Shown: positions 1-64,000 of the stretch, piece by piece
Layout of the letters: each line of letters begins with the position of its first letter
Numbering within the stretch: position 1 is the stretch's first letter
Assembly (NCBI RefSeq): GCF_000799565.1
Contig: NZ_JUHB01000001.1
Coordinates: 2,235,501-2,299,500 of the forward strand
Reading direction: 5' to 3'
DNA: 64,000 bases
From: Cellulophaga sp. Hel_I_12
GTDB lineage: Bacteria > Bacteroidota > Bacteroidia > Flavobacteriales > Flavobacteriaceae
Notes under the pieces: model-generated
The model's database searches: none
What the model was told of the DNA's origin: nothing
The model's input: the letters and a program-made list of their open reading frames with translations, nothing else
Program-made: the position numbers and the translations under genes

Positions 1-1464
1 GACTTTTCTGTGGATGTCTTTTTAAGTCACTGCATAAAAATAATCACAGTGCTAAAAGAAAAATTTCAGACTTTAAATCAGCACTTAGAATTAGAATACT
101 TATATCGCTTTAACGCGCTATTTCATCAAATTTTACAGCTTGTACAGGAACATACATTCATAGCAGATATAAAGTCATTGCAAAGTTTATACAAAGAACT
201 TATAGCTACTGAAACTTTAGATTTTCAAGGCGAACCACTGCAAGGCACTCAAATTATGGGAATGCTTGAGAGTAGAAATCTTGATTTTGAAACCGTTATT
301 ATTACCTCAGTCAATGAAGGCATATTACCTTCTGGAAAGTCAAATAATTCGTTTATTCCTTTTGATATTAAAATTAATTACGGCTTGCCTACCTACAAAG
401 AAAAGGATGCCGTTTACACCTATCACTTTTATAGGTTGTTACAGAGAGCGAAAAATGTTTACCTCATATACAACACAGAACCTAATGTTTTGGAGGGTAA
501 TGAAAAAAGTCGCTTACTAACTCAATTATTGACCGATGAAAACAAAAATGCAGCTATTACTGAAATTACAGCTTCAAGCCTTGTAAAAACCTCTCCGATA
601 AAAAAGCAAAGTATTTTTAAAAATGATGCGTTGATGGCCGAAATTAAAGCCTTAGGAACAAGGGGGTTTTCACCTAGTTCATTGAGCAATTATATAAGAA
701 ACCCAATAGATTTTTACAAAAAAAGTATCTTAAAAATATACGAAACTAATGAGGTTGAAGAAAGCGTTGCCGCCAATACCTTTGGAACTATTGTACACGA
801 TAGCTTAGAAGATTTATACCAAAGCTTTGTTGGAAAATTTTTAGAAAAAGAAAGCTTAACAAAGCTATTAACTGAGGTGGAGAAAACCGTACAACTCAAT
901 TTCAAAAAAACCTATGTAGAAGGAGAAATATCGACAGGTAAAAACCTTATTGCTTACCACGTAATTTTGCGGTATATTCAAAATTTCATTCAATTAGAAA
1001 TAAAAGAAGTAGCAAAGCACAAGATTAAAGTGGTGGCTCTGGAGCAAAATTTAGAACTTGTTTTTTCTGTACCCAACATTGAAGTTCCAATTAAAATTAA
1101 GGGAAAGCTCGACCGTATTGATGAGGTGGATGGCGTACTAAGAATTATCGATTACAAAACAGGAAAGGTAGAGCCTAAAAACGTAAAAATAAAAGACTGG
1201 GAAGACATCATTCTAAACTATGACATGAGTAAGGCCTTTCAACTTATGTGCTATGCCCTTCTCTATGATCAGAAAACGCCAATAACGCGTATTGAAGCAG
1301 GAATACTATCTTTCAAAAACTTAAATAAAGGTGTCTTGTTATTCAACCAAAATACTACTACTGTCATAACCCAAGACACCCTTACTGATTTTAAAAATGT
1401 TCTCTTTGAACTAATTCAAGAAATTTTTGATCCTAACATTCCGTTCACCGAAAAAGAACTATAA
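1..1464 (+). CDS. PD-(D/E)XK nuclease family protein, AddB-like (5' end missing)
   Basis: The 3' part of a larger gene: the frame is already open at base 1, so the N-terminus lies outside the window. The first ~200 residues resemble the C-terminal part of a helicase-like module (motif EGILPSG). A nuclease domain follows, opening with SPSSLSNYIRNP near codon 225 and carrying the catalytic core GKLDRID (Asp at codon 371) and IIDYKTGK (Asp 384, Lys 386). This order is typical of AddB/RecB-type double-strand-break resection nucleases. The cysteine expected in the iron-sulfur clamp of some AddB proteins is not seen at the start of the nuclease domain. The gene is convergent with the SDR gene and the two stop codons abut. 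Confidence 0.85.
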   Translation, partial: DFSVDVFLSHCIKIITVLKEKFQTLNQHLELEYLYRFNALFHQILQLVQEHTFIADIKSLQSLYKELIATETLDFQGEPLQGTQIMGMLESRNLDFETVIITSVNEGILPSGKSNNSFIPFDIKINYGLPTYKEKDAVYTYHFYRLLQRAKNVYLIYNTEPNVLEGNEKSRLLTQLLTDENKNAAITEITASSLVKTSPIKKQSIFKNDALMAEIKALGTRGFSPSSLSNYIRNPIDFYKKSILKIYETNEVEESVAANTFGTIVHDSLEDLYQSFVGKFLEKESLTKLLTEVEKTVQLNFKKTYVEGEISTGKNLIAYHVILRYIQNFIQLEIKEVAKHKIKVVALEQNLELVFSVPNIEVPIKIKGKLDRIDEVDGVLRIIDYKTGKVEPKNVKIKDWEDIILNYDMSKAFQLMCYALLYDQKTPITRIEAGILSFKNLNKGVLLFNQNTTTVITQDTLTDFKNVLFELIQEIFDPNIPFTEKEL

Positions 1465-2175
1465 TTATTTTAAATCTGGTCGTGTAGGCCTAACTTCAAT
1501 TTTACTAGGCAAAGTTCTTGGATTCATTTTTAATAAATCATAGACCAGTTCTCCAATATCCTCAGGTTGAATTTTCCAAGCATCTTTTTCAGAAGGCGTA
1601 TGATCATTAAAATGCGTAGCTACTGAACCTGGCATAATGGTAGAAACTTTAATTCCGTATTGTCGTAAATCAAGCATTACCGCTTGTGTAAACCCAACAA
1701 CACCAAATTTGGTAGCGTTATAACCCGCTCCCTTTTCAAAAAAATTTGTACCTGCTAAGCTTGCTAAAGTGATATAATAACCTTTAGATTGTTTGAGTGC
1801 TTTGACAGAGGCCTTTAGCGTGTGAAAAACTCCGTTTAGGTTAGTGTTGATCATTTGATGCCATTGGTGCTCTGACATTTGATCTATAGGCGCGAAATTA
1901 CCTACTCCTGCATTAGCCAGCACCACATCTAGCTGACCCCATTTTTTTAGTATAGCTTCAACAGCTTTTTGTTCGTCAACTAACTTTGTAACATCTGATG
2001 CAATAGCTAAAACTTGATCTTTATTTCCTAGGGCAGTAGCAGCTTCTTGAACCGTTTTTAAGGTTCTACCGCTAATAGCGACTTTCATACCTTCAGCTAG
2101 TAATTTTTTTGCAGTACCGTATCCTATTCCTTTAGAACCGCCAGTGATATAGACGACTTTATTTTTTAAATCCAT
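1465..2175 (-). CDS. Short-chain dehydrogenase/reductase
   Basis: 236-residue classical SDR that reduces or oxidises a carbonyl/alcohol with NAD(P). Visible motifs are the Rossmann glycine motif TGGSKGIG (residues 11-18), NAGVG, the catalytic serine in TLASLAG, and YNATK holding the Tyr and Lys of the active site. The length is normal for the family. It resembles cytosolic 3-ketoacyl-ACP-reductase-type or sepiapterin-reductase-type proteins, and the substrate cannot be told from sequence. It is followed tail to tail by the nuclease gene with no spacer. It lies downstream of the glycan-utilisation genes on the same strand but is separated from them by ~120 bp, so membership of that operon is uncertain. 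Confidence 0.9.
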   Translation of the reverse strand: MDLKNKVVYITGGSKGIGYGTAKKLLAEGMKVAISGRTLKTVQEAATALGNKDQVLAIASDVTKLVDEQKAVEAILKKWGQLDVVLANAGVGNFAPIDQMSEHQWHQMINTNLNGVFHTLKASVKALKQSKGYYITLASLAGTNFFEKGAGYNATKFGVVGFTQAVMLDLRQYGIKVSTIMPGSVATHFNDHTPSEKDAWKIQPEDIGELVYDLLKMNPRTLPSKIEVRPTRPDLK

Positions 2176-2296
2176 AATAACATTTATTTTAAGTGAAGTT
2201 AAAAATTGATTTACAGGAAATAAAAAATAGGGCGTTATAGTTTTCTTAAAACAAATTAAGGCTAAAAGTAAACGTGGTGGAACTTTTCAAGGAACC

Positions 2297-3130
2297 CTAT
2301 GGTTTAATCCTTACTTGTACAAAAACAGGAAAGTGATCTGAAGGAAATTTAAAATCGATAGCGCTTGAAAAAGTAGCATATTTTTCAACTACAACAGCAT
2401 CAGAAACCATAATATAATCTATTCTACGCGTCACAGGTTCGTTATATTTAAAACCATTAAATGTACCTTCAGGACCAAAAACTACTGTCGCTTTTTCTTT
2501 AGCATCTGATAAAACAGTCTTTGCTTCTGTTATCACTTCTGAATTTGGCTCCACATTAAAATCGCCCATGATGATTACCGGAAGGTTTTTAATGTTGACA
2601 GTTTTTATTTTTTCTAAGATAAGTTTCATGCCTTTTTGTTGCGCTACAGCTCCCACATGGTCAAAATGTGTATTAAAAACCCATACTTTTTGTTGGCTTT
2701 CTTTTAAAGCAAACAACCCATAAGTACAAACTCTTGGATAGGCTGCATCCCATCCCTTAGAAACCTTTTCAGGAGTTTCAGAAAGCCAAAAGGTATGTTC
2801 TTCTATCAACTCAAGCCTGTTCGAATTATAAAAGATTCCTGAGTGCTCACCTTCTTGTTCGCCATCACGTCCTTTCCCTATAAATTTATAGGCTGTTAAT
2901 GTGTTTTTTAAATCATTTACTTGATTAGGTCTAGCCTCTTGAACCCCTAAAACATCAGGAGCCAGAAATAAAATTTGAGAACCTAAAAATTCTTTTCGGT
3001 TGGGCCAAGCATTTTCTCCGTCAGATGCAATATCTAAACGTACATTATACGTCATGACGCTCATTTGTTGACTTTGACAACTAGGTATGCACATGAACAA
3101 GACTATAAGTGAAAGTATAGGTGTTTTCAT
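2297..3130 (-). CDS. Endonuclease/exonuclease/phosphatase family lipoprotein
   Basis: 277 residues. The N-terminus is a signal peptide ending in a lipobox-like CIPSC, so an exported lipoprotein is likely. The EEP fold is shown by MTYNVRLD, the metal-binding Glu in GVQEARPNQ, GDFNVEPNS and the terminal SDHFPV (catalytic Asp-His). Family members hydrolyse phosphodiesters or phosphomonoesters (nucleases, sphingomyelinases, inositol phosphatases). An exported copy next to a glycerophosphodiesterase domain suggests a phosphodiester substrate outside the cytoplasm, which is inference. It lies 69 bp downstream of the GDPD-GH16 gene on the same strand and is probably cotranscribed with it. Confidence 0.88.
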   Translation of the reverse strand: MKTPILSLIVLFMCIPSCQSQQMSVMTYNVRLDIASDGENAWPNRKEFLGSQILFLAPDVLGVQEARPNQVNDLKNTLTAYKFIGKGRDGEQEGEHSGIFYNSNRLELIEEHTFWLSETPEKVSKGWDAAYPRVCTYGLFALKESQQKVWVFNTHFDHVGAVAQQKGMKLILEKIKTVNIKNLPVIIMGDFNVEPNSEVITEAKTVLSDAKEKATVVFGPEGTFNGFKYNEPVTRRIDYIMVSDAVVVEKYATFSSAIDFKFPSDHFPVFVQVRIKP

Positions 3131-3199
3131 AGGTTTATAATTGATTAAAACGATATTTAAAATTAAGTACCAACAAGTGCCAATAGAAATTCAAATTTT

Positions 3200-4801
3200 T
3201 TATTTTGCCTGTTGATACACTCGAATATAATCAATAATCATTTGTTGTGGAAATATGGTATCGTCAATACCTTTTTGACCTCCCCACATACCACCAACCG
3301 CTACATTTAAAATAAGGTAGAATTTTTTGTCAAAAGGCCACTCAGCGCTTGTTTTACCTTCATTTTTGACTTGATTATAAACCACATCATCTACCATAAA
3401 ATCTATTTTTTGAGGCGTCCATTCAATAGCAAAAACATGAAATTCATCATTTGGATTTTCAATAAAGGTCGATTTTCCTTTTTGTGTGCCCAGCATGTGG
3501 TTGTATGCTTTAGTGTGTATGGTACCGTGTATGGTATCATTATCATAACCAACATGTTCCATAATATCTATTTCACCACTTTCTGGCCATCCAATTTCTT
3601 TTCTATCCTCACTTAACATCCATATTGCAGGCCACATACCACGACCTTCAGGTAGTTTTGCACTCACTTCAATGCGCCCATATTGCCATGCCGCAAGGCC
3701 TTCGGTCTTTATTCTAGCAGAGGTATATTGTGCAGTATCAATTTCAGTTTTGTATTTAGCCCAACCACTAATTTCTGTATTTTTAAAATCTTTATTGGCT
3801 ATTTTTTCTTTATGTGCTTCAAGAATCAAATGCCCTTTTTCAACACGCGCATTTTTTAAACTATCCGTATAGTACTGTTTTTCTTGATTGGCAATAAACC
3901 GGTAATCATAGCCCCACTTCGTCGTATCTGGCTTTCCGGTATAATTAAATTCGTCACTCCAAACCAAATGCCAGCCATTTTTTGACGGACTAGTTTTTAA
4001 CCTTTCAAAAAGTAATTCAGGTTCGTTGGTGGTGATGTAATCAAAGTTATTTGCAATTAGCCAATCCAAATCTTCTTGAGAATTCGCTGTCCAAGCATTT
4101 AATTTTAGATTTTTATCTTTTGCTTCTTGTATCCATTCTGGTTTTCTTTTTAAAATATGAACGGCATAATCTAAGCCTGAAATACTATCATTGTGCAAAA
4201 CCTCTGGCGATTTTGAACCATCTAAATACTGCGTTTTTGCCGTTGGGTTTAGTGCTATAATTTTTTGTAATATTTCGTAACTAAAACTGATGTAGTACGA
4301 TATATAGGGCTCTGCATTAAGCTCAGCCACTAAGGCCACAGCTTTTTCTGCCATTAATACATTACGCCCTTCAATTTTTGAAGGTTTTAATTCGCAGACC
4401 AAACCCGTGCCAGGATTATTGTCCATTCCTGCGAGTATATAGTCCTTTAGGGTCGGTAAGGTTTCACCATTTGTTAATGTTTGCTCGGCTAAGGTGGCAT
4501 AGGTGTTTTCTTCGATAATTAAGCCTTGATAATCAGGATCATGAGTGACGATTAAAATACTGTCTAAAGTCATTCTCACATCAAATTCTGAACCAGTACA
4601 ACCTAATTCTATGGCTTGTTTTAAAGCAGCAATAGAATTTTCTGGAAGGTTTTTTGCCTTCCAAGCGCCTCTGTGAGCAATGACAGGATTATTTGCAAAA
4701 GTGACCTGCTTAGTTGCTATTGAACTACATGCACTGCAACCAAGGATAAGAACTATTAAAAAAAAATAACGCATATTTCTATAGATAAAAGAGTTCCTCA
4801 T
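3200..4801 (-). CDS. Glycerophosphodiester phosphodiesterase-GH16 glucanase fusion lipoprotein
   Basis: 533-residue two-domain enzyme. The N-terminal signal ends in a lipobox around GCSAC. Residues ~40-270 form a GDPD domain: AHRG, PENS, the metal site SEFDVRMTLD, VTHD and CELKP are all present. Residues ~285-533 are a GH16 domain starting WSDEF, with catalytic motif GEIDIME (nucleophile Glu410, Asp412, acid/base Glu415). GH16 enzymes of this type cut beta-1,3 or mixed beta-glucans; GDPD domains release sn-glycerol-3-phosphate from glycerophosphodiesters. An alternative start at Met10 (base 4774) would give a more usual short lipoprotein leader. It follows susD after a hairpin. Having both domains in one polypeptide is unusual. 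Confidence 0.9.
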   Translation of the reverse strand: MRNSFIYRNMRYFFLIVLILGCSACSSIATKQVTFANNPVIAHRGAWKAKNLPENSIAALKQAIELGCTGSEFDVRMTLDSILIVTHDPDYQGLIIEENTYATLAEQTLTNGETLPTLKDYILAGMDNNPGTGLVCELKPSKIEGRNVLMAEKAVALVAELNAEPYISYYISFSYEILQKIIALNPTAKTQYLDGSKSPEVLHNDSISGLDYAVHILKRKPEWIQEAKDKNLKLNAWTANSQEDLDWLIANNFDYITTNEPELLFERLKTSPSKNGWHLVWSDEFNYTGKPDTTKWGYDYRFIANQEKQYYTDSLKNARVEKGHLILEAHKEKIANKDFKNTEISGWAKYKTEIDTAQYTSARIKTEGLAAWQYGRIEVSAKLPEGRGMWPAIWMLSEDRKEIGWPESGEIDIMEHVGYDNDTIHGTIHTKAYNHMLGTQKGKSTFIENPNDEFHVFAIEWTPQKIDFMVDDVVYNQVKNEGKTSAEWPFDKKFYLILNVAVGGMWGGQKGIDDTIFPQQMIIDYIRVYQQAK

Positions 4802-4807
4802 AAAAAT

Positions 4808-4831
4808 CTAAGGGCAATAAATTGCCCTTAG
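4808..4831 (-). terminator. Hairpin between susD and the GDPD-GH16 gene
   Basis: Perfect 10-bp stem (CTAAGGGCAA against TTGCCCTTAG) with a TAAA loop. On the minus strand it is followed by ATTTTTA, a weak T-tract. It sits in the 79-bp gap after susD and ends seven bases before the next start codon. It is probably an attenuating terminator or RNA stabiliser that lets susCD be expressed above the downstream enzyme genes. The short T-tract makes complete termination doubtful. Confidence 0.6.
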
Positions 4832-4880
4832 AAATTAAATAAAAAAACTCAACTCAACTTTAACCTAATTTTTAAAACTA

Positions 4881-6497
4881 TTAATTGTAACCTGTATTTT
4901 GAGGATAGCTAGGTCCGAACAAATCTAAATCTTCTTGAAAAATTGGCCAGTTAATAAAATAGTCTTGCCAATTTACTCTCGGGTCTCTACTACCTCCAAA
5001 ATTATTTGGAAAGAATGCTCCATCACCAGCGTAATTTCTCATTTGAAAATTTAATGTTTCAGCACCAAATCTTTTTAAAGTAAACCAACGCTCTCCTTCA
5101 AAGGCTAATTCACGTGCGTTTTCATCTAAAATATCTTGCAAGGTTACGCTTGTTAAAGGGGCCGCGTTTGCTCTTGTCCGCACTGCATTGATATAAGGTA
5201 AGGGATCTCCACTACCAGATCTTAAAATAGCCTCAGCAGCTAATAAATAAGTTTCTGCTAAACGATACACCATGATGTTACTTCTTTGTAAATAAGAATT
5301 CGGATCATCATCATCTTGGGTATACTTTAATGTTGATGGGTGAAGTCTTTGATAAAAAGTGGTATACGTTCTACTAGGATTGTTTAAATCAGTAATCGGC
5401 TGATAAATAGTTATCTCTTGCCCTGAGTTTGGACCATCATTATAAAAATATTTTAACCTAAAATAGGTGTCATTATCTCTCGTATCATTTGGATCAGCTG
5501 CGAGTAATCCTTGTAAGTATAGGTTAGGTAAAACTCTTGAAAATCCTCTACCCCCCTGAGCTGTTTCAGCATTAATACCTGGAATTTGAAAATATTGAGT
5601 TACAAAATTAGCATTTATCATTGTGGTACCGCCACCACCTAATATATTGTCTTGCGATTGTATGACAAATAATTGTTCTGAATGATTTCTATCGCCTTTA
5701 AAGACATCAGCTGTGCTTGACACTAAACTATGTGGACTATCTGGATCTTCAATGACCGAAACCGCTTGGTTGCGAGCTTCAGTCCAATTTCCTTCCCATA
5801 AAGCTACTTTCGCTTTAATATGTTTGGCAGTACCTTTTGATACACGACCAAAAGTTACGTTCCAATCTAAATGTTCAACTGCAAAAGCTAGATCGCTATT
5901 CAATAAGGCAAATATTTCTTCTTCTGAAGATTTATTCTGAATAACCTCAAATGCTGTTTCGACGGTTACTGTTTCCGTAGAAACATAAATATTATTATAC
6001 ATTCTATATAAAAAGAAATAGGAAAGTGCTCTAAAGAACTTCGCTTCTGCTATGATTTTATCTCTACTTTCTTCGTCTAAACTATCTAAATCCTCTGCCG
6101 CGTTTATAATATCGGTTGCTTTATTTGCAATCGTATAAAAACGTTTCCAAAATAAAGAGGATACAAATTGGGAACCTAAATCAACTGGAGAAACTCCCCT
6201 CTCATATCTACCCATAAGTCCTGTATATCCAGATCTAGAAAATGCTAAATCACTTCTTGAAGGTAATACCACCCCTCCCATATAGTCTTCTGTACCTTGA
6301 TCATAGCGATCTCTATAGAATTTATACAAACTGACTACTCCTGATTTTAAACCTTCTTCTGTAGTATACACATAATCAGCATCGATTAATGTTGTTGGCT
6401 GTTCTTCTAGAAAGTCTTCACACGAAATTGTAAAGAAAATAGCCATTAGCAAAAACAGGCTATATTTTACTTTTTGATAAAAATATGTTGTTTTCAT
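4881..6497 (-). CDS. SusD/RagB family nutrient-binding outer-membrane lipoprotein
   Basis: 538 residues. The signal peptide ends with a lipobox near TISCEDFLEE, and the Cys would be lipidated. The body shows the usual SusD features: TTEEGLKSGVVSLYKFYRD early, an internal RAxSYF-like TPR stretch (FFRALSYFFLYRMYNN), and the C-terminal SusD half with YRLAETYLLAAEAILRSG and ELAFEGERWFTLKRFG. SusD proteins cap the SusC channel on the cell surface and capture glycans. The gene starts 25 bp after the susC stop, as expected for a SusCD pair. The ligand cannot be read from sequence; the downstream GDPD-GH16 fusion points to a glucan or a glycerophosphate-decorated glycan. Confidence 0.95.
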   Translation of the reverse strand: MKTTYFYQKVKYSLFLLMAIFFTISCEDFLEEQPTTLIDADYVYTTEEGLKSGVVSLYKFYRDRYDQGTEDYMGGVVLPSRSDLAFSRSGYTGLMGRYERGVSPVDLGSQFVSSLFWKRFYTIANKATDIINAAEDLDSLDEESRDKIIAEAKFFRALSYFFLYRMYNNIYVSTETVTVETAFEVIQNKSSEEEIFALLNSDLAFAVEHLDWNVTFGRVSKGTAKHIKAKVALWEGNWTEARNQAVSVIEDPDSPHSLVSSTADVFKGDRNHSEQLFVIQSQDNILGGGGTTMINANFVTQYFQIPGINAETAQGGRGFSRVLPNLYLQGLLAADPNDTRDNDTYFRLKYFYNDGPNSGQEITIYQPITDLNNPSRTYTTFYQRLHPSTLKYTQDDDDPNSYLQRSNIMVYRLAETYLLAAEAILRSGSGDPLPYINAVRTRANAAPLTSVTLQDILDENARELAFEGERWFTLKRFGAETLNFQMRNYAGDGAFFPNNFGGSRDPRVNWQDYFINWPIFQEDLDLFGPSYPQNTGYN

Positions 6498-6522
6498 TTG
6501 TTTATTTTTTTAATTATTTTAA

Positions 6523-9500
6523 TTATAGACCAACTTTTACTCCAAAAGTTAAGGCTCTCGCATCAGGATATCCCGTATCGGCAGTTGAAAAAGTATTTCT
6601 TATGTTTACCTCTGGGCTATAGCCAATATAATCTGTCTTAGTAAACACGTTTGTTGCCGTTACATAAAACTGAATAGAATCTATATTTAATTTCGGAAGC
6701 GATGATGATGGTAATGTATAGCCTAAGCTCAATGTTCTTAACCTAACATAGGAAGCATCTTTAATGGCTAAAGAATTCAAATATTGCGGAGCAGTATCAA
6801 AACTTGGTCTTGGAAAGGTTGTTGATGGATTTTCTGGTGTATAATAGGGAACCTTAACTCCGTTTAATTTACCTGATAAAGTACCCCCATTGTTAAAGTC
6901 TGATAAAAAAGGATTTACTCTAGTGGCTCCTTCTACCGCATAAAAATCAACAAATAAATCAAAACCTTTGTAATTTAAAGTTGAAGACAATGACCCAAAC
7001 CAATCTGGATTAGGATCTGTATAAACACGATCTTCTGGTGTAATTCTACCATCAGGAACTCCCGTGATATTGCCATCTATATCAACACCATTTGTATCTT
7101 TAATTCTGATATCACCTGGTCTTAAATCTGTCTGTACAATAGTTGACTCTGGATTTGCTTGAGGCGCATTTGCAAAATCATCTCCAACTTGCCAAATTCC
7201 GTCAAATGCGTACTGGCGTATAACTCCAACAGGTTGACCAACAAAATAATCAAAAGCATCATCTTCCAAAATGGCGTCTCCATTACCATCATTATATAAA
7301 TCTACTAAATTATTTTTATTGTTAGACCAATTGGTAGATACCGACCATCTAAAATCTTGAGTATTTATTAAGTTAGCAGTTAAGCTTAATTCAACCCCGG
7401 TATTCTGTAATTCTCCAGCATTGAAATAGGTGCGATTATACCCAGTGATTGAAGGCACACCTCGTTGTAATAATAAATCGGTTGTTCTAGCGTCATAATA
7501 TTCAAAGGCTCCTGTTAAGAATCTATCGAATAGCGAAAAATCTAAACCAAGGTTTAAGGTCGTGACTCTTTCGTATTTTAAATCTCTATTGGGCAATACT
7601 CCTGTTGGAGAAAAACCTGAAGCCGTTTGTCCATTGAAGATATAAGGCTGATCCTCTGCTGTAAATAATGATCTAAACGGACTAGATGGAAAGTTCACAA
7701 GCGTACCATAACTGGCTCTAAATTTTAATTCCTGAATGGCATCTATTTCTCTAAAGAAACTTTCATTATGCATTTTCCAAGCAAAAGAAGCTGCTGTGCT
7801 TTGTGCCCATTTATTGTTCTCTGCGTTTGTCGATGCTGCATCCGCTCTAAATGTCCCTGAAAACAAGTATCTATCTAAAAGATTATACCGTAAACGCGCC
7901 ATGTAAGACGTTAAATTAAGTGGGTTTTCAGCACGTACTACTGTTACGTTACCTATTGCATTGCCAATCCCATTGTAGCCTAGATCTTCGTTAGGAAAAC
8001 CTTGTCCTTCGGTTAAAGTTCCATTAAACCTATCTTCTTGTGACGATTGTACTAGGGTTAAATTAAATTTATGATCTTTTGTAAACTCTTTGTCATAGTT
8101 CAGGATGTTTTCAATTAAATATGATTTTCTTGTTTGATTTTCTATTCTTGCCACACCTCTTTCAGTCGCCCCTGGTGAACTCAAAGATGATTGGTATTGT
8201 CCACGTTCAGAATTTTTACGCGTGAGGTTTGCTTTTAATTGGTAGGATAAATTATCAGTGATTTTATACATAGGTGATATGTTAATCACAAAATCATTAC
8301 CTAATTCATCATTAGTTTGTTCTCTTAAATTCCACAATGGATTCGTAGCTGTTAATTCCTCGCCACTAGGAAATTGCGTGATATTACCATCTGCATCAAA
8401 AGCACTTCCTAAAGGAGAGGTGGTAATGACATTTACATTAGCTGATCTAGCGATATCATCTGTTAAGAGATTCAAATCAAAGGCAACAGAAAATTTATCA
8501 TTGATTTTTTGATCTACGTTTAAACGCAAATTCGTTCTGCTGTAACTAGATGTTGGAATAATACCATTTTCTTTAAAATAGTTTATACTCGAATAAACCT
8601 TTGTCATTTCTGTACCTCCAGAAATACTAATTGTTTGGCTATTAATCAAACCTGATCGTAATAACTCTTCCTCCCAATCCACAAATCGATTGTTAGCGAT
8701 ATTGTCAATTTCAACCAATGAAAATGCATCTATTTCATTTGGGTATTCATCCGTTGCATTGTTAGCACGGATAGCTTCTCTACGTAATTGTGCAAATTCT
8801 TGCCCGCTATACACATCAAAATTACGTTCTACAGTTTTTGAGGTCACAAAACCGTGATAATTTACTTGTATTTGACCACTTGTTCCTCGTTTCGTAGTAA
8901 TTAAAATTACTCCATTCGCCCCCCTTGAGCCATAAATAGCCTGAGCCGAAGCATCCTTTAGTACTTCAATAGAGGTAATGTCATCGGCATTTATGTCTTC
9001 AATGCCACCATCTCTAATAATTCCGTCAACCACATAAATTGCACTTGTATTTCCTTCAATAGAACCACGTCCTCTAAAGATGATTTCAGAGTTTCCACCT
9101 GGTCTCAAAGTACCACCACCCACTTGAACTTGTAGGCCTGCAATTCTTCCTCTTAGCATTTCTGTTACATCTGATGTGGGCGTTAAAACAGCTTTTTCTA
9201 AATCCGTTGTCGCTACTGCATTTTGGATATCACTTTTCCTTTGTGTACCATACCCAACCACAACAATTTCATCTAAAGCACTGGCATCTTCTTGAAGTGT
9301 AATAGTCATTTCACTGCTCAAAGCATTAACTTCTTGAGGTGTGTAACCAATATACGATACCACTAAAACAGCATCCAAATTGGCAACAGTGATGGTAAAC
9401 CTACCATCAAAATCTGTAGAAGTACCATTCGTTGTCCCTTTTACTATAACTGATGCTCCCGGTAGTGGCATATTATCGCCAGCTGAAGTTACAGTTCCAG

Positions 9501-9597
9501 AAATCTGCATTGTTTGAGCGCTGACTAAACCCAAACTAGAGAAGAGAAAACAGGCAAACAACAATTTAAATTTTTGATTAAATAATTTTAATTTCAT
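6523..9597 (-). CDS. SusC/RagA family TonB-dependent outer-membrane transporter
   Basis: 1024 residues, typical length. Signal peptide ending at VSAQ, then a carboxypeptidase-like regulatory domain (ISGTVTSAGDNMPLPGASV), a TonB-box-like EIVVVGYGTQRK, a plug domain (IYVVDGIIRDGGIEDINADDI, with SAQAIYGSRGANGVILITTK) and a 22-strand barrel with a short Phe/Leu-ending C-terminus (LTFGVKVGL). It is the energised import channel partner of the SusD-like protein that follows by 25 bp. No N-terminal anti-sigma-interaction domain is seen, consistent with control by the adjacent propeller regulator rather than by a sigma/anti-sigma pair. Confidence 0.96.
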   Translation of the reverse strand: MKLKLFNQKFKLLFACFLFSSLGLVSAQTMQISGTVTSAGDNMPLPGASVIVKGTTNGTSTDFDGRFTITVANLDAVLVVSYIGYTPQEVNALSSEMTITLQEDASALDEIVVVGYGTQRKSDIQNAVATTDLEKAVLTPTSDVTEMLRGRIAGLQVQVGGGTLRPGGNSEIIFRGRGSIEGNTSAIYVVDGIIRDGGIEDINADDITSIEVLKDASAQAIYGSRGANGVILITTKRGTSGQIQVNYHGFVTSKTVERNFDVYSGQEFAQLRREAIRANNATDEYPNEIDAFSLVEIDNIANNRFVDWEEELLRSGLINSQTISISGGTEMTKVYSSINYFKENGIIPTSSYSRTNLRLNVDQKINDKFSVAFDLNLLTDDIARSANVNVITTSPLGSAFDADGNITQFPSGEELTATNPLWNLREQTNDELGNDFVINISPMYKITDNLSYQLKANLTRKNSERGQYQSSLSSPGATERGVARIENQTRKSYLIENILNYDKEFTKDHKFNLTLVQSSQEDRFNGTLTEGQGFPNEDLGYNGIGNAIGNVTVVRAENPLNLTSYMARLRYNLLDRYLFSGTFRADAASTNAENNKWAQSTAASFAWKMHNESFFREIDAIQELKFRASYGTLVNFPSSPFRSLFTAEDQPYIFNGQTASGFSPTGVLPNRDLKYERVTTLNLGLDFSLFDRFLTGAFEYYDARTTDLLLQRGVPSITGYNRTYFNAGELQNTGVELSLTANLINTQDFRWSVSTNWSNNKNNLVDLYNDGNGDAILEDDAFDYFVGQPVGVIRQYAFDGIWQVGDDFANAPQANPESTIVQTDLRPGDIRIKDTNGVDIDGNITGVPDGRITPEDRVYTDPNPDWFGSLSSTLNYKGFDLFVDFYAVEGATRVNPFLSDFNNGGTLSGKLNGVKVPYYTPENPSTTFPRPSFDTAPQYLNSLAIKDASYVRLRTLSLGYTLPSSSLPKLNIDSIQFYVTATNVFTKTDYIGYSPEVNIRNTFSTADTGYPDARALTFGVKVGL

Positions 9598-9902
9598 GAA
9601 AGTTAGTTTTTGTTAAAATTATGATTGACTACAATAGTAGGAATAGTGATTCTGTAAACAACCACGTCTAATATTATGTTTTTGTAAATTTAAGTTCAAA
9701 AAAATACTATTTTGGTAATTCACACCTCGACAAAAAACGAACATGATAAAAGGTTTAAGAGAAAATTAACAAAAAAATCGCTGATAGTGCGTGTTTACTA
9801 CAAAAAACCTAAGTTATTCAAATATGTTAAAATTATTAAGAATATTGAAAAATAAGGTCTTGTAGTGGTTTTGTAGTGGTCAATAAACACCTTGTAGTGG
9901 TT
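9598..9902. other. Intergenic region upstream of susC
   Basis: About 305 bp between the regulator gene and susC, both read from the minus strand. It should hold the susC promoter. I see no small gene and no clean TAnnTTTG element. The notable content is the set of three TTGTAGTGGT repeats at its regulator-proximal end, annotated separately. Confidence 0.6.
9860..9901. promoter_or_regulatory. Three helically phased direct repeats, candidate operator
   Basis: TTGTAGTGGT occurs exactly at 9860-9869, 9871-9880 and 9892-9901. Starts are 11 and 21 bp apart, close to one and two turns of B-DNA, so all copies face the same side of the helix. They lie at the far end of the susC upstream region, directly after the stop codon of the LuxR-type regulator gene. 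On the susC-coding strand the unit reads ACCACTACAA. A binding site for the adjacent regulator is the natural guess, but terminal position relative to both genes also allows a role in regulator mRNA stability. Confidence 0.55.
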
Positions 9903-12674
9903 TTAAAATTTTAAGATGTATTCTACTAAACCATCGTCATGCTCTAAATTTAAACGTTTTCTTAAACGATAACGTTTAGTTTCAACGCTCTTTGTAGATA
10001 TATTAAGTAGAGGTGCTATTTCTTTGGACGATAAGTTTAATCGCAAGTAAGCACAAAAACGCAAATCGTTAGGTGTAAGCTCAGGATGTGCTATTTTTAT
10101 TTTTTCTAAAAAATCCTTATCGGCATTATTAAATGCCTTTTCAAAAAACTGCCAATCTTTAGAATTGTTTAAATTTCTATCGATTAGCACTATGGCCGAT
10201 TCAACTTCCATGGACTTAGAATTCTTTTTTAATTCTTTTTTAATACTGTTAAGTACTTCATTCTTTTTTATGATACTCATCGTAGAAATTGCCAATTCAC
10301 GATTTTTACTTTCTATAGCCTGATTTAACTTTTCATTTTTAATTTGCATGATGGTTTGTTCATTTTCTAACTGCTCATGCTTTAATTGTTTACGATAATA
10401 TCTTTTATACGCTTTGTGGGTCATAAAGCCTATAAAAGTTAGAACAACGAAATAAAAAGTTAAGACGAGGTTACTAAAATACCATGGCCTGCTAATCATG
10501 AAATTATAATTTAAAGTGTTTTTTGATATTTGATTGCCTATTTTAGCTCTCACTTCAAAATTATAATCTCCAAAAGATAGATTTTCAAATCTTGTACGGG
10601 ATTCGTTAGACCATTTACTCCATTTATCGGATAAGCCTTTAAGTCTATATTGGTATTTGACATCTAAAAATTTTTCATATTCAGGAACAGAATAGTTAAA
10701 ACTAATAATGCCTTTGTCATAGTCAAATTCACCAGTATTTTTAGTATCAATAACCTGTGTTTGATCATTGAGGCCTTCTAAGGTAATGGCATTTAAATAT
10801 ATAAAATGTTCATTCCTGTGGTTGATTTTTGAAAGATCTATGGTGATATATCCATTAGCTGTACCTAAAAGATATTTATCCGTATTGAGTAAACTTATAT
10901 TCTCATATCCTAGGGGTCCTTTTCTCAAGTATGAAGAAATTGAAATTGTATTTATTTTGGGGTTATTTGTTACAACGTCATTGGTAATGTACACTAAATT
11001 ATCTTTCGTAAAAGCCCATAACTTATTTTTTTTATCTACGATTAATTTCCCAGATATATAATTGTCTTTTGAAAAAATAGCACTTAAAATACTATCTTTT
11101 ATAAATTTATTTTTCACTGAATTATACCTAAAAGCTCCATTTTCTGAAGCGTAGATGATATCATCTCCATACATCGTTAAACCCGAATTTTTTCCGATAG
11201 CTAAATTTTCCTCCATACTAAAGTCTATGACTTTGGTAAATTGATGATCTAGTTTCAATTTAAAAACTCCCTTATATTCATGATTCACCCAAACCTCTTG
11301 ATTCTCATTCAAGACAAAGTATCGAGAAGAATTTTTAAAACCATCAATTTTATTTCGAACATTCCAGGTTCCATTAATTTCTTGTAAAATGTTTAATCCG
11401 TTATAATTACCTTGAAGTAATATGTTCTCTCGATGTGGAATTTCTTTGATGTCCCAGGTGCCAAGAATGCTGCTAACCTGTTCTGCTTTGTCTTGATCAA
11501 TAATAAAAGTTCCTAAATGATGACCACAAAATAAGGTGTTATCATTATGATTATAGAGGCTCCAAACCTGACCTTCGGTACCCTTAATAAACCTAAAACT
11601 TTCATTGTGGTGCTCCAGATTTCTGTAAAATAGGCCCTGATTAGTGCCAATATACAAATAGCCTTTAAATACTTGAGAAGTATAAACAGTACCTATAATA
11701 CCCTCATAATCGAATAAGGTTTTAATGGCAGATTGAACATTAACGCAATCAATGCCATTATCTAAACCGGTCCAAACATTTTGAGCCTTATCTTCAAAAA
11801 GGGATAGCACGGTATTATTACTTAGTCCTCTTTTTTGAGTCACTTGATAATCTATGCGCCCCTCTTTTGTGATATGAATTAATCCGTTAGAAATGGTGCC
11901 TAACATAAAAGAACCGTCTTTGAGTTGTATGCCCGTAAAAACACTGGTAGTTTTCAATAGGTCATCGGCTTCAATAGACCATTTTTTTAATTCCCCGTCT
12001 TGATAGTTATAAAATCCCAAATTTCTAGTGATAATAACTAATGCATTGTCTACTTCAAAAACGTTTATAATTCTTTCTTTTTCGGCAATATCGCCCTTGA
12101 TAATTAAATTTGGTATGCCACCGTCTATACGATATAGCCCTTCATTGGCCACGTGAAAATAAATCTGATCATTTACTTTAAACAACTTATATATAAGATT
12201 GTTGACTTTAATGGTTTTAAACTTTTGGGTTGCTGTATTGTAAAAATAAATATGATCGTTTGTTTGAAACAATACCCATTCATCATAACCAATAATATTC
12301 CAAACTTGTTCATCTTCTGCCATTGGCATTTCTAAATTTTGCACAAGAGAAGTATAAAAAAGTACTCCAGATTCATTTGGTTTCCAATACCCAAATTCAG
12401 AATAACAACCCGTATAGATCATATCATCAATGACACTTACAGCTCTCATAATGGTATTATTAGGAGAATTGAAAAGGCGCCAATCTGATCCATTAAACTC
12501 TAAAAGTCCTCGATTATTTGCAACGTAAATAAAGTTATTAGACGCTTGGGAAACCATCCAGTTTTGATTATCTCCACCATAATCCTCTGCCGTATATTTT
12601 TGAATAGGGGGTATCTCCTGGCAGAAACACGCCAAGTTGAAAAAAACTAATAAAAAAAATTGAAGAATTTTCAT
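9903..12674 (-). CDS. Two-component-regulator-propeller / Y_Y_Y / LuxR-type HTH transcriptional regulator
   Basis: ~923 residues from the chosen start, which gives a clean signal peptide (MKILQFFLLVFFNLACFCQ); an upstream in-frame start at 12710 would bury it. Repeated propeller blades (for example LKDGSFMLGTISNGLIHIT and LSLFEDKAQNVWTGLDNGID) fill the periplasmic part. A Y_Y_Y domain follows (YQYRLKGLSDKWSKWS), then one membrane helix (VLTFYFVVLTFIGFMT), a coiled coil and a C-terminal HTH (LSSKEIAPLLNISTKSVETKRYRLRKRL). This architecture couples glycan sensing in the periplasm to transcription without a kinase domain. It lies upstream of susC in the same orientation and presumably activates it. 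Confidence 0.9.
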   Translation of the reverse strand: MKILQFFLLVFFNLACFCQEIPPIQKYTAEDYGGDNQNWMVSQASNNFIYVANNRGLLEFNGSDWRLFNSPNNTIMRAVSVIDDMIYTGCYSEFGYWKPNESGVLFYTSLVQNLEMPMAEDEQVWNIIGYDEWVLFQTNDHIYFYNTATQKFKTIKVNNLIYKLFKVNDQIYFHVANEGLYRIDGGIPNLIIKGDIAEKERIINVFEVDNALVIITRNLGFYNYQDGELKKWSIEADDLLKTTSVFTGIQLKDGSFMLGTISNGLIHITKEGRIDYQVTQKRGLSNNTVLSLFEDKAQNVWTGLDNGIDCVNVQSAIKTLFDYEGIIGTVYTSQVFKGYLYIGTNQGLFYRNLEHHNESFRFIKGTEGQVWSLYNHNDNTLFCGHHLGTFIIDQDKAEQVSSILGTWDIKEIPHRENILLQGNYNGLNILQEINGTWNVRNKIDGFKNSSRYFVLNENQEVWVNHEYKGVFKLKLDHQFTKVIDFSMEENLAIGKNSGLTMYGDDIIYASENGAFRYNSVKNKFIKDSILSAIFSKDNYISGKLIVDKKNKLWAFTKDNLVYITNDVVTNNPKINTISISSYLRKGPLGYENISLLNTDKYLLGTANGYITIDLSKINHRNEHFIYLNAITLEGLNDQTQVIDTKNTGEFDYDKGIISFNYSVPEYEKFLDVKYQYRLKGLSDKWSKWSNESRTRFENLSFGDYNFEVRAKIGNQISKNTLNYNFMISRPWYFSNLVLTFYFVVLTFIGFMTHKAYKRYYRKQLKHEQLENEQTIMQIKNEKLNQAIESKNRELAISTMSIIKKNEVLNSIKKELKKNSKSMEVESAIVLIDRNLNNSKDWQFFEKAFNNADKDFLEKIKIAHPELTPNDLRFCAYLRLNLSSKEIAPLLNISTKSVETKRYRLRKRLNLEHDDGLVEYILKF

Positions 12675-12809
12675 TATGTGCTCAGGTTTCTGCAATGATA
12701 ACAAACCCAAAACCTGTTATAAATATAGTTTTTGAAAGTGGTTATACAAAATAGTAGGTCATTTAAAATGGAATTTTTAAGCTCTAATTAGCTCCGATTT
12801 ACAACACTT

Positions 12810-13538
12810 TTAGGATAAAATCAACATCAATACAGCAGCCAAACAGGCGCCGACAATAGGGCCCAAAACAGGAATTAAGGCGTAGCTCCAATCACTTGCC
12901 GCTTTATTTTTTATAGGCAATATGGCATGCATAATTCTTGGTCCTAAGTCACGCGCAGGATTAATGGCATACCCAGTTGTACCGCCTAAAGACAAACCAA
13001 TAGACCAAACTACAAAAGCTACAGGCAAAGCGCCTAAAGAGCCTAAACCAATAACTGTTCCCGGTTCTGTAAGTGTTGCGTCTGTAAAATAAAGTACAGC
13101 GAAAACCAATACAAAGGTTCCTACTGTTTCACTTATAAAGTTCGAAAAAATATTGCGAATGGCTGGAGCAGTGCAAAAAACAGCTTTTTTTGCTCCTGCA
13201 TCTTCTGTTGCCGCAAAATGATCTCTATAAATTAGCCATACCGTTCCAGAACCCAACATGGCACCTAGCATTTGAGCTAAAACATAGCTTGGAACATCTT
13301 GCCAAGGAAATTTTTCTGCTACAGCTAAACCAATACTTACGGCAGGGTTTAAATGGGCGCCACTGTAAGGACCGCTAATAACAACCGCTACATAAACAGC
13401 TAAAGCCCAACCCGTGGTGATCACCATCCAACCACTATTATTCCCTATGGTTTTATTCAAAACAACATTGGCAACAACACCCCCACCCAATAAAATAAGG
13501 ATTGCTGTTCCAATAATTTCTGAAATAAATGGCGTCAT
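12810..13538 (-). CDS. glpF: MIP-family glycerol uptake facilitator
   Basis: 242 residues, six membrane helices plus two re-entrant NPA loops: AHLNPAVS (Asn64-Ala66) and AINPARDLGPR. The Asp following the second NPAR is the aquaglyceroporin signature and favours glycerol over water. The protein passes glycerol across the inner membrane by facilitated diffusion. It sits in a minus-strand glp cluster downstream of glpK, separated by ~217 bp, so it may have its own promoter. Family assignment is certain; the symbol rests on context with glpK and glpD. Confidence 0.93.
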   Translation of the reverse strand: MTPFISEIIGTAILILLGGGVVANVVLNKTIGNNSGWMVITTGWALAVYVAVVISGPYSGAHLNPAVSIGLAVAEKFPWQDVPSYVLAQMLGAMLGSGTVWLIYRDHFAATEDAGAKKAVFCTAPAIRNIFSNFISETVGTFVLVFAVLYFTDATLTEPGTVIGLGSLGALPVAFVVWSIGLSLGGTTGYAINPARDLGPRIMHAILPIKNKAASDWSYALIPVLGPIVGACLAAVLMLILS

Positions 13539-13755
13539 AATCTTGTGGCTTTGGTTCGTATTTTATGAAGTATTCTGTTTTTTATGTACATTATAAATAG
13601 TCTTTTACTTCTACTCAAGTAAAAGAGTTACAAATTAAAACAAATTGGACTATATTCTTTGTAAAAGAAAAAATTCAAAATAATTTTGGGCTGATCGAAT
13701 CTAAAAACTCCCTTAAGGCAGTTCAACGCTATTTTAAACGCCATACATTGACTCT

Positions 13756-15252
13756 CTAATCTTCTTCAGTCCAGTATTCCAATGCCCTAATCGCCTTATA
13801 CCACCCTTTAATCTCTTGATCTATAACTGCTCTTTCTTTGGTAGGTTTAAAACGTTTATCCGTTTGCCAAATCTGCTCAATTTCTTCAGGACTTTCCCAG
13901 TAACCAACTGCTAAACCCGCTAAAAAAGCGGCTCCCATGGCTGTAGTTTCTACAATTTTAGGTCGCACCGTTTCCGTGTTTAAAACATCAGCTTGAAACT
14001 GCATGAGCATATTATTAATCGTTGCTCCCCCATCAACACGCAATTCTTTAATTGATATTTCAGCATCTGCTTCCATGGCTTTTAAAATATCCATTGTTTG
14101 GTAGGCAATAGCTTCTAAAGCGGCTCGAGCTATATGTGCATCTGTACTTCCTCTGGTTAAACCAAAAATGGTGCCCTGTGCTTTTTGATTCCAGTGGGGT
14201 GCGCCAAGACCCGCAAATGCTGGAACAAAATACACTCCTTCGGTACTTTCGACAGAACTTGCTAACTTTTCTACATCTGCAGAGTTTCTTATAATTTTTA
14301 GACTATCACGTAACCACTGTACCACAGCACCAGCAATAAAAATACTTCCTTCAAAAGCATAGGTAGTTTTACCGTTTATTTTCCAAGCGACCGTGGTGAG
14401 TAAATTATTTTTTGATACGACAGGTTTATCGCCAATATTCATCAACATAAAACAACCCGTACCATAGGTGTTTTTGACCATTCCAGGTTTTGTGCACATT
14501 TGGCCAAATAAAGCTGCTTGCTGATCTCCTGCAATCCCCGCAATAGGAATTTTGGTATCGTAAAAAGTAGAACTTGTATGCCCATAAACCTCACTAGAGG
14601 CCTTAACTTTTGGCAACATACTTTTTGGAATGGTCAATAACTTTAATAGTTCATCATCCCAATCCATCGTGTTAATATTGAACATCATGGTTCTTGATGC
14701 ATTGGTTACATCCGTTATATGCTGCTCGCCTTTTGTAAAATTCCAAACTAACCAAGTATCAATAGTACCTAAGATAAGATCCCCTGCTTCAGCTTTTTCT
14801 CTTGCACCTTCTACATTATCTAAAATCCATTTTACTTTTGTTCCGGAAAAATAAGCATCAATCACCAATCCTGTTTTTTCTCTTATGAGATCATTTTTGC
14901 CTTGTTTTTTGAGTTCATCGCAATAATTTGCTGTTCTTTTGTCTTGCCATACAATGGCATTATAAACTGGTTTTCCTGTATTTTTATCCCAAACAAGAAC
15001 AGTTTCTCGTTGATTTGTAATCCCGATGGCAGCAATATTTTCTGCATTCAACCCTTTTTTGGCAATTACCTCAGCAGCAACACCTGTTTGCGTAGACCAA
15101 ATTTCTGTTGGGTCATGTTCAACCCAGCCCGGTTTTGGAAAATATTGAGTAAACTCTTTTTGAGCTATCGAAATAATATTTCCTTGTTTATCAAAAACAA
15201 TAGCTCGTGAACTTGTTGTACCTTGATCTAAAGCAAGAATGTATTTTTCCAT
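13756..15252 (-). CDS. glpK: Glycerol kinase
   Basis: 498 residues, full length for the FGGY family. The N-terminal ATP-binding loop [16 protein letters not shown], the glycerol-contacting region around EIWSTQTG and the C-terminal ATPase motif [20 protein letters not shown] are present. It phosphorylates glycerol to sn-glycerol-3-phosphate in the cytoplasm, trapping glycerol entering via GlpF and feeding GlpD. A period-10 ACGAA repeat lies 38-53 bp upstream of the start and could be a GlpR operator. Confidence 0.97.
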
Positions 15253-15289
15253 GGTATTTGTTTTAGGTTTAAAAATAGAATAAAAAAAA

Positions 15290-15305
15290 ACGAATTAGAA
15301 CGAAG
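15290..15305 (-). promoter_or_regulatory. Candidate GlpR operator upstream of glpK
   Basis: Two direct copies of ACGAA start at 15290 and 15300, exactly 10 bp apart, in the 63-bp gap between glpD and glpK. The same arrangement (A[CT]GAAA repeated at 10 bp) occurs before glpD and before the sulfatase gene. DeoR-family repressors often bind short direct or inverted repeats spaced by a helical turn. The assignment to the GlpR-like protein is inference. Confidence 0.4.
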
Positions 15306-15315
15306 TATTCCACAT

Positions 15316-16878
15316 TTAGACTATATATTGATCTGATAAAATTATAAATTCCTCAATTTGACTTTGTTTCCAAGCTTCATTTTTATTTAAATACTTCCCT
15401 AAGATTTCGGCTACTTGAGGTGCTATTTCTTGAGCTGCTTTGGCATCTAAAAACAAAATTCTTACGCGCCTGGCCAGAACATCCTCTATAGTACGCGCCA
15501 TTTCATGAGTAACCGCCCATACTACTTCTGCTTTTAAAAACTCTAATCTAGGGTGTAGTTTATTGCCCAGCTCTGGATCAGTTTCAATGAGCGCCTCTAT
15601 CGCTTTTTGGTCTGTTCCATAAATATAAAGATGATCTGCATCATCTGCTGAACCGTCTGCGCCATGTATCGGGAGATGCTTTGTTTTACACGCTTTTTGT
15701 GGTAGTTTACCTAAGGCAATGACTTTGTTTATAGTGTCTTGGGCCATTCTGCGGTAGGTCGTCCATTTTCCACCGGTAATGGTCACTAAATCAGATTCAG
15801 AAACAATAATTTTATGACTTCTAGAAATCTCTTTTGTTTTTTCTGAATTATCTTTAGGTGCTGCCAAAGGCCTTAAGCCGGCAAAGATACTCAGAACGTC
15901 TGCCCGGCTTACAGGCTTATTAAGATACTCATTTGCCGTTTCAAGTATAAAATCTATTTCTTTCTCTAGAGGTTTTGGTTCTAAACTATGACTGTCTAGC
16001 AAGGTATCTGTTGTGCCGACTACAATTCTGTTGTGCCATGGCACTAAAAATAGCACTCGACCATCTGTAGTTTTCGGAATCATGATAGCATCATTACCAG
16101 GCAAAAAAGAACGATCTAACACTAAGTGTATTCCTTGACTTGGCCTTATGGTATTTTTAGCCCCTAACTTATCCATTTGTAATACCTCATCTGTAAAGAC
16201 TCCAGTAGCATTAATCACCACCTTTGCATTTAAGGTATATTCCTTTTCGGTTTCTACGTCTATCGCAATGACTCCACAGACTTTAGCTTTATCATTTTTC
16301 TTTAACTGTTTTACTTTAAAATGATTTAAAACGGTAGCACCCTGTTCAATACAAGTTTGCGCAATATTAACAGCTAACCGAGCATCATCAAACTGACCAT
16401 CGTGATAAACAACACCTCCTTTTAATTTTTTTGTTTTAATCGTAGCTAATCGTGAAGATGTATCTTTTTTAGATATTCGCTTAGAACTTCCAAAGCTTAA
16501 TTTACCCGATAAAAAATCATATATTTTTAAACCAATGGTATATTGTAGCGTATCCCACCAAGAATAATTGGGAATAATAAAGGATTGATTTCGTACCAAA
16601 TGGGATGCATTTTTAAGCAGTAAACCTCTTTCGTATAAGGCTTCTCGCACCAAATCGATATTACCCTGTGCTAAATAACGCACCCCGCCATGTACCAGTT
16701 TTGTGCTTCTACTGGAGGTACCTTTGGCAAAATCAGACTGCTCCAAAAGCAAGGTGCTATACCCTCTTGTTACACTATCTAAAGCAACGCCTAAACCTGT
16801 TGCACCACCACCTATGACAATTACATCCCAATCTAATTCGGATGCTACTTTTGCTACTAAAGACGCTCTATCGAACAA
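15316..16878 (-). CDS. glpD: FAD-dependent glycerol-3-phosphate dehydrogenase
   Basis: 520 residues, matching the aerobic GlpD family. The dinucleotide-binding motif VIVIGGGATGLGVALD starts near residue 20, followed by SRSTKLVHGGVRYL, a DAO-type fold, and a C-terminal domain (AVTHEMARTIEDVLARR). It oxidises sn-glycerol-3-phosphate to dihydroxyacetone phosphate at the inner membrane and passes electrons to quinone. It is divergent from the DeoR-type regulator gene and upstream of glpK on the same strand; gene order suggests a glpD-glpK-glpF transcription unit. Confidence 0.96.
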   Translation of the reverse strand: MFDRASLVAKVASELDWDVIVIGGGATGLGVALDSVTRGYSTLLLEQSDFAKGTSSRSTKLVHGGVRYLAQGNIDLVREALYERGLLLKNASHLVRNQSFIIPNYSWWDTLQYTIGLKIYDFLSGKLSFGSSKRISKKDTSSRLATIKTKKLKGGVVYHDGQFDDARLAVNIAQTCIEQGATVLNHFKVKQLKKNDKAKVCGVIAIDVETEKEYTLNAKVVINATGVFTDEVLQMDKLGAKNTIRPSQGIHLVLDRSFLPGNDAIMIPKTTDGRVLFLVPWHNRIVVGTTDTLLDSHSLEPKPLEKEIDFILETANEYLNKPVSRADVLSIFAGLRPLAAPKDNSEKTKEISRSHKIIVSESDLVTITGGKWTTYRRMAQDTINKVIALGKLPQKACKTKHLPIHGADGSADDADHLYIYGTDQKAIEALIETDPELGNKLHPRLEFLKAEVVWAVTHEMARTIEDVLARRVRILFLDAKAAQEIAPQVAEILGKYLNKNEAWKQSQIEEFIILSDQYIV

Positions 16879-16911
16879 ATCAACTTAATTTTAATTAGCT
16901 TTATTTTCTTT

Positions 16912-16919
16912 CAAATATA
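16912..16919 (-). promoter_or_regulatory. Putative glpD -7 element (TAnnTTTG type)
   Basis: Read on the minus strand this is TATATTTG, an exact match to the Bacteroidota -7 consensus TAnnTTTG, 34 bp upstream of the glpD start. A TTG triplet upstream is closer than the usual spacing, so the -33 element is unclear. The candidate GlpR repeats lie just upstream at 16937-16953. Confidence 0.5.
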
Positions 16920-16936
16920 AAAAAATTATAATCAAA

Positions 16937-16953
16937 ACGAAATAAAATGAAAC
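16937..16953. promoter_or_regulatory. Candidate GlpR operator in the glpD-glpR intergenic region
   Basis: ACGAAAT at 16937 and ATGAAAC at 16947 repeat at 10 bp. A related pair in opposite orientation (CTTTCGTACGTTTCAT, 17001-17016) lies nearer glpR. Two inward-facing sites between divergent genes would allow joint repression of glpD and autoregulation of glpR. Confidence 0.4.
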
Positions 16954-17021
16954 TTTATTGATAAAAAATATAGGATTTAATAGGTAAATAACTTCAATTT
17001 CTTTCGTACGTTTCATTTATT

Positions 17022-17029
17022 TATCTTTG
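17022..17029 (+). promoter_or_regulatory. Putative glpR -7 element (TAnnTTTG type)
   Basis: TATCTTTG matches TAnnTTTG exactly and ends 28 bp before the ATG of the DeoR-type regulator. No good TTG is visible at -33. Confidence 0.5.
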
Positions 17030-17057
17030 TAGATGAATTCTACTATTATCCTAAAAA

Positions 17058-17810
17058 ATGAAACGACATCAAATTATATTAGAAAAATTAGCAAAGAAAA
17101 AACATCTTGAAGTATCAGAATTAGGCGATTTGCTGAATGTTTCTACAGTCACAATTCGAAAAGATTTGCGATTATTAGAAGAAAAAGGTCTTTTGTTCAG
17201 GACTCATGGTGGCGCATCTTTAGACAACCCTTATATCAATGAAAAGGCAATTGGTGAAAAAGAAAAAATATCGGTCGAAGAAAAAAACGGTATAGCCCAA
17301 CGTGCTGCGCAAATGATTGATGAGAACGACTCTATAATGATTGCTTCAGGGACTACGGTGCAAGCCTTTTCTAAGTTTATAAAACCAAAAAATAAACTTA
17401 CGGTCATTACCTCTTCGCTTTACGTGGTACTGCATTTAATACAGAATAAGAACATAGAAATTTTACAGCTTGGTGGTTATATACGCCATTCTTCTGGTTC
17501 TGTAATTGGGTCCTATGCAGAACACATTTTAGGTAATATATCTTGTAGTAAGCTTTTTTTAGGGGTCGATGGTTTCGATTTAGACTATGGTTTATCTACC
17601 ACTAATTTAGAAGAAGCTCAGCTTAATAAAAAAATGCTCCATGCTGTTCAAAAAATTATAGTGCTAGCGGATTCTTCAAAATTTGGAAAAAAAAGCTTTG
17701 CTAAAATTTGTGATATGGACCAAGTTCATGAACTCATCACCGATAAAGGGATATCACCAGAAATTAAGAGGAAAATTGAAGAAAAAGGAGTGAAGGTTAC
17801 AATGGTTTAA
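17058..17810 (+). CDS. glpR: DeoR/GlpR family transcriptional repressor
   Basis: 250 residues, normal for the family. The N-terminal DeoR winged helix (residues ~1-57) reads RHQIILEKLAKKKHLEVSEL and then LNVSTVTIRKDLRLLEEKG. The C-terminal sugar-phosphate-isomerase-like sensor domain contains IMIASGTTVQAFSKF and KLFLGVDGFD. GlpR proteins are induced by glycerol-3-phosphate. Divergence from glpD, with repeats and promoter elements in the shared 179-bp gap, supports control of the glp genes. The symbol is by context. Confidence 0.85.
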   Translation: MKRHQIILEKLAKKKHLEVSELGDLLNVSTVTIRKDLRLLEEKGLLFRTHGGASLDNPYINEKAIGEKEKISVEEKNGIAQRAAQMIDENDSIMIASGTTVQAFSKFIKPKNKLTVITSSLYVVLHLIQNKNIEILQLGGYIRHSSGSVIGSYAEHILGNISCSKLFLGVDGFDLDYGLSTTNLEEAQLNKKMLHAVQKIIVLADSSKFGKKSFAKICDMDQVHELITDKGISPEIKRKIEEKGVKVTMV

Positions 17811-17899
17811 ATGAATTAAACCTGTACCCTAGATTTAATTCTACATGTGGACAAAAGCTTAAACCATCCATAAAAAGTATGCCGTCTTGCTTCTTTTAT

Positions 17900-19369
17900 T
17901 TATTGCTGAATATTCGCATCACACCAATTCTTATAAGCCAATTCTAAGGCCTTAACCTGTTCAGGATACTTTGATGCTACATCTTTACGTTCTCCTGGGT
18001 CTTGAGTAACATTAAAAAGCTTTAATTCACTATTGTCTACTATTGGCGAAATATACTGTACAGAAGGTTCGCTTTTCCAATGGTTTTCATGTGAATTGGT
18101 CAATTTCCAATCCCCTTGCCTAACTGCCCATGTTTTCTGCCATTTCCAAACTAAAAGTCTATTTTTATCAGGCTTTAAAAGGCTTATCCCATCAAGGGCT
18201 GGATCCTGAACTTCTACACCTGCTGCATCTAAAAGAGTGGGTAGGATATCGGTGGCAGACACATAGTCGGTCACTATATTATTAGTTTCAATTTTACCTG
18301 GCCAGCTTATCGCCATAGGCACTCTGATACCACCTTCCCAAAGCGAATATTTACCTCCTGTTAAGGGTGCATTATTAGCGCCAGTTAACGGAGATCCCCC
18401 ATTGTCGGATATAAAAACAATAAGCGTATTTTTAGCTAAGTTTTGTTCTTTTAAGGCGTCTAAAACACGACCAATATTATCATCTAGATTATTTAAATTA
18501 GCCAAGTAGTAATTTCGTAATTCATCCGCTTTAATAGCACCAACCCTTGAATATTTATCGTAGTACGCTGCATATGAACCTGGCTCATGGTTTCCAAAAG
18601 CTTCCATAGTACTTGGGTCGTAATTAGGAATTTCTTTAGCTCCAAATTTGTCTAAATACTTTTTAGGAACTTCATGAATTAAATGGTGTACTGCACTATA
18701 CGATAAGGTAAGAAAAAAGGGTTTTTCGTGTTTTCTTTTAAGGTAAGCAATCGATTCATCGGTAAAAATATCCGTTAAATACCCTTCATTGTAACTCTTC
18801 TCCCCCATATTGTGCATTAGTGGCCCTAAAAGCGCACTTGTGCCGTAGGGATCTGGTGTTTTATCTTTAATTTCTTGAGAGTTTAACCAGTAATCATGAG
18901 CGTGGGCACTAAAACCTAAAAATTCATCGTACCCATGTTGTAATGGATACTCCCGTACATCATTTTTATGAAAATTGCGCCCCAAATCATTTTTTCCAAT
19001 TTGCGCCGTATGATAGCCTGCTTCTTTTAAATATTCTGCAATAGTTTTTACCTCATCTGGCAAACCTGGTCCCCAACTTGCTGGTTTATCCCATCTAAAC
19101 TGATTTTTTCCTGTTAAAATTCCTGCTCTTGAAGGACTACAAACAGGCGCAGTCACGTAAGCTTGCGTAAAAACAGTACCTGCCGCTCCTAATCGTAATA
19201 TGTTTGGGGTAGATACCGTTTTATCGTGATCTTTAAATGGTGTAAAGTCGGCATAACCTTGATCGTCAATGACGATGAGTAAAATATTTGGTTTTTCAGG
19301 TGCTGTCTTGGTTTTCACGGAGCAAGAAATAAAATTCAAGCCGATGAACAAGAGTATTATATTTTTCAT
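17900..19369 (-). CDS. Formylglycine-type sulfatase lipoprotein (arylsulfatase family)
   Basis: 489 residues from the ATG chosen here; an upstream TTG would add two residues. Signal peptide with lipobox near NFISCSV. The metal-binding NILLIVIDDQGY and sulfatase signature CSPSRAGILTG (Cys77, to be converted to formylglycine) are present, followed by HTAQIGKNDLG and FISDNGGSPL. It hydrolyses sulfate esters, probably on marine polysaccharides. It converges with glpR and is preceded by period-10 ACGAAA repeats like those in front of glpD and glpK. No sulfatase-maturating enzyme is in the window. Confidence 0.93.
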   Translation of the reverse strand: MKNIILLFIGLNFISCSVKTKTAPEKPNILLIVIDDQGYADFTPFKDHDKTVSTPNILRLGAAGTVFTQAYVTAPVCSPSRAGILTGKNQFRWDKPASWGPGLPDEVKTIAEYLKEAGYHTAQIGKNDLGRNFHKNDVREYPLQHGYDEFLGFSAHAHDYWLNSQEIKDKTPDPYGTSALLGPLMHNMGEKSYNEGYLTDIFTDESIAYLKRKHEKPFFLTLSYSAVHHLIHEVPKKYLDKFGAKEIPNYDPSTMEAFGNHEPGSYAAYYDKYSRVGAIKADELRNYYLANLNNLDDNIGRVLDALKEQNLAKNTLIVFISDNGGSPLTGANNAPLTGGKYSLWEGGIRVPMAISWPGKIETNNIVTDYVSATDILPTLLDAAGVEVQDPALDGISLLKPDKNRLLVWKWQKTWAVRQGDWKLTNSHENHWKSEPSVQYISPIVDNSELKLFNVTQDPGERKDVASKYPEQVKALELAYKNWCDANIQQ

Positions 19370-19375
19370 AATCAA

Positions 19376-19906
19376 GATTGCTATATTTTGATTTACTTCA
19401 AATGTAATAAAAAATAATCATACGAAACAAAACGAAATTAAATTTTGTTTTTACAGGAGAGCAATTTATTTCAAAGATAAAAAGTGCCTTTTGGCGATGA
19501 CACTCAAAGAGATAGAGAAAAAATTACCCTAACAATATATTATAAGCGTTCAACCCTCCTTTACAATTAATCTTTCCCAATTCGATGAAGTTGCGAACAC
19601 TGATAGGTATATAAAAAAATAATTCGAGTCGGTAAATCCATAAAAGAATCACTGATCCATAGCTTACAGTGCATTTGATAGAGGTTTTCTCATTTTACTT
19701 TTGGAAACCTACGGATAAATAAAAAATTTATTTCAGAAAGCATTTACCATGTTTCGTGCTATATTATTTTGTAATATACCTAATTAACAGTAATTTAAAC
19801 TTTTCATTTACTCTTTATCAACAAAAACTAAGGATAAACTATAACCTATAGCTTTTTTTTTGGGAATAAATATAATACGCTCATAACCAACCAATAGAAA
19901 TCTAAA
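19376..19906. other. Intergenic region between sulfatase and plus-strand lipoprotein gene
   Basis: About 530 bp, AT-rich, between divergent genes. Apart from the repeat pair at 19422-19438, I find no ORF with a convincing protein, no RNA gene and no clear terminator. Confidence 0.5.
19422..19438. promoter_or_regulatory. Candidate GlpR-type operator upstream of the sulfatase gene
   Basis: ACGAAACAAA followed by ACGAAAT: two copies of ACGAAA at 10-bp period, 53-69 bp upstream of the sulfatase start. The pattern matches the sites at 16937-16953 and, less strongly, 15290-15305. It suggests the sulfatase belongs to the same regulon as glpD and glpK. Confidence 0.4.
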
Positions 19907-20424
19907 ATGAAAAAACCACTCATAATCCTATTAGCGTTTCTAGCCATAAGTTGCCATAGTGAAAAGAAAAACCAAACGGCATCTATCAGCAATTTAGCAG
20001 ACATCAAAAAACAAGAAAATTCCCTTAAAATAGATTCTTTTGCCGTAGCACAAGTAGTACTCTCCATGCTGGATGTTGCCATGACCAAAGACCTTTCAGA
20101 TAGCCTCGTATTTAATCAGTGGACTGATTTCTTTACGAGTGACTTTTTATATGGGGAGTCTGAAGGAAAACCTGCTCTTGAGATGGGCAAGGATGGCTTC
20201 AAGCTTATTCGTGAAGCATTTAAAAATATCAAAATAAACTACGATGAAATAATAATTGACCATGTAGAAGCATCCAGTGACTTAGCTTATGTTTCTTACC
20301 ATTATATTGCCACTGTAACAACAATCAAGACCAATGAAACCCAGGGCATATCCCGTTCGGCGCTGGCCATATTAAGGAAAATAAAGTAGGAAGGTGGAGA
20401 GTAGCGTATCAATCATTCAATTAA
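19907..20424 (+). pseudogene. SnoaL-like small lipoprotein gene with a 3' frameshift
   Basis: The intact frame encodes 160 residues: a lipoprotein signal (LAFLAISC) and an NTF2/SnoaL-like domain (TDFFTSDFLYG, DLAYVSYHYIATV). It ends abruptly at LAILRKIK, stop at 20387-20389. In another frame the sequence continues KENKVGRWRVAYQSFN and stops at 20424, matching the usual C-terminal strand of this fold. Adding one A near 20373 would restore a single frame. Either a one-base deletion, or a sequencing error in an A-rich tract. The leader (first ~32 residues) is strikingly like that of the next gene. Function is unknown. Confidence 0.6.
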
Positions 20425-20508
20425 CGATTCCGTAGTGTAGTGTCTTTCGACCCTACAGTACGGAAAGCAATGTTTAATACATTGAAAATGAATTATTAAA
20501 ATTTAATC

Positions 20509-22227
20509 ATGAAAAACGGAATTATTATCCTTTTAGCATTTCTGGCAGTAAGTTGCGCTTCTGATAAGAAAAATCAATCACCAACTATCATCGATTTGGC
20601 AGACCGCTTTTTTGAAGAAACTTTATTAACGAATCCCCAACAAGCCTACGCCAGCGACATTCCTTTAAAGGATCATAGCCTGGTGAGTATTAATTCATTA
20701 TCAGATATCAAAAAATGGGAAGATTTTGAAGATAAACTGTATGCTGATTTACAAATAATAGACGAAGCAAATATTTCCGAAAAAAGCGAAAGAATAACCT
20801 ATTGGCTTTTAAAGGAACAATTAGAGGGCAGCATTGGAATGCGAGTTTGTAAAAGAAACCTATGGAATGTGAATCAGGAGACTGGCATTCATCATATATG
20901 GACGTACTTAGCCGATTTTCAGCCGGTTGAAAATGATACTTTAAAATTTCAAGCTTTCGAACGTTGGAACAAACTGCCAGCTATTCTACAGACGGAAATG
21001 GATAATCTTTCAATTGGGATTGCTGAAGGATATACCATGCCCAAAGAAATCGTAGCCATTGTTATTGAGCAACTGCAAACGCTTGGAGACTATCCGCTTG
21101 AAGATTCGCCATTTATGTCGCCAGCCAAAAGAAGTGAAGATGAAGCTTTCGCCAATAAATGGAAAGAATTGGTGATTATTACGGTATTGCCCGCTTTTAA
21201 ACAATACCAAAAATTTCTTGAAACGGAATACCTGCCAAAAGCCCGTGAGGAAGTATCTATCTTGGCTAATCCAAATGGTAAGGCATGTTACCAAGCCTTT
21301 ATTCGAAGTATGACCACTACAAAAAAGTCAGGCGATGAGCTATTTGAATTAGGGTCTAAAATCGTAGCAGCGAATACACTAAAAATTCAGGCATTAGGAA
21401 AAGAGCTTTACCAATCAAACGATTTTTCAGAAATTATCAATCGCATTAAAAGCGACTCGACCAATTATTTTAAAAGTAGGGACGAAATCTTGGCATATAA
21501 CAATAAAATAATGAACGATGCTAAAATTAAAAGTGCAGCTTGGTTCGATGTTTTGCCCTCTACTGATGTAATTATCAAGCCGTATCTATCACACGAATCT
21601 GGCGTTGGAAGTTATGAGGCTGCCACAGGAGACAAACCAGCCTATTACCGAATTAATTTAAAAGACCCAACGCATCAAACCTTTTACAGCAATGAAACCT
21701 TATCCTTCCACGAAGCCTATCCTGGGCATCATCTACAGATAGGAATTGAAAAGGATATTAAAGGAATGCATCCGATACGCAACTTGATGTGGTTTGGAAG
21801 TTACGGTGAAGGCTGGGCACGATACAGCGAACAACTATCTGAAGAAATGGGGCTTTATAACTACAAAGCGTCCTTAATATCCAGAAGAGCATGGCCATCA
21901 AGGGGACTCGTTATGGATCCTGGTTTACATTTAAAAAAATGGCCTAAAGAAAAGATCATAATCTTTATGATAGAATCTGGTATTGAGGAATCAATGGCAT
22001 TGAATTTATATCAAAGAAGTATCGTTATGCCAGCCCAGTTGACGTCTTATGATACTGGAGGTGAAGAAATAAAAGCGTTACGAGTATTGGCAGAAGATCA
22101 ACTTGGTGATGCGTTCAATATCAAAGAATTTCACACCAAAATACTTGAAAATGGGTCCATCCCTTTATTGCCATTAAGGGCTGTGATAAAAGATTGGATT
22201 GCATTGAAAAAACAACCGATGAATTAA
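20509..22227 (+). CDS. DUF885 family lipoprotein, putative zinc peptidase (copy 1)
   Basis: 572 residues. Lipoprotein leader (LLAFLAVSC), then the DUF885 fold, whose zinc site is HEAYPGHHLQ (His401-Glu402, His406-His407), followed by the conserved EGWARYSEQL. DUF885 proteins resemble gluzincin-type metallopeptidases and act on peptides or amides; the exact substrate is unknown. First of three DUF885 paralogues in a plus-strand hydrolase run, 56 bp ahead of the deiminase gene. This copy is the most divergent, lacking the RLVVDTGIH signature seen in the other two. Confidence 0.88.
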   Translation: MKNGIIILLAFLAVSCASDKKNQSPTIIDLADRFFEETLLTNPQQAYASDIPLKDHSLVSINSLSDIKKWEDFEDKLYADLQIIDEANISEKSERITYWLLKEQLEGSIGMRVCKRNLWNVNQETGIHHIWTYLADFQPVENDTLKFQAFERWNKLPAILQTEMDNLSIGIAEGYTMPKEIVAIVIEQLQTLGDYPLEDSPFMSPAKRSEDEAFANKWKELVIITVLPAFKQYQKFLETEYLPKAREEVSILANPNGKACYQAFIRSMTTTKKSGDELFELGSKIVAANTLKIQALGKELYQSNDFSEIINRIKSDSTNYFKSRDEILAYNNKIMNDAKIKSAAWFDVLPSTDVIIKPYLSHESGVGSYEAATGDKPAYYRINLKDPTHQTFYSNETLSFHEAYPGHHLQIGIEKDIKGMHPIRNLMWFGSYGEGWARYSEQLSEEMGLYNYKASLISRRAWPSRGLVMDPGLHLKKWPKEKIIIFMIESGIEESMALNLYQRSIVMPAQLTSYDTGGEEIKALRVLAEDQLGDAFNIKEFHTKILENGSIPLLPLRAVIKDWIALKKQPMN

Positions 22228-22283
22228 ATATTGATTTCACTTACAAATCATGTACAAATCAAAATCATTATAAAGTATAAATT

Positions 22284-23564
22284 ATGAAATTTATCTTAAC
22301 CCACTTACTGCTATCAGTTTTAATCGTTTCATGCACATCGCCAAAGAATAATGATTTGCTTGTTGTGGTCAATCAACCCGCAGAGTTTGAAACGCAAGAA
22401 GCTCTTTGGTTAATTTGGCCGTCTACCGATCATAAAGAAGGGGAATCGGTTGAAAATGTTACCCTTTCTATTATTGAAGCGTTACTAGGAGATATAGACA
22501 TTGTGGTTACGTGTAAAGACAAAGAACTGCTTCAACAGGCCTCGCAAATCTTAAAAAATCGTTTTGGAAACCAGCCAAGAATTCAACTATTGGAAATCCC
22601 ATCGGTTGAAATTTGGGCAAGAGATATGGGTCCAATATTCGTTGAAACGAATAAAAACAACTTGGCCGTAGCAGACTTTAATTTTGATTCTTGGGGATAT
22701 GCAGATACTCTGGATATCGATACCAAAACAGAGGAAATGTATGATGTAAGAGTAGCCCAGTATTTTAATTTGCCCGTGATTTCGAGTGCCATGATTAGCG
22801 AAGGTGGAAATCGAGAAGTCAATGGAAAAGGAACATTGATAACCACAGAAGCAGTTGAAATGGGCAGAAATCCGAGCATGACAAAGATGGAAATGGAAGC
22901 AGAATATGAGCGCCTTTTAGGTGTAAAAAAAACTATCTGGTTACAACAAGGTTTGGTTGAAGATGACCATACTTTTCTCGGACCCATTACAACTAAGGAC
23001 GGAACAAAGGCCTATACCGTAGTGACGACCAATGGCCATGTTGATGAATTTGTTAGGTTTGTAAATGATTCCACCTTGCTTTTGGCACAAATAGATAGCA
23101 CGGAATTGGACGATCCTATTGCTTTTGAAAACCATAAAAGAATTGAGAAAAATTATCGCATATTATCAAAAGCAACAGACCAAGATGGTAAGCCATTTAC
23201 CATTATTCGAATGCCACTTCCGGGTACTGTTTTTTCAACTTTGAGTCCGGGCGATTATGTGTACGAAAACATAAAAAATCTTGATTACGAAGAAGAAAAT
23301 ATCTTCCCAGATGGAGAAACTGTAAAAGTTATGGCTGCCTTGAGCTACCTCAACTTTATCATCACCAACAAAGTAATTATTGGTCAGACTTTTTGGAGAG
23401 AAGGCATGCCTATTAAATTGAAAGAAAATGATAAACAAGCTGCATTGGTATTGCAATCTGTTTTTCCAGATCGAGAAATTGTAATGATAGACGCCCTGGC
23501 TGTTAATTTGGGTGGCGGTGGTATACATTGCATCAGTATGCAACAACCCGTACATTCAAAATAA
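22284..23564 (+). CDS. Agmatine deiminase / peptidylarginine deiminase family lipoprotein
   Basis: 426 residues. Lipobox in VLIVSCTS. The PAD_porph family is shown by WARDMGPIFV, SEGGNREVNGKGTLITTE, NGHVDEFVRFV and the C-terminal GGGGIHCISMQQP with catalytic Cys416. Members hydrolyse the guanidino group of agmatine (to N-carbamoylputrescine) or of peptidyl-arginine (to citrulline). Agmatine deiminases are normally cytoplasmic; the lipoprotein signal here and the surrounding peptidases favour a peptide or extracellular amine substrate, as with the exported enzyme of Porphyromonas. An inserted stretch after IWLQQGLVEDD differs from the classic AguA pattern. Substrate is uncertain. Confidence 0.88.
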   Translation: MKFILTHLLLSVLIVSCTSPKNNDLLVVVNQPAEFETQEALWLIWPSTDHKEGESVENVTLSIIEALLGDIDIVVTCKDKELLQQASQILKNRFGNQPRIQLLEIPSVEIWARDMGPIFVETNKNNLAVADFNFDSWGYADTLDIDTKTEEMYDVRVAQYFNLPVISSAMISEGGNREVNGKGTLITTEAVEMGRNPSMTKMEMEAEYERLLGVKKTIWLQQGLVEDDHTFLGPITTKDGTKAYTVVTTNGHVDEFVRFVNDSTLLLAQIDSTELDDPIAFENHKRIEKNYRILSKATDQDGKPFTIIRMPLPGTVFSTLSPGDYVYENIKNLDYEEENIFPDGETVKVMAALSYLNFIITNKVIIGQTFWREGMPIKLKENDKQAALVLQSVFPDREIVMIDALAVNLGGGGIHCISMQQPVHSK

Positions 23565-23596
23565 TTAGTTTCAAAAATAGCACAAATCAAAAATTC

Positions 23597-25411
23597 ATGA
23601 AGAACATTTTATTTTTTCTTATCCTAAGCCTCTGTCTTCTTTGCAGTGAACATGGACATGCGCAAAACGCAAAACCACTTAATGGAACCATCACTGAAAA
23701 ACTCAGCTACATTAAAGAAAGTAATAATTTCAGTAGCGAAAGTGTACGTTTAAAGGCACTTTTTGAAGTCTATACCAAAAGTCAATTAGAAGATTCGCCT
23801 GTAATGGCTACTTTTTTTGGTAAACCTGGAAACAACCATTTATGGGATGATGTTTCACCAGAAGGCACAAAAAAAAACTTGGCGAACTTGAAGATTTTTA
23901 ACGAATCTAAAGACTGGTTTAACCCCAACGATTTAACAGAGGAAGATAAGATTAACTTCAACATCTTCAATCGTTCTGTTGGTGACCAATATGCGTTGAA
24001 TAGCCAGTTTCCGCAACAGTATTTAATTATAGACCAAATTTCTGGGATTCATACCTTGATACCCGCAGTTATTCAAATGATGCCTACCAATTCGCCAAAG
24101 GCCGTGGAAGATATTATAGCAAGGCTAGAGGGTATATCCAAACTTTTACTAAGACTTGAAATAACACTATCAGAAGGAATTGAAAAGGGAATCGTAATGC
24201 CAAGAAATGCAGTATTGCTTGTCCCCAATCAATTAAAAGATATGATTGCTGAATCAGCAACGGAAAGTATTTTTTATACACCTTTTGTAGCACTGGAAGG
24301 CAATGAAGTACTTAAAGGGAAGGCTCAAAGTATTATTGCTAAAAGCGTTCATCCCGCTTTAGAACGATTTAAAGTTTTTATGTCAAATACTTATTTGCCT
24401 AATACAAGAGAAAGTTATGGGCTAAGTGATTTGCCCAACGGAATGGCTTGGTACAATGCGCAAATAAAGTATCATACCACCACAAACTTATCCGCTCAAG
24501 AAATCCACAACCTAGGCCTAAAAGAAGTAGCGAGAATAAAACTTGAAATGGAAAAAGTAAAATCTGAACTGAATTTCAATGGAGACCTAGCTGCTTTTAA
24601 CAAGTTCCTAAAAGAAGACCCACAGTTCTATTTCGACACACCCGAAGCATTGCTTTCGGCCTATCGTGACATTTGTAAAAAAATAGACCCCGTTTTACCC
24701 CAACTTTTTGGAAAATTGCCAAGGCTCCCATATGGTGTAAAAAGAATTCCTGCCTATGCTGAACAAGCGACCACTACCGCCTATTACAACCCAGGTTCCT
24801 TACAAGCAGGATTGGCAGGTTATTTCTTTGCCAATACCTACAAGCTAAATACAAGACCAAAATGGGAAATGGAAGCCTTGACTATTCATGAGGCGGTACC
24901 TGGGCACCACTTACAAATTGCACTAGCTCAAGAACTAGAGAACGTTCCTGAATTCAGGACTATGCTGTTTTTCACATCATTTATTGAGGGCTGGGGACTG
25001 TATTCCGAAAGCCTAGGTCCAGAACTTGGAATGTACCAAGATGCCTATTCTCAGTACGGACAATTAACGTATGAAATGTGGCGTGCCATCCGTTTAGTGG
25101 TAGATACAGGTATCCATGCTTTTGGATGGACAAGACAAGAAGCCATTGACTATTTTATAACCAATTCCGGAAAAAATGAAAACGATATTACGGTTGAAAT
25201 TGACAGGTATATTGCCGATCCCGGACAAGCCTTAGCCTACAAAATAGGCGAGTTAAAAATCAAGGAACTTAGAAAAAAATCTGAAGATACCCTTAAAGAT
25301 CAGTTTGATATTAGGGCATTTCATGATGTTGTACTCGGAAGTGGTACAATACCACTGAACGTGTTGGAAGACAATGTGAATACGTGGTTAAGCGAACAAA
25401 AAACCAATTAA
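23597..25411 (+). CDS. DUF885 family exported protein, putative zinc peptidase (copy 2)
   Basis: 604 residues from the chosen ATG, which gives a Sec signal peptide ending at HGHAQ; a TTG 69 bp upstream would overlap the deiminase gene and hide the signal. The zinc motif HEAVPGHHLQ starts at His431, followed by FIEGWGLYSESLG and RAIRLVVDTGIHAFGW. It ends with a conserved DIRAFHDVVLGSGTIPL. It starts 32 bp after the deiminase stop, so the genes are probably cotranscribed. Related end to end to copy 3 at 26886. Confidence 0.88.
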   Translation: MKNILFFLILSLCLLCSEHGHAQNAKPLNGTITEKLSYIKESNNFSSESVRLKALFEVYTKSQLEDSPVMATFFGKPGNNHLWDDVSPEGTKKNLANLKIFNESKDWFNPNDLTEEDKINFNIFNRSVGDQYALNSQFPQQYLIIDQISGIHTLIPAVIQMMPTNSPKAVEDIIARLEGISKLLLRLEITLSEGIEKGIVMPRNAVLLVPNQLKDMIAESATESIFYTPFVALEGNEVLKGKAQSIIAKSVHPALERFKVFMSNTYLPNTRESYGLSDLPNGMAWYNAQIKYHTTTNLSAQEIHNLGLKEVARIKLEMEKVKSELNFNGDLAAFNKFLKEDPQFYFDTPEALLSAYRDICKKIDPVLPQLFGKLPRLPYGVKRIPAYAEQATTTAYYNPGSLQAGLAGYFFANTYKLNTRPKWEMEALTIHEAVPGHHLQIALAQELENVPEFRTMLFFTSFIEGWGLYSESLGPELGMYQDAYSQYGQLTYEMWRAIRLVVDTGIHAFGWTRQEAIDYFITNSGKNENDITVEIDRYIADPGQALAYKIGELKIKELRKKSEDTLKDQFDIRAFHDVVLGSGTIPLNVLEDNVNTWLSEQKTN

Positions 25412-25446
25412 GGAATAAAACACTAACCCATTAAAACCAACCAACC

Positions 25447-26844
25447 ATGTTAACTAAATTCGGAGAAAAATCTACCAAAGTATTTGAGAAATATATGCCT
25501 AATGCTTTTGTATTTGCCATGCTCCTTACCATCATTACGGGCGTCATCACGTTTACTTGGCTCGGTGTCCAACCCATAGAAATTATCAAAGGTTGGTACG
25601 ATGGATTTTGGTCCTTGTTAGAATTTGGGATGCAAATTATATTAATAGTCATCACAGGTTTTGCTATTGCATTGTCTCCTACCGTAAATAATGGCATAGG
25701 TAAATTGACCAATTACATCAAGACACCTCAACAGGTTTACATTATGGTCGTATTGATCGGTGCTTTGCTGTCACTTATTAGTTTTGGATGGATTGTCATT
25801 ACCTGTGTTTTGGCAAGGGAATTGGCGGTTCGTACCAAGGGCGTTAATTATCCATTTTTAATAGCCTGTGTTTATTTTAGCAGTGGAAGCTGGGTAACCG
25901 GCTTGTCAAGTTCTATTCCCCTGTTGTTAGGTACGGAAGAAAATTACCTCATAGAAGCTGGTATTTTATCCACCATTATTCCAACCGCTTTTACTTTAGG
26001 GTCAGGAATAAATCTTGCGATGATGGCACTTTATGTCTTCTTTGCACCACTACTCATTTTTTTTTTAATTCCTAAAACCAAGAACATTAAACAATTGGAT
26101 GACATGCTTGAAGATAAAACGCTTAAAAAGGAGCTTTCTATAAAAGAGGAAGCCTTGAGTCTCAACTTATCCTACCCGTCTGTTTCCGATAGCTTAAATA
26201 ATGGTGTTCTCCTTCAAATTTTTATTGTACTCATGGGGCTGGTTTATATTATATATCATTTTTACACCTACGGTTTTCAGTTGAATTTTAATATTATGAT
26301 TTTCATTTTTTTAATGGTAGGCTTGGCATTGCACAAAACACCGATGCGCTATGTCATTGCCATGAAACGCTCAAGTAGTAATGTTTCTGGCATTCTGTAT
26401 CAGTATCCCTTTTATGCCGGAATTATGGGTATTATGCTCTACACAGGTTTAGGTGAAAAACTGGCCGAAGTTATGGCCTCTGTCGCGACTATGGAGACCT
26501 ATCCCTTCTTTGCTTATGTTACTGGTGGTCTCATCAACTTTGCCATACCGTCGGCAGGTGGTGAATTTGCTGTGGTAGGCCCAAGTATCATCAATGCCGT
26601 AAAAGATATTGGGGCAGGTTTACCAGCCAACGAAGTATCGGCCATGATATCGAGAGCGTCATTAGCTATTGCCTATGGGGAAAGTCTTTCTAATATATTA
26701 CAACCTTTTTATTTATTGCTTGTGTTCCCAATTATGGGTAAAGGCATTAAAATTCAAGCGAGAGATGTGATGGGCTATTTAGTCCTTCCCTTTATTATTT
26801 TCTTCATCCTCCAGTCTGTTTTAGTGACATGGATGCCTTTATAA
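25447..26844 (+). CDS. AtoE-type short-chain fatty acid transporter family protein
   Basis: 465 residues with about ten to twelve hydrophobic segments. N-terminal FGEKSTKVFEKYMPNAFVFA, then GFWSLLEFGMQIILIVITG, YFSSGSWVTGLSSSIPLLLG and INFAIPSAGGEFAVVGPS, all as in the AtoE family. Characterised members take up short-chain fatty acids; peptide and amino-acid relatives exist in the broader ion-transporter group. Its place between two DUF885 peptidase genes (35 and 41 bp gaps) suggests it imports a product of these exported enzymes. It is inner-membrane. Confidence 0.88.
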   Translation: MLTKFGEKSTKVFEKYMPNAFVFAMLLTIITGVITFTWLGVQPIEIIKGWYDGFWSLLEFGMQIILIVITGFAIALSPTVNNGIGKLTNYIKTPQQVYIMVVLIGALLSLISFGWIVITCVLARELAVRTKGVNYPFLIACVYFSSGSWVTGLSSSIPLLLGTEENYLIEAGILSTIIPTAFTLGSGINLAMMALYVFFAPLLIFFLIPKTKNIKQLDDMLEDKTLKKELSIKEEALSLNLSYPSVSDSLNNGVLLQIFIVLMGLVYIIYHFYTYGFQLNFNIMIFIFLMVGLALHKTPMRYVIAMKRSSSNVSGILYQYPFYAGIMGIMLYTGLGEKLAEVMASVATMETYPFFAYVTGGLINFAIPSAGGEFAVVGPSIINAVKDIGAGLPANEVSAMISRASLAIAYGESLSNILQPFYLLLVFPIMGKGIKIQARDVMGYLVLPFIIFFILQSVLVTWMPL

Positions 26845-26885
26845 TTTAAACGAAGCAGAAATAAAACCTAATAAACCAAAAAACC

Positions 26886-28736
26886 ATGAGCAAAAAAAAA
26901 CGTAACTGGAAATTTTACACCTCAAGAACATTACTCATCCTTTTTATTCTTGGAGGGCTTTGGCTTACCAATCTAATCTGGTTTAAGCCCTTCAATATCA
27001 AACACTTTTATGATAAGGTATTTGTTGAATTAGCCTTAGACAGCCCAGAAATATCAACCCAATTAGGTATTCCTGTGATTTACGACATGTATAAGGATGA
27101 TTTGGATGACATTTCGCCTGCCAAGCAATTGGAGTCTTTCCATAAAATGAAAGCTGATTATGAAACCCTATTGAGTTATAATTTTGAAAACCAGTCGCCC
27201 GAAAATCAATTGAATACTAAGATTCTTGGTTTTTTTCTCAAAAGTAGTATTGATGGAGAACCATATATAAATTATGGCTATCCAGTCAACCAAATGTTTG
27301 GTGTACAGAGTAGCCTACCTAGTTTAATGGAAAGTGCCCATAAATTAGACGATGAAAGTGATATTGAAGCTTATATTTCTCGTCTTTCAAAATTTGACAC
27401 CAAGTTTAATCAACTTATTGAAACACTCAATTTAAGCGAATCAAAAGGTATTGTTCCACCAAAATTTATCATCAAAATGGTATTAGATGAAATGGAGGGA
27501 TTTGTTGGGTCAACTTCAGATAAAGAAATAGCTGCGGTACAATCAAACATCCTCTATGTAAATTTTGAAACCAAGGTAGATAAACTCACAGACCTTTCAG
27601 AAGAACAGAAAGCAGACTTCAAAAAGCAGGTCGAAAGCGAAATAGAAACTACCGTATTTCCAGCCTACAAAAAGTTGATTGCCTATTTTGAAAACCTAAA
27701 CAAAAAAGCCACGAATGATGCTGGGGTTTGGAAATTCCCAAATGGCGATGCCTACTACCGGTACCAATTAAAACAAAATACCACACTAGATCTTGACCCG
27801 GAAGACGTGCATCAATTAGGTTTATCTGAAGTGGCACGCATTAAAAGTGAAATGAATGTCATTCTCTCGTCGGAAGATTATGCAGATTCTACAAAAACCC
27901 TTGGGGAAATTATTCAAAAATTAAATACTGAAGATCGTTTTCTATACCCAAATACAGACGAAGGACGACAACTAATTCTCGATGACTACGCACGCATAAT
28001 TGAAGACATAAGTGCTAATCTAGACGATGCGTTTAATGTAAGACCAAAGGCCAGTATGGAGGTAAAACGTGTGCCAGAATTTAAAGAAGAAGGATCAGCC
28101 GGTGCCTATTATGAAAGACCAGCGATGGATGGATCACGTGGAGGTGTTTTTTTTGCTAACTTAAGAAACACGAATGAAACCGTAAAATTTGGTATGAAAA
28201 CCTTAGCGTACCACGAAGGGATTCCTGGACATCACTTTCAGATCGCGATTCAAAGTGAATTACAGGACTTGCCTATGTTTAGAACTGTTATTCCTTTTAC
28301 ATCGTATTCGGAAGGTTGGGCACTCTATACAGAACAACTCGCTTGGGAATTAGGATTTTATGAGAACGACCCTTTTGGAAATCTGGGTAGGCTACAAGCC
28401 GAGATGTTTAGAGCGGTACGATTGGTAGTTGATACAGGTATTCATTATAAAAAATGGACACGGGAAGAAGCTATAGACTATATGATAACCAATACAGGGA
28501 TGACCACGGGAGAAGTAACTTCAGAAATTGAGCGTTACATCGTGATGCCAGGACAAGCATGTGCTTACAAAATAGGTATGCTAAAAATATTGGAACTACG
28601 AGAAATGGCCAAAACAGCATTAGGAGCGCGTTTTGATTTACTTGATTTTCACGATGTGGTTTTAAAAAATGGTGCTGTGCCTTTGGTAGTTTTAGAGGAG
28701 ATTGTACAAAACTATATTGCTATCACTATGAAATGA
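26886..28736 (+). CDS. DUF885 family membrane-anchored protein, putative zinc peptidase (copy 3)
   Basis: 616 residues. Instead of a cleavable signal it has a charged N-terminus (MSKKKRNWKF) and one hydrophobic anchor (LLILFILGGLWLTNLIWF), placing the catalytic part in the periplasm. The zinc motif HEGIPGHHFQ begins at His443; EGWALYTEQLA, RAVRLVVDTGIHYKKW and DLLDFHDVVLKNGAVPL follow. Compared with copy 2 the HExxPGHH scaffold is the same, but Ala is replaced by Gly after the Glu. It starts 41 bp after the transporter gene. Confidence 0.88.
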   Translation: MSKKKRNWKFYTSRTLLILFILGGLWLTNLIWFKPFNIKHFYDKVFVELALDSPEISTQLGIPVIYDMYKDDLDDISPAKQLESFHKMKADYETLLSYNFENQSPENQLNTKILGFFLKSSIDGEPYINYGYPVNQMFGVQSSLPSLMESAHKLDDESDIEAYISRLSKFDTKFNQLIETLNLSESKGIVPPKFIIKMVLDEMEGFVGSTSDKEIAAVQSNILYVNFETKVDKLTDLSEEQKADFKKQVESEIETTVFPAYKKLIAYFENLNKKATNDAGVWKFPNGDAYYRYQLKQNTTLDLDPEDVHQLGLSEVARIKSEMNVILSSEDYADSTKTLGEIIQKLNTEDRFLYPNTDEGRQLILDDYARIIEDISANLDDAFNVRPKASMEVKRVPEFKEEGSAGAYYERPAMDGSRGGVFFANLRNTNETVKFGMKTLAYHEGIPGHHFQIAIQSELQDLPMFRTVIPFTSYSEGWALYTEQLAWELGFYENDPFGNLGRLQAEMFRAVRLVVDTGIHYKKWTREEAIDYMITNTGMTTGEVTSEIERYIVMPGQACAYKIGMLKILELREMAKTALGARFDLLDFHDVVLKNGAVPLVVLEEIVQNYIAITMK

Positions 28737-28816
28737 AAATAAGGCGAGTCTATTTTTAAATATTTAGAGCTACCATACCGCATAACCTTTTAAATTAAAC
28801 TAAAAATCCGATAAAA

Positions 28817-30313
28817 ATGAAACTAAAAACAACCAGCTTAATACTTCTAGCTCTTGCGCTAAGTATAACGAGTAACGCACAAACAGAACAAGAAAAAGTT
28901 ATCGAGACGACCAGTAAAGCAAGCATTGAAGGGCACATCTATTTCTTGGCAGACGACTTGCTCAAGGGTAGAGAAACAGGCACAGCCGAAAATAAAATAG
29001 CCGCGTCTTATCTGGCAAATACCTTACGCAGCTATGGTGTAAAACCCAACCCAAAAACAGGAACCTACTATCAAGATGTGCCACTGAAACGGGTTTCACC
29101 TCCCTCCGAAGTTATCATAGAAATTAATGGTCAACAAATTAAAGACTACGCTTTAGTGGATCCATATGCCTTAACTTCAAATACTGATGCGGTGTATTTG
29201 AACTACGGCCTTGAAAATGATTATTCTGGAAAAAATGTAAAAGGAAAAGTCATCATAGTAAAGTCGGGAAGTACGGAGACCAAAGATGCGAGAGCTGCCT
29301 ATGGCTTACTTGGTAAAAAACAGGAATTAGCCAAAGCAAACGGTGTCGCTGCTATTATAGAGCTTTTAGATACGGATGGTACTATGTGGGAATTTATTCA
29401 CCATAATTTCAATGGCTCAAAATTAATGCTATCTGATCATGAAAATCAAGAAGCCAAAATAAGTGAAAATAAACAAATACCTCATCTTTGGGTTTTAGAT
29501 ACAAACCATAAAATGGCTACCGAGCTCAGCGCTTTAAAAAGTATTCCGGCTAAAGTTACCATTGGTGATAAGGAAGAAGAACTAGTGCTATCTCAAAATG
29601 TAATAGGCGTTCTAGAAGGCACAGATCCGAAATTAAAAGATGACTATATTATTTATTCAGGACACTATGATCATGTAGGTATGGGCACACCAGATGAGAC
29701 AGGAGATACCATTTACAATGGCGCAAGAGATAACGCCGTAGGCACCACTACAGTCTTGAGTATGGCTGAAAATTTAGCAAAATATCCCACCAAACGATCG
29801 GCTTTATTTATTCTGTTTACAGGAGAAGAAAAAGGGCTTTTAGGTAGTGAGTTTTATGTGGAAAACCCTGTACTACCTTTAAAGCAAATAGTGTATTGTT
29901 TTAATAGTGACAATGCTGGCTATAACGATACGTCATTGGTCACGATAATTGGTTTACCGAGAACGACAGTAGCGCAACATATCAAAGATGCTGCTAGCAC
30001 TTTTGACTTGACAGCTACTGATGATCCAGCGCCAGAGCAGGGTTTGTTTGACCGCAGTGATAATGTACACTTTGCCAAAAAAGGAATTCCCGCTCCAACC
30101 TTCTCATTAGGGTTTAGCGCATTTAATGGCGATGTTACAAAATACTACCACCAACCCGGAGATGAAGCCGATACTTTAGATTACGATTATTTATTAAAGT
30201 TTTTTAGAGCCTATATTTTATCTGGACGCCATATTGCCAACGATCTAAAAACACCGACTTGGACGGCTGGTGATAAATATGAAGCTGCTGGAAAGGCCCT
30301 TTATGGAAACTGA
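28817..30313 (+). CDS. M28 family zinc aminopeptidase with PA domain (exported)
   Basis: 498 residues. Signal peptide ending SITSNAQ. A PA-type insert (residues ~130-250) precedes the M28 catalytic domain with zinc motifs SGHYDHVG, GARDNAVG and TGEEKGLLGSEF; the later DNAGYND and a distal His region complete the di-zinc site. M28 enzymes remove N-terminal amino acids or release glutamate or dipeptides. The protein acts outside the cytoplasm. It lies 80 bp downstream of DUF885 copy 3 in the same run of exported hydrolases. Confidence 0.92.
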   Translation: MKLKTTSLILLALALSITSNAQTEQEKVIETTSKASIEGHIYFLADDLLKGRETGTAENKIAASYLANTLRSYGVKPNPKTGTYYQDVPLKRVSPPSEVIIEINGQQIKDYALVDPYALTSNTDAVYLNYGLENDYSGKNVKGKVIIVKSGSTETKDARAAYGLLGKKQELAKANGVAAIIELLDTDGTMWEFIHHNFNGSKLMLSDHENQEAKISENKQIPHLWVLDTNHKMATELSALKSIPAKVTIGDKEEELVLSQNVIGVLEGTDPKLKDDYIIYSGHYDHVGMGTPDETGDTIYNGARDNAVGTTTVLSMAENLAKYPTKRSALFILFTGEEKGLLGSEFYVENPVLPLKQIVYCFNSDNAGYNDTSLVTIIGLPRTTVAQHIKDAASTFDLTATDDPAPEQGLFDRSDNVHFAKKGIPAPTFSLGFSAFNGDVTKYYHQPGDEADTLDYDYLLKFFRAYILSGRHIANDLKTPTWTAGDKYEAAGKALYGN

Positions 30314-30445
30314 TTTTTTATGACTCATTTTCATGAACCAACAACTAAAAACGACCCAAAAAATTAAAAAGAACTACAAAGCATAAAATTTCTTTAACGA
30401 GAACTTAATTGATACTGATTTTAACATCAACTAAAATTAAAAATT

Positions 30446-30601
30446 ATGAAACGAGCTACTTGAACACATAATGAACCAGCAAAAAATGCAAACGCTGGGC
30501 CTACGTCGCAATACGATGATCCTGAAACCTATTTCTCTGGATTGATACAGTTTATAAAAGATGTCATTACTGGGGAGTTTAAATTAACGATTACAAATTA
30601 A
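30446..30601 (+). pseudogene. Possible decayed mini-gene with in-frame stop
   Basis: The 304-bp gap between the M28 and TerB-like genes has no intact gene. One frame reads MKRAT, an in-frame TGA (30461-30463), and then 45 codons without a stop, containing SQYDDPETYFSGLIQFIKDV. The composition is protein-like, but no family is recognised. It could equally be a chance open frame. Confidence 0.25.
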
Positions 30602-30617
30602 TAATAAATATATACCT

Positions 30618-30953
30618 ATGAAAAACGAATTAACTAACTGGTCCAAAGCAGAACTCAAAATATACATATTACTCCTTTGTGCAAAAATAGACCAAGAAGA
30701 ATCAGAGGCTGAAATAACCTTAATTAAATCTAAAACGGATGAGAATACTTTTAATACCATTTACAACGAGTTTTGTTGTGACGAAGAAGATGGTTGTTTT
30801 GAAAAAATTGAAAAAGCTATCCATCACCATCATTACTCCACAATGGAGCTTGGCCAGTTAAAAAAAGAAATTCTTGAAGTATTCCATTCCGATAAAAAAT
30901 TTTCGATGAAAGAACGCTATTTGGAAAAAGTGTTTGATAACATCATATATTGA
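30618..30953 (+). CDS. TerB-like small cytoplasmic protein
   Basis: 111 residues with no signal peptide, alone among the exported neighbours. It is helical and acidic; the pattern of short helices with Asp/Glu clusters (CAKIDQEESEAE and a later SDKKFSMKER) resembles TerB/DjlA-like all-helical domains. It contains a CCDEEDGC cluster and a four-His stretch that could bind a metal, which is speculative. It starts 39 bp before the tricorn-like gene and is presumably in its transcript. Function is unknown. Confidence 0.6.
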   Translation: MKNELTNWSKAELKIYILLLCAKIDQEESEAEITLIKSKTDENTFNTIYNEFCCDEEDGCFEKIEKAIHHHHYSTMELGQLKKEILEVFHSDKKFSMKERYLEKVFDNIIY

Positions 30954-30992
30954 AAAAATAAGTGAACCTTAAACCCTTAAAACACCATACTA

Positions 30993-33900
30993 ATGAAAAA
31001 ATTAATCACACTTTTATTGGCATTCGTCTGCGTTAGTTCTTACGGACAAATTAACGCAAAACTGATGCGCTATGTTGATGTTTCTGAAACGCAAATCTGT
31101 TTTGTTTATGGGGGCGATATTTGGCTTGTGGCTAAGGAGGGAGGGGTGGCTACCCAACTCACCAATTCTCCAGGTGAGGAATCTTATCCTAAATTTTCAC
31201 CAAACGGCCAAGAAATAGCGTTCACCGCAAGCTATAGGGGGAACCCAGATGTATATGTTATGAACACCCAAGGTGGCGTGCCAAAACGGATTACCTATGA
31301 CTCCCAGTTCGACCGTATGGTAGAATGGCACCCTTCCGGTGCTAAAATTTTATTTGCATCACGCCGTGAAACAGGTATTCCTTCAGGTCGTATCAATCAA
31401 CTATTTTTAATTTCAAAAAACGGGGGTATGCCCGAAAAACTGCCAATTCCTTATGGCGAAATCGCTACGTTTTCAGCCGACGGAAAACAATTGGCATACA
31501 TTACCAAAATCACCGAAACATATCCGTTTAAAAGATATCGTGGTGGCTTAACATCTGATGTTATCTTATTTGATTTAGAAAATAACACCGCAAAAAATAT
31601 TACCAATACTACGGCGAACGATGGTAAGCCAGCATGGGCTGGCGATAAGATTTACTTTTTATCAGATCGAGCAGATGATATGCGTTTGAATATTTGGAGT
31701 TATAACACCAAATCAGAAGCCCTGAATCAGGTAACCCAATTCAAAGAATTTGACATTACCTACTTATCAGCGGGTTCGTCTGACCTAGTATTTGAAGTTG
31801 GTGGTACACTACATCTTATGGATTTGGCCACCGAACAATCCAAAGAAATCAAAGTTTCTGTGGTTAGTGATCTTAGCTTAGAAATGCCCAAACGTGCGGA
31901 TGTGAGCAAAAATATTACCAATATGACCGCATCGCCAGGAGCAAAACGCATCGTTTTTGAAGCGCGTGGCGAATTGTTTAATGTACCGGTAAAAGAAGGT
32001 TTTGCTGATAATATGACCGCCAGTTCTGGCGCTTTTGATCACAATCCTGCTTGGTCGCCAAATGGTGATCATGTTGCTTATTGGAGTGATGCCTCCGGTG
32101 AGTATGAAATTTATATCCAGACCATGCGAGAAGCAAAAGCTCCAAAGAAAATAAGCTCTCGAAACAAAGGTTATGGCTACAAATTGCACTGGTCGCCAGA
32201 CAGCAACAAACTAGCCTTTATCGATGAAAAAAATGACATTAGTATCGTCGATATCGCTTCGGGTAAGATAGCCATTGCCGATAATTACAGATGGAATTAT
32301 GGTCATGGAGGACGCTATAATTATCCGATTAACTGGTCGCACGATTCTAAGTATATCACCTATTCCATTGGTATGGACAATTCTAACGAAGCTATTTTCA
32401 TTTACGACCTCAACAGCAAACAATCAAATCAAGTTACAAGTGGTTTTTACAGCGATAGTGATCCCGTTTTTAGTACTGATGGCAAGTACCTGTTTTTTCT
32501 TACCAAAAGAAACTTTGATGCCGCTTATAGTGCTTTAGACGAAACGTGGATTTATCCAAACGCCACCCAATTGGCTGCCATTAGTTTAAGTGATGCCTCG
32601 CCCTATCTTCTGCAAGCAAAAAATGATGCCTTAGAAGCCGAAAAGAAAGAAGAGACCTCCAAAAACGAGGATAAGGATAAAAGTAAAAAAGACAGCGCTG
32701 AAGAAAAAGCTATAAAACCGATTTCCATTGATTGGAACGGCCTTGAAAAAAGATTAGTGATATTGCCTATTAAACCGGGAAATTTAGAGCAACTTATGGC
32801 ATTCGATAACAAAGTAGTCTATATGCGATATCCAAATACAGGAGCTGCGGGTGGCGATCCAACACTTATGTTGTATGATTTAAAAGAACGCGATGAAAAG
32901 TCAATACTGGCTAAGGTAAATGGCGTGGTACCAGTTGCAGATGGCACATCATTATTAGTTCAGAGTGGACCTCAATTTGGAATTATTAAACCTGAGGCCG
33001 ATCAAAAAATTAAAGACGCTATACCTACAGATGCTTTAGTTATAGAACTCACTCCAAAAGAAGAATGGCGTCAAATTTTTAATGATACTTGGCGGAGATA
33101 CCGTGACTTCTTTTATGATGAAAACATGCAGCAGGTAGATTGGGAGGAAATGCGTAAACGATACGGTGCCTTACTAGAAGATACAAGATCACGCTGGGAT
33201 GTGTCTTTTTTACAATCCAACATGTTAGCCGAATTAAGTGCAGGACATACTTATACTCGAGGTGGTGATAACCAAGATGTTGAAAACATAAGTACAGGCT
33301 ATTTGGGTATTGATTGGGATTTAGATGCTAAAGGCTATAAAATTAAAAGAATTGTAAAACCGGCCGCTTGGGATGCAGAAAATCGTTCCCCTTTTGATCG
33401 CCCTGGCGTTGACGTTTCTGAAGGAGACTATATTCATGCTGTCAACGGAATGGCACTAGCCTTGGATAAAGAACCTTTCGCAAGCTTTGAAGGTCTTAAC
33501 GGCAAAACGGTCGCTTTAAAAATAAGTAAAACGGGTAAATTAGCGGATGCTAAAGACATTGTAGTTACGTGCTTAACCGCCAGCGAGGAGGGTAATATTC
33601 GCTATTTAGATTGGATTGAAACGAATCGTTTACGTGTAGAAAAATTATCAAATGGTAAACTAGGCTATGTGTATATGACAGACACTTCTCCCAGAGGTCA
33701 GCTAGACTTAGTGAAAATGTACTATGGCCAATTAGATAAAGAAGGCTTTATCATTGATGAACGCTTTAATGGTGGTGGGCAATTAGCGGATAGGTTTTTA
33801 GAGTTGATGACCAGACCCTCTATTTATAATTTATACTGGAGACATGGAAAAGCCCATACCCATCCTACAAAAACCAACACCGGACCTATGGGTATGCTCA

Positions 33901-34277
33901 TCAACGGATGGGCAGGTTCAGGAGGAGACGGACTTCCTTGGGCATTTAGAGAATTAAATGCTGGACCCATTGTAGGAGAACGCACTATAGGAATATTAGT
34001 AGGCCCTGCCACAGGACATCAGCTTATTGATGGTGGAGGTATCACAGTTCCTGGAGCTAGGCTCTTTTACAACTCTGGTAAGTGGTTTGATGAAGGGGTT
34101 GGGGTGCAACCTGATTTTGCTGTTTGGGACGATCCAAATATGTTAATGAACGGTCGAGACCCTCAAATGGAAAAGGTAGTAGTTGAAGTGATGAAATTGG
34201 TAAAAACCAAACCGAAGATGGCCACGCCAACTCCAGCAATGGAAGATAGAACAGCTAAAGGATTAAAGAAAAATTAA
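30993..34277 (+). CDS. Tricorn-like S41 family peptidase (exported)
   Basis: 1094 residues. Signal peptide MKKLITLLLAFVCVSSYGQ. Residues ~25-560 carry repeated WD40/PD40-like propeller blades (FSPNGQEIAF, WSPDSNKLAF, FSTDGKYLFFL). A charged Lys/Glu linker near 560-575 follows, then a second propeller portion, a PDZ-like section (VSEGDYIHAVNG) and the S41 catalytic part with GWAGSGGDGLP, nucleophile Ser976. This is the tricorn protease order. It would cut oligopeptides in the periplasm into short peptides for the neighbouring M28 and DUF885 enzymes, an inference from context. Confidence 0.92.
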   Translation: MKKLITLLLAFVCVSSYGQINAKLMRYVDVSETQICFVYGGDIWLVAKEGGVATQLTNSPGEESYPKFSPNGQEIAFTASYRGNPDVYVMNTQGGVPKRITYDSQFDRMVEWHPSGAKILFASRRETGIPSGRINQLFLISKNGGMPEKLPIPYGEIATFSADGKQLAYITKITETYPFKRYRGGLTSDVILFDLENNTAKNITNTTANDGKPAWAGDKIYFLSDRADDMRLNIWSYNTKSEALNQVTQFKEFDITYLSAGSSDLVFEVGGTLHLMDLATEQSKEIKVSVVSDLSLEMPKRADVSKNITNMTASPGAKRIVFEARGELFNVPVKEGFADNMTASSGAFDHNPAWSPNGDHVAYWSDASGEYEIYIQTMREAKAPKKISSRNKGYGYKLHWSPDSNKLAFIDEKNDISIVDIASGKIAIADNYRWNYGHGGRYNYPINWSHDSKYITYSIGMDNSNEAIFIYDLNSKQSNQVTSGFYSDSDPVFSTDGKYLFFLTKRNFDAAYSALDETWIYPNATQLAAISLSDASPYLLQAKNDALEAEKKEETSKNEDKDKSKKDSAEEKAIKPISIDWNGLEKRLVILPIKPGNLEQLMAFDNKVVYMRYPNTGAAGGDPTLMLYDLKERDEKSILAKVNGVVPVADGTSLLVQSGPQFGIIKPEADQKIKDAIPTDALVIELTPKEEWRQIFNDTWRRYRDFFYDENMQQVDWEEMRKRYGALLEDTRSRWDVSFLQSNMLAELSAGHTYTRGGDNQDVENISTGYLGIDWDLDAKGYKIKRIVKPAAWDAENRSPFDRPGVDVSEGDYIHAVNGMALALDKEPFASFEGLNGKTVALKISKTGKLADAKDIVVTCLTASEEGNIRYLDWIETNRLRVEKLSNGKLGYVYMTDTSPRGQLDLVKMYYGQLDKEGFIIDERFNGGGQLADRFLELMTRPSIYNLYWRHGKAHTHPTKTNTGPMGMLINGWAGSGGDGLPWAFRELNAGPIVGERTIGILVGPATGHQLIDGGGITVPGARLFYNSGKWFDEGVGVQPDFAVWDDPNMLMNGRDPQMEKVVVEVMKLVKTKPKMATPTPAMEDRTAKGLKKN

Positions 34278-34322
34278 ATTACTTCGCTAACCAAAGAAAT
34301 AAATCATCAAAAACGCATTACT

Positions 34323-34862
34323 ATGAATGCTAAAAGTAGCATACCCAAAATAAATTATTTCGTAGGCTTAGGTTTTTTACTTATGCTAGTACTTAGCATA
34401 TCAAGTTGCAAGAAAGCCTCAGAACAACAAACTACTTCTGAAAAAAGAGCAACAATGAACCCTTCAGAAAATGAAACACCAGAATACTTCATGCTACGGC
34501 CAGAAATAGAAAAGGCCTATGGCTACTCACACGCCGTAAAAATTGGCAATGTTATTAAAGTCTCTGGTGCGGTAAGTATGGATGATGAAGGCAACCCAAC
34601 AGCAATTGGGGATTTGGAACAACAAATGAAAAACTGCTATGCAGATCTAGAAAAAGTATTACAGCATTACGGTTGCACGTTTGATGACGTCGTCGTAGAA
34701 AATGTATTTACTACAGATATGGCAAAATTTTTAGAATTTGCTGGTTACAGAACAGAAATCTACAAAAACCATTTCCCAACAGGTTCTTGGCTAGGTGTTA
34801 CCGAATTAGCATTACCAGAATTAATGATTGAAATTGAATTGGAAGTGCATAAAAAGAACTAA
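34323..34862 (+). CDS. RidA-family lipoprotein lacking the catalytic arginine
   Basis: 179 residues: an N-terminal signal with lipobox LSISSCKK, then a RidA/YjgF domain (residues ~50-179) with SHAVKIGNVIKVSGAV and a C-terminal LPELMIEIELEVH. In active RidA deaminases the segment PARSCVEV holds the imine-hydrolysing arginine; here it reads PTGSWLGV, so the arginine is a glycine. Rid members without it are not expected to deaminate imines. Export as a lipoprotein is also unusual, since RidA normally protects cytoplasmic enzymes from enamines. Cotranscription with the peptidases (45 and 41 bp gaps) suggests a ligand-binding role in amine or peptide turnover. Confidence 0.85.
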   Translation: MNAKSSIPKINYFVGLGFLLMLVLSISSCKKASEQQTTSEKRATMNPSENETPEYFMLRPEIEKAYGYSHAVKIGNVIKVSGAVSMDDEGNPTAIGDLEQQMKNCYADLEKVLQHYGCTFDDVVVENVFTTDMAKFLEFAGYRTEIYKNHFPTGSWLGVTELALPELMIEIELEVHKKN

Positions 34863-34903
34863 TTACTATTTTATTGAATTAAAAACTAAACTGAATCCTA
34901 AAA

Positions 34904-36466
34904 ATGAATAACATGAAAATAATACCTAAAATTTTAAGTAGTGTACTACTTTTTATAGGGTTCGTTGTAACCAGCCAAACCCTACCGCAAGCTATTGCCA
35001 AAATCAACACCGAAGGCTTTCAAAAGTCGCAGGTCATGAATTTGATTACCGACTTATCTGATGTGTATGGGCCTAGGTTAACAGGAACCCATCAATATTT
35101 TACTGCTGCCGAATGGGCAAAGAAAACCATGGAAAATTGGGGCATGGACAAAGCGTATTATGAAAATTATTGTGATGATTGTATGGGTTGGGAAGTAACA
35201 TCTTTCAATGTAGAAATGACCACACCTGCCTATATGAAAATACAAGCCTATCCGTATGCCTGGACTGAAAGCTCGAATGGGGTGCAAATTGGTGATTTAA
35301 TTTGGATTGAAAATTATGCCGATTTAGAAAAGGTAAAACAACAATGGAGCGGAAAATTAAAAGGAAAGAGTATTCTGATAGGATCTGCACCAGAACAAAA
35401 TATGTTGTTTACCGCCCTTTCAAACCGATTTACAGAAGCACAAATTAAGGAAGCTGAAAAATCAATTGAACCTGTACCAAATAATCCTTTAGGACCAACT
35501 GCTGGAGATATGAATTTAATTGAGGATTTAGAGGTGATTTTCGATAGTTTTATGAGAAAAGACGATGCCTTTTTCACTTTCTTAAAAGCAGAAGGCGCTT
35601 TAAGTATTCTAGGAACAACACCCTTTTTTCCTGGTGTAATTCATCCTAGTGGAACTTACAATTTTAGAGAAAAACATGTAAAGCCTTTGCCCTATTTTGC
35701 CATAGCACCAGAAAGTTTTGGAAAATTAAAACGCTTGAAGGAAAGAGGTATTACACCGAAAATTAAATTCCATTTAGACTCTGAATTGTATTTAACACCA
35801 AAAAATAATGTTAATATTCTAGCAGAAATAACAGGTTCAGACCCAAAATTAAAAGACGAAGTGGTGATGATCGGTGCCCATTTTGATTCTTGGCATTCGG
35901 CATCTGGTGCAACAGATAATGGTGCAGGTTCAGCCGTGATGATGGAAGTGATGCGCATTATAAAAGCTTCTGGATTAAAACCAAAACGAACCATTAGAAT
36001 GGCACTTTGGGGTGGCGAAGAGCAAGGCTATTTGGGCTCCATGGCTTATGCAGAAAATCATTACGGAAAAGTAAAGGAAACGACTCGAAAAAAAGAAGTG
36101 GAGAAAATTTCGGCCTATATCAATATGGATAATGGCGCTGGACAAATGCGAGGCATTTATTTACAGGGAAATGAAGGGGTTAAATCTATTTTTGAAGATA
36201 TGTTGGCTCCTTATGCGCATTTAGATGTAAACAACCTCACCATTCAAAACACAAATTTTACAGATCATGATGTTTTTGATTATTATAAAATCCCTGGATT
36301 TCAAATCATTCAAGATCCCTTAAATTATAGTACTGTTACCCATCATACCAATTTAGATGCTTTAGAATATGTCCCAGAACGAGACATGATGATAAATGCA
36401 ACAGTTATAGCTGCATTGGTGTATCAAATTGCACAGTTAGATGCTCGATTGCCGAGAGAAGAATAG
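34904..36466 (+). CDS. M28 family metallopeptidase (exported)
   Basis: 520 residues; Met4 is an equally plausible start. Signal peptide ends near VVTSQ. After an N-terminal segment with a PA-like part come the M28 zinc ligands GAHFDSWHSASG, ATDNGAGS and WGGEEQGYLGS, then a distal His in VTHHTNLDALEY. Related to carboxypeptidase-Q-like M28 enzymes, which are dipeptidases. Differs from the M28 gene at 28817 throughout, so it is not a recent duplicate. It follows the RidA lipoprotein by 41 bp. Confidence 0.92.
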   Translation: MNNMKIIPKILSSVLLFIGFVVTSQTLPQAIAKINTEGFQKSQVMNLITDLSDVYGPRLTGTHQYFTAAEWAKKTMENWGMDKAYYENYCDDCMGWEVTSFNVEMTTPAYMKIQAYPYAWTESSNGVQIGDLIWIENYADLEKVKQQWSGKLKGKSILIGSAPEQNMLFTALSNRFTEAQIKEAEKSIEPVPNNPLGPTAGDMNLIEDLEVIFDSFMRKDDAFFTFLKAEGALSILGTTPFFPGVIHPSGTYNFREKHVKPLPYFAIAPESFGKLKRLKERGITPKIKFHLDSELYLTPKNNVNILAEITGSDPKLKDEVVMIGAHFDSWHSASGATDNGAGSAVMMEVMRIIKASGLKPKRTIRMALWGGEEQGYLGSMAYAENHYGKVKETTRKKEVEKISAYINMDNGAGQMRGIYLQGNEGVKSIFEDMLAPYAHLDVNNLTIQNTNFTDHDVFDYYKIPGFQIIQDPLNYSTVTHHTNLDALEYVPERDMMINATVIAALVYQIAQLDARLPREE

Positions 36467-36514
36467 GCTTTCATAAATTACTATTATAAAACTAAACAAC
36501 TAAAATCAATACTT

Positions 36515-36922
36515 ATGAGCACAAATCAAAACATCCAAATCATCGACAATTTATATAAAGCCTTTGCAACAGGCGATATCCCAGCAGTTTTAGGCAGTAT
36601 GAATCCTAAAATTGAATGGAATGAAGCAGAAAGCAATAAACTTGCTGACGGCAATCCATACATAGGTCCAGAGGCTATATTGAATGGTGTTTTTGCCCGT
36701 TTGGGAGCAGACCATGACTACTTTAACCTAGCCGATATTGAACTTCACGATATGAGTAACAATAAGGTATTGGCAACCTTAAGATATGATGCTAAAAATA
36801 AAGAAACGGGAAAAGCTTACAATGCCCAGGCCGCACATTTCTGGACTTTGGAAGATGGCAAAATTGTGAAATTTCAGCAGTTTGTGGATACTAAGAAGTT
36901 GGCAGAAGCTGAGAAAAAATAG
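36515..36922 (+). CDS. SnoaL-like/NTF2-fold polyketide-cyclase-type protein
   Basis: 135 residues, no signal peptide. NTF2-like pattern: YKAFATGDIPAVLGSMNPKIEWNE at the start and AHFWTLEDGKIVKFQQFVDT at the end, as in ketosteroid-isomerase-like SnoaL proteins. Such proteins range from isomerases to simple ligand binders; no function can be assigned. It lies 48 bp after the M28 gene and may close the hydrolase transcript. Confidence 0.85.
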   Translation: MSTNQNIQIIDNLYKAFATGDIPAVLGSMNPKIEWNEAESNKLADGNPYIGPEAILNGVFARLGADHDYFNLADIELHDMSNNKVLATLRYDAKNKETGKAYNAQAAHFWTLEDGKIVKFQQFVDTKKLAEAEKK

Positions 36923-37089
36923 TATCAATTCTTGGGGGGGGGTAAAAGAGGTAAAAACCTTCTGGGTGTATCATAAGACGCTACCCAAGATATGATTAAC
37001 CGTCAAAAAAAACTCAATACTGAAATTATAATTTAGTAGCACCTATGGAACTAGAATTGAACAAAAAATACCGATAAACCAATTAAATT

Positions 37090-37605
37090 ATGAAAACAAA
37101 ACCAGTACTGTTTAGTTTAATAATACTGCTCTTAAGTGCAACACTTCACAGTCAAAGCCTTGACGAAAACTATGCAGAAGATGTAAAAACAATATCTAAA
37201 ATTATCGATGCCTATTATGCTGTTATTTCAGGTGCGAGTGATGCCCCCTGGCAATTTGAAAGAGATCGCTATTTACACACAGACACGGCGATTATAACCC
37301 GGCTAGACGACAACGGAAATGCAGATATACATACTTTAGAAGCTGAATACATCCCTTTATTATTGCTACCTAAAGTAGATTTTTACGAAAAAGAGATTAA
37401 AAGAAACGTAAGCCAGTTTGGTCATATGGCACAAGTATGGAGTGCTTATGAAGTCAGGACCGACCCAGAAATCGCTTCAAAGGTAAGAGGGTTAAACAGT
37501 ATTCAACTTCATTTTGAAAACGGGAGATGGTTTATTGACAGTTGGACAACCCAAATGGAAACAGAAACAAATGCAATCGTTACAAGGTTTTTAAAAGCAG
37601 ATTAA
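37090..37605 (+). CDS. Exported SnoaL-like protein
   Basis: 171 residues with a Sec signal peptide (ending TLHSQS). The body fits an NTF2-like fold: ISKIIDAYYAVISG, HMAQVWSAYEVRTDP and ending LHFENGRWFIDSWTTQME. Related proteins are annotated as nuclear transport factor 2 family. It is set 167 bp from the previous gene, so may have its own promoter. Function unknown. Confidence 0.75.
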   Translation: MKTKPVLFSLIILLLSATLHSQSLDENYAEDVKTISKIIDAYYAVISGASDAPWQFERDRYLHTDTAIITRLDDNGNADIHTLEAEYIPLLLLPKVDFYEKEIKRNVSQFGHMAQVWSAYEVRTDPEIASKVRGLNSIQLHFENGRWFIDSWTTQMETETNAIVTRFLKAD

Positions 37606-37628
37606 ACCAATAACGAGATTTTTATTGA

Positions 37629-37722
37629 TAAAATTCTTCCGTTATCGAAACCCAATTTTGCAAAGCAAAATCAAAGGTCAAGCAGACCTTTGGTGAAGAT
37701 CGCCGCTTGCGGAGGAACTAAA
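37629..37722 (+). repeat. Repeated palindromic leader of the DUF6090 array (copy 1)
   Basis: About 95 bp that recurs at 41145-41232 with few differences. It contains two palindromes: ATTTTGC-aaa-GCAAAAT and CAAAGGTC-aagca-GACCTTTG. Its 5' end (TTGATAAAATTCTTCCG) resembles the start of a DUF6090 gene, so the element seems to derive from, or have captured, a truncated DUF6090 5' end. It lies directly in front of an intact DUF6090 gene. Confidence 0.6.
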
Positions 37723-37736
37723 TGAAAAATAAAGCT

Positions 37737-38498
37737 ATGATAAAGTTTTTTAGAAGAATTAGATACAACTTGCTCAACGAAGGCAAAACCTCCAAGTATT
37801 TTAAATATGCCATCGGCGAAATTGTGCTTGTGGTGATTGGGATTTTGATTGCCCTACAGATAAATAATTGGAACTCTTTGCAAAACGATAGGGAAATAGA
37901 ACAATCAGCACTGAAAAACTTAAAAACCGAGTTCGAAGAAAATCTTGAGCAACTGAGCATTGACAACGACCTAAATCAAGCCTCCTTAGATGCAGCTTAT
38001 TCTCTATTGCAATCAGAGAGAATCACGTATCAAAGCAATAGAGTAGATAGTCTTCTTGGCACTGCATTAAATTACGCGACATTTGAAGCTGGAACGGGTG
38101 TTTTTGATGAAGCAATCTCTTCAGGAAAAATGAGATTGATACAGAATGATAGTTTGAAAACGCTATTGAGTAAGTGGAAGGGGAAATTAAACGAATTAGG
38201 AGAAGACGAAATAATAAGGCGAGATCATATCATTCACAATGTCTCTCCTTTATTTAGAAGGTACATACCCTATAGAAATTTTGATAGGGCATATGATAGA
38301 AAGGATTATGTGAGGCATCAACGAATAGAACCTATAGAAATTTTAACTACTAATTACGAGAAGTTCTTTCAATCGTTAGAAGTTGATGGTGCTCTATATG
38401 AGATGTACCTAAATCAGTCCTATATACACAGTATCTCTGTAGCCCTAGAAAACTATATTGAAGAGGTATTGAAATTATTAAACAAAAACATTGAATAG
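37737..38498 (+). CDS. DUF6090 family protein (array member 1)
   Basis: 253 residues from the MIKFF start shared by the paralogues; an ATG 15 bp upstream is possible. The N-terminal ~45 residues are the family hallmark: basic MIKFFRRIRYNLL, then KYFKYAIGEIVLVVIGIL and LIALQINNWN, one membrane helix. Positive-inside reasoning puts the C-terminal ~205 residues in the periplasm. That part is helical, with the motif FDEAISSGKMRLIQNDSL in a region aligned in most copies. Function unknown. First of eight tandem copies. Confidence 0.88.
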   Translation: MIKFFRRIRYNLLNEGKTSKYFKYAIGEIVLVVIGILIALQINNWNSLQNDREIEQSALKNLKTEFEENLEQLSIDNDLNQASLDAAYSLLQSERITYQSNRVDSLLGTALNYATFEAGTGVFDEAISSGKMRLIQNDSLKTLLSKWKGKLNELGEDEIIRRDHIIHNVSPLFRRYIPYRNFDRAYDRKDYVRHQRIEPIEILTTNYEKFFQSLEVDGALYEMYLNQSYIHSISVALENYIEEVLKLLNKNIE

Positions 38499-38517
38499 TT
38501 GACTAAACATTAGCCAA

Positions 38518-39576
38518 ATGATTAAATTCTTTAGAAAAATTAGACAGAACCTTTTATCGGAGGGCAAAACCCTGAAGTATTTTAAGTATGCCGTTGGCGA
38601 AATTATCCTCGTGGTTATTGGGATTCTCATTGCACTACAAGTCAATAACTGGAATGAAGAGCGCAAGAAAAAGACAGAAGTCGATCAATTATTATTAGAT
38701 ATTGAACAGGATTTGATAAGTAATTATAAGGCCACCAACTTCACAATAGATTTTTATCGTAAACAAGACTCTCTTACACGTCTTATAGCAGAGAAGAAAC
38801 TTACTGAAGAAGATTACAACGCCAATTATAATCTCAGGTATTTAGTGTCAAATTGGGAATATTTAATCCCTAAAGAAAAAAATATCAATCAGTTTGTAGA
38901 ATCAGAAAAGATAGTTAATGCAGAATATAAACCTATAATAGAAGCAATAAAGGATATACAGTATAATAAGTTTGCGCTAGACGATACATGGTCTAACCTA
39001 GATGAAAATATTGAAAATAATGGAAAAACCTTATTCGTTTTTAATTGGTTTGTTAAAAATGACTCGGTATCTAACGCAAAGGCCATAGACTATTTTCTTA
39101 ATGATGAAAGTTATGAAACACTAGCTTTAGCTTACTGGGCAAGGGTTCAAAATTATTACGACAAGGTTACACGCTACAGAGCACAAACCATGGCGACGCT
39201 TGCCACCATCAAAAGAATTAAATATGCTTATAGTAGCAAAGCTATTATCGAGTTATTTCAGCAATACAATATGCAAGCTTTTGTAAACTATCGTTGTGAT
39301 GTAAAGTCACCTAAACTCATGAATTTAAAAAAACGTCGCGCCAGTGAATTGTATGCCAATTTTACTCACAAGACTGTGCATTTAACCATTACTAATAATC
39401 TTAGCCAACCTGTTGCCAAAATAGAAATCACACCAAATACCTTTAGAACCATCCCATCTTGAGGCTATTTTGGTTTAGATGGGGATAATAATAATCTGGT
39501 TAAAGTAATAGATGAAAATGGTAATTGTATAAATGCCTATGGCGCCGTAGAAAATGGTTATATGATAATTGAATAA
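38518..39576 (+). pseudogene. DUF6090 family gene with in-frame TGA (array member 2)
   Basis: The first stop is TGA at 39460-39462, giving 314 residues. The same frame then continues without a stop to TAA at 39574-39576, and the extra 37 residues (GYFGLDGDNNNLVKVIDENG, then NCINAYGAVENG) look like the proper end of a beta-rich C-terminal domain begun upstream by VHLTITNN. So the stop is probably a recent nonsense mutation, or is read through. The N-terminus is standard (MIKFFRKIRQNLLSEGKT). This copy is the longest and lacks the FxxLxSxG motif of the others, so it represents a distinct subtype. Confidence 0.65.
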
Positions 39577-39583
39577 AAATATA

Positions 39584-40372
39584 ATGATAAAATTTTTTAG
39601 ACATATCCGCAAAAACCTGCTCAACGAGGGCAAGACCACGAAGTACTTTAAATACGCCATTGGCGAAATCATTTTGGTAGTCATTGGCATTCTCATTGCC
39701 CTTCAGATTAATAATTGGAATGAGAACAGAAAAGCAAATCAATTAGAAACTAATTTTTTTAACAATGTGCTTTTAGACCTTCAAAAAGATGAAGAAAAAC
39801 TTCACTATTATAAAAATTTTCACACCAAGAGAATTGAATATTTAGACACTTTGTTAACGTATGTTAGAAACCCAAACAAAACCATGGGTATTGATAAATT
39901 TGGCATGTATGTAGAACCATTGTTCTATGCAACAGACCCAACAAATTATAACATCACCTTTGAATCTGCTAAATCTTTAGGCACCTTCAACAACTTTAAA
40001 GAGAAAGAACTTTTAAAAGATCTTTCAGAATATTATGCAGACTTTACTTTAATTGAAAAATCCTTTAGCTCTATTTTACGATTTATTGAAAATCGATTTG
40101 AGCCTATAATGTATACGCTTCCCGAAAATTATATGAATGAAAATACTGGCAATTTGGTTATAAACGAAGAAAGCGTTCAGGAATTTTATAATAAAGTAGC
40201 ATCTATAGAAGATTATCGAGGGATTACTGCAGACTATGAAACAATATTAAGAACCCCCAAAATGGAAAATTATTTAATTGGTGATATGGGAAGAACCTTT
40301 GGAGCAATTAACATCATATCTGCTAGACAACACATGCTAAATCAATTACTAGAGAAAATTAAAAACCAATGA
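39584..40372 (+). CDS. DUF6090 family protein (array member 3)
   Basis: 262 residues starting at MIKFFRHIRKNLLNEGKT, seven bases after the extended frame of member 2. The membrane segment GEIILVVIGILIALQINN is followed by a helical periplasmic part rich in Leu/Glu with ITFESAKSLGTFNNFKEKEL in the place of the usual FxxLxSxG motif. Its stop overlaps the start of the next copy (ATGA), implying coupled translation. Confidence 0.88.
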   Translation: MIKFFRHIRKNLLNEGKTTKYFKYAIGEIILVVIGILIALQINNWNENRKANQLETNFFNNVLLDLQKDEEKLHYYKNFHTKRIEYLDTLLTYVRNPNKTMGIDKFGMYVEPLFYATDPTNYNITFESAKSLGTFNNFKEKELLKDLSEYYADFTLIEKSFSSILRFIENRFEPIMYTLPENYMNENTGNLVINEESVQEFYNKVASIEDYRGITADYETILRTPKMENYLIGDMGRTFGAINIISARQHMLNQLLEKIKNQ

Positions 40373-41142
40373 TAAAATTCTTTAGAAAAATTAGGAAACA
40401 ACTGCTCACAGAAAATAAGTTCAATAAATATGTATTGTACGCCATTGGCGAAATCATCCTCGTGGTGATCGGGATTTTGATTGCATTACAGATTAATAAT
40501 TGGAATGAGGAACGTAAAGAAAACAAACAAGAGCGTTTTATACTTCAAAAATTACTAAATGATCTTAATTCTGATATAGCTGACATTGATAATCAAATTA
40601 GTGTAAGCAAATCGAATTTATTAGATTTTAAGGAGGCTGCAAACATTCTATTAAATAATGAAGTGGGAGATATTAATACTTTCAATGATAAAATTAGTAA
40701 CGTTTTAAATATTAGTGGTTTCAATCAAAAAAATACCACATTTAGTAATCTAATATCCACAGGAAAAATAGAACTGATAAAAAATCAAGCATTATCGGAT
40801 TCTATCGTTATTTATTATAATAGTGATTATGCTAGTTGGGACACAGCTATGAAAGATTATACTAGAAATATAATTGCACCCTACTTGCTTAAATTTGACC
40901 ATATACCCGAAGTGGATTATAAAAGTGACGAACGCTTTTTGAATAAAGACTATTCGGCTATGGACATATCAAAATCTGATGTAATTCCCAAATCTTTAAA
41001 TAATTACAAACAAGATGTGTTTTTTAGCAATATCCTACGTCAAAAAATCAGAATTTTAGAAGGTCAGAATAGTTCCTATCAGAATTTACGAACCATAATG
41101 TATTCTTTAGTATCCCAAATTAAAAAAGAATTAAATGATTAA
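40369..41142 (+). CDS. DUF6090 family protein (array member 4)
   Basis: 257 residues, MIKFFRKIRKQLLTENKFNK; lacks the GKTxKYFK variant, having NKFNKYVLYAIGEI. The C-terminal domain carries TTFSNLISTGKIELIKNQAL and a coiled-coil stretch. Start overlaps the previous stop by four bases. Immediately after the stop, an out-of-frame ATGATTAAATTCTTTC marks the beginning of a truncated extra copy and of the repeated leader. Confidence 0.88.
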   Translation: MIKFFRKIRKQLLTENKFNKYVLYAIGEIILVVIGILIALQINNWNEERKENKQERFILQKLLNDLNSDIADIDNQISVSKSNLLDFKEAANILLNNEVGDINTFNDKISNVLNISGFNQKNTTFSNLISTGKIELIKNQALSDSIVIYYNSDYASWDTAMKDYTRNIIAPYLLKFDHIPEVDYKSDERFLNKDYSAMDISKSDVIPKSLNNYKQDVFFSNILRQKIRILEGQNSSYQNLRTIMYSLVSQIKKELND

Positions 41143-41232
41143 ATTCTTTCATTATCGAAACACAATTTTGTAAAGCAAAATCAAAGGTCTAGCAGACCTT
41201 TGATGAAGATAGCCGCATGCCGACAAACTAAA
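41133..41232 (+). repeat. Truncated DUF6090 start plus repeated palindromic leader (copy 2)
   Basis: ATGATTAAATTCTTTC at 41136 would encode MIKFF and reaches a stop after 12 codons (MIKFFHYRNTIL). From ~41145 on the sequence matches 37629-37722. The second hairpin is perfect here: CAAAGGTCT-agc-AGACCTTTG. Together with copy 1 it shows that the array has duplicated segments including leader DNA. Confidence 0.6.
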
Positions 41233-41247
41233 TGATAAAATAAAACT

Positions 41248-41982
41248 ATGATAAAGTTTTTCAGAAATATCAGACGAAACCTCATGGAAAGAGGGAGAAC
41301 AGGTAAATACCTTAAATACGCCATTGGCGAAATTGTACTTGTGGTCATTGGTATTTTAATTGCTTTATCGATCAATAATTGGAATGATGCTAGAAAAGAT
41401 AGGGTTGCTGAAAAAGAACTTTATAGAACGCTCATAAAAAGCCTTGAAAGCGACTTGGAAGATGTTCGTGCAAAATCTATGATTTTAGACACTGCACTCA
41501 CCGCACAAAGAATATTTATCACCGAATCGTTAACGGAGATACAATCTAAGTTTACGGGCGAAGAGATTTATAGGATGATTTGGCAATTGGGCAATACTAG
41601 TTACTCCTTTGTTCCAAACGTTTCATTATACACGAAAATTTCCCAAAACCAACAAATAGACTTGATACAGTCTGATACTTTGCAAAAAAAAATAATGGAC
41701 CTGTTTGAAGTGCATTACTGGGAGTATAAAGATTTGGATACCACCCTAGAACGTCTGGCACAAGAAGGGTTGATCAGTAACTTTTTTGGAGATATTGCGC
41801 ATTTAGTTATCAAAAATCAGTGGGAAATAGATGATGCAGCATTACAACAACAATTTGGTGAATTAAACAAGGACTGTCGTAAAATATATTTTCTATCAAC
41901 GTCCGTCAAAAAATCGATGCTAAACTGCGAAAACAAAATAGAAACGCTTTTGCCTTTATTAAAAGAGGAGCTTAACAAATGA
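41248..41982 (+). CDS. DUF6090 family protein (array member 5)
   Basis: 244 residues, MIKFFRNIRRNLMERGRTGK, then GEIVLVVIGILIALSINNWN. The C-terminal part is more divergent (VSLYTKISQNQQIDLIQSDTL) and includes a Lys/Cys-containing tail. It follows leader copy 2. No signal other than the N-terminal anchor. Confidence 0.88.
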   Translation: MIKFFRNIRRNLMERGRTGKYLKYAIGEIVLVVIGILIALSINNWNDARKDRVAEKELYRTLIKSLESDLEDVRAKSMILDTALTAQRIFITESLTEIQSKFTGEEIYRMIWQLGNTSYSFVPNVSLYTKISQNQQIDLIQSDTLQKKIMDLFEVHYWEYKDLDTTLERLAQEGLISNFFGDIAHLVIKNQWEIDDAALQQQFGELNKDCRKIYFLSTSVKKSMLNCENKIETLLPLLKEELNK

Positions 41983-42083
41983 ACTAAAATCAATTAACAG
42001 GTACACGGTGAATAGCAATTCTTAGAGTTTACCAATACCTATTGTAAGACGACCAACATAACTACCCAAACAAAGCATGAAAC

Positions 42084-42839
42084 ATGATTAAATTTTTTCG
42101 TAAAATCCGCCAAAATCTTCTTTCAGAAGGCAAAACCGCGAAATACTTCAAATACGCTATGGGCGAAATTATCCTCGTGGTCATCGGTATTTTAATTGCG
42201 CTTCAAATTAACAATTGGAACGAAGAAAAAAAGTATCAAAAACAATTACATATAAAAGTGCATTCTATTTTGGGAGATATCCGTGAAGATGCGTTACAAA
42301 TTAAAGCGCTCCTTAAGGACCTGGAGAAACAGCATAGTGCAGCCGACCATATCATACCCATTATGGAATCTGAACAAAAAGCCATAGTAGATTCCTTAAA
42401 ATTTATTCTCGATTTCAATTCCTTTACCACTACCCCAATCTTATCACAACAAAATAATACTTGGGATTATCTAAGCGCAAACGGTATCCTATCAGAATTG
42501 GAAGACCAAGAATTGGTGAACTTGTTAATGAACTATTACAATTACTTTGACGAGCTCACCATTAACTTTAACAACTCTGCCAACCCTGTACGATTAGAAC
42601 TGAGAGAGCTGAAATACGAACTTTTTACAAATACCGAACATCGCAAATTTTTTCCCACAAAGAAACCCAGCGTTCCTAGTAAGGCAGTTTATGAATCTAT
42701 TTTTAACGATATTCGGATTTTACCCTTGTGCAGATATATAGGGAGTACAGCGGCTTATTTTGAAGGAAGGTTTAAAGATGTCGATCAAAAAGCTGAAAAG
42801 ATTATTTACTATTTAGAAACGAATTACCAACCTATTTGA
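42084..42839 (+). CDS. DUF6090 family protein (array member 6)
   Basis: 251 residues, MIKFFRKIRQNLLSEGKTAK, membrane segment GEIILVVIGILIALQINN. The periplasmic part has NNTWDYLSANGILSELEDQEL at the shared motif position. The gap from member 5 is about 100 bp, with no recognisable gene. It overlaps a possible TTG start of member 7 and ends three bases before that copy's ATG. Confidence 0.88.
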   Translation: MIKFFRKIRQNLLSEGKTAKYFKYAMGEIILVVIGILIALQINNWNEEKKYQKQLHIKVHSILGDIREDALQIKALLKDLEKQHSAADHIIPIMESEQKAIVDSLKFILDFNSFTTTPILSQQNNTWDYLSANGILSELEDQELVNLLMNYYNYFDELTINFNNSANPVRLELRELKYELFTNTEHRKFFPTKKPSVPSKAVYESIFNDIRILPLCRYIGSTAAYFEGRFKDVDQKAEKIIYYLETNYQPI

Positions 42840-42841
42840 TT

Positions 42842-43603
42842 ATGATAAAGTTCTTCCGTAACATCCGTCAAAAACTACATATGCAAAACAAATTCAATAA
42901 GTACTTACTTTATGCCCTTGGCGAAATTATCCTCGTGGTTATCGGTATTTTGATTGCGTTAAGCATAAACAATTGGAATGAGGCTGAAAAAGACCATAAA
43001 CTAGAACACGTATTTCTTCTTAAATTAAAATCTAATCTTAAAGCAGATATTGCTCTTTATAAGGATAGGATTGAAAAAAATACGCTAAATAACCATCATT
43101 TAGATAGCAGTTTAACCATACTTAAAAATTATAAATCGCATACTACGGTAGAACTTCAAGAACACTTGAGATTCATTTTCTTTTTTCATCGCTTTAATCC
43201 AAATAAAACCACGTTTGACAATTTGGTGTCCAGTGGTAGATTAAATATAATTAGAAACGACTCATTAACAGAATCACTCTTTTTATATTACAGATTAATT
43301 TCTCAACAACAAGAGAGTCTTGCCGAAAGTATTGATGATTACAGTAGAAACACCATGGGCCCTGCACTACTGGAATTCGATTTCATAGATAATTCATTGG
43401 ACTATACCTTAAAACCTATAAAATCTTCTTTTGGGGTAAAACCCATTGAATCTTATGTTGAAAATCCGAAAATCGTGAATTCCATTTCCTATAAAATTTT
43501 ATTTGTCGATGTTATTGTGAGGGCTTACACTAGTCAAATTACAAAAGCAGAAAGCATTATTGATCTTATAGATAATGAACTAATGCCAACAAATTATGAT
43601 TAA
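42842..43603 (+). CDS. DUF6090 family protein (array member 7)
   Basis: 253 residues, MIKFFRNIRQKLHMQNKFNK, resembling member 4 in the NKFNKYLLYALGEI variant. Shared motif KTTFDNLVSSGRLNIIRNDSL. Starts two bases after member 6. The ATG of the following relic lies inside its last codons (43596), as with members 3 and 4. Confidence 0.88.
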   Translation: MIKFFRNIRQKLHMQNKFNKYLLYALGEIILVVIGILIALSINNWNEAEKDHKLEHVFLLKLKSNLKADIALYKDRIEKNTLNNHHLDSSLTILKNYKSHTTVELQEHLRFIFFFHRFNPNKTTFDNLVSSGRLNIIRNDSLTESLFLYYRLISQQQESLAESIDDYSRNTMGPALLEFDFIDNSLDYTLKPIKSSFGVKPIESYVENPKIVNSISYKILFVDVIVRAYTSQITKAESIIDLIDNELMPTNYD

Positions 43604-43843
43604 ATTCTTTCGTAGAATTCACCAAAACCTGCTCAATCAAGGTAAAACCTCCAAGTACTTTAAATACGCCAATGGCAAAATTGTGCTGGTAGTGATTGGG
43701 GCTTATTACAGAAAGGCGGAGTAAAACAGGCAGACGGTTTAGAAGACCAATTGGAACAACTAGAGGCTCAACTTGCCCAAATGAAAAATCTGATAAAAAA
43801 AACAGTAGAAGCATTGGAAAAGCATATAAATCATAACTATTAA
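43596..43843 (+). pseudogene. DUF6090 relic fused out of frame to a coiled-coil tail
   Basis: Begins ATGATTAAATTCTTTCG and encodes MIKFFRRIHQNLL, then SKYFKYANGKIVLVVIG before ending at TAA 43722-43724. From the GIG position the sequence continues in another frame as LLQKGGVKQADGLEDQLEQL, then EAQLAQMKNLIKK, to a stop at 43841-43843. The tail is a heptad-like coiled coil unlike other array members. It looks like a deletion that joined a DUF6090 start to the end of a different small gene. Confidence 0.6.
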
Positions 43844-43911
43844 CGGAGCTATAAAAATGGGCTAACAACCTAAATTCAATCCCTTTAAACAAAACAGTAT
43901 AAAACAACAAA

Positions 43912-44025
43912 ATGGAAACACAAGAAATTATTTACCTCGTAGCCTTTGCCCTGATATTGCGCATTGTGGTACGCCTTATTTTTAGATTTAGAAAGGAGCA
44001 AAAAGCAAAAAAAAATAATGATTAA
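43912..44025 (+). CDS. 37-residue single-span membrane peptide
   Basis: METQEIIYLVAFALILRIVV, followed by RLIFRFRKEQKAKKNND. One hydrophobic helix and a strongly basic C-terminal tail, so the tail should be cytoplasmic. The stop overlaps the start of DUF6090 member 8 by eight bases (44018-44025), suggesting translational coupling. Too short for confident homology. Alternatively it is a leader peptide for the downstream gene. Confidence 0.5.
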   Translation: METQEIIYLVAFALILRIVVRLIFRFRKEQKAKKNND

Positions 44026-44749
44026 ATTCTTTCGAAAAATCCGTCAAAACCTCATCATGGAAAATAAAATTTCCAAATACTTTAAATATGCCATAGGCGA
44101 AATTGTGCTTGTGGTTATTGGTATTCTCATTGCCCTACAGATTAATAATTGGAATGAGAACCGTAAGTCGAGAACAACTGAAACTTATGTTTTAAATGAA
44201 ATTTTGAGTAATCTAAATGAAGATGCTGCTATTTTAAATGATATCATTAATCAGAGATACATAACAAAAGCTTCAGTAGCAAATATGCTTGGCTATCTAC
44301 AGAAAGAAAACATTAGTAAAGATTCCTTAGAAAAGGATATGGTGAACTTTTTAACCTTTGAGCGGTACTTTCCTATCAACAACGCCTATGAAATTCTAAA
44401 GTCTAAAGGGTTACAGCTTTCTAATAATAATCTTACATCCAAAATATCTCGTTATTATGATTACGAACAGAAAAAGATGAACAGAAGTATTTTAGATGTA
44501 GAAAATGCTATTCTTAGTATTTTGGAAGACTCCTCGGGAATCCCTCGATTTATAGAATCTCTCGCCTTAAACAAAAACGTATCGATTATTGATTATAACA
44601 ATCCTGATTTAAAAAAGGAACTCTATAGGGAGATTGTTCCGTTTAAAAACAATAACATAGGAACATTAAATACATTAATTGTGTTTCAAAATCTTAATCA
44701 AGCCCTTAGAAAGGAAATTGAAAAAGAGCTTAAATTATCAGATAAGTAG
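44018..44749 (+). CDS. DUF6090 family protein (array member 8)
   Basis: 243 residues, MIKFFRKIRQNLIMENKISK, membrane segment GEIVLVVIGILIALQINN. The periplasmic part carries NAYEILKSKGLQLSNNNL at the shared motif. A longer in-frame start at 43964 would overlap the small membrane-peptide gene and is not favoured, since every paralogue begins at MIKFF. Last intact copy before the tRNA-integrated element. Confidence 0.88.
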   Translation: MIKFFRKIRQNLIMENKISKYFKYAIGEIVLVVIGILIALQINNWNENRKSRTTETYVLNEILSNLNEDAAILNDIINQRYITKASVANMLGYLQKENISKDSLEKDMVNFLTFERYFPINNAYEILKSKGLQLSNNNLTSKISRYYDYEQKKMNRSILDVENAILSILEDSSGIPRFIESLALNKNVSIIDYNNPDLKKELYREIVPFKNNNIGTLNTLIVFQNLNQALRKEIEKELKLSDK

Positions 44750-44751
44750 CT

Positions 44752-44882
44752 ATGATAAAACTCTTCCCAAACATTAGGGAAAATCATCTCAAAAAAGGCC
44801 AGCCTGCCAGGCAGGCAAGTACTTTAAATACGCCATAGGTGAAATAATACTTACGGATATTGAGATTTTGATGGCGTTATAG
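44752..44882 (+). pseudogene. Decayed DUF6090 relic with palindromic insertion
   Basis: Starts ATGATAAAACTCTTCCC (MIKLFPNIRENHLKK), two bases after member 8. It is then interrupted by a GC-rich 15-bp palindrome GCCTGCCAGGCAGGC at 44802-44816, after which the frame shifts. The shifted frame reads GKYFKYAIGEIILTDIEIL and stops at 44880-44882. The relic is clearly the N-terminus of a ninth or tenth family member. Confidence 0.65.
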
Positions 44883-45006
44883 GTAAGCAATCAGGATTAG
44901 AATAAGCTAAAGCACTAAAGAAATGAAAATAAAATTATGAGGTTAAATGTCAAAAAAAATAAAAAGTTCTAAAGTGTGCACATACTATGTCTTACAAAAA
45001 ACAAAA

Positions 45007-45030
45007 AAACCTTCACAGATGTGAAGGTTT
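45007..45030 (-). terminator. Original terminator of the tRNA-Ala gene
   Basis: Inverted repeat AAACCTTCACA / TGTGAAGGTTT; on the minus strand a T-rich tract (TTTTTTTG) follows. It lies just beyond the tRNA 3' fragment at 45039-45083, so before insertion of the element it ended the tRNA-Ala transcript. The intact tRNA now uses the element-supplied hairpin at 58064. Confidence 0.65.
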
Positions 45031-45038
45031 ATGTTTAT

Positions 45039-45083
<45 letters not shown>

Positions 45084-45187
45084 CAAGGGGTATTGACAAC
45101 TTTTCATGATTAAAATATATCATAACTTATTGATAATCATTTATTTAATAAATTTTGATTTCATTTGATATTAATTAAAATCACTAA

Positions 45188-45211
45188 TTTGCGTGCAAAT
45201 TGCGTGCAAAT
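45188..45211. repeat. Tandem TTGCGTGCAAAT repeat, integrase-end arm
   Basis: Two copies of TTGCGTGCAAAT in tandem (24 bp with the leading T), identical and same orientation as 58033-58056 near the other end of the element. Each unit is a TTGC-GT-GCAA near-palindrome. Good candidates for arm-type integrase or excisionase binding sites. The copy here overlaps the region just before the integrase ATG and may also regulate it. Confidence 0.6.
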
Positions 45212-45231
45212 TTTTATTACCTTTAAATTCT

Positions 45232-46449
45232 ATGAACACCAATGTAAAACTTTCTTTAGATACACGAAGGCGAAAAAAGGACAAATCTTTTCCAATAATT
45301 TTAAGGTTAAGCCATTTACGAAAAACAACATCAATAAGTTTGGGTCAATCTGTCCAGAACGAATATTGGGATGATAAGAACGAGAAAATCAAAAGAGCTT
45401 TTAAAGGAACTTCATCAACTAGTAAATTGAATAATCAATTATTAAAAGAAAAGACAAGGGCGACTGATATTATAAATGCTCTATATGAGAAGGATGAACT
45501 TAATTTTTTGTCAATTAAACAACTAAAAAGAAAAATAGTCAAAACTGCTTCTTTTGACTCTTTTATGGCATATAGTGTCGAAATAGTTGAAGAAATGAAA
45601 CTTGCAGAGCGTTATGGCAATGCAAATACTTATCATTCCATAGTAAAAGTGTTACAATTATTTAATAATGGAAATGATATTAAATTTAATGAAGTCAATT
45701 ACGACTTTCTTAAAAGGTTTGAGACCTGGCACTTTTCCAGAGGAAATTCTATTAACGGACTTTCGGCCTATATGAGAACAATAAAAGCTATTTTTAATAA
45801 AGCTATTAAAAGTGAAATTGTATCAAGCGAAGCGTATCCTTTCACTAACTACAGAATTAAAACAGCACCCACTGAAAAAAGAGCAATAGATGCCAAAAGC
45901 ATGAAATCTATAATGATTTTGCATTTAGATGAAACGAATGGATTATTTCATTATAGAAATTTCTTTTTAGCTTCTTATATGCTTTATGGCATTTCGTTTA
46001 TGGACTTAGCTTTTTTGAAGGTTGAAAACATAATAGACAATCGTATAAAGTTTCAGAGAAAGAAGACGCATAGACCATATGATATTAATATAACACCTCA
46101 ATTAAATGAATTACTTTCCTATTACCTTAACAATAAAGAAAAGTCTGAATTTATATTTCCTATAATTAAAAGAGAAACTTTTGAGTTGCAATACAAAGAT
46201 GTAATATGGGAAAGAAAAAGGTATAATAAGGGACTGAAAGAGATTGCTACTAAATGTGGTATAGAACAAAGACTGACTTCTTATGTCTCTCGTCATAGTT
46301 TTGCCACTCAAGCAATGTTACAAGATGTACCTCTGCAAGCAATTTCAGCTATGCTAGGACATAATCGACTGTCAACCACTCAAATATATCTTAAGTCTTT
46401 GCCTAACAATATTTTGGATGGTTATAATAAAAAGTTAGTTGACCTTTAA
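45232..46449 (+). CDS. Tyrosine-type site-specific integrase
   Basis: 405 residues from ATG 45232; an upstream GTG at 45193 would run through the arm repeat. N-terminal Arm-DNA-binding domain (KLSLDTRRRKKDKSFPI), a SAM-like core-binding domain near residues 95-200, then the catalytic domain: YVSRHSFATQAML (Arg and His region), LGHNRLSTTQIYLKSL (His, Arg and nucleophile Tyr). At the first catalytic arginine position the sequence reads MLYGISFMD, without the Arg found in many relatives; IntDOT of Bacteroides also lacks it. It recombines the element into the tRNA-Ala site, adjacent to the distal attachment repeat. Confidence 0.92.
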   Translation: MNTNVKLSLDTRRRKKDKSFPIILRLSHLRKTTSISLGQSVQNEYWDDKNEKIKRAFKGTSSTSKLNNQLLKEKTRATDIINALYEKDELNFLSIKQLKRKIVKTASFDSFMAYSVEIVEEMKLAERYGNANTYHSIVKVLQLFNNGNDIKFNEVNYDFLKRFETWHFSRGNSINGLSAYMRTIKAIFNKAIKSEIVSSEAYPFTNYRIKTAPTEKRAIDAKSMKSIMILHLDETNGLFHYRNFFLASYMLYGISFMDLAFLKVENIIDNRIKFQRKKTHRPYDINITPQLNELLSYYLNNKEKSEFIFPIIKRETFELQYKDVIWERKRYNKGLKEIATKCGIEQRLTSYVSRHSFATQAMLQDVPLQAISAMLGHNRLSTTQIYLKSLPNNILDGYNKKLVDL

Positions 46450-46474
46450 AGACAATTTTACAGGTATTGTTTTA

Positions 46475-47605
46475 TTACAAACTGTCCTTAAATAAATTGA
46501 CATAGTCTTTAAAAATATATAACCGCCCTCTTTGACCACCAGTAATCTCACCTAAAATATCTAGTTGCTCTAATGATGCTATTAATTTATATGCGGAAAC
46601 ATTAGATTTTTGAATTATTTTTTCTACTCGGTTTACGTCAATTACTGGATTGGAATATAGTCCTTCTATTACTAAACGGGCATCCACACTTCTGTTTCCC
46701 AATGTTTTTAATTTAATATCCAGTGCCTTTTGCAACTGCATAATACTATTGAATGTAGTTACTCCTGACTTTGATGTTTCAATAACACCGCTCAAAAAAA
46801 ACTTAAACCATTGAGAAAGATCATTATGTGTTCTTACACGCATCAAATTATCATAATAAAGCATTCTATTTTTTTCAAAAAAGTCCGATAAATATAAAAT
46901 AGGCTGTTTTAAAATTCCCTTACTTACCAGATATAATGTAATTAGTAACCTTCCAACCCTTCCATTTCCATCCAAAAAAGGATGTATAGTTTCAAATTGG
47001 TAATGAATTAATGCTATTTTCAAAAGATCAGGCAAATGGTTGAGTTCGTCATTGGCAAATTTTTCGATATCCGACATTAAATCGTTTATAGAATTATGGA
47101 TTGGAGGAATAAATACAGCATCATTAATTGTGGCACCACCGATCCAGTTTTGACTTGTTCTGTATTCTCCAGGTAGTTTGTTTTGTCCTCTTACTCCTTG
47201 TAATAATATCTTATGAGTCTGCTTAATAAGTCTGGATGAAAATGGAAGTCGATGTAACATTTTTACTGCTTCATTCATAGCAGCAATGTAATTTTGGACT
47301 TCTTCCCAATCGTCTCTTTTTTCTAATGAAATTTCGTCTTTTTTGAGAAAAGCTTCTTCCATATTTGTTTGGGTGCCTTCTATCTTAGAGGATTGAGTAG
47401 CCTCTTTCGCAATATGCATACTAATGAATAACTCAATGTTAACATATTCCGAATACATATCCAATCTTCCTAACTGCCTATCCGCCTTGCTTAATAGTGA
47501 AAGCACTTCCATATCATCAACTTGCCATTGTTTATGAATTGAATTTGGTTGAAAACTTTTATAATATCCCTGACTAATATGTATACCAGAAACGAAATTT
47601 TTCAT
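46475..47605 (-). CDS. Fic family protein with self-inhibitory motif
   Basis: 376 residues. Fic core HPFLDGNGRVGR at 208-219 transfers AMP (or another nucleotide) to target hydroxyls. An N-terminal inhibitory helix SSKIEG (residues 72-77) fits the class II (S/T)xxxE(G/N) motif, so the enzyme is expected to be autoinhibited. The C-terminus is a winged-helix-like domain (KIIQKSNVSAYKLIASLEQL). Such Fic-HTH proteins are common in Bacteroidota, often on mobile elements. No antitoxin gene is adjacent. Convergent with the integrase gene, 25 bp gap. Confidence 0.92.
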   Translation of the reverse strand: MKNFVSGIHISQGYYKSFQPNSIHKQWQVDDMEVLSLLSKADRQLGRLDMYSEYVNIELFISMHIAKEATQSSKIEGTQTNMEEAFLKKDEISLEKRDDWEEVQNYIAAMNEAVKMLHRLPFSSRLIKQTHKILLQGVRGQNKLPGEYRTSQNWIGGATINDAVFIPPIHNSINDLMSDIEKFANDELNHLPDLLKIALIHYQFETIHPFLDGNGRVGRLLITLYLVSKGILKQPILYLSDFFEKNRMLYYDNLMRVRTHNDLSQWFKFFLSGVIETSKSGVTTFNSIMQLQKALDIKLKTLGNRSVDARLVIEGLYSNPVIDVNRVEKIIQKSNVSAYKLIASLEQLDILGEITGGQRGRLYIFKDYVNLFKDSL

Positions 47606-47640
47606 AATTAATATTCTTTACTTAAATCATTGTTATTTAA

Positions 47641-47648
47641 CAAATATA
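47641..47648 (-). promoter_or_regulatory. Putative fic gene -7 element (TAnnTTTG type)
   Basis: TATATTTG on the minus strand, 35 bp before the Fic start, an exact match to the Bacteroidota -7 consensus. The two GTATTTATTTAAGTTTTT repeats lie just upstream. Confidence 0.45.
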
Positions 47649-47669
47649 CCAATTATCTTAAATAGCAGA

Positions 47670-47727
47670 GTATTTATTTAAGTTTTTGCCTTAAAAATTA
47701 AACAGCAATGTATTTATTTAAGTTTTT
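47670..47727. repeat. Two direct repeats upstream of the Fic gene
   Basis: GTATTTATTTAAGTTTTT occurs at 47670-47687 and 47710-47727, 40 bp apart (about four helical turns), each preceded by AGCA plus two bases. They lie just upstream of the candidate -7 element and could be an operator, possibly for the winged-helix part of the Fic protein itself. Confidence 0.45.
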
Positions 47728-47764
47728 ATATTTAACCCTAAATCTTACCATAACTTATCTGCGC

Positions 47765-47835
47765 TTGGATCCTGTGCGGTTTTTGTAGTGTTCAGGTAGA
47801 TAATCGTAAGCAAAAACCGCATAGGGCGCATACTA
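47765..47835. other. Candidate origin of transfer (oriT)
   Basis: Perfect 11-bp inverted repeat TGCGGTTTTTG (47775-47785) and CAAAAACCGCA (47811-47821), separated by 25 bp. It is flanked on the left by GGATCCTGT and on the right by TAGGGCGCATAC. The latter reads TATGCGCCCTA on the other strand and resembles IncQ-type nick cores; the former resembles the IncP-type ATCCTG core. It lies directly downstream of the mob gene cluster. Position and shape fit oriT; nick-strand orientation cannot be fixed. Confidence 0.35.
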
Positions 47836-47879
47836 CTTTTGATTTGGATACTTTTTTTGACTTGTATAGCTACCTTAAG

Positions 47880-48206
47880 TTATGCAAGCTTAAATATCAA
47901 ATAGCCAATAATGATCAAAGAAGTCATATACATTCCATAATGAATCCATAGCTGTATTTTCGGAACTACTTGTGATTTGGAAAGTTGCTTTTCCATTCTT
48001 TGAAAAGCTTCCTGTAATTTTTGACTTTTTTCTTTCTCTGTTCTTAGATGATCTTGAATATAATATTCAATGCCCGAAGTATCCGCTTTGATATTGATAT
48101 TATCTACGTTTTGAGTTAACTTTTCTAGCTTTTTTATGCTCTTGTTGAACCCGTCTAATTCGTCACTTAGAAGCTCCATGACTTCATCCAATTTTTTATA
48201 GCCCAT
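47880..48206 (-). CDS. Small mobilization-associated membrane protein
   Basis: 108 residues: a long coiled coil (ELLSDELDGFNKSIKKLEKL and EKEKSQKLQEAFQRMEKQL) and one C-terminal membrane helix (MTSLIIIGYLIFKLA). It starts 12 bp after the relaxase stop in the same operon. Small coiled-coil membrane proteins often follow relaxase genes in Bacteroidota mobilizable elements, where a link to the transfer machinery is assumed. No family is recognised with certainty. Confidence 0.7.
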   Translation of the reverse strand: MGYKKLDEVMELLSDELDGFNKSIKKLEKLTQNVDNINIKADTSGIEYYIQDHLRTEKEKSQKLQEAFQRMEKQLSKSQVVPKIQLWIHYGMYMTSLIIIGYLIFKLA

Positions 48207-48217
48207 AATTTCCTATT

Positions 48218-49087
48218 TTAAATTCCTATTCCTTTATCAATACTTCTTTTGATTACTTTTTTTACTAAACTCTTGGCGATACTTGCGGCAAAGTTTACTG
48301 TAAGTTCTGTTTTCTTTCCTAAAAGCTTCACTGTATTGATTGGTTTAATTTGATTTGCTATTCCTCTATTCTGGGTTAGTTGACCCATAATTCTCCCTCC
48401 AGACATTGAACGATGTACCTCGCTTGCTTTTAGATTATGACCTTTGTATTCCAATCTAAATCCTTGTAGTTTGTTTGCCTTATTAATAGTTAGAATCACT
48501 TTTACATTTTGTTGCTTCATCGCTTTGATGTAATCGTCTAAATTCTTTGGTGTTTCATTTTCCATGACTTTCTGGTGGATGTTTTTAATCTCAAAACGTA
48601 TCGGTTGAAGTGTCTTATTCTTTTCTTGTTGTACTTCCTTGACGGTGGTAAGACCCATTTCCTTAGCCACGTTTTCAGCCGCTACCTGGCTTCGTTTTCC
48701 GATAAAGCTATCATTGTATGCTTTTCCATCAAAACCTATTCTATTAACATATAAATGCACATGGGTATGTGCTTTATCTCTATGAACAAAAGCAATAGCC
48801 TGTTGCTCTTTTAAATTCATTTCCCTTATGAACTTCTGAGTCAAATCTCCTAATTCTTTTTTGCTAAGCTTTTTACCCTCCTCTTGAATTGGACTTAGTA
48901 TAAAACTGAGCGTGTTCTTTTCGCATCGGACATTCTGCTCTTGAATCAATTTAAATTCATCCGTTATCTGCTGGGTAGTATCTCCTGCTATATGCTGACT
49001 AAAGACTATTTCAGCATCTTTTTCTTGATTCCATCCATAGGCTATCGATGCTTTGGTATGTGCTATAGATTTTCCTTTGCCGATCAT
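48218..49087 (-). CDS. Relaxase/mobilization nuclease
   Basis: 289 residues. The metal-binding relaxase motif HxDxxHxHxH is seen at residues 102-111 (HRDKAHTHVH), followed by LYVNR. The catalytic tyrosine is likely one of the N-terminal tyrosines (around SIAYGWN, residue 17). The family is MOBP-like or MOBQ-like; subtype is not settled. It nicks oriT and pilots the strand through a helper conjugation system. The C-terminal part is a basic domain ending SLVKKVIKRSIDK. It follows the MobC-like gene by three bases. Confidence 0.9.
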   Translation of the reverse strand: MIGKGKSIAHTKASIAYGWNQEKDAEIVFSQHIAGDTTQQITDEFKLIQEQNVRCEKNTLSFILSPIQEEGKKLSKKELGDLTQKFIREMNLKEQQAIAFVHRDKAHTHVHLYVNRIGFDGKAYNDSFIGKRSQVAAENVAKEMGLTTVKEVQQEKNKTLQPIRFEIKNIHQKVMENETPKNLDDYIKAMKQQNVKVILTINKANKLQGFRLEYKGHNLKASEVHRSMSGGRIMGQLTQNRGIANQIKPINTVKLLGKKTELTVNFAASIAKSLVKKVIKRSIDKGIGI

Positions 49088-49090
49088 GAT

Positions 49091-49387
49091 TTATTTTTTG
49101 AAGTTGTATAAATGACTGCGGATTTGTTCTGCCACATCTGCAACCTCGCTCGCTAGTTTTGGATTTCGCTTTTTAAACATATTACGAATGCTGGTAAAGT
49201 TATTTTTATACTTAACGAGCATTCTATAATGCGCTAACTGTTCAGGAGTCAAACGTTCAATGACTAAATTTTCAAAAGCCGAATTACGACAGTATTCAGA
49301 AAGTGATATTCCTGCTCGTGCTGCTCGTTTTTTAAGTAGTTTCTTTTCGTAAATAGAGCATCTAAATTTGATATACGTCTTCTTCAT
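49091..49387 (-). CDS. MobC-like relaxosome accessory protein
   Basis: 98 residues, basic. The pattern KFRCSIYEKKLLKKRAARAG, then SLSEYCRNSAF, is a ribbon-helix-helix-like DNA-binding start as in BmgB/MobC accessory proteins, which bind oriT and assist strand separation. The start overlaps the primase-like gene's stop (ATGA, 49384-49387) and the stop lies three bases before the relaxase start, so translation is coupled. Confidence 0.85.
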   Translation of the reverse strand: MKKTYIKFRCSIYEKKLLKKRAARAGISLSEYCRNSAFENLVIERLTPEQLAHYRMLVKYKNNFTSIRNMFKKRNPKLASEVADVAEQIRSHLYNFKK

Positions 49388-50358
49388 TTTTTATTTTCTT
49401 TGCAACCATCGGGCGTAAAGCAAGTTTGTTTTTGTGGCAACAAAAACACATCTTGCGCCTTATGACTAATTCCCTTTTTAGCACAATGAATCAGCCATTC
49501 GTTCATATCTTTGAATCCGTCATAAAGCTTTGATTTGTCTTTGAATTTGTTAGATACTTTAAGTAAGTTTTCAGTGGTGAGTTTTCCATTGGAATCATTG
49601 TCTAGATAGAGGTCTACTATTTCATATTCTCTGCTTATTAATTTTACCTTTTCTAAAAAACCTATCGAGTTCATGATTAGAAAGTCATATTCAGATATTA
49701 GTTTTTTGTTTATTTCAGTTAGGGATAGTATGTCAAACATCCCTTCTGTAATCAGTAGCTTTGAATGACCTTTTTTAATTGAGGTCATATCCTTTGGAGA
49801 ACATGAATTCTTTAAGTATTTATTCCGTAATTCCCATCCACCTGAATCATTTTGTAATCCAATAGCGAAATAGTTTTTCCCTTTAACTTGGTAATGGACT
49901 TCTTTGACCAATTCCTTTGCTTTTTCTATGGATATGCCTCTTACTTTTAAATATTGCGCTAAGGCTGGATGTTTTAGTTCCTTGACTTTTAAAATAGTTA
50001 TTGTGTGATTTGTTTCTAATTCCTGTACTTCCTCTTTTAAAATAGGGTGCTGTTGAAGAAAAAAAGAAGTTTCCATTTGTTCTTTAATAAACGCTAATGC
50101 ACTCTTTACAGAACATGGCTTAATTTGACAAATCAGATTAATAACATTTCCCCCGATTCCCTCTCCATGGTCGTACCATCTATTTAGTTTCTTGCACACC
50201 TTGAAAGAGGCTTGGGTTTCTGAGCGCAGCGGACTTAAAAACCAAGCTTCTTTATCCGTTTCTCTGGTCGGAAAGTGCCCAAGTTTTGCCAGCGCTTTTT
50301 CGATGGGAAAAGCTCGGGCTCTTTCACACGATAGTCCTGTTGTTCTTTTTTTTTTCAT
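49384..50358 (-). CDS. Toprim domain primase-like protein
   Basis: 324 residues. The N-terminal half resembles the CHC2 zinc-finger fold of primases in layout (FLSPLRSETQASFKVCKKLN, WYDHGEGIGGNVINL) but lacks the Cys-His-Cys ligands. The C-terminal Toprim domain shows LLITEGMFDILSL (catalytic Glu) and DLYLDNDSNGK (DxD). It would synthesise primers or assist replication of the excised element. The gene heads the mob operon and is preceded by the TAGGTA-rich repeat cluster. Confidence 0.85.
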   Translation of the reverse strand: MKKKRTTGLSCERARAFPIEKALAKLGHFPTRETDKEAWFLSPLRSETQASFKVCKKLNRWYDHGEGIGGNVINLICQIKPCSVKSALAFIKEQMETSFFLQQHPILKEEVQELETNHTITILKVKELKHPALAQYLKVRGISIEKAKELVKEVHYQVKGKNYFAIGLQNDSGGWELRNKYLKNSCSPKDMTSIKKGHSKLLITEGMFDILSLTEINKKLISEYDFLIMNSIGFLEKVKLISREYEIVDLYLDNDSNGKLTTENLLKVSNKFKDKSKLYDGFKDMNEWLIHCAKKGISHKAQDVFLLPQKQTCFTPDGCKENKK

Positions 50359-50395
50359 TAGCTTATTTTTAGTTTAGCCTCTTTTTATTGAATTT

Positions 50396-50582
50396 CACCT
50401 ACCTTCCTACCTAAGTCACTATTTATAAAGGTTTGGAGCTTAGGTAAGTACTATTTTCTACCTACCTATCTTACCTTTTAGGTAGGTTAGGTAACTTTTA
50501 GGTAAGTATGGTTTTTATAATCCTACCTGTGTTCATCCCCTATTCCTATTCACTTTCTTCTGTTCTAGGTAACTAGGTAGGT
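50396..50582. repeat. Iteron-like TAGGTA/TACCTA cluster, candidate replication origin
   Basis: In ~190 bp between the VapE-like and primase-like genes there are about eight TAGGT and four ACCTA copies, many extended to TTAGGTA or TACCTA. Three near 50476-50503 are TTTTAGGTAGG, GGTTAGGTAAC and TTTTAGGTAAG at 9-11 bp spacing. The remainder of this non-coding interval is AT-rich. The arrangement resembles iterons of a replicon or a multi-site operator. Confidence 0.55.
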
Positions 50583-50583
50583 A

Positions 50584-51816
50584 TTATTCTACTTTTTTTG
50601 ATAATTCTATTTCCCATGGGGAAGCTGCAAACAGAGATTTTGCCAAATAACCGTAAACTTGCCGCGTGGGGTGCTTCACTTTTTGAAAGTCAAATCCAGC
50701 TAAAGCACGACCAATATTAATATGGTTGAGTCGCAGGTTAAGACCGCTAGTCGCTACCATCACATCCGAGGCTGTTTTGAAGTCTTTCATATCCTTAGAC
50801 TTTTCATAAAACTTAGCAATAACCTCTTGTTCCGAAGTTAATTTGGTATATCGCTTATTCCGCTCTTCATTTTCCTGGATATCTTTAATAGTTAGCTCAG
50901 GATTGAACGCAGTATCGCTATAGGCAAGGTGATAGGCTTGCGACCATACCATATGAATATCCACTTCCTTGGAGTACCTAAAATCAATTTTATCTTTGAG
51001 TTCAAAACACAACCAACGTACTGATCCTGTTTCGTCATTTAAAAAAGAAGACATATTGGTAGATCCAACAAAGGAGCATATTCTTGGGAGTGTGGTATTT
51101 TTCCGGTCATAAGGTAAACGTTCATTGATAAAGGTTTTGGAGAAAAATGATTTTAAAGCATTCACATCCTTTTTTGACAGTACTGCTAGTTCGTCAAGAT
51201 TGTAGAGAAAGTTTCTGCATAATTGTATCCTGGCATCTTTATCATTACTGATATCCTCGGCCATAAATTCGGCCAGTTCTGGAGGGCATAAAAAACGACA
51301 CCAAGTAGATTTCCCTGAATTCTGGCCTTGATGGGATAATATAAAAGCTTGCTTATTAAAATACCCTATTTCTAAAGCGCATTTTATCGTGCGTACTAAC
51401 CACTTTTCAAAGTGATAGTTAAAAGCTTCTTTTTCATAGGTGGGTACATAGGAGGTCAATTTTAGAATATGATCTTGACCGTCCCATTTAGGTAGATCCA
51501 TAAAATACTCTTTGACAGGGTTATATTTTTTAATCCATTCTGAGCGAATTAGAATTTCCAACTTTCCTGTTGGAATATCAATGCCTGCTTTGGCTAATTC
51601 TATAATTAGTGAGTTTAAATTCAGATACCTTAAATCTTTTGAATTCTTGAAGGCAATCTGAAAGTCATGGGATATTTCATTATAGGTAATATCATACTTC
51701 CCTTCCAAATATTCCATGGTATAATCATAAATGGTTTTCTTCTTGGCGTCCTTTACGTGATAAAGTTCTTCGCCTTGGTTTTCAGTAACCATTACCTTTT
51801 GTTTTGAAGCAACCAT
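50584..51816 (-). CDS. VapE-family P-loop ATPase
   Basis: 410 residues. Walker A GQNSGKST and Walker B-like FLYNLDELAVL, followed by FVGSTNMSSFLNDETGSVRW, the signature of virulence-associated protein E. These proteins are superfamily-3-like helicases acting as replication initiators on phage-inducible islands and integrative elements. The N-terminus overlaps the HTH gene's end by 25 bp, and downstream lies the iteron-like cluster. Together they fit a replication module of the excised element. Confidence 0.88.
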   Translation of the reverse strand: MVASKQKVMVTENQGEELYHVKDAKKKTIYDYTMEYLEGKYDITYNEISHDFQIAFKNSKDLRYLNLNSLIIELAKAGIDIPTGKLEILIRSEWIKKYNPVKEYFMDLPKWDGQDHILKLTSYVPTYEKEAFNYHFEKWLVRTIKCALEIGYFNKQAFILSHQGQNSGKSTWCRFLCPPELAEFMAEDISNDKDARIQLCRNFLYNLDELAVLSKKDVNALKSFFSKTFINERLPYDRKNTTLPRICSFVGSTNMSSFLNDETGSVRWLCFELKDKIDFRYSKEVDIHMVWSQAYHLAYSDTAFNPELTIKDIQENEERNKRYTKLTSEQEVIAKFYEKSKDMKDFKTASDVMVATSGLNLRLNHINIGRALAGFDFQKVKHPTRQVYGYLAKSLFAASPWEIELSKKVE

Positions 51817-52019
51817 TCCACCAATTTTGTTTTCTCAAAAAACAACAATTTTCCATTAGGTTTGGAGTGTGGTATTTTGCCCTTAGCTGTAAGCTTATAC
51901 AAGTAGCTTCTTGAAATTCCTGTATAGTCACAGGCTTCATCAAAAGTCAAAATTTCTTTCTGACCTATGAATAATTTTTCTAAACGATCTAGGCGATCTA
52001 GTATTAAAATTGTGTCCAT
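51792..52019 (-). CDS. Helix-turn-helix / excisionase-like protein
   Basis: 75 residues. HTH_17/MerR-like pattern LTFDEACDYTGISRSYLYKL, then TAKGKIPHSKPNGKLLFFEK. Such proteins on Bacteroidota integrative elements act as excision factors or regulators. It overlaps the VapE gene by 25 bp and is the first gene of the minus-strand replication/mob module, preceded by a 28-bp palindrome. Confidence 0.85.
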   Translation of the reverse strand: MDTILILDRLDRLEKLFIGQKEILTFDEACDYTGISRSYLYKLTAKGKIPHSKPNGKLLFFEKTKLVEWLLQNKR

Positions 52020-52593
52020 CTTAAATGTATTTTAAGGTTATAAAATGAACAAAAGCGCTTTTGTTTTCCCTTATGGGAGTGATACGATAAAGGTAGAAAA
52101 AGCTAGGGGTGAATGAAGAAAAAAAGATAGTAAGTTATTCACATATAATTGATTAACAAGTTGTTATATCAATTTAAATTAAAAATAAGTAATTAAAATG
52201 CTCTTTAATTTTGATTGGTTATAAAAAGTCCCAAAAAACACCTTTTAAAAAATTGAATAAGAACCTTAAGGGAAGATTTATACGGGTTATCAACAAAAAA
52301 TAAACGATTTAATTTTTCTTAAATTTATAAATTAACTTAAATTATTTAATAATATTTGAGAAAGTCTAGTCATTTATTTGATTTTTTTTGACATAAAATA
52401 CCTATTATAATATTCCTATCGTTTTGATTAAGGTAGGTTCAAAAATAAAAATAGAATAAATTTAAACAACGAGGTCGACTTTAGTTTTTTACAAATGCTA
52501 CTTCAGATATTTGATTTCAGTTCATTCTGCTTTTAACAAGAAATATTTAAAAAAATTGAAACTTGGTTAAAATAACTTATTTTCCAGAGTGAT
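52020..52593. other. AT-rich junction between backbone and cargo
   Basis: 574 bp, very AT-rich, without any credible ORF. It separates the VapE/HTH module from the haloperoxidase-type cargo, both on the minus strand. Apart from the palindrome at 52147-52174, no feature is clear. Confidence 0.55.
52147..52174. promoter_or_regulatory. Extended palindrome upstream of the HTH gene
   Basis: AATTGATTAACAA, a central G, then TTGTTATATCAATT: a 13/14-bp inverted repeat with one bulged T. It lies 128-155 bp before the HTH gene start. A dimeric repressor site controlling the replication/mob operon is a reasonable guess. Confidence 0.4.
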
Positions 52594-54105
52594 TTAATTG
52601 TCAGCTCCGTCATTTCTTGCTTCAATAATAGCCAATTCCCCTACTGCAATTCCTGAATTTCTCCCTGCAAGATTATCAAATTCATAGTGAATACCGCCAT
52701 AAACTCTAGAATCGCCCGCTTCGATAAATTGGCGTTCGAGTTCTTCTCTTTGATTAGGAAATAGATAGCCTAAAACCGTCCCAGCCGTTGATGAAAATGA
52801 AGAATGCCCCGAGGTATAGGAAGGGAAGTTAGGAATGCCAGTGGACGTCTTGATATCTGGATCTATTTGTGAGGGTCTAGGAAAATAGTATTTATATTTT
52901 GCATACCAGCAGAGTATACCACTATCCATCACTGCTCGGTTCATTAAAGAGAAAGCCCTGGCCATGCGAACCTCACTCCATTGTTCCTCAATCAATAGTT
53001 TTTCAGCTATTTCATTCCAATGCCCCGGTGGAGTGTAAGTTCCACCACCGTCGGCCCAAAAATCTGATATGCGCCACTCTTCACGAGACCTATTTTTCGA
53101 GATACTTTTTATATAGGCTATATCGCGATTAAAATCATCCGTACCTACATTTGGCGGTGGTGGTGGTAATGCAGAAAATACAGCCGTTGAATCGTGCCAT
53201 GTCTTAACGGTTCCATACATTGGTAGGATTGGGAAAACCTTTGGGCTTGAAATACTAATCCAAGCCACTGGAACAGTAGATGGGTTAATTTTAAAGTAGG
53301 AAATATAAGTACCTTCGGGATCAGCGGCGTTGCTCATCCTATCGGTACTAGCACGTTCCAGAATTTTAGAAGCAACAAAATCGCCCAAATGCCAACCAAT
53401 AGAAATATCACTTTCTGTACCTGTTCCACCCCATCGAACGGTATTGACCTGTTCTTCCGCAAGCATGTTTAGGAAATCAGTCTCCAATGGAAATAATGTT
53501 TTTAAAATTTTAAGTGAAGTTGCCGCAATTACTGCTTGCTCCGAAGGATAAGAGGGAAGATCCGTATTTGGTAACTGGGGATTGATTCGACTTTCCATTA
53601 CACTAGGAGCAGGACGGTTCGTGGTATACTTGAGTTTCCAAGTGGCGATAAGTGCATCATGCTGCGCCACGCTAAGCATAGCATATGCTCTGGCTGCAAA
53701 AGGCGGATTAGCTATCGGTTTTTTTGGATTCGGCATTGATCCAGATGGAGGGACTACATTGTACTTGGCAACGAGTTCCCTCAGAATTCGGTTCCACCTA
53801 AGGACACCGCCTGATGCCCAATAACGTACCCTTTTTTCCTGTTCTGGAGTCCTTTTTTCGGTTATCAAAACTAATTTCTCTAATTCTGCCTTATATGTAT
53901 CTGAATCAACATTTGAGGGAAGTGGAAGGGAGATTTCCGTAAGGTAATCGACTTCAATAACATTATCCCAATCGCCAGCGTTAGCATCCAAAGAAACTGA
54001 TGTTGGAACTGGAAGTTCGATCATTCCCGGTATATCCTCTTCACAGGAAATAATGAACAAGGCAATGCAAAATACTAATGGGATATATTTAAAATGAAGT
54101 TTCAT
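52594..54105 (-). CDS. Vanadium-dependent haloperoxidase / PAP2-type acid phosphatase lipoprotein
   Basis: 503 residues. Lipoprotein signal ending IISCEED. The three vanadate/phosphate-binding motifs are all visible: KYKYYFPRP (KxxxxxxRP), PSYTSGHSSFSS (PSGH-type) and SRVYGGIHYEFDN (SRxxxGxHxxxD). Haloperoxidases and PAP2 phosphatases share this site, so chemistry could be halide oxidation by hydrogen peroxide or phosphate ester hydrolysis. The ~500-residue length fits haloperoxidase-like proteins better than small PAP2 enzymes. It is on the minus strand directly after the outer-membrane protein gene (19-bp gap), as mobile-element cargo. Confidence 0.85.
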   Translation of the reverse strand: MKLHFKYIPLVFCIALFIISCEEDIPGMIELPVPTSVSLDANAGDWDNVIEVDYLTEISLPLPSNVDSDTYKAELEKLVLITEKRTPEQEKRVRYWASGGVLRWNRILRELVAKYNVVPPSGSMPNPKKPIANPPFAARAYAMLSVAQHDALIATWKLKYTTNRPAPSVMESRINPQLPNTDLPSYPSEQAVIAATSLKILKTLFPLETDFLNMLAEEQVNTVRWGGTGTESDISIGWHLGDFVASKILERASTDRMSNAADPEGTYISYFKINPSTVPVAWISISSPKVFPILPMYGTVKTWHDSTAVFSALPPPPPNVGTDDFNRDIAYIKSISKNRSREEWRISDFWADGGGTYTPPGHWNEIAEKLLIEEQWSEVRMARAFSLMNRAVMDSGILCWYAKYKYYFPRPSQIDPDIKTSTGIPNFPSYTSGHSSFSSTAGTVLGYLFPNQREELERQFIEAGDSRVYGGIHYEFDNLAGRNSGIAVGELAIIEARNDGADN

Positions 54106-54124
54106 TAAATATTAATTTTTAAGG

Positions 54125-55015
54125 TTATGGTTTGAAAACGGAAAAGTTATAGACCAAAGAGGCCGTAATTCGGTCGGATTTGCCAATATTCCTTCCCGAA
54201 AGGGTAAAACCAGTGGAAAGTGCCACGCCTAAGTTTACAATTTTTGGTATAGGATGGTATAATGTAAAACCTATTCTACTAAAATCGATTTCGTTACTCG
54301 GGAAAGGCACCCCTGAGCCAATATTGGTGCCACTACGAGAATTCTGATGTTGAAACCAGGCATCAGCGTACAGCTTTTTGTAACTACCGCCTGCCCTTAG
54401 AATGTAATCAAATGCGTCGGGTACGCTTACCTCCAATCCTCTATCAATAACTACATTGCCCCTCTTGCTATATCCAAATTGACTGGTCACGAAAATTCCA
54501 AAAGAAGTACGGTATTGGGCTATGAAACGTCCTTCCAACTGAGTAGATTGGTTCCCAATTGAAACAGGGGCATCAGCAATATAATCAGATAAAGGTGCTA
54601 TAACTCCCATGGCACCGATTATCGAAAGATTGTCATTTTTGGAAAAATTAGTTTCTAAAATCCTTCCTTTTAAAAAAAGACTAATATCTTGGAAATCCTT
54701 TTGGTCTGACCAAAAACCTTGAGTGGCCCGTGCTGTGATATAGGGCAACGAGACAACCACATCCAAATAATCGGTTAGCCCAGCAGCTGCGAAAAAATTG
54801 ATAGAATTAGTATTTATCGTACCCAAATTTTCGTTTTGGATATTATTAGTACCTACAAAATAAGTATCAAACGATTCATGGCTATAACTCAGGGCGGTCA
54901 CGATTTGGCCTTTGCCTCGCATAAAACCATCGAGCAGACCTTGAGCGGAAAGATTTCCTGAAGTACACAAAATGATAATGGCAAACAGGAAAAGTAATTT
55001 TTCTTTTAAAGGCAT
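54125..55015 (-). CDS. Outer-membrane beta-barrel transporter-like protein
   Basis: 296 residues from the start giving signal peptide MPLKEKLLFLFAIIILCTSG; an upstream in-frame ATG at 55105 lies before the leader hairpin and would put 30 residues in front of the signal. Alternating hydrophobic strands and a terminal aromatic-rich strand (SLVYNFSVF) suggest a barrel, similar to the phenol-degradation MetA-pathway transporter group. It probably moves a hydrophobic or halogenated compound across the outer membrane. Cotranscribed with the haloperoxidase-type gene 19 bp downstream. Confidence 0.75.
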   Translation of the reverse strand: MPLKEKLLFLFAIIILCTSGNLSAQGLLDGFMRGKGQIVTALSYSHESFDTYFVGTNNIQNENLGTINTNSINFFAAAGLTDYLDVVVSLPYITARATQGFWSDQKDFQDISLFLKGRILETNFSKNDNLSIIGAMGVIAPLSDYIADAPVSIGNQSTQLEGRFIAQYRTSFGIFVTSQFGYSKRGNVVIDRGLEVSVPDAFDYILRAGGSYKKLYADAWFQHQNSRSGTNIGSGVPFPSNEIDFSRIGFTLYHPIPKIVNLGVALSTGFTLSGRNIGKSDRITASLVYNFSVFKP

Positions 55016-55043
55016 AATAGATTTTTTATCTGAAAAAAGGTAA

Positions 55044-55067
55044 AGACCTGCCAAAATTAGCAGGTCT
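55044..55067 (-). promoter_or_regulatory. Hairpin in the leader of the outer-membrane protein gene
   Basis: AGACCTGC / GCAGGTCT, 8-bp perfect stem with an 8-nt loop; on the minus strand TTTACCTTTTTTC follows. It lies 29-52 bp before the chosen start and looks like an intrinsic terminator or attenuator, so expression of the cargo pair may be controlled by transcript elongation. Confidence 0.45.
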
Positions 55068-55219
55068 GTATAATACTTTACCCTAATTAACTCAACTCCT
55101 CGCAAAGATAGCTGAATACAAGAAAAAATAGATTAATGAAAAAACAAAAACATTAATGAAAAGTTAATTAACTTAATCAAAAGGTAGGATGGTTCCTGTT
55201 TTTTTGTTTATTTGATATT

Positions 55220-56503
55220 ATGTTGGCTAAAAAAAAAGTATATATTCTTGTATTCATCATATCGGTATTGGGTCTTTTGACTGTACAGTATCGATATCTT
55301 AAGATCGGAATAGGTCTGGCCAGTGTACAGTTCTCAAAAAAAATTGATATTGCCAGAGAGAGTATTACAAAGGAGCTATCTGAATATAATTCCCTGACCT
55401 ATTCTATTGGACGTATGTTAGAAAGAGATACTACTAATCTAGATATAGGTCTTGACAGCCTTAGGAGTATGAACCAGTTTTACCTGAACGATTACATTTC
55501 TTACCAATTGAAGATATCCGGAATAGATACTGATTTTTCATATAATCTTTACGCGAGAGACTCTACTGTTTACCTTACGTCTAAAGTGTACCATTCAAAA
55601 AATAATGATGTAAGCCTGTATCCTATTAAAGTAGGTGGCTACTTATCTAAATTAGTGGAAAAAGAACTTATTCTGGAACTTGGTTTTAAGGATATTGAAA
55701 ACTATTTTCTCTTTCAATTGAATGGGCTTACCATTCCTGGAATCCTTTTTCTTCTGGCTATAATAACCGTAGTAATATGGGTACTAAGATCCTTTTATTG
55801 GCAAAGTACACTTATAACGACCACCAATGAATTCATCAATAACCTTACCCATGAGCTCAAGACTCCTGTATTTTCCATTAGCCTTGCAACCAAAATTTTG
55901 GAAGAGGGAGGGTATTCAGAAAGGGAAGCTGTATTGAAGCTTATTCGTAGGGAAATCGTACGTTTAAAAAAACATATTGAAAAAGTGCTGGACCTGGCCA
56001 GTCTTGAGTCTGGAAAAATGATAATGCAACCTGTTAAATTAGACTTTAGACCCGAATTGCAGCGCATCTGTGAAGATTTCGAAATTCTGGCCCAATATGA
56101 AAACATTGACTTTACGTATGAACTTGAAAATAAACCTTATGCTATTTTAGCTGACGTTTTTCATCTTGAAAACGCCATACGCAACTTGTTGGACAATGCC
56201 AAAAAGTATTCCGACACCCCAATAATACGGCTACATGCATACTTACGGGAAGGACAAATGCTAATAACAATTTCCGATAACGGTATAGGCATCGAAAAGG
56301 CCGACCTAGAAAGGATTTTTAAAAAATACTATCGGGTAAAAAACAATGACCTCCATTTTGTAAAAGGATATGGACTAGGTTTAACCTATGTTCAAAGGAT
56401 TGTTAGGATAAACGGTGGGAAAATAAAAGTCAAGAGCGAGCTGGGCAAGGGCACTACATTCATAATTATACTTAAATTGATAAAAAGTAAATTCAATGTA
56501 TAA
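55220..56503 (+). CDS. Membrane sensor histidine kinase
   Basis: 427 residues. Two membrane helices (residues ~5-22, and ~173-192 with GILFLLAIITVVIWVL) flank a ~150-residue periplasmic sensor. There is no HAMP domain. HisKA contains NNLTHELKTPVFSIS (phospho-His). ATPase motifs are IRNLLDNAKKY (N), ISDNGIGIE (G1) and GYGLGLTYV (G2). It phosphorylates the response regulator encoded next, overlapping by eight bases. It is divergent from the outer-membrane protein/haloperoxidase pair, so it probably regulates that pair. Confidence 0.93.
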   Translation: MLAKKKVYILVFIISVLGLLTVQYRYLKIGIGLASVQFSKKIDIARESITKELSEYNSLTYSIGRMLERDTTNLDIGLDSLRSMNQFYLNDYISYQLKISGIDTDFSYNLYARDSTVYLTSKVYHSKNNDVSLYPIKVGGYLSKLVEKELILELGFKDIENYFLFQLNGLTIPGILFLLAIITVVIWVLRSFYWQSTLITTTNEFINNLTHELKTPVFSISLATKILEEGGYSEREAVLKLIRREIVRLKKHIEKVLDLASLESGKMIMQPVKLDFRPELQRICEDFEILAQYENIDFTYELENKPYAILADVFHLENAIRNLLDNAKKYSDTPIIRLHAYLREGQMLITISDNGIGIEKADLERIFKKYYRVKNNDLHFVKGYGLGLTYVQRIVRINGGKIKVKSELGKGTTFIIILKLIKSKFNV

Positions 56504-57197
56504 ATTGTTATTAGTTGAAGACGACAAATCATTGGGCTATCTGCTTTCAGAGTACCTAGGAATGAAGGGATTTGATACAAAATGGGCAAAAGACGGAAAG
56601 GAGGCCATAACACATATTAATGCTAATTCTTATCATCTCGTCATTTTGGACGTTATGTTGCCTGATATCGACGGTTTTGAGCTTTCGAAAAAAATAAAGA
56701 CCCTGTTTCCGGAACTACCGTTTTTATTCTTGAGCGCAAGATCTTTAAAAATAGATGTACTAAAGGGTTTTTCCCTGGGCGCCGTCGACTATCTGAAAAA
56801 GCCCATCGACGAGGAAGAACTCCTGGTCCGTATTAAAGCATTGCTAATTAGGCTAGATACAACTTTGGAAAATAAGCCTATAAGTGACAAATACGAAATT
56901 GGGTCTTATAATTTGTACGCTAAAAATATGGAGCTGACCTTTGAAGAGAACACCATAAAATTGACTGGCAAGGAATGTGACCTATTGATCTTTTTAGTCA
57001 TGAACAAAAATCATATTTGTAGTCATAAGGAGATATTGACTACAATTTGGGACAAGAACGATTATTTCAATAAAAAGAGCCTGAACGTTTTTATATCCCG
57101 TTTAAGAAAATACCTCGCCAAAGATCTCGATATCTCGATTGAAAATATTCATGGTCGTGGTTTCATTTTAAGAGTTCCCAAGGGTTATGGATACTAA
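56496..57197 (+). CDS. OmpR-family response regulator
   Basis: 233 residues. Receiver: LLLVEDDKSLGYL (acidic pair), phospho-Asp in LVILDVMLPDID, Lys in DYLKKPIDEEE. C-terminal winged helix: LTGKECDLLIFLVMNKN and then LNVFISRLRKYLA with FILRVPKGYGY at the end. Partner of the upstream kinase (8-bp overlap). Likely binds DNA in the 205-bp divergent region ahead of the outer-membrane protein gene. Confidence 0.93.
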   Translation: MYKLLLVEDDKSLGYLLSEYLGMKGFDTKWAKDGKEAITHINANSYHLVILDVMLPDIDGFELSKKIKTLFPELPFLFLSARSLKIDVLKGFSLGAVDYLKKPIDEEELLVRIKALLIRLDTTLENKPISDKYEIGSYNLYAKNMELTFEENTIKLTGKECDLLIFLVMNKNHICSHKEILTTIWDKNDYFNKKSLNVFISRLRKYLAKDLDISIENIHGRGFILRVPKGYGY

Positions 57198-57270
57198 CGA
57201 ATCGTTTTACCAATTAAGATTTTGATTTAAGAATCGCCAACTTTTTAGTGCGATTTTTGATATATGTATT

Positions 57271-57540
57271 TTGTCAAATGAAGTTCTAGGCCAAATGTTC
57301 AAATTTTTTAGAAGTAAGTCCAAGAAAAAAAAATTATCGGAGGTTGATTCACTGTACCAAGAAACTATATCTAAGCTACCCCTGAAGCAACAAATTGAGT
57401 ACTGCCAGCGTACTATTAAAAGGTCAATATTCGATTTAAATAATACCAATGAAAAAGAAAAAAGGAAAGATATTCAAAGGATTATTGATGCCTCTAAACA
57501 CGAACTCTTTATACTATTTAAGTTAACGAATCAAGAATAA
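57271..57540 (+). CDS. Small basic protein of unknown function
   Basis: 89 residues with a TTG start, or 81 residues from ATG 57295. MFKFFRSKSKKKKLSEVDSL, then helices (QIEYCQRTIKRSIFDLNNTN; DIQRIIDASKHELFILFKL). The basic N-terminus followed by amphipathic helices could bind nucleic acid or another protein. It follows the response regulator by ~73 bp and is the last gene before the intact-tRNA end. Not recognised. Confidence 0.6.
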   Translation: MSNEVLGQMFKFFRSKSKKKKLSEVDSLYQETISKLPLKQQIEYCQRTIKRSIFDLNNTNEKEKRKDIQRIIDASKHELFILFKLTNQE

Positions 57541-58032
57541 ATTATATTCTATGATACCTCAAAATAGTTATAGCGCCAGTCTTCAAAGTTAAAAGACTGA
57601 AATGATCTGTAATTAGAAAAATAAACCATGACTAATCGTATGGAATGGGTAAGCATTTGAATTGAAACTTGCTGCACCGGATAACAATTTGATAAATCAA
57701 CTTACTTCCTAAAATTTAAAGAAAAAACTTGTCTTTTTAATAACGAGTTTATGATTTGTGATCCTTATACCTATAATCTGCATTGGGGCTATAAATTATA
57801 TATGGTGTTGTGTTCAGTTTTATTTTTATAATTACTTTTCTAAAATTAAGAATAGAAAAAGTACTTTTTAAAATATCAAATCTAATAAAGTTATTTTCTT
57901 TTAGGATTAACCAAACTTATGTTTTCCAGTAGAAGCTTGAAACGTTGGTATAGGAAACAGAAAAAATGCTACTTTTTAGAGAGAAGAAGTACTAATTGAA
58001 TCAAATAAAACCAAACCTAATTTAAGTTATAT
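57541..58032. other. Non-coding right end of the element
   Basis: About 490 bp, AT-rich, no credible gene. It leads to the tandem TTGCGTGCAAAT repeat, the element-supplied terminator and the tRNA-Ala gene. Confidence 0.5.
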
Positions 58033-58056
58033 TTTGCGTGCAAATTGCGTGCAAAT
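58033..58056. repeat. Tandem TTGCGTGCAAAT repeat, tRNA-end arm
   Basis: 24 bp identical to 45188-45211 and in the same orientation, 46 bp inside the attachment repeat. Probable arm-type binding site for the integrase or excision factor. Confidence 0.6.
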
Positions 58057-58063
58057 AAAAAAA

Positions 58064-58090
58064 GCTTCAAAAGTCAATAACTCTTGAAGC
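58064..58090 (-). terminator. Element-supplied terminator of tRNA-Ala
   Basis: On the minus strand GCTTCAAGAG-TTATTGA-CTTTTGAAGC forms a 10-bp stem with one G-T pair, then TTTTTTTATTTG. It lies 15 bp beyond the tRNA 3' end and replaces the original terminator now at 45007. Confidence 0.75.
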
Positions 58091-58101
58091 CTTGTATTTA
58101 C

Positions 58102-58178
<77 letters not shown>

Positions 58179-58227
58179 TAAAAACTTTTCAAAGAAAGTG
58201 TATTTTTACTAGCTAGTAAAATTTTTA

Positions 58228-59025
58228 TCAATCTTTCTTGACATTTAATACTAACACGGGAACTGCCGAATAAAATTCTGATTTTGAAATGGTATTTTTT
58301 TCCCAAAGCTTTTTAAAGAAGCCTCTTTTTCTTCTAAAAACACATAACAAATCAGGATGTTGCGCTTGAAAATGCTCTAAAACTCCTAAATACGTCGTGG
58401 CATTTTGAGTAAGGGTTAAATGCTCACTAATGTCCATTAATGCGGTATTTATTTTCAAATCATCATCCGTGTAGCCTGGTGTTTTAACCAATAACAAATT
58501 AACTTTTGAACTAAATTTTTTCTTAATTATTACCAGCGGATCTAATATTCTTTTTCTTTTTAAAACGCCTGATTTAAAGGCTGTTAAAATAGTTTTATAA
58601 GGCGTAAAAATAGTTCCTTTAGGTACTATTAAGCTTGGAATATTCGTTTGTTTAATGATTTTGCCTGAAGTATTTCCTAAATACAAGGATTCATTTATGT
58701 CGTTACTTTTGGGCGACAAGATAATTAAGTCTATCCCTAACTCTTTATTGATATCTTTTAATCCGCTAATGATATCTCCATTATACGTCGCGATTTTTAT
58801 GGTTAAGTTTTTTGCATCAACCTTAGTGATAATTTCTTTTAATCGTTCTATACTGCTTTCAGTTACTTTTTCTGCTACATTTCCAAGACTACCTGTTTTA
58901 GCAGAAACATTAAAAACTTCCATCACATAAAGTGCTGCTGAAAAATGCGATGCAAAATCTACTGCGTATTGTAATGTTTCATGAGAATCTGGAGAAGTAC
59001 CTATAGGAACCAATATGTTTTTCAT
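58228..59025 (-). CDS. Universal stress protein (UspA family)
   Basis: 265 residues. The N-terminal UspA domain (residues ~1-140) reads MKNILVPIGTSPDSHETLQY and ends with LYLGNTSGKIIKQTNIPSLIVPKG, the family ATP-loop pattern in a slightly divergent form (GNTSGKI). The C-terminal ~125 residues form a second, degenerate Usp-like half without the ATP loop. Cytoplasmic stress-response protein, function not specific. It is divergent from the acetyltransferase gene. Confidence 0.88.
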   Translation of the reverse strand: MKNILVPIGTSPDSHETLQYAVDFASHFSAALYVMEVFNVSAKTGSLGNVAEKVTESSIERLKEIITKVDAKNLTIKIATYNGDIISGLKDINKELGIDLIILSPKSNDINESLYLGNTSGKIIKQTNIPSLIVPKGTIFTPYKTILTAFKSGVLKRKRILDPLVIIKKKFSSKVNLLLVKTPGYTDDDLKINTALMDISEHLTLTQNATTYLGVLEHFQAQHPDLLCVFRRKRGFFKKLWEKNTISKSEFYSAVPVLVLNVKKD

Positions 59026-59071
59026 AACGAGATTTTATGATTTAAAGATTAAATTTACACTAAAAAATTAA

Positions 59072-59572
59072 ATGATTCGAGCTGCAAAGATATCAGAAAT
59101 TACCGATATTCTTACTATTACCAAAGCCTGTGCTAAAAAAATGGCAAATGCAGGTATTTACCAATGGAACGAACAATACCCTTCAAAAATTGTATTTGAA
59201 AAAGATATAGAACGAAAAGAGTTATTTGTGTTTGAAAAAAGCTCAAAAATTATAGGTGTTATTGTTATTTCTACATTTATGGATGAAGAATATAAAGCTA
59301 TAAAATGGTTGTCTTCCCAAGGAAAGGCTATTTATATTCATCGGCTTGCCATACACCCCGATTTTCAGTCCCAAGGATATGCTCAGCAATTAATGAATTT
59401 TGCAGAAAATTATGCCCGAGAAAACAGTTTTACTTCAGTACGATTAGATACTTTTAGTGAAAATATTAAAAATCAACAATTTTATAATCATAGAGGCTAT
59501 CAAAAATTAGAAGCTATTTATTTTCCTCGCCAAAGTGACTCTCCTTTTTATTGTTATGAATTATTAGTTTAA
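59072..59572 (+). CDS. GNAT family N-acetyltransferase
   Basis: 166 residues. IRAAKISEITDILTITKACA at the start; the acetyl-CoA-binding motif A is IHRLAIHPDFQSQGYAQQLM, followed by ARENSFTSVRLDTFSEN and FYNHRGYQKL. These are typical of GNAT enzymes that acetylate a primary amine of a protein or small molecule; the substrate cannot be inferred. A MATE transporter gene starts 10 bp downstream, so the two are likely coexpressed. Confidence 0.92.
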   Translation: MIRAAKISEITDILTITKACAKKMANAGIYQWNEQYPSKIVFEKDIERKELFVFEKSSKIIGVIVISTFMDEEYKAIKWLSSQGKAIYIHRLAIHPDFQSQGYAQQLMNFAENYARENSFTSVRLDTFSENIKNQQFYNHRGYQKLEAIYFPRQSDSPFYCYELLV

Positions 59573-59581
59573 ATTGTCCGT

Positions 59582-60907
59582 TTGAAGAATTCTATCACAT
59601 TTAAAAGCATCAATAAATTAGCTATTCCCGCTACTATTGCAGGCATTGCAGAACCTTTACTTTCCTTAACCGATACAGCGATTGTTGGTAATATCGAAAT
59701 TGATGGCATCGAATCTCTTGCTGCTGCAGGTATTGTTGGGTCATTTTTATCCATGTTAATATGGGTGTTGGGGCAAACGCGGAGTGCTATTTCAACTATC
59801 ATTTCACAGTATTTAGGTGCTGGCAACATTAATGAAGTAAAGTCATTACCCGCACAAGCCATTTTTTTAAACATCAGTTTAAGTATCGTTATTTTATTAT
59901 CCACCATATTTATCGTAGATGATATTTTTCGACTTTTAAATGCTTCAGGTAAAATTTTAGAGTATTGTATCGCCTACTATTCTATTCGGGTTTGGGGTTT
60001 CCCCTTAACGCTTTTTACATTCGCCGTCATGGGGATTTTTAGAGGCTTACAAAACACCTACTACCCCATGCTTATTGCCATTACTGGTGCTATTTTGAAT
60101 GTTGTTTTAGATTTTATATTTGTTTTCGGCGTTGACGGTTTTATAGACCCAATGAATCTGGAGGGGGCGGCATGGGCAAGTTTAATTGCGCAAGCGGTTA
60201 TGGCCATTATGGCCTTTATACTGTTGTTAACCAAGACTTCTATTCCTTTACAATTAAAATTCCCCTTGCATCCAGAATTAAAACGACTTGTTTTTATGAG
60301 TCTTAATTTATTTGTCCGTGCCATTGCCTTAAATACGGCTTTAATTTTAGCCGTTAGAGAAGCCACTGCTTTAGGGGATCACTATATTGGTGCTCACACG
60401 ATTGCTATAAATTTATGGCTTTTTTCTGCCTTTTTTATTGATGGCTATTCCGCAGCTGGGAATAGTATGAGCGGTCGGCTCTTGGGTGCAAAGGACTATA
60501 AAGGGCTGCATCTTTTAACCAAAAAAATATTGACGTATGGCCTACTCGTCAGTTTTGTTTTAATGCTTGTTGGATTTCTGTTTTACAAGCCTATTGGTCA
60601 TATTTTCTCGAATGATATCCCCGTTTTGACCGCCTTTTATAGTATCTTTTTTATCGTAATCATTGGCCTGCCTATAAATGCAGTTGCCTTTATTTATGAC
60701 GGTATTTTTAAAGGTTTAGGAGAGATGAAATATTTAAGAAACACCCTTCTTTGGGCAACCTTTTTAGGTTTTATACCTACCTTGTTTATAGCGCTACATT
60801 TTGGATTAGAACTACTTGGTATTTGGATGGCATTTACCGTTTGGATGCTCATTCGCGGCGGTTCATTAGTACTAGAATTTAGAAGAAAATTTAAGCCTAT
60901 GATGTAG
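59582..60907 (+). CDS. MATE family efflux transporter
   Basis: 441 residues with about twelve membrane helices. Start is TTG, chosen because the following KNSITFKSINKLAIPATIAG matches the conserved MATE N-terminus and no ATG is suitable. Other signatures are LSLTDTAIVGNIE, RGLQNTYYPM and IDGYSAAGNSMSGRLLGAKD, the last typical of DinF-like members. It exports cationic or organic compounds using a proton or sodium gradient. It follows the GNAT gene by 10 bp. Confidence 0.93.
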   Translation: MKNSITFKSINKLAIPATIAGIAEPLLSLTDTAIVGNIEIDGIESLAAAGIVGSFLSMLIWVLGQTRSAISTIISQYLGAGNINEVKSLPAQAIFLNISLSIVILLSTIFIVDDIFRLLNASGKILEYCIAYYSIRVWGFPLTLFTFAVMGIFRGLQNTYYPMLIAITGAILNVVLDFIFVFGVDGFIDPMNLEGAAWASLIAQAVMAIMAFILLLTKTSIPLQLKFPLHPELKRLVFMSLNLFVRAIALNTALILAVREATALGDHYIGAHTIAINLWLFSAFFIDGYSAAGNSMSGRLLGAKDYKGLHLLTKKILTYGLLVSFVLMLVGFLFYKPIGHIFSNDIPVLTAFYSIFFIVIIGLPINAVAFIYDGIFKGLGEMKYLRNTLLWATFLGFIPTLFIALHFGLELLGIWMAFTVWMLIRGGSLVLEFRRKFKPMM

Positions 60908-60960
60908 GCATCGTACATAAAAAATGGCCTGTTTAAAGGTCTTTTATGGCTTAAAAAATG

Positions 60961-60968
60961 TACTTTTG
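60961..60968 (+). promoter_or_regulatory. Putative -7 element of the enoyl-CoA hydratase gene
   Basis: TACTTTTG matches TAnnTTTG and lies 16 bp before the ATG at 60985, giving a very short leader. A -33 TTG is not obvious. Confidence 0.4.
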
Positions 60969-60984
60969 ATGCAAATAAAAGAGC

Positions 60985-61752
60985 ATGACCACATCAAGAG
61001 AAAATGGGAGTCTTTATACCCAAATTAATCAAAAAATAGCGACCATAGAATTTGGTCATCCTGCTAGTAACTCCTTTGTTATTGAATTATTAGATCGATT
61101 GGCCGCTGAATTTGAACTGCTTTCTGAAAATGATGCAGTGAATGTCATTATTTTAAAATCGGAAGGTCATAAGGCCTTTTGTGCGGGTGCCTCTTTTGAT
61201 GAATTAGTTGCGGTTTCGACCTTAGAGGAAGGTAAAATATTCTTTAATGGATTTGCAAAGGTTATAAATGCCATGCGAAACTGTAAAAAAGTCATCATCG
61301 GTCGTGTTCAAGGAAAAGCCGTAGGCGGCGGTGTTGGGTTAATTTCTGCTTGTGATTATGCTTTTGCCACAGAGAGTGCTTCTATTCGTTTGTCCGAATT
61401 AACTATTGGTATTGCCCCTTTTGTGATTGCACCTGCTGTTCAGCGGAAAATAGGCACTGCTGGTTTGGCTGAGTTATCCCTGAGTCCTACAGAGTGGAAA
61501 ACGGCCTATTGGGCAAAAGAAAAAGGACTTTATGCTAAGGTTTTTGAAGGATTGAGTGACTTAGATAAGGATTTAGAATTTTTTGCTTCGAACCTAGCCA
61601 ACTACAATCCACAGGCACTCACTGAGTGGAAAAAAATACTTTGGGAAAATACGGAACACTGGGCAACATTATTGCCAGAAAGAGCTGCCATTACTGGAAA
61701 ATTAGCCTTGTCTGAATTCACTAAAAATGCCTTGGAAAAATTTAAAAAGTAA
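60985..61752 (+). CDS. Enoyl-CoA hydratase/isomerase family protein
   Basis: 255 residues, crotonase fold. Visible are ATIEFGHPASNSF at the start, the oxyanion-hole segment GHKAFCAGASFDEL and VQGKAVGGGVGLISACDYAFA. The catalytic Glu pair of true hydratases is only partly conserved (LSELTIGIAP), so it may be an isomerase or ring-cleaving relative such as PaaG. Cytoplasmic fatty-acid or aromatic-acid metabolism. No neighbour indicates the pathway. Confidence 0.9.
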   Translation: MTTSRENGSLYTQINQKIATIEFGHPASNSFVIELLDRLAAEFELLSENDAVNVIILKSEGHKAFCAGASFDELVAVSTLEEGKIFFNGFAKVINAMRNCKKVIIGRVQGKAVGGGVGLISACDYAFATESASIRLSELTIGIAPFVIAPAVQRKIGTAGLAELSLSPTEWKTAYWAKEKGLYAKVFEGLSDLDKDLEFFASNLANYNPQALTEWKKILWENTEHWATLLPERAAITGKLALSEFTKNALEKFKK

Positions 61753-61795
61753 TATCTTCAGGAGATTTTCGTTATTTTAATTCAATAGTTCTTTT

Positions 61796-61912
61796 ATGAA
61801 AATTTTACACTTTTTAAACAGTAGCACTTTTTTTGCGATAGCCTTGCTTGCCGTTGGCATGGTTTACTTTATAAACCGCTTTAGAAATCAGAAGAAGTAC
61901 AGAAGAAAATAA
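61796..61912 (+). CDS. 38-residue single-span membrane peptide
   Basis: MKILHFLNSSTFFAIALLAV then GMVYFINRFRNQKKYRRK: one hydrophobic helix and a very basic C-terminal tail. It starts 43 bp after the enoyl-CoA hydratase stop. The clean hydrophobic/basic pattern supports a real peptide; function is unknown. Confidence 0.5.
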   Translation: MKILHFLNSSTFFAIALLAVGMVYFINRFRNQKKYRRK

Positions 61913-62141
61913 TTCTTAGGCCTGCTATTGGCTTATAACTGTCCAGCTACGATTTGAGAGTAAACGTACAGGGTATCTGGCATCGAAAGAAATGAAAAAG
62001 AAGTAAAAACCATTGCATTTTGGGGTTTGTACAGCGGTAATGCCTTGATTGAAATTGCTGTACCATTCTTTAACATCTAAGAAAGTTATTTACGCTATGC
62101 GCTTTATTGCGTTTTCTGCTCTTAAACTAAGGCAAAAATGA

Positions 62142-62149
62142 TACTTTTG
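62142..62149 (+). promoter_or_regulatory. Putative -7 element upstream of the PTPS/QueD gene
   Basis: TACTTTTG, an exact TAnnTTTG match, ends 47 bp before the ATG at 62197. The interval 61913-62141 holds no other recognisable gene or RNA. Confidence 0.4.
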
Positions 62150-62196
62150 TACTTGAAAGGTTATAACGCCGATTGGTGTTTTTTAAGTCTGTAGGT

Positions 62197-62646
62197 ATGA
62201 GTAATATTAGAATTACGAAGCAATTTAATTTTGAAACTGGTCATGCTCTTTATGGCTACGATGGTAAATGCAGAAATGTACACGGCCACAGTTACAAACT
62301 TTCGGTAACAGTTATTGGTAAGCCAATAATAGATACAAAGCATGTAAAATTAGGAATGGTGATTGATTTTAGCGATCTAAAAAAAATTGTCAAGGAAGAA
62401 ATTGTTGATCAGTTTGATCACGCTACGGTATTTAATAAAAATACCCCTCATATTGAACTCGCTCAAGAATTAACCGATCGCGGTCATGAAGTTATTTTAG
62501 CCAATTACCAGCCCACTAGTGAAAATATGGTCATTGATTTCGCCGCTCGAATTAAAGCGCGTTTACCTAAAAATATTGAATTACATTCCTTAAAACTGCA
62601 AGAAACTGAAACTTCTTTTGCGGAATGGTATGCGAGTGATAATTAA
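62197..62646 (+). CDS. queD: 6-pyruvoyl-tetrahydropterin synthase / 6-carboxytetrahydropterin synthase
   Basis: 149 residues from ATG; an upstream TTG would add eight non-conserved residues. FNFETGHALYG holds one zinc His; CRNVHGHSYKLSV gives the catalytic Cys and two zinc His; MVIDFSDLKKIV and FDHATVFNKNTP follow. QueD-type enzymes convert dihydroneopterin triphosphate to carboxytetrahydropterin for queuosine. The gene symbol is a probable rather than proven choice, as other PTPS enzymes share these motifs. Confidence 0.85.
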   Translation: MSNIRITKQFNFETGHALYGYDGKCRNVHGHSYKLSVTVIGKPIIDTKHVKLGMVIDFSDLKKIVKEEIVDQFDHATVFNKNTPHIELAQELTDRGHEVILANYQPTSENMVIDFAARIKARLPKNIELHSLKLQETETSFAEWYASDN

Positions 62647-62661
62647 AAGCCCTCCTAACCT

Positions 62662-62702
62662 CGATACTTCGACTAACTTCGGCCGCGCTCAGCACAAGCG
62701 GG
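62662..62702. repeat. Extragenic GC-rich repeat-like sequence
   Basis: CTCGATACTTCGACTAACTT then CGGCCGCGCTCAGCACAAGC: GC-rich compared with its surroundings and of the CTTCGACT...GCTCAG...AAGC type often dispersed between flavobacterial genes. It sits between queD and the LpxH-like gene. Only one clear copy is in the window. Confidence 0.4.
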
Positions 62703-62724
62703 GAATTATTATCTTTACGTTCAA

Positions 62725-63516
62725 ATGATGACGATTAACATTCCTCAAGGTAAAAAAGTGTATTTCTCCAGTGATAACCACTTGGGAGCACCTACTATGG
62801 AACAAAGCTACCCCCGCGAAAAGAAATTTATAGCTTGGTTAGATGAAGTTAAAGTAGATGCTGCTGCTATTTTTTTATTAGGTGATTTGTTCGATTTTTG
62901 GATAGAATATAAAACGGTAGTTCCCAAAGGTTTTACTAGAACTTTAGGGAAATTAGCAGAAATAGCCGATTCAGGCATTCCCATTTATTTTTTTGTTGGC
63001 AATCATGATCTTTGGATGAATGGTTATTTTGAAGAAGAATTGGGCATTCCTGTTTTTCACGAACCTCAGCAATTTAAATTTATTGGAAGCTCTGAGCGGA
63101 GTAACCGTGAAAAAACTTTTTTTATAGGCCACGGTGATGGCTTAGGCCCCAATGACAAGGGTTATAAACGTATGAAGAAGGTATTTGTACATCCCCTTTC
63201 TAAATGGCTTTTTCGATGGTTACATCCTGATGTAGGCGTTCGCTTAGGGCAATATTTATCGGTAAAAAACAAATTAATTTCTGGCGATGAGGACGCTAAA
63301 TTTTTAGGCGAACAAAACGAGTGGCTCGTACACTATGCCAAACGAAAGCTAGAAACTAAACACTATGATTATTTTGTTTTCGGTCACAGGCATTTACCCC
63401 TTGAAATTGCTTTAAACGAAACGGCAACCTATATCAACTTAGGGGATTGGATTGGGTATTATACCTATGGCGTTTTTGATGGGGAAAAGCTGCATTTGGT
63501 AGCGTATAAGGGCTAA
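62725..63516 (+). CDS. lpxH: UDP-2,3-diacylglucosamine diphosphatase (LpxH-like)
   Basis: 263 residues; ATGATG gives two possible starts. Calcineurin-type metallophosphoesterase: SSDNHLG, LGDLFDFWIE, VGNHDLWM, IGHGDGLGP and VFGHRHLP, the full dimetal set. LpxH removes UMP from UDP-2,3-diacylglucosamine in lipid A synthesis at the inner membrane. The SDNHLGA start is typical of Bacteroidota LpxH. It converges with the MFS gene; their stop codons abut at 63516/63517. Confidence 0.88.
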   Translation: MMTINIPQGKKVYFSSDNHLGAPTMEQSYPREKKFIAWLDEVKVDAAAIFLLGDLFDFWIEYKTVVPKGFTRTLGKLAEIADSGIPIYFFVGNHDLWMNGYFEEELGIPVFHEPQQFKFIGSSERSNREKTFFIGHGDGLGPNDKGYKRMKKVFVHPLSKWLFRWLHPDVGVRLGQYLSVKNKLISGDEDAKFLGEQNEWLVHYAKRKLETKHYDYFVFGHRHLPLEIALNETATYINLGDWIGYYTYGVFDGEKLHLVAYKG

Positions 63517-64000
63517 TTACGCCCCTTCTCTTTCATGTTCCTCTACATCTCTTTGTAGGTCTAATTTTCTAAAGGTTGGAGACACAAATGCCGTTGTTCC
63601 TACCGTTAAAATAGTCATCACACCACCGAAAACTACAGCCGTTACCGTTCCCATTACTTTCGCAGTTAGGCCACTTTCAAAAGCACCTAATTCATTAGAA
63701 GACCCTACAAAAATAGAATTTACAGAGGCCACACGACCACGCATATGATCTGGTGTTTTTAATTGTAAAATAGTTTGGCGCACGATCATAGAAATACCAT
63801 CTAAAGCACCACTTACAAACAAAGCAGCAACGGATAACCAAAAATAGGTAGACAAACCAAAAACAATCATACACACCCCAAAACCGAAGATAGCCCACAA
63901 CAATTTTTTACCTGCGTTTTTGTGGAGTGGGAAACGTGTTGAAGCCAACATCATAATCGCTGCGCCTACAGCTGGTGCTGCTCTTAGTATCCCAAAACCT
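63517..64000 (-). CDS. MFS transporter (N-terminal part beyond the window)
   Basis: C-terminal ~160 residues of a larger gene: the frame stays open to the window edge, with GFGILRAAPAVGAAIM before the first visible internal Met. Hydrophobic segments (WAIFGFGVCMIVFGLSTYF, SVAALFVSGALDGISMIV) and DHMRGRVASVNSIFVGSSNELGAFE fit MFS permeases of the enterobactin-exporter/MFS_3 type. Ends in a charged tail (RDVEEHEREGA). Substrate unknown. Confidence 0.85.
   Translation of the reverse strand, partial: GFGILRAAPAVGAAIMMLASTRFPLHKNAGKKLLWAIFGFGVCMIVFGLSTYFWLSVAALFVSGALDGISMIVRQTILQLKTPDHMRGRVASVNSIFVGSSNELGAFESGLTAKVMGTVTAVVFGGVMTILTVGTTAFVSPTFRKLDLQRDVEEHEREGA

What the first reader, a model, noticed from the sequence alone, without database searches (positions are those of the whole stretch)
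37629..44882. Tandem array of eight DUF6090 membrane proteins with shared anchor and variable periplasmic part
Eight genes in a row share an almost fixed ~45-residue N-terminus (basic MIKFF start, one membrane helix GEIxLVVIGILIA) but differ strongly in the ~200 residues beyond. Most keep a faint motif of the form TFxxLxSxGxxxLIxNxxL. Several overlap or abut (ATGA overlap at 40369; member 7 starts two bases after member 6), implying coupled translation. This anchor-plus-variable-domain layout resembles systems that diversify surface or periplasmic receptors by recombination. The function of DUF6090 is unknown to me.
Basis: partly seen in the sequence, partly recalled or inferred. Interest (0 to 1): 0.75.

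Follow-up and report, generated by a model that had tools for sequence, protein, structure and literature searches.

The report
Swappable-domain membrane protein gene array
Eight neighbouring bacterial genes share one membrane anchor but carry different outer parts, and in related bacteria such outer parts move between species and are found joined to other anchors by recombination inside the anchor, so the family looks like an exchangeable repertoire of envelope proteins whose job is still unknown.

Summary
Observation confirmed: eight co-oriented DUF6090 genes (37737-44749), plus two anchor-only remnants and two copies of a structured leader. Interpretation partly supported. Inside this array the 5' ends are synonymously near saturation (mean pS 0.735) and 0 of this genome's 11 anchors is closest to one of its own genome: no recent local conversion. 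Across the family recombination in the anchor is clear: in 10 of 10 cross-genome pairs with young C-terminal parts (dS<0.5; 8 groups) the anchor is over twice as diverged (dS 0.76 to saturated; recA 1.12 to saturated); 8 of 10 fitted breakpoints lie at codons 24-44. One gene (G271) matches one genus at 97-100% up to nt 67 and another, mostly at 90-100%, after nt 128. C-terminal parts are under purifying selection (omega 0.05-0.27); two share one predicted helical fold. Copy number is 0-11 in 18 genomes of the genus. Outside the window some members sit in attC-type cassette arrays, several beside an integrase related to integron integrases but below that model's cut-off; the window array has no such sites. 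Function is inferred only: a periplasmic recognition or immunity repertoire.

The parts
37625..37716 (+). Structured leader, copy 1, upstream of gene 1
   Evidence: R1 covariance model hit, 94.5 bits (this copy is one of those the model was built from); two hairpins with 4 of 16 pairs showing compensatory changes
37737..38498 (+). DUF6090 gene 1 (253 aa)
   Evidence: Pfam PF19578 E 3.6e-11
38518..39462 (+). DUF6090 gene 2 (314 aa, atypical C-terminus)
   Evidence: Pfam E 2.3e-6, residues 28-80 only
39584..40372 (+). DUF6090 gene 3 (262 aa)
   Evidence: Pfam E 8.8e-8; AlphaFold2 model pLDDT 88
40369..41142 (+). DUF6090 gene 4 (257 aa), overlaps gene 3 by 4 nt
   Evidence: Pfam E 1e-12; AlphaFold2 model pLDDT 90
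41135..41226 (+). Structured leader, copy 2, upstream of gene 5
   Evidence: R1 hit, 103.6 bits (also a building sequence of the model)
41248..41982 (+). DUF6090 gene 5 (244 aa)
   Evidence: Pfam E 7.7e-11
42084..42839 (+). DUF6090 gene 6 (251 aa)
   Evidence: Pfam E 4.4e-8
42842..43603 (+). DUF6090 gene 7 (253 aa)
   Evidence: Pfam E 9.3e-13
43596..43724 (+). Anchor-only remnant A; overlaps gene 7 by 8 nt; anchor similarity stops at about codon 35
   Evidence: repeat copy (D2, 66%); limits by reading the sequence
43703..43843 (+). 5'-truncated tail of an unrelated small gene joined to remnant A
   Evidence: its translation matches small ORFs found near DUF6090 genes in 4 genomes, E 1e-6 to 2e-4
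44018..44749 (+). DUF6090 gene 8 (243 aa)
   Evidence: Pfam E 4.8e-8
44752..44902 (+). Anchor-only remnant B, broken, with a GC-rich palindrome at the anchor linker (44802-44816)
   Evidence: repeat copy D3, 71%; sequence

Best explanation
The locus is one array of a modular gene family. Each protein is predicted to have a short basic cytoplasmic helix, one membrane helix and a long helical periplasmic part (topology inferred). The 5' anchor (about codons 1-45) is both a protein module and a stretch of shared DNA. SHOWN across the family: C-terminal cassettes move between genera and are found fused to other anchors, with most fitted junctions of the young pairs at codons 24-44; in several cases the shared DNA runs on into the next gene's anchor. 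INFERRED: homologous recombination between anchors makes the joins, and arrays gain and lose units this way. The common start ATGATTAA can supply a stop codon to an upstream frame, so units can join cleanly. SHOWN elsewhere, not in this array: some members also lie in attC-type gene-cassette arrays, a second plausible route of movement. FUNCTION (inferred, weaker, about 0.35): a repertoire of envelope-anchored periplasmic specificity proteins, most likely immunity or exclusion factors against delivered toxins or phage, where variety pays; a sensor repertoire is the main rival.
For: Synonymous divergence: 10 of 10 cross-genome pairs with C-terminal dS<0.5 have anchor dS more than twice as high, 9 of 10 with Fisher p<0.01; recA dS for 11 genome pairs, including those of these 10, is 1.12 to saturated. 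Fitted breakpoints at codons 24-44 in 8 of these 10 pairs. Three-genome mosaic n171_G271. Nearest-neighbour test: anchor DNA 0.408 same genome (third positions 0.359; codon-usage simulation 0.071) against C-terminal 0.033, 305 genes, 43 genomes. In the homologue lists of window members 4 and 3, anchor identity hardly tracks C-terminal identity (Spearman 0.01 and 0.11) while C-terminal halves track each other (0.77 and 0.62; 20-column control 0.58 and 0.60; 90 and 86 proteins of 120 each). Codon choice is conserved beyond the genome's usage only in the anchor (median effect 0.098 in 42 columns against 0.007 in 30, p=1e-8). A 14-base insert occurs 4 times in genome G246, each time in a DUF6090 anchor, and the C-terminal parts of these four are unrelated (at most 24 bits). 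Shared DNA reaches a following anchor in 5 of 9 pairs, in 3 of them well into it. 87 of 217 neighbouring pairs overlap; 41 of 42 overlaps of 8 nt use ATGATTAA. Remnant A breaks at codon 35.
Against: No recent event is shown in the window array itself: pS near saturation, 0 of 11 anchors nearest their own genome; in my data set the pair of gene 1 with G263 has C-terminal dS 1.08. Only 8 groups of recent transfers. Breakpoints: 2 of the 10 young pairs fall at codons 15 and 88, and of the 6 further pairs fitted only 2 fall at 24-44, two of the others having the left side more similar; some fits are weak (likelihood gain 3.0-27.7 in the ten). In 3 of the 10 young pairs the first C-terminal half is more than twice as diverged as the second, so the divergence does not always stop at the anchor. 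In 173 of 206 cross-genome pairs the anchor is at least as similar as the C-terminal part, as a conserved anchor alone would give. Loci were chosen by me from search listings, and my detection pattern missed at least 41 DUF6090-like ORFs in 23 genomes; it also forces G27, E or K28 and G35. Whole-gene transfer followed by conversion of the anchor alone would give the same chimeras. No recurrent partner gene, fold relative or defence model points to a function.
Confidence: 0.72

Rival explanations
1. Whole genes move between genera, as cassettes or on long fragments, and afterwards the anchor alone is overwritten by gene conversion from resident paralogues.
For: Anchors cluster by genome. An insert found only in DUF6090 anchors of G246 is shared by four genes with unrelated C-terminal parts and differing anchor sequence around it. 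attC-type cassettes would carry whole genes.
Against: In n170_G271/n70_G246 the shared DNA continues through the stop into the next gene's first codons and ends in its membrane core, as a cassette swap predicts; in n171_G271 the 5' part comes with the upstream neighbour.
Confidence: 0.35
2. Ordinary old paralogues: the anchor is conserved by purifying selection on the protein and nothing recombines.
For: Near-saturated synonymous divergence of the eight 5' ends; window anchors have no anchor of their own genome as nearest neighbour.
Against: Anchor dS exceeds C-terminal dS in the same gene pair in 10 of 10 young pairs; mosaic gene; codon-level conservation confined to the anchor.
Confidence: 0.04
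3. The tyrosine recombinase next to the array (45193-46449) shuffles it.
For: It lies 0.44 kb from gene 8 and has integrase and arm-binding domains.
Against: It sits inside an island bounded by a 67-nt 91% tRNA-Ala repeat, 45022-45087 and 58085-58151; tblastn with it found no relative at E 1e-5 in 94 loci around DUF6090 genes. Integrases of another kind do lie beside attC-type arrays elsewhere.
Confidence: 0.03
4. The proteins are sensors: the variable periplasmic bundle binds ligands and the common membrane helix signals to one shared partner.
Confidence: 0.25

Closest known systems
DUF6090 family, Pfam PF19578
   Same: All eight genes are members by score.
   Different: The entry is described as a family of unknown function; modular exchange is not part of that description.
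Polymorphic toxins (Rhs, CDI)
   Same: Constant N-terminal part, C-terminal part replaced by recombination (passages of PMC3482391).
   Different: Here the constant part is a membrane anchor of about 45 residues and the variable part a predicted periplasmic bundle under purifying selection; no toxin domain in the Pfam and NCBIfam scans and no constant partner gene.
rAID systems of Bacteroidales
   Same: Arrays of co-oriented genes of about 100-300 codons with conserved intergenic motifs (passages of PMC12247911); here 7 of 8 genes have 243-262 codons and a leader precedes two.
   Different: One family only and no match to an immunity family; no recombinase family recurred within 1.5 kb of DUF6090 genes, though attC-type arrays that hold some DUF6090 genes elsewhere begin at an integrase.
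Homogeneous polyimmunity loci
   Same: Tandem paralogues of one family (passages of PMC3482391).
   Different: Immunity proteins there are said to be nearly all cytoplasmic globular proteins; DUF6090 is predicted membrane-anchored with no known toxin.
Integrons
   Same: Outside the window: sites of about 130 nt with paired R''/R' and L''/L' arms, one strand per array, many beside a tyrosine recombinase.
   Different: The recombinase scores below the integron-integrase cut-off and leaves part of that model unmatched; the window array has no such sites.

Membership tests
DUF6090 (PF19578) | Score above the Pfam gathering cut-off | tested here: met
   8 of 8 genes, 28.0-48.8 bits against 23.5
Polymorphic toxin (Rhs/CDI) | Constant N-terminal part with recombination-exchanged C-terminal part | tested here: met
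   (family level, not in the window array)
Polymorphic toxin (Rhs/CDI) | C-terminal toxin domain with an adjacent immunity gene | tested here: inconclusive
   No toxin family in Pfam or NCBIfam scans; the commonest non-DUF6090 neighbour families were in 8 genomes
[quoted passage not shown]
   one gene, 314 codons, is slightly longer than the 100-300 quoted
rAID | Tyrosine recombinase belonging to the array | tested here: inconclusive
   The one beside the window array belongs to a tRNA-Ala island; no relative of it in 94 loci; a true rAID recombinase was not used as query
rAID / polyimmunity | Genes encode immunity proteins | not testable with these tools
   No solved or annotated relative found
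Integron (arrays outside the window) | Tandem attC sites with R''/R' and L''/L' arms | tested here: met
   16 sites, 19 pairs given by me, 87.5% of cells paired, 29 double changes against 12.6 shuffled (0 of 500 as high); slid controls 22-40% paired; the counts of pairs (8) and of pair types (16) with change do not stand out, 56 and 61 of 500 shuffles as high. 240 hits at E<=0.01 in 97 sources
Integron (arrays outside the window) | Integrase next to the array | tested here: met
   Of 18 IntI-like integrases from 15 genomes, 13 have sites on their 3' side, same strand, within 2.5 kb; 1 at 4.4 kb, 1 with a site on the 5' side, 2 cut by a contig edge, 1 with no site
Integron (arrays outside the window) | IntI by the integron-integrase model, with its extra domain | tested here: not met
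   0 of 17 genomes over the TIGR02249 cut-off (matches split in two); 2 of 2 whole proteins at 204-207 bits against 265, with profile region about 185-239 unmatched, and just above cut-off for NF040815. That this region is the patch III domain is recalled
Integron (window array) | attC sites between the genes | tested here: not met
   The only hit in the window is marginal and outside the array, 57738-57811, E 0.0065
Chemoreceptor ligand-binding domain | Periplasmic four-helix-bundle fold | tested here: inconclusive

The most novel reading that the evidence does not exclude
Flavobacteriaceae own a two-layer exchange system. An integron-like platform (attC-type sites of about 130 nt, an IntI-related integrase without the IntI-specific domain, turned towards its array) spreads DUF6090 genes as cassettes between genera, and homologous recombination in the shared anchor then re-sorts their periplasmic domains onto anchors and stacks them into attC-free arrays such as this one, giving a transferable repertoire of envelope specificity or immunity proteins.
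Probability: 0.4. Interest if true: 0.87.

Novelty: new variant of a known kind. Interest (0 to 1): 0.7.

Why it matters
DUF6090 is large (at least 7,996 protein clusters matched one member), widespread in Bacteroidota (25 of 148 sampled genomes) and named in no paper of the open full-text library searched. Showing that its C-terminal parts are horizontally exchanged modules joined to common anchors turns a list of hypothetical proteins into a testable question: what do the modules recognise? If the integron-like arrays seen around some members are real integrons, they would show attC-type arrays beside an integrase that does not meet the integron-integrase model, in a phylum where the survey passages read here (PMC9024848) report integrases without cassettes and one complete integron, although a review lists the phylum among those with integrons (PMC8618304).

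Tried and rejected
Recent gene conversion inside the window array: not supported. Codon identity at invariant anchor columns of the eight genes is modestly above simulation (0.514 against means of 0.42-0.44).

The adjacent tyrosine recombinase as the shuffling enzyme: rejected, it belongs to a tRNA-Ala island. Phage origin: no match for member 4 among 50,697 phage records; a pattern scan of viral contigs with the eight-protein alignment gave no relative; no plasmid match by megablast. PADLOC: no model matched the three members given, 1, 4 and 8. PHROGs: only weak matches to families of unknown function, best E 0.00076. NCBIfam: none near a cut-off.

Fold: Foldseek of member 4 against PDB and viral models gave nothing with E<=0.001; VIA-align rows for member 3 are generic helical bundles. 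Profile search of PDB sequences: none at E<=1. Rfam: only two sub-threshold hits, at 45003-45077, outside the leader.

Neighbour genes: apart from a cluster of DUF6090-like ORFs that my pattern had missed (41 ORFs, 23 genomes), no family was in more than 8 genomes within 1.5 kb of the genes. My strict C-terminal motif control matched too few genes (48) and was replaced by alignment columns. A first regular expression for attC-type sites found none because it was badly built; explicit seeds copied were used instead.

Palindromic inserts: first thought to be genome-wide repeats; for G246 the 14-mer occurs only at four DUF6090 anchors, while a related palindrome occurs 6 times in G086, once in G193 and not in G000 or G246.
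Full report
CHECK. Thirty of the first 46 alignment columns are invariant. There are also two anchor-only remnants, read as 43596-43724 and 44752-44902, and two copies of a leader. In the whole genome (4.03 Mb, one contig) 11 DUF6090 matches were found, 8 of them here and one of the others below the cut-off.

Within the array the first 46 codons differ at about three quarters of synonymous sites (mean pS 0.735, pN 0.153), so nothing has been homogenised recently, and 0 of 11 anchors of this genome have their closest anchor in the same genome. Copy number is variable: among 18 genomes of the genus, this one included, 9 have no match and the rest 1 to 11; in the family 185 of 299 genomes match at E<=0.01 (with at most 10 candidates scored per genome); in the phylum 25 of 148 at E<=1e-4.

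DATA SET. From loci of related genomes that I chose from the search listings (and search loci) I extracted 381 DUF6090 genes, of which 373 of at least 190 residues from 70 genomes were kept. The pattern used requires G27, E or K28 and G35, so those are not quoted as invariant, and it missed at least 41 DUF6090-like ORFs in 23 genomes, which appeared later as 'neighbours'. Genes with a shifted membrane segment (29 of 373) were left out of the nearest-neighbour tests.

ANCHOR AND C-TERMINAL PART HAVE DIFFERENT HISTORIES. (a) For 305 genes of 43 genomes, the nearest anchor by DNA is in the same genome for a fraction 0.408 (0.359 on third positions), against 0.031 with shuffled labels and, for third positions, 0.071 when codons are redrawn from each genome's usage; the nearest C-terminal part is in the same genome for 0.033. 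(b) Of 206 cross-genome pairs with clearly related C-terminal parts, the anchor DNA is less similar than the C-terminal DNA in 33, and the first 19 residues less similar than the C-terminal residues in 66; a conserved anchor alone would give the reverse, so the young pairs are the informative ones. (c) All 10 pairs with C-terminal dS<0.5 have anchor dS more than twice as large; with dS<0.8 it is 12 of 12, with dS<1.0 15 of 16. As a control, the second C-terminal half is never more than twice as diverged as the first (10 of 10, 12 of 12, 16 of 16); but in 3 of the 10 the first half is more than twice as diverged as the second, so the change can reach beyond the anchor. The 10 pairs form 8 groups, counted by shared genes. 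recA dS for 11 genome pairs, which include those of these 10, ranges from 1.12 to saturated, so the C-terminal parts moved horizontally while the anchors did not come along. (d) Single-breakpoint fits put the change at codons 24-44 in 8 of the 10 pairs and at 15 and 88 in the other two, with likelihood gains of 3.0-27.7; of six older pairs fitted, two fall at 24-44. (e) In the homologue lists of window members 4 and 3, anchor identity hardly follows C-terminal identity (Spearman 0.01 and 0.11; 90 and 86 proteins kept of 120 each), although C-terminal halves follow each other (0.77 and 0.62), and a 20-column block does too (0.58 and 0.60); only at C-terminal identity of 0.9 or more is the anchor clearly more alike (0.81 and 0.76, from 7 and 11 pairs). 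This is the evidence that bears most directly on the window's own genes.

A MOSAIC GENE. n171_G271 follows n170_G271. The last 110 nt or so of n170 and the first 67 nt of n171 are 97-100% identical to the neighbouring genes of genome G246 (further back in n170 73-93%); between nt 68 and 128 the similarity changes over; in the windows shown after nt 128 the gene is 83-100%, mostly 90-100%, identical to n77 of genome G283, whose own anchor differs (53-67% over nt 8-97). In 5 of 9 pairs inspected the shared DNA reaches a following anchor, in 3 of them well into it, in 2 only over its first 11 to 20 nt. This is what exchange of a cassette between neighbouring anchors would leave.

CODON-LEVEL CONSERVATION. 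In 42 anchor columns codons are conserved far beyond each genome's usage, for example F4 as TTC 73% against 22% expected and V32 as GTG 46% against 16%; in 30 conserved C-terminal columns they are not (median effect 0.098 against 0.007, Mann-Whitney p=1e-8). This fits anchors that share recent DNA history or are held as DNA homology; it does not tell the two apart.

ARCHITECTURE. Of 217 neighbouring same-strand pairs within 400 nt, 87 overlap, 42 by 8 nt and 35 by 4 nt; 41 of the 42 have the next start ATGATTAA, which gives the upstream gene its stop. The window shows both kinds (gene 3/4 and gene 7/remnant A). Remnant A loses anchor similarity after codon 35 and continues as the tail of a small gene of which relatives lie near DUF6090 genes in four other genomes: a junction inside the membrane core, as in the fitted breakpoints of most young pairs.

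LEADER. The repeat upstream of genes 1 and 5 is a family element: it begins like an anchor start, forms two hairpins with compensatory changes in 4 of 16 pairs over 17 sequences, has no Rfam match, and in this genome was found twice, both here (E<=0.001). All 28 model hits in 81 sources lie 16-23 nt before an anchor-like start, 27 of them before an annotated DUF6090 gene, in 17 genomes. The 18 sequences that built the model were themselves found upstream of anchors, so part of this is by construction. Its role is unknown; translation or transcription control is a guess.

STRUCTURE. AlphaFold2 models of members 4 and 3 (pLDDT 90 and 88) have nearly the same order of helices: 2-14, one helix 18-94/95, several short ones, and a final long helix. 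So two very different C-terminal parts are predicted to keep one fold; the other six members were not modelled. No solved relative was found; VIA-align rows, chemoreceptor ligand domains among them, are not above the level usual for helical bundles. Net charge of residues 1-24 averages +5.75 over 344 genes, which by the positive-inside rule (recalled) places the N-terminus inside and the long part in the periplasm.

CASSETTE ARRAYS ELSEWHERE. Around DUF6090 genes of other genomes, and at lone copies in this genome, lie sites of about 130 nt with paired outer and inner arms. Sixteen aligned sites support the 19 pairs I wrote down: 87.5% of cells paired, 29 double changes against 12.6 in shuffles (0 of 500), collapse when slid; two of the five measures do not stand out (56 and 61 of 500 shuffles as high). 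The model built from them finds 240 hits at E<=0.01 in 97 sources, the 16 sites it was built from among them; of the 203 that I counted further, in 36 loci, no locus mixes strands and the median spacing is 996 nt. Of 347 DUF6090 genes in scanned loci, 16 have a site on both sides, 17 only downstream, 16 only upstream within 350 nt, and 298 none; all 65 adjacent sites are on the gene's strand. In 17 genomes chosen because they showed such sites, the integron-integrase model gave 18 strong matches in 15 genomes (first part above 100 bits), and these regions were fetched: 13 have sites on the integrase's 3' side, same strand, within 2.5 kb, 1 at 4.4 kb, 1 has a site on the 5' side, 2 are cut by a contig edge, 1 has none. 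No genome passes the model's cut-off (0 of 17). Two proteins were scanned whole: they pass NCBIfam 'site-specific tyrosine recombinase/integron integrase' (NF040815) narrowly, fail the integron-integrase cut-off and leave profile positions of about 185-239 unmatched; that this is the IntI-specific domain is recalled. Passages of PMC9024848 say that IntI is told apart by an extra domain near its C-terminus and that in Bacteroidetes integrases without cassettes and one complete integron, in Salinibacter, were known to that survey; a passage of PMC8618304 lists Bacteroidota among phyla with integrons, and one of PMC9668308 calls the patch III domain defining. In this genome such arrays lie at about 62.6-72.2 kb and 1742.4-1749.6 kb; the DUF6090 gene at 4018.7 kb has a site on both sides, and the one at 1073.6 kb has one just downstream and the right-hand site motif 32 nt upstream. 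The window array has none. The stretch AACCAATAAC upstream of its first leader resembles the 5' end of such cassettes; a motif of that kind precedes 22 of 348 DUF6090 genes against 8 of 3480 random places. For the window this is one short match and only a hint.

FUNCTION. I commit to a repertoire of anchored periplasmic specificity proteins, most likely immunity or exclusion factors, at about 0.35; sensors sharing a membrane partner at about 0.25; the rest is open. Reasons: variable copy number, horizontal spread, purifying selection on the modules compared, one predicted fold with many sequences, and no constant partner gene. All of this is inference.

COMPARISON. In working it resembles polymorphic toxins, whose constant part keeps receiving new C-terminal domains (passages of PMC3482391), and rAID arrays (passages of PMC12247911). 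It is not shown to be a member of either by what could be tested. Searches behind 'not in print': DUF6090 (0 papers), Flavobacteria with modular and anchor terms, integron with Flavobacteri, chromosomal integron with Bacteroidetes, integron with Bacteroidota, integron with Winogradskyella (of these listings only the papers named above were opened). Only an open-licence library is searched.

Noticed in passing
G000 contig 1: about 62.6-72.2 kb and 1742.4-1749.6 kb (L226, L227); lone genes at 1073611 and 4018703 (L044, L045): Integron-like arrays of attC-type sites beside an integrase related to integron integrases but below that model's cut-off. Of 18 such integrases from 15 genomes, 13 have sites on their 3' side within 2.5 kb. 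Two lone DUF6090 genes of this genome stand at such sites.
   Followed up: partly
window 45022-58151: Island of about 13 kb between a 67-nt 91% tRNA-Ala repeat (45022-45087 and 58085-58151), with integrase, Fic, DUF6730, relaxase, Toprim and VapE-like genes; DNA of the backbone right of it matches in 18 of 18 genomes of the genus.
   Followed up: partly
window 46475-47605: Fic protein with a strong match to the PADLOC model SoFic, a known or candidate anti-phage gene.
   Followed up: no
window 37625-37716 and 41135-41226: Family-specific structured leader that begins with a copy of the anchor start; in some other genomes it can be read as an ORF of about 37-38 codons ending at the next gene's start.
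   Followed up: partly
anchors of G246, G041, G086, G193 and others; window 44802-44816: In-frame, mostly GC-rich and palindrome-like inserts, mostly at about residues 14-20 of the anchor, in 27 of 373 genes. In G246 one insert is shared by four genes and its 14-mer is found nowhere else in that genome.
   Followed up: partly
window 34904-36466: Gene next to the array that looks by eye like an M28-type peptidase (not scanned); in G011 its closest relative lies inside a DUF6090 array and a second copy in this genome lies beside the lone gene at 2398 kb.
   Followed up: no
window 43912-44025: Possible 37-codon membrane ORF (by eye) that overlaps the start of gene 8 by 8 nt, the same overlap as between many DUF6090 genes.
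   Followed up: no
window 38518-39462: Gene 2 keeps the anchor, but its 314-aa product is not matched by the Pfam model beyond residue 80.
   Followed up: no
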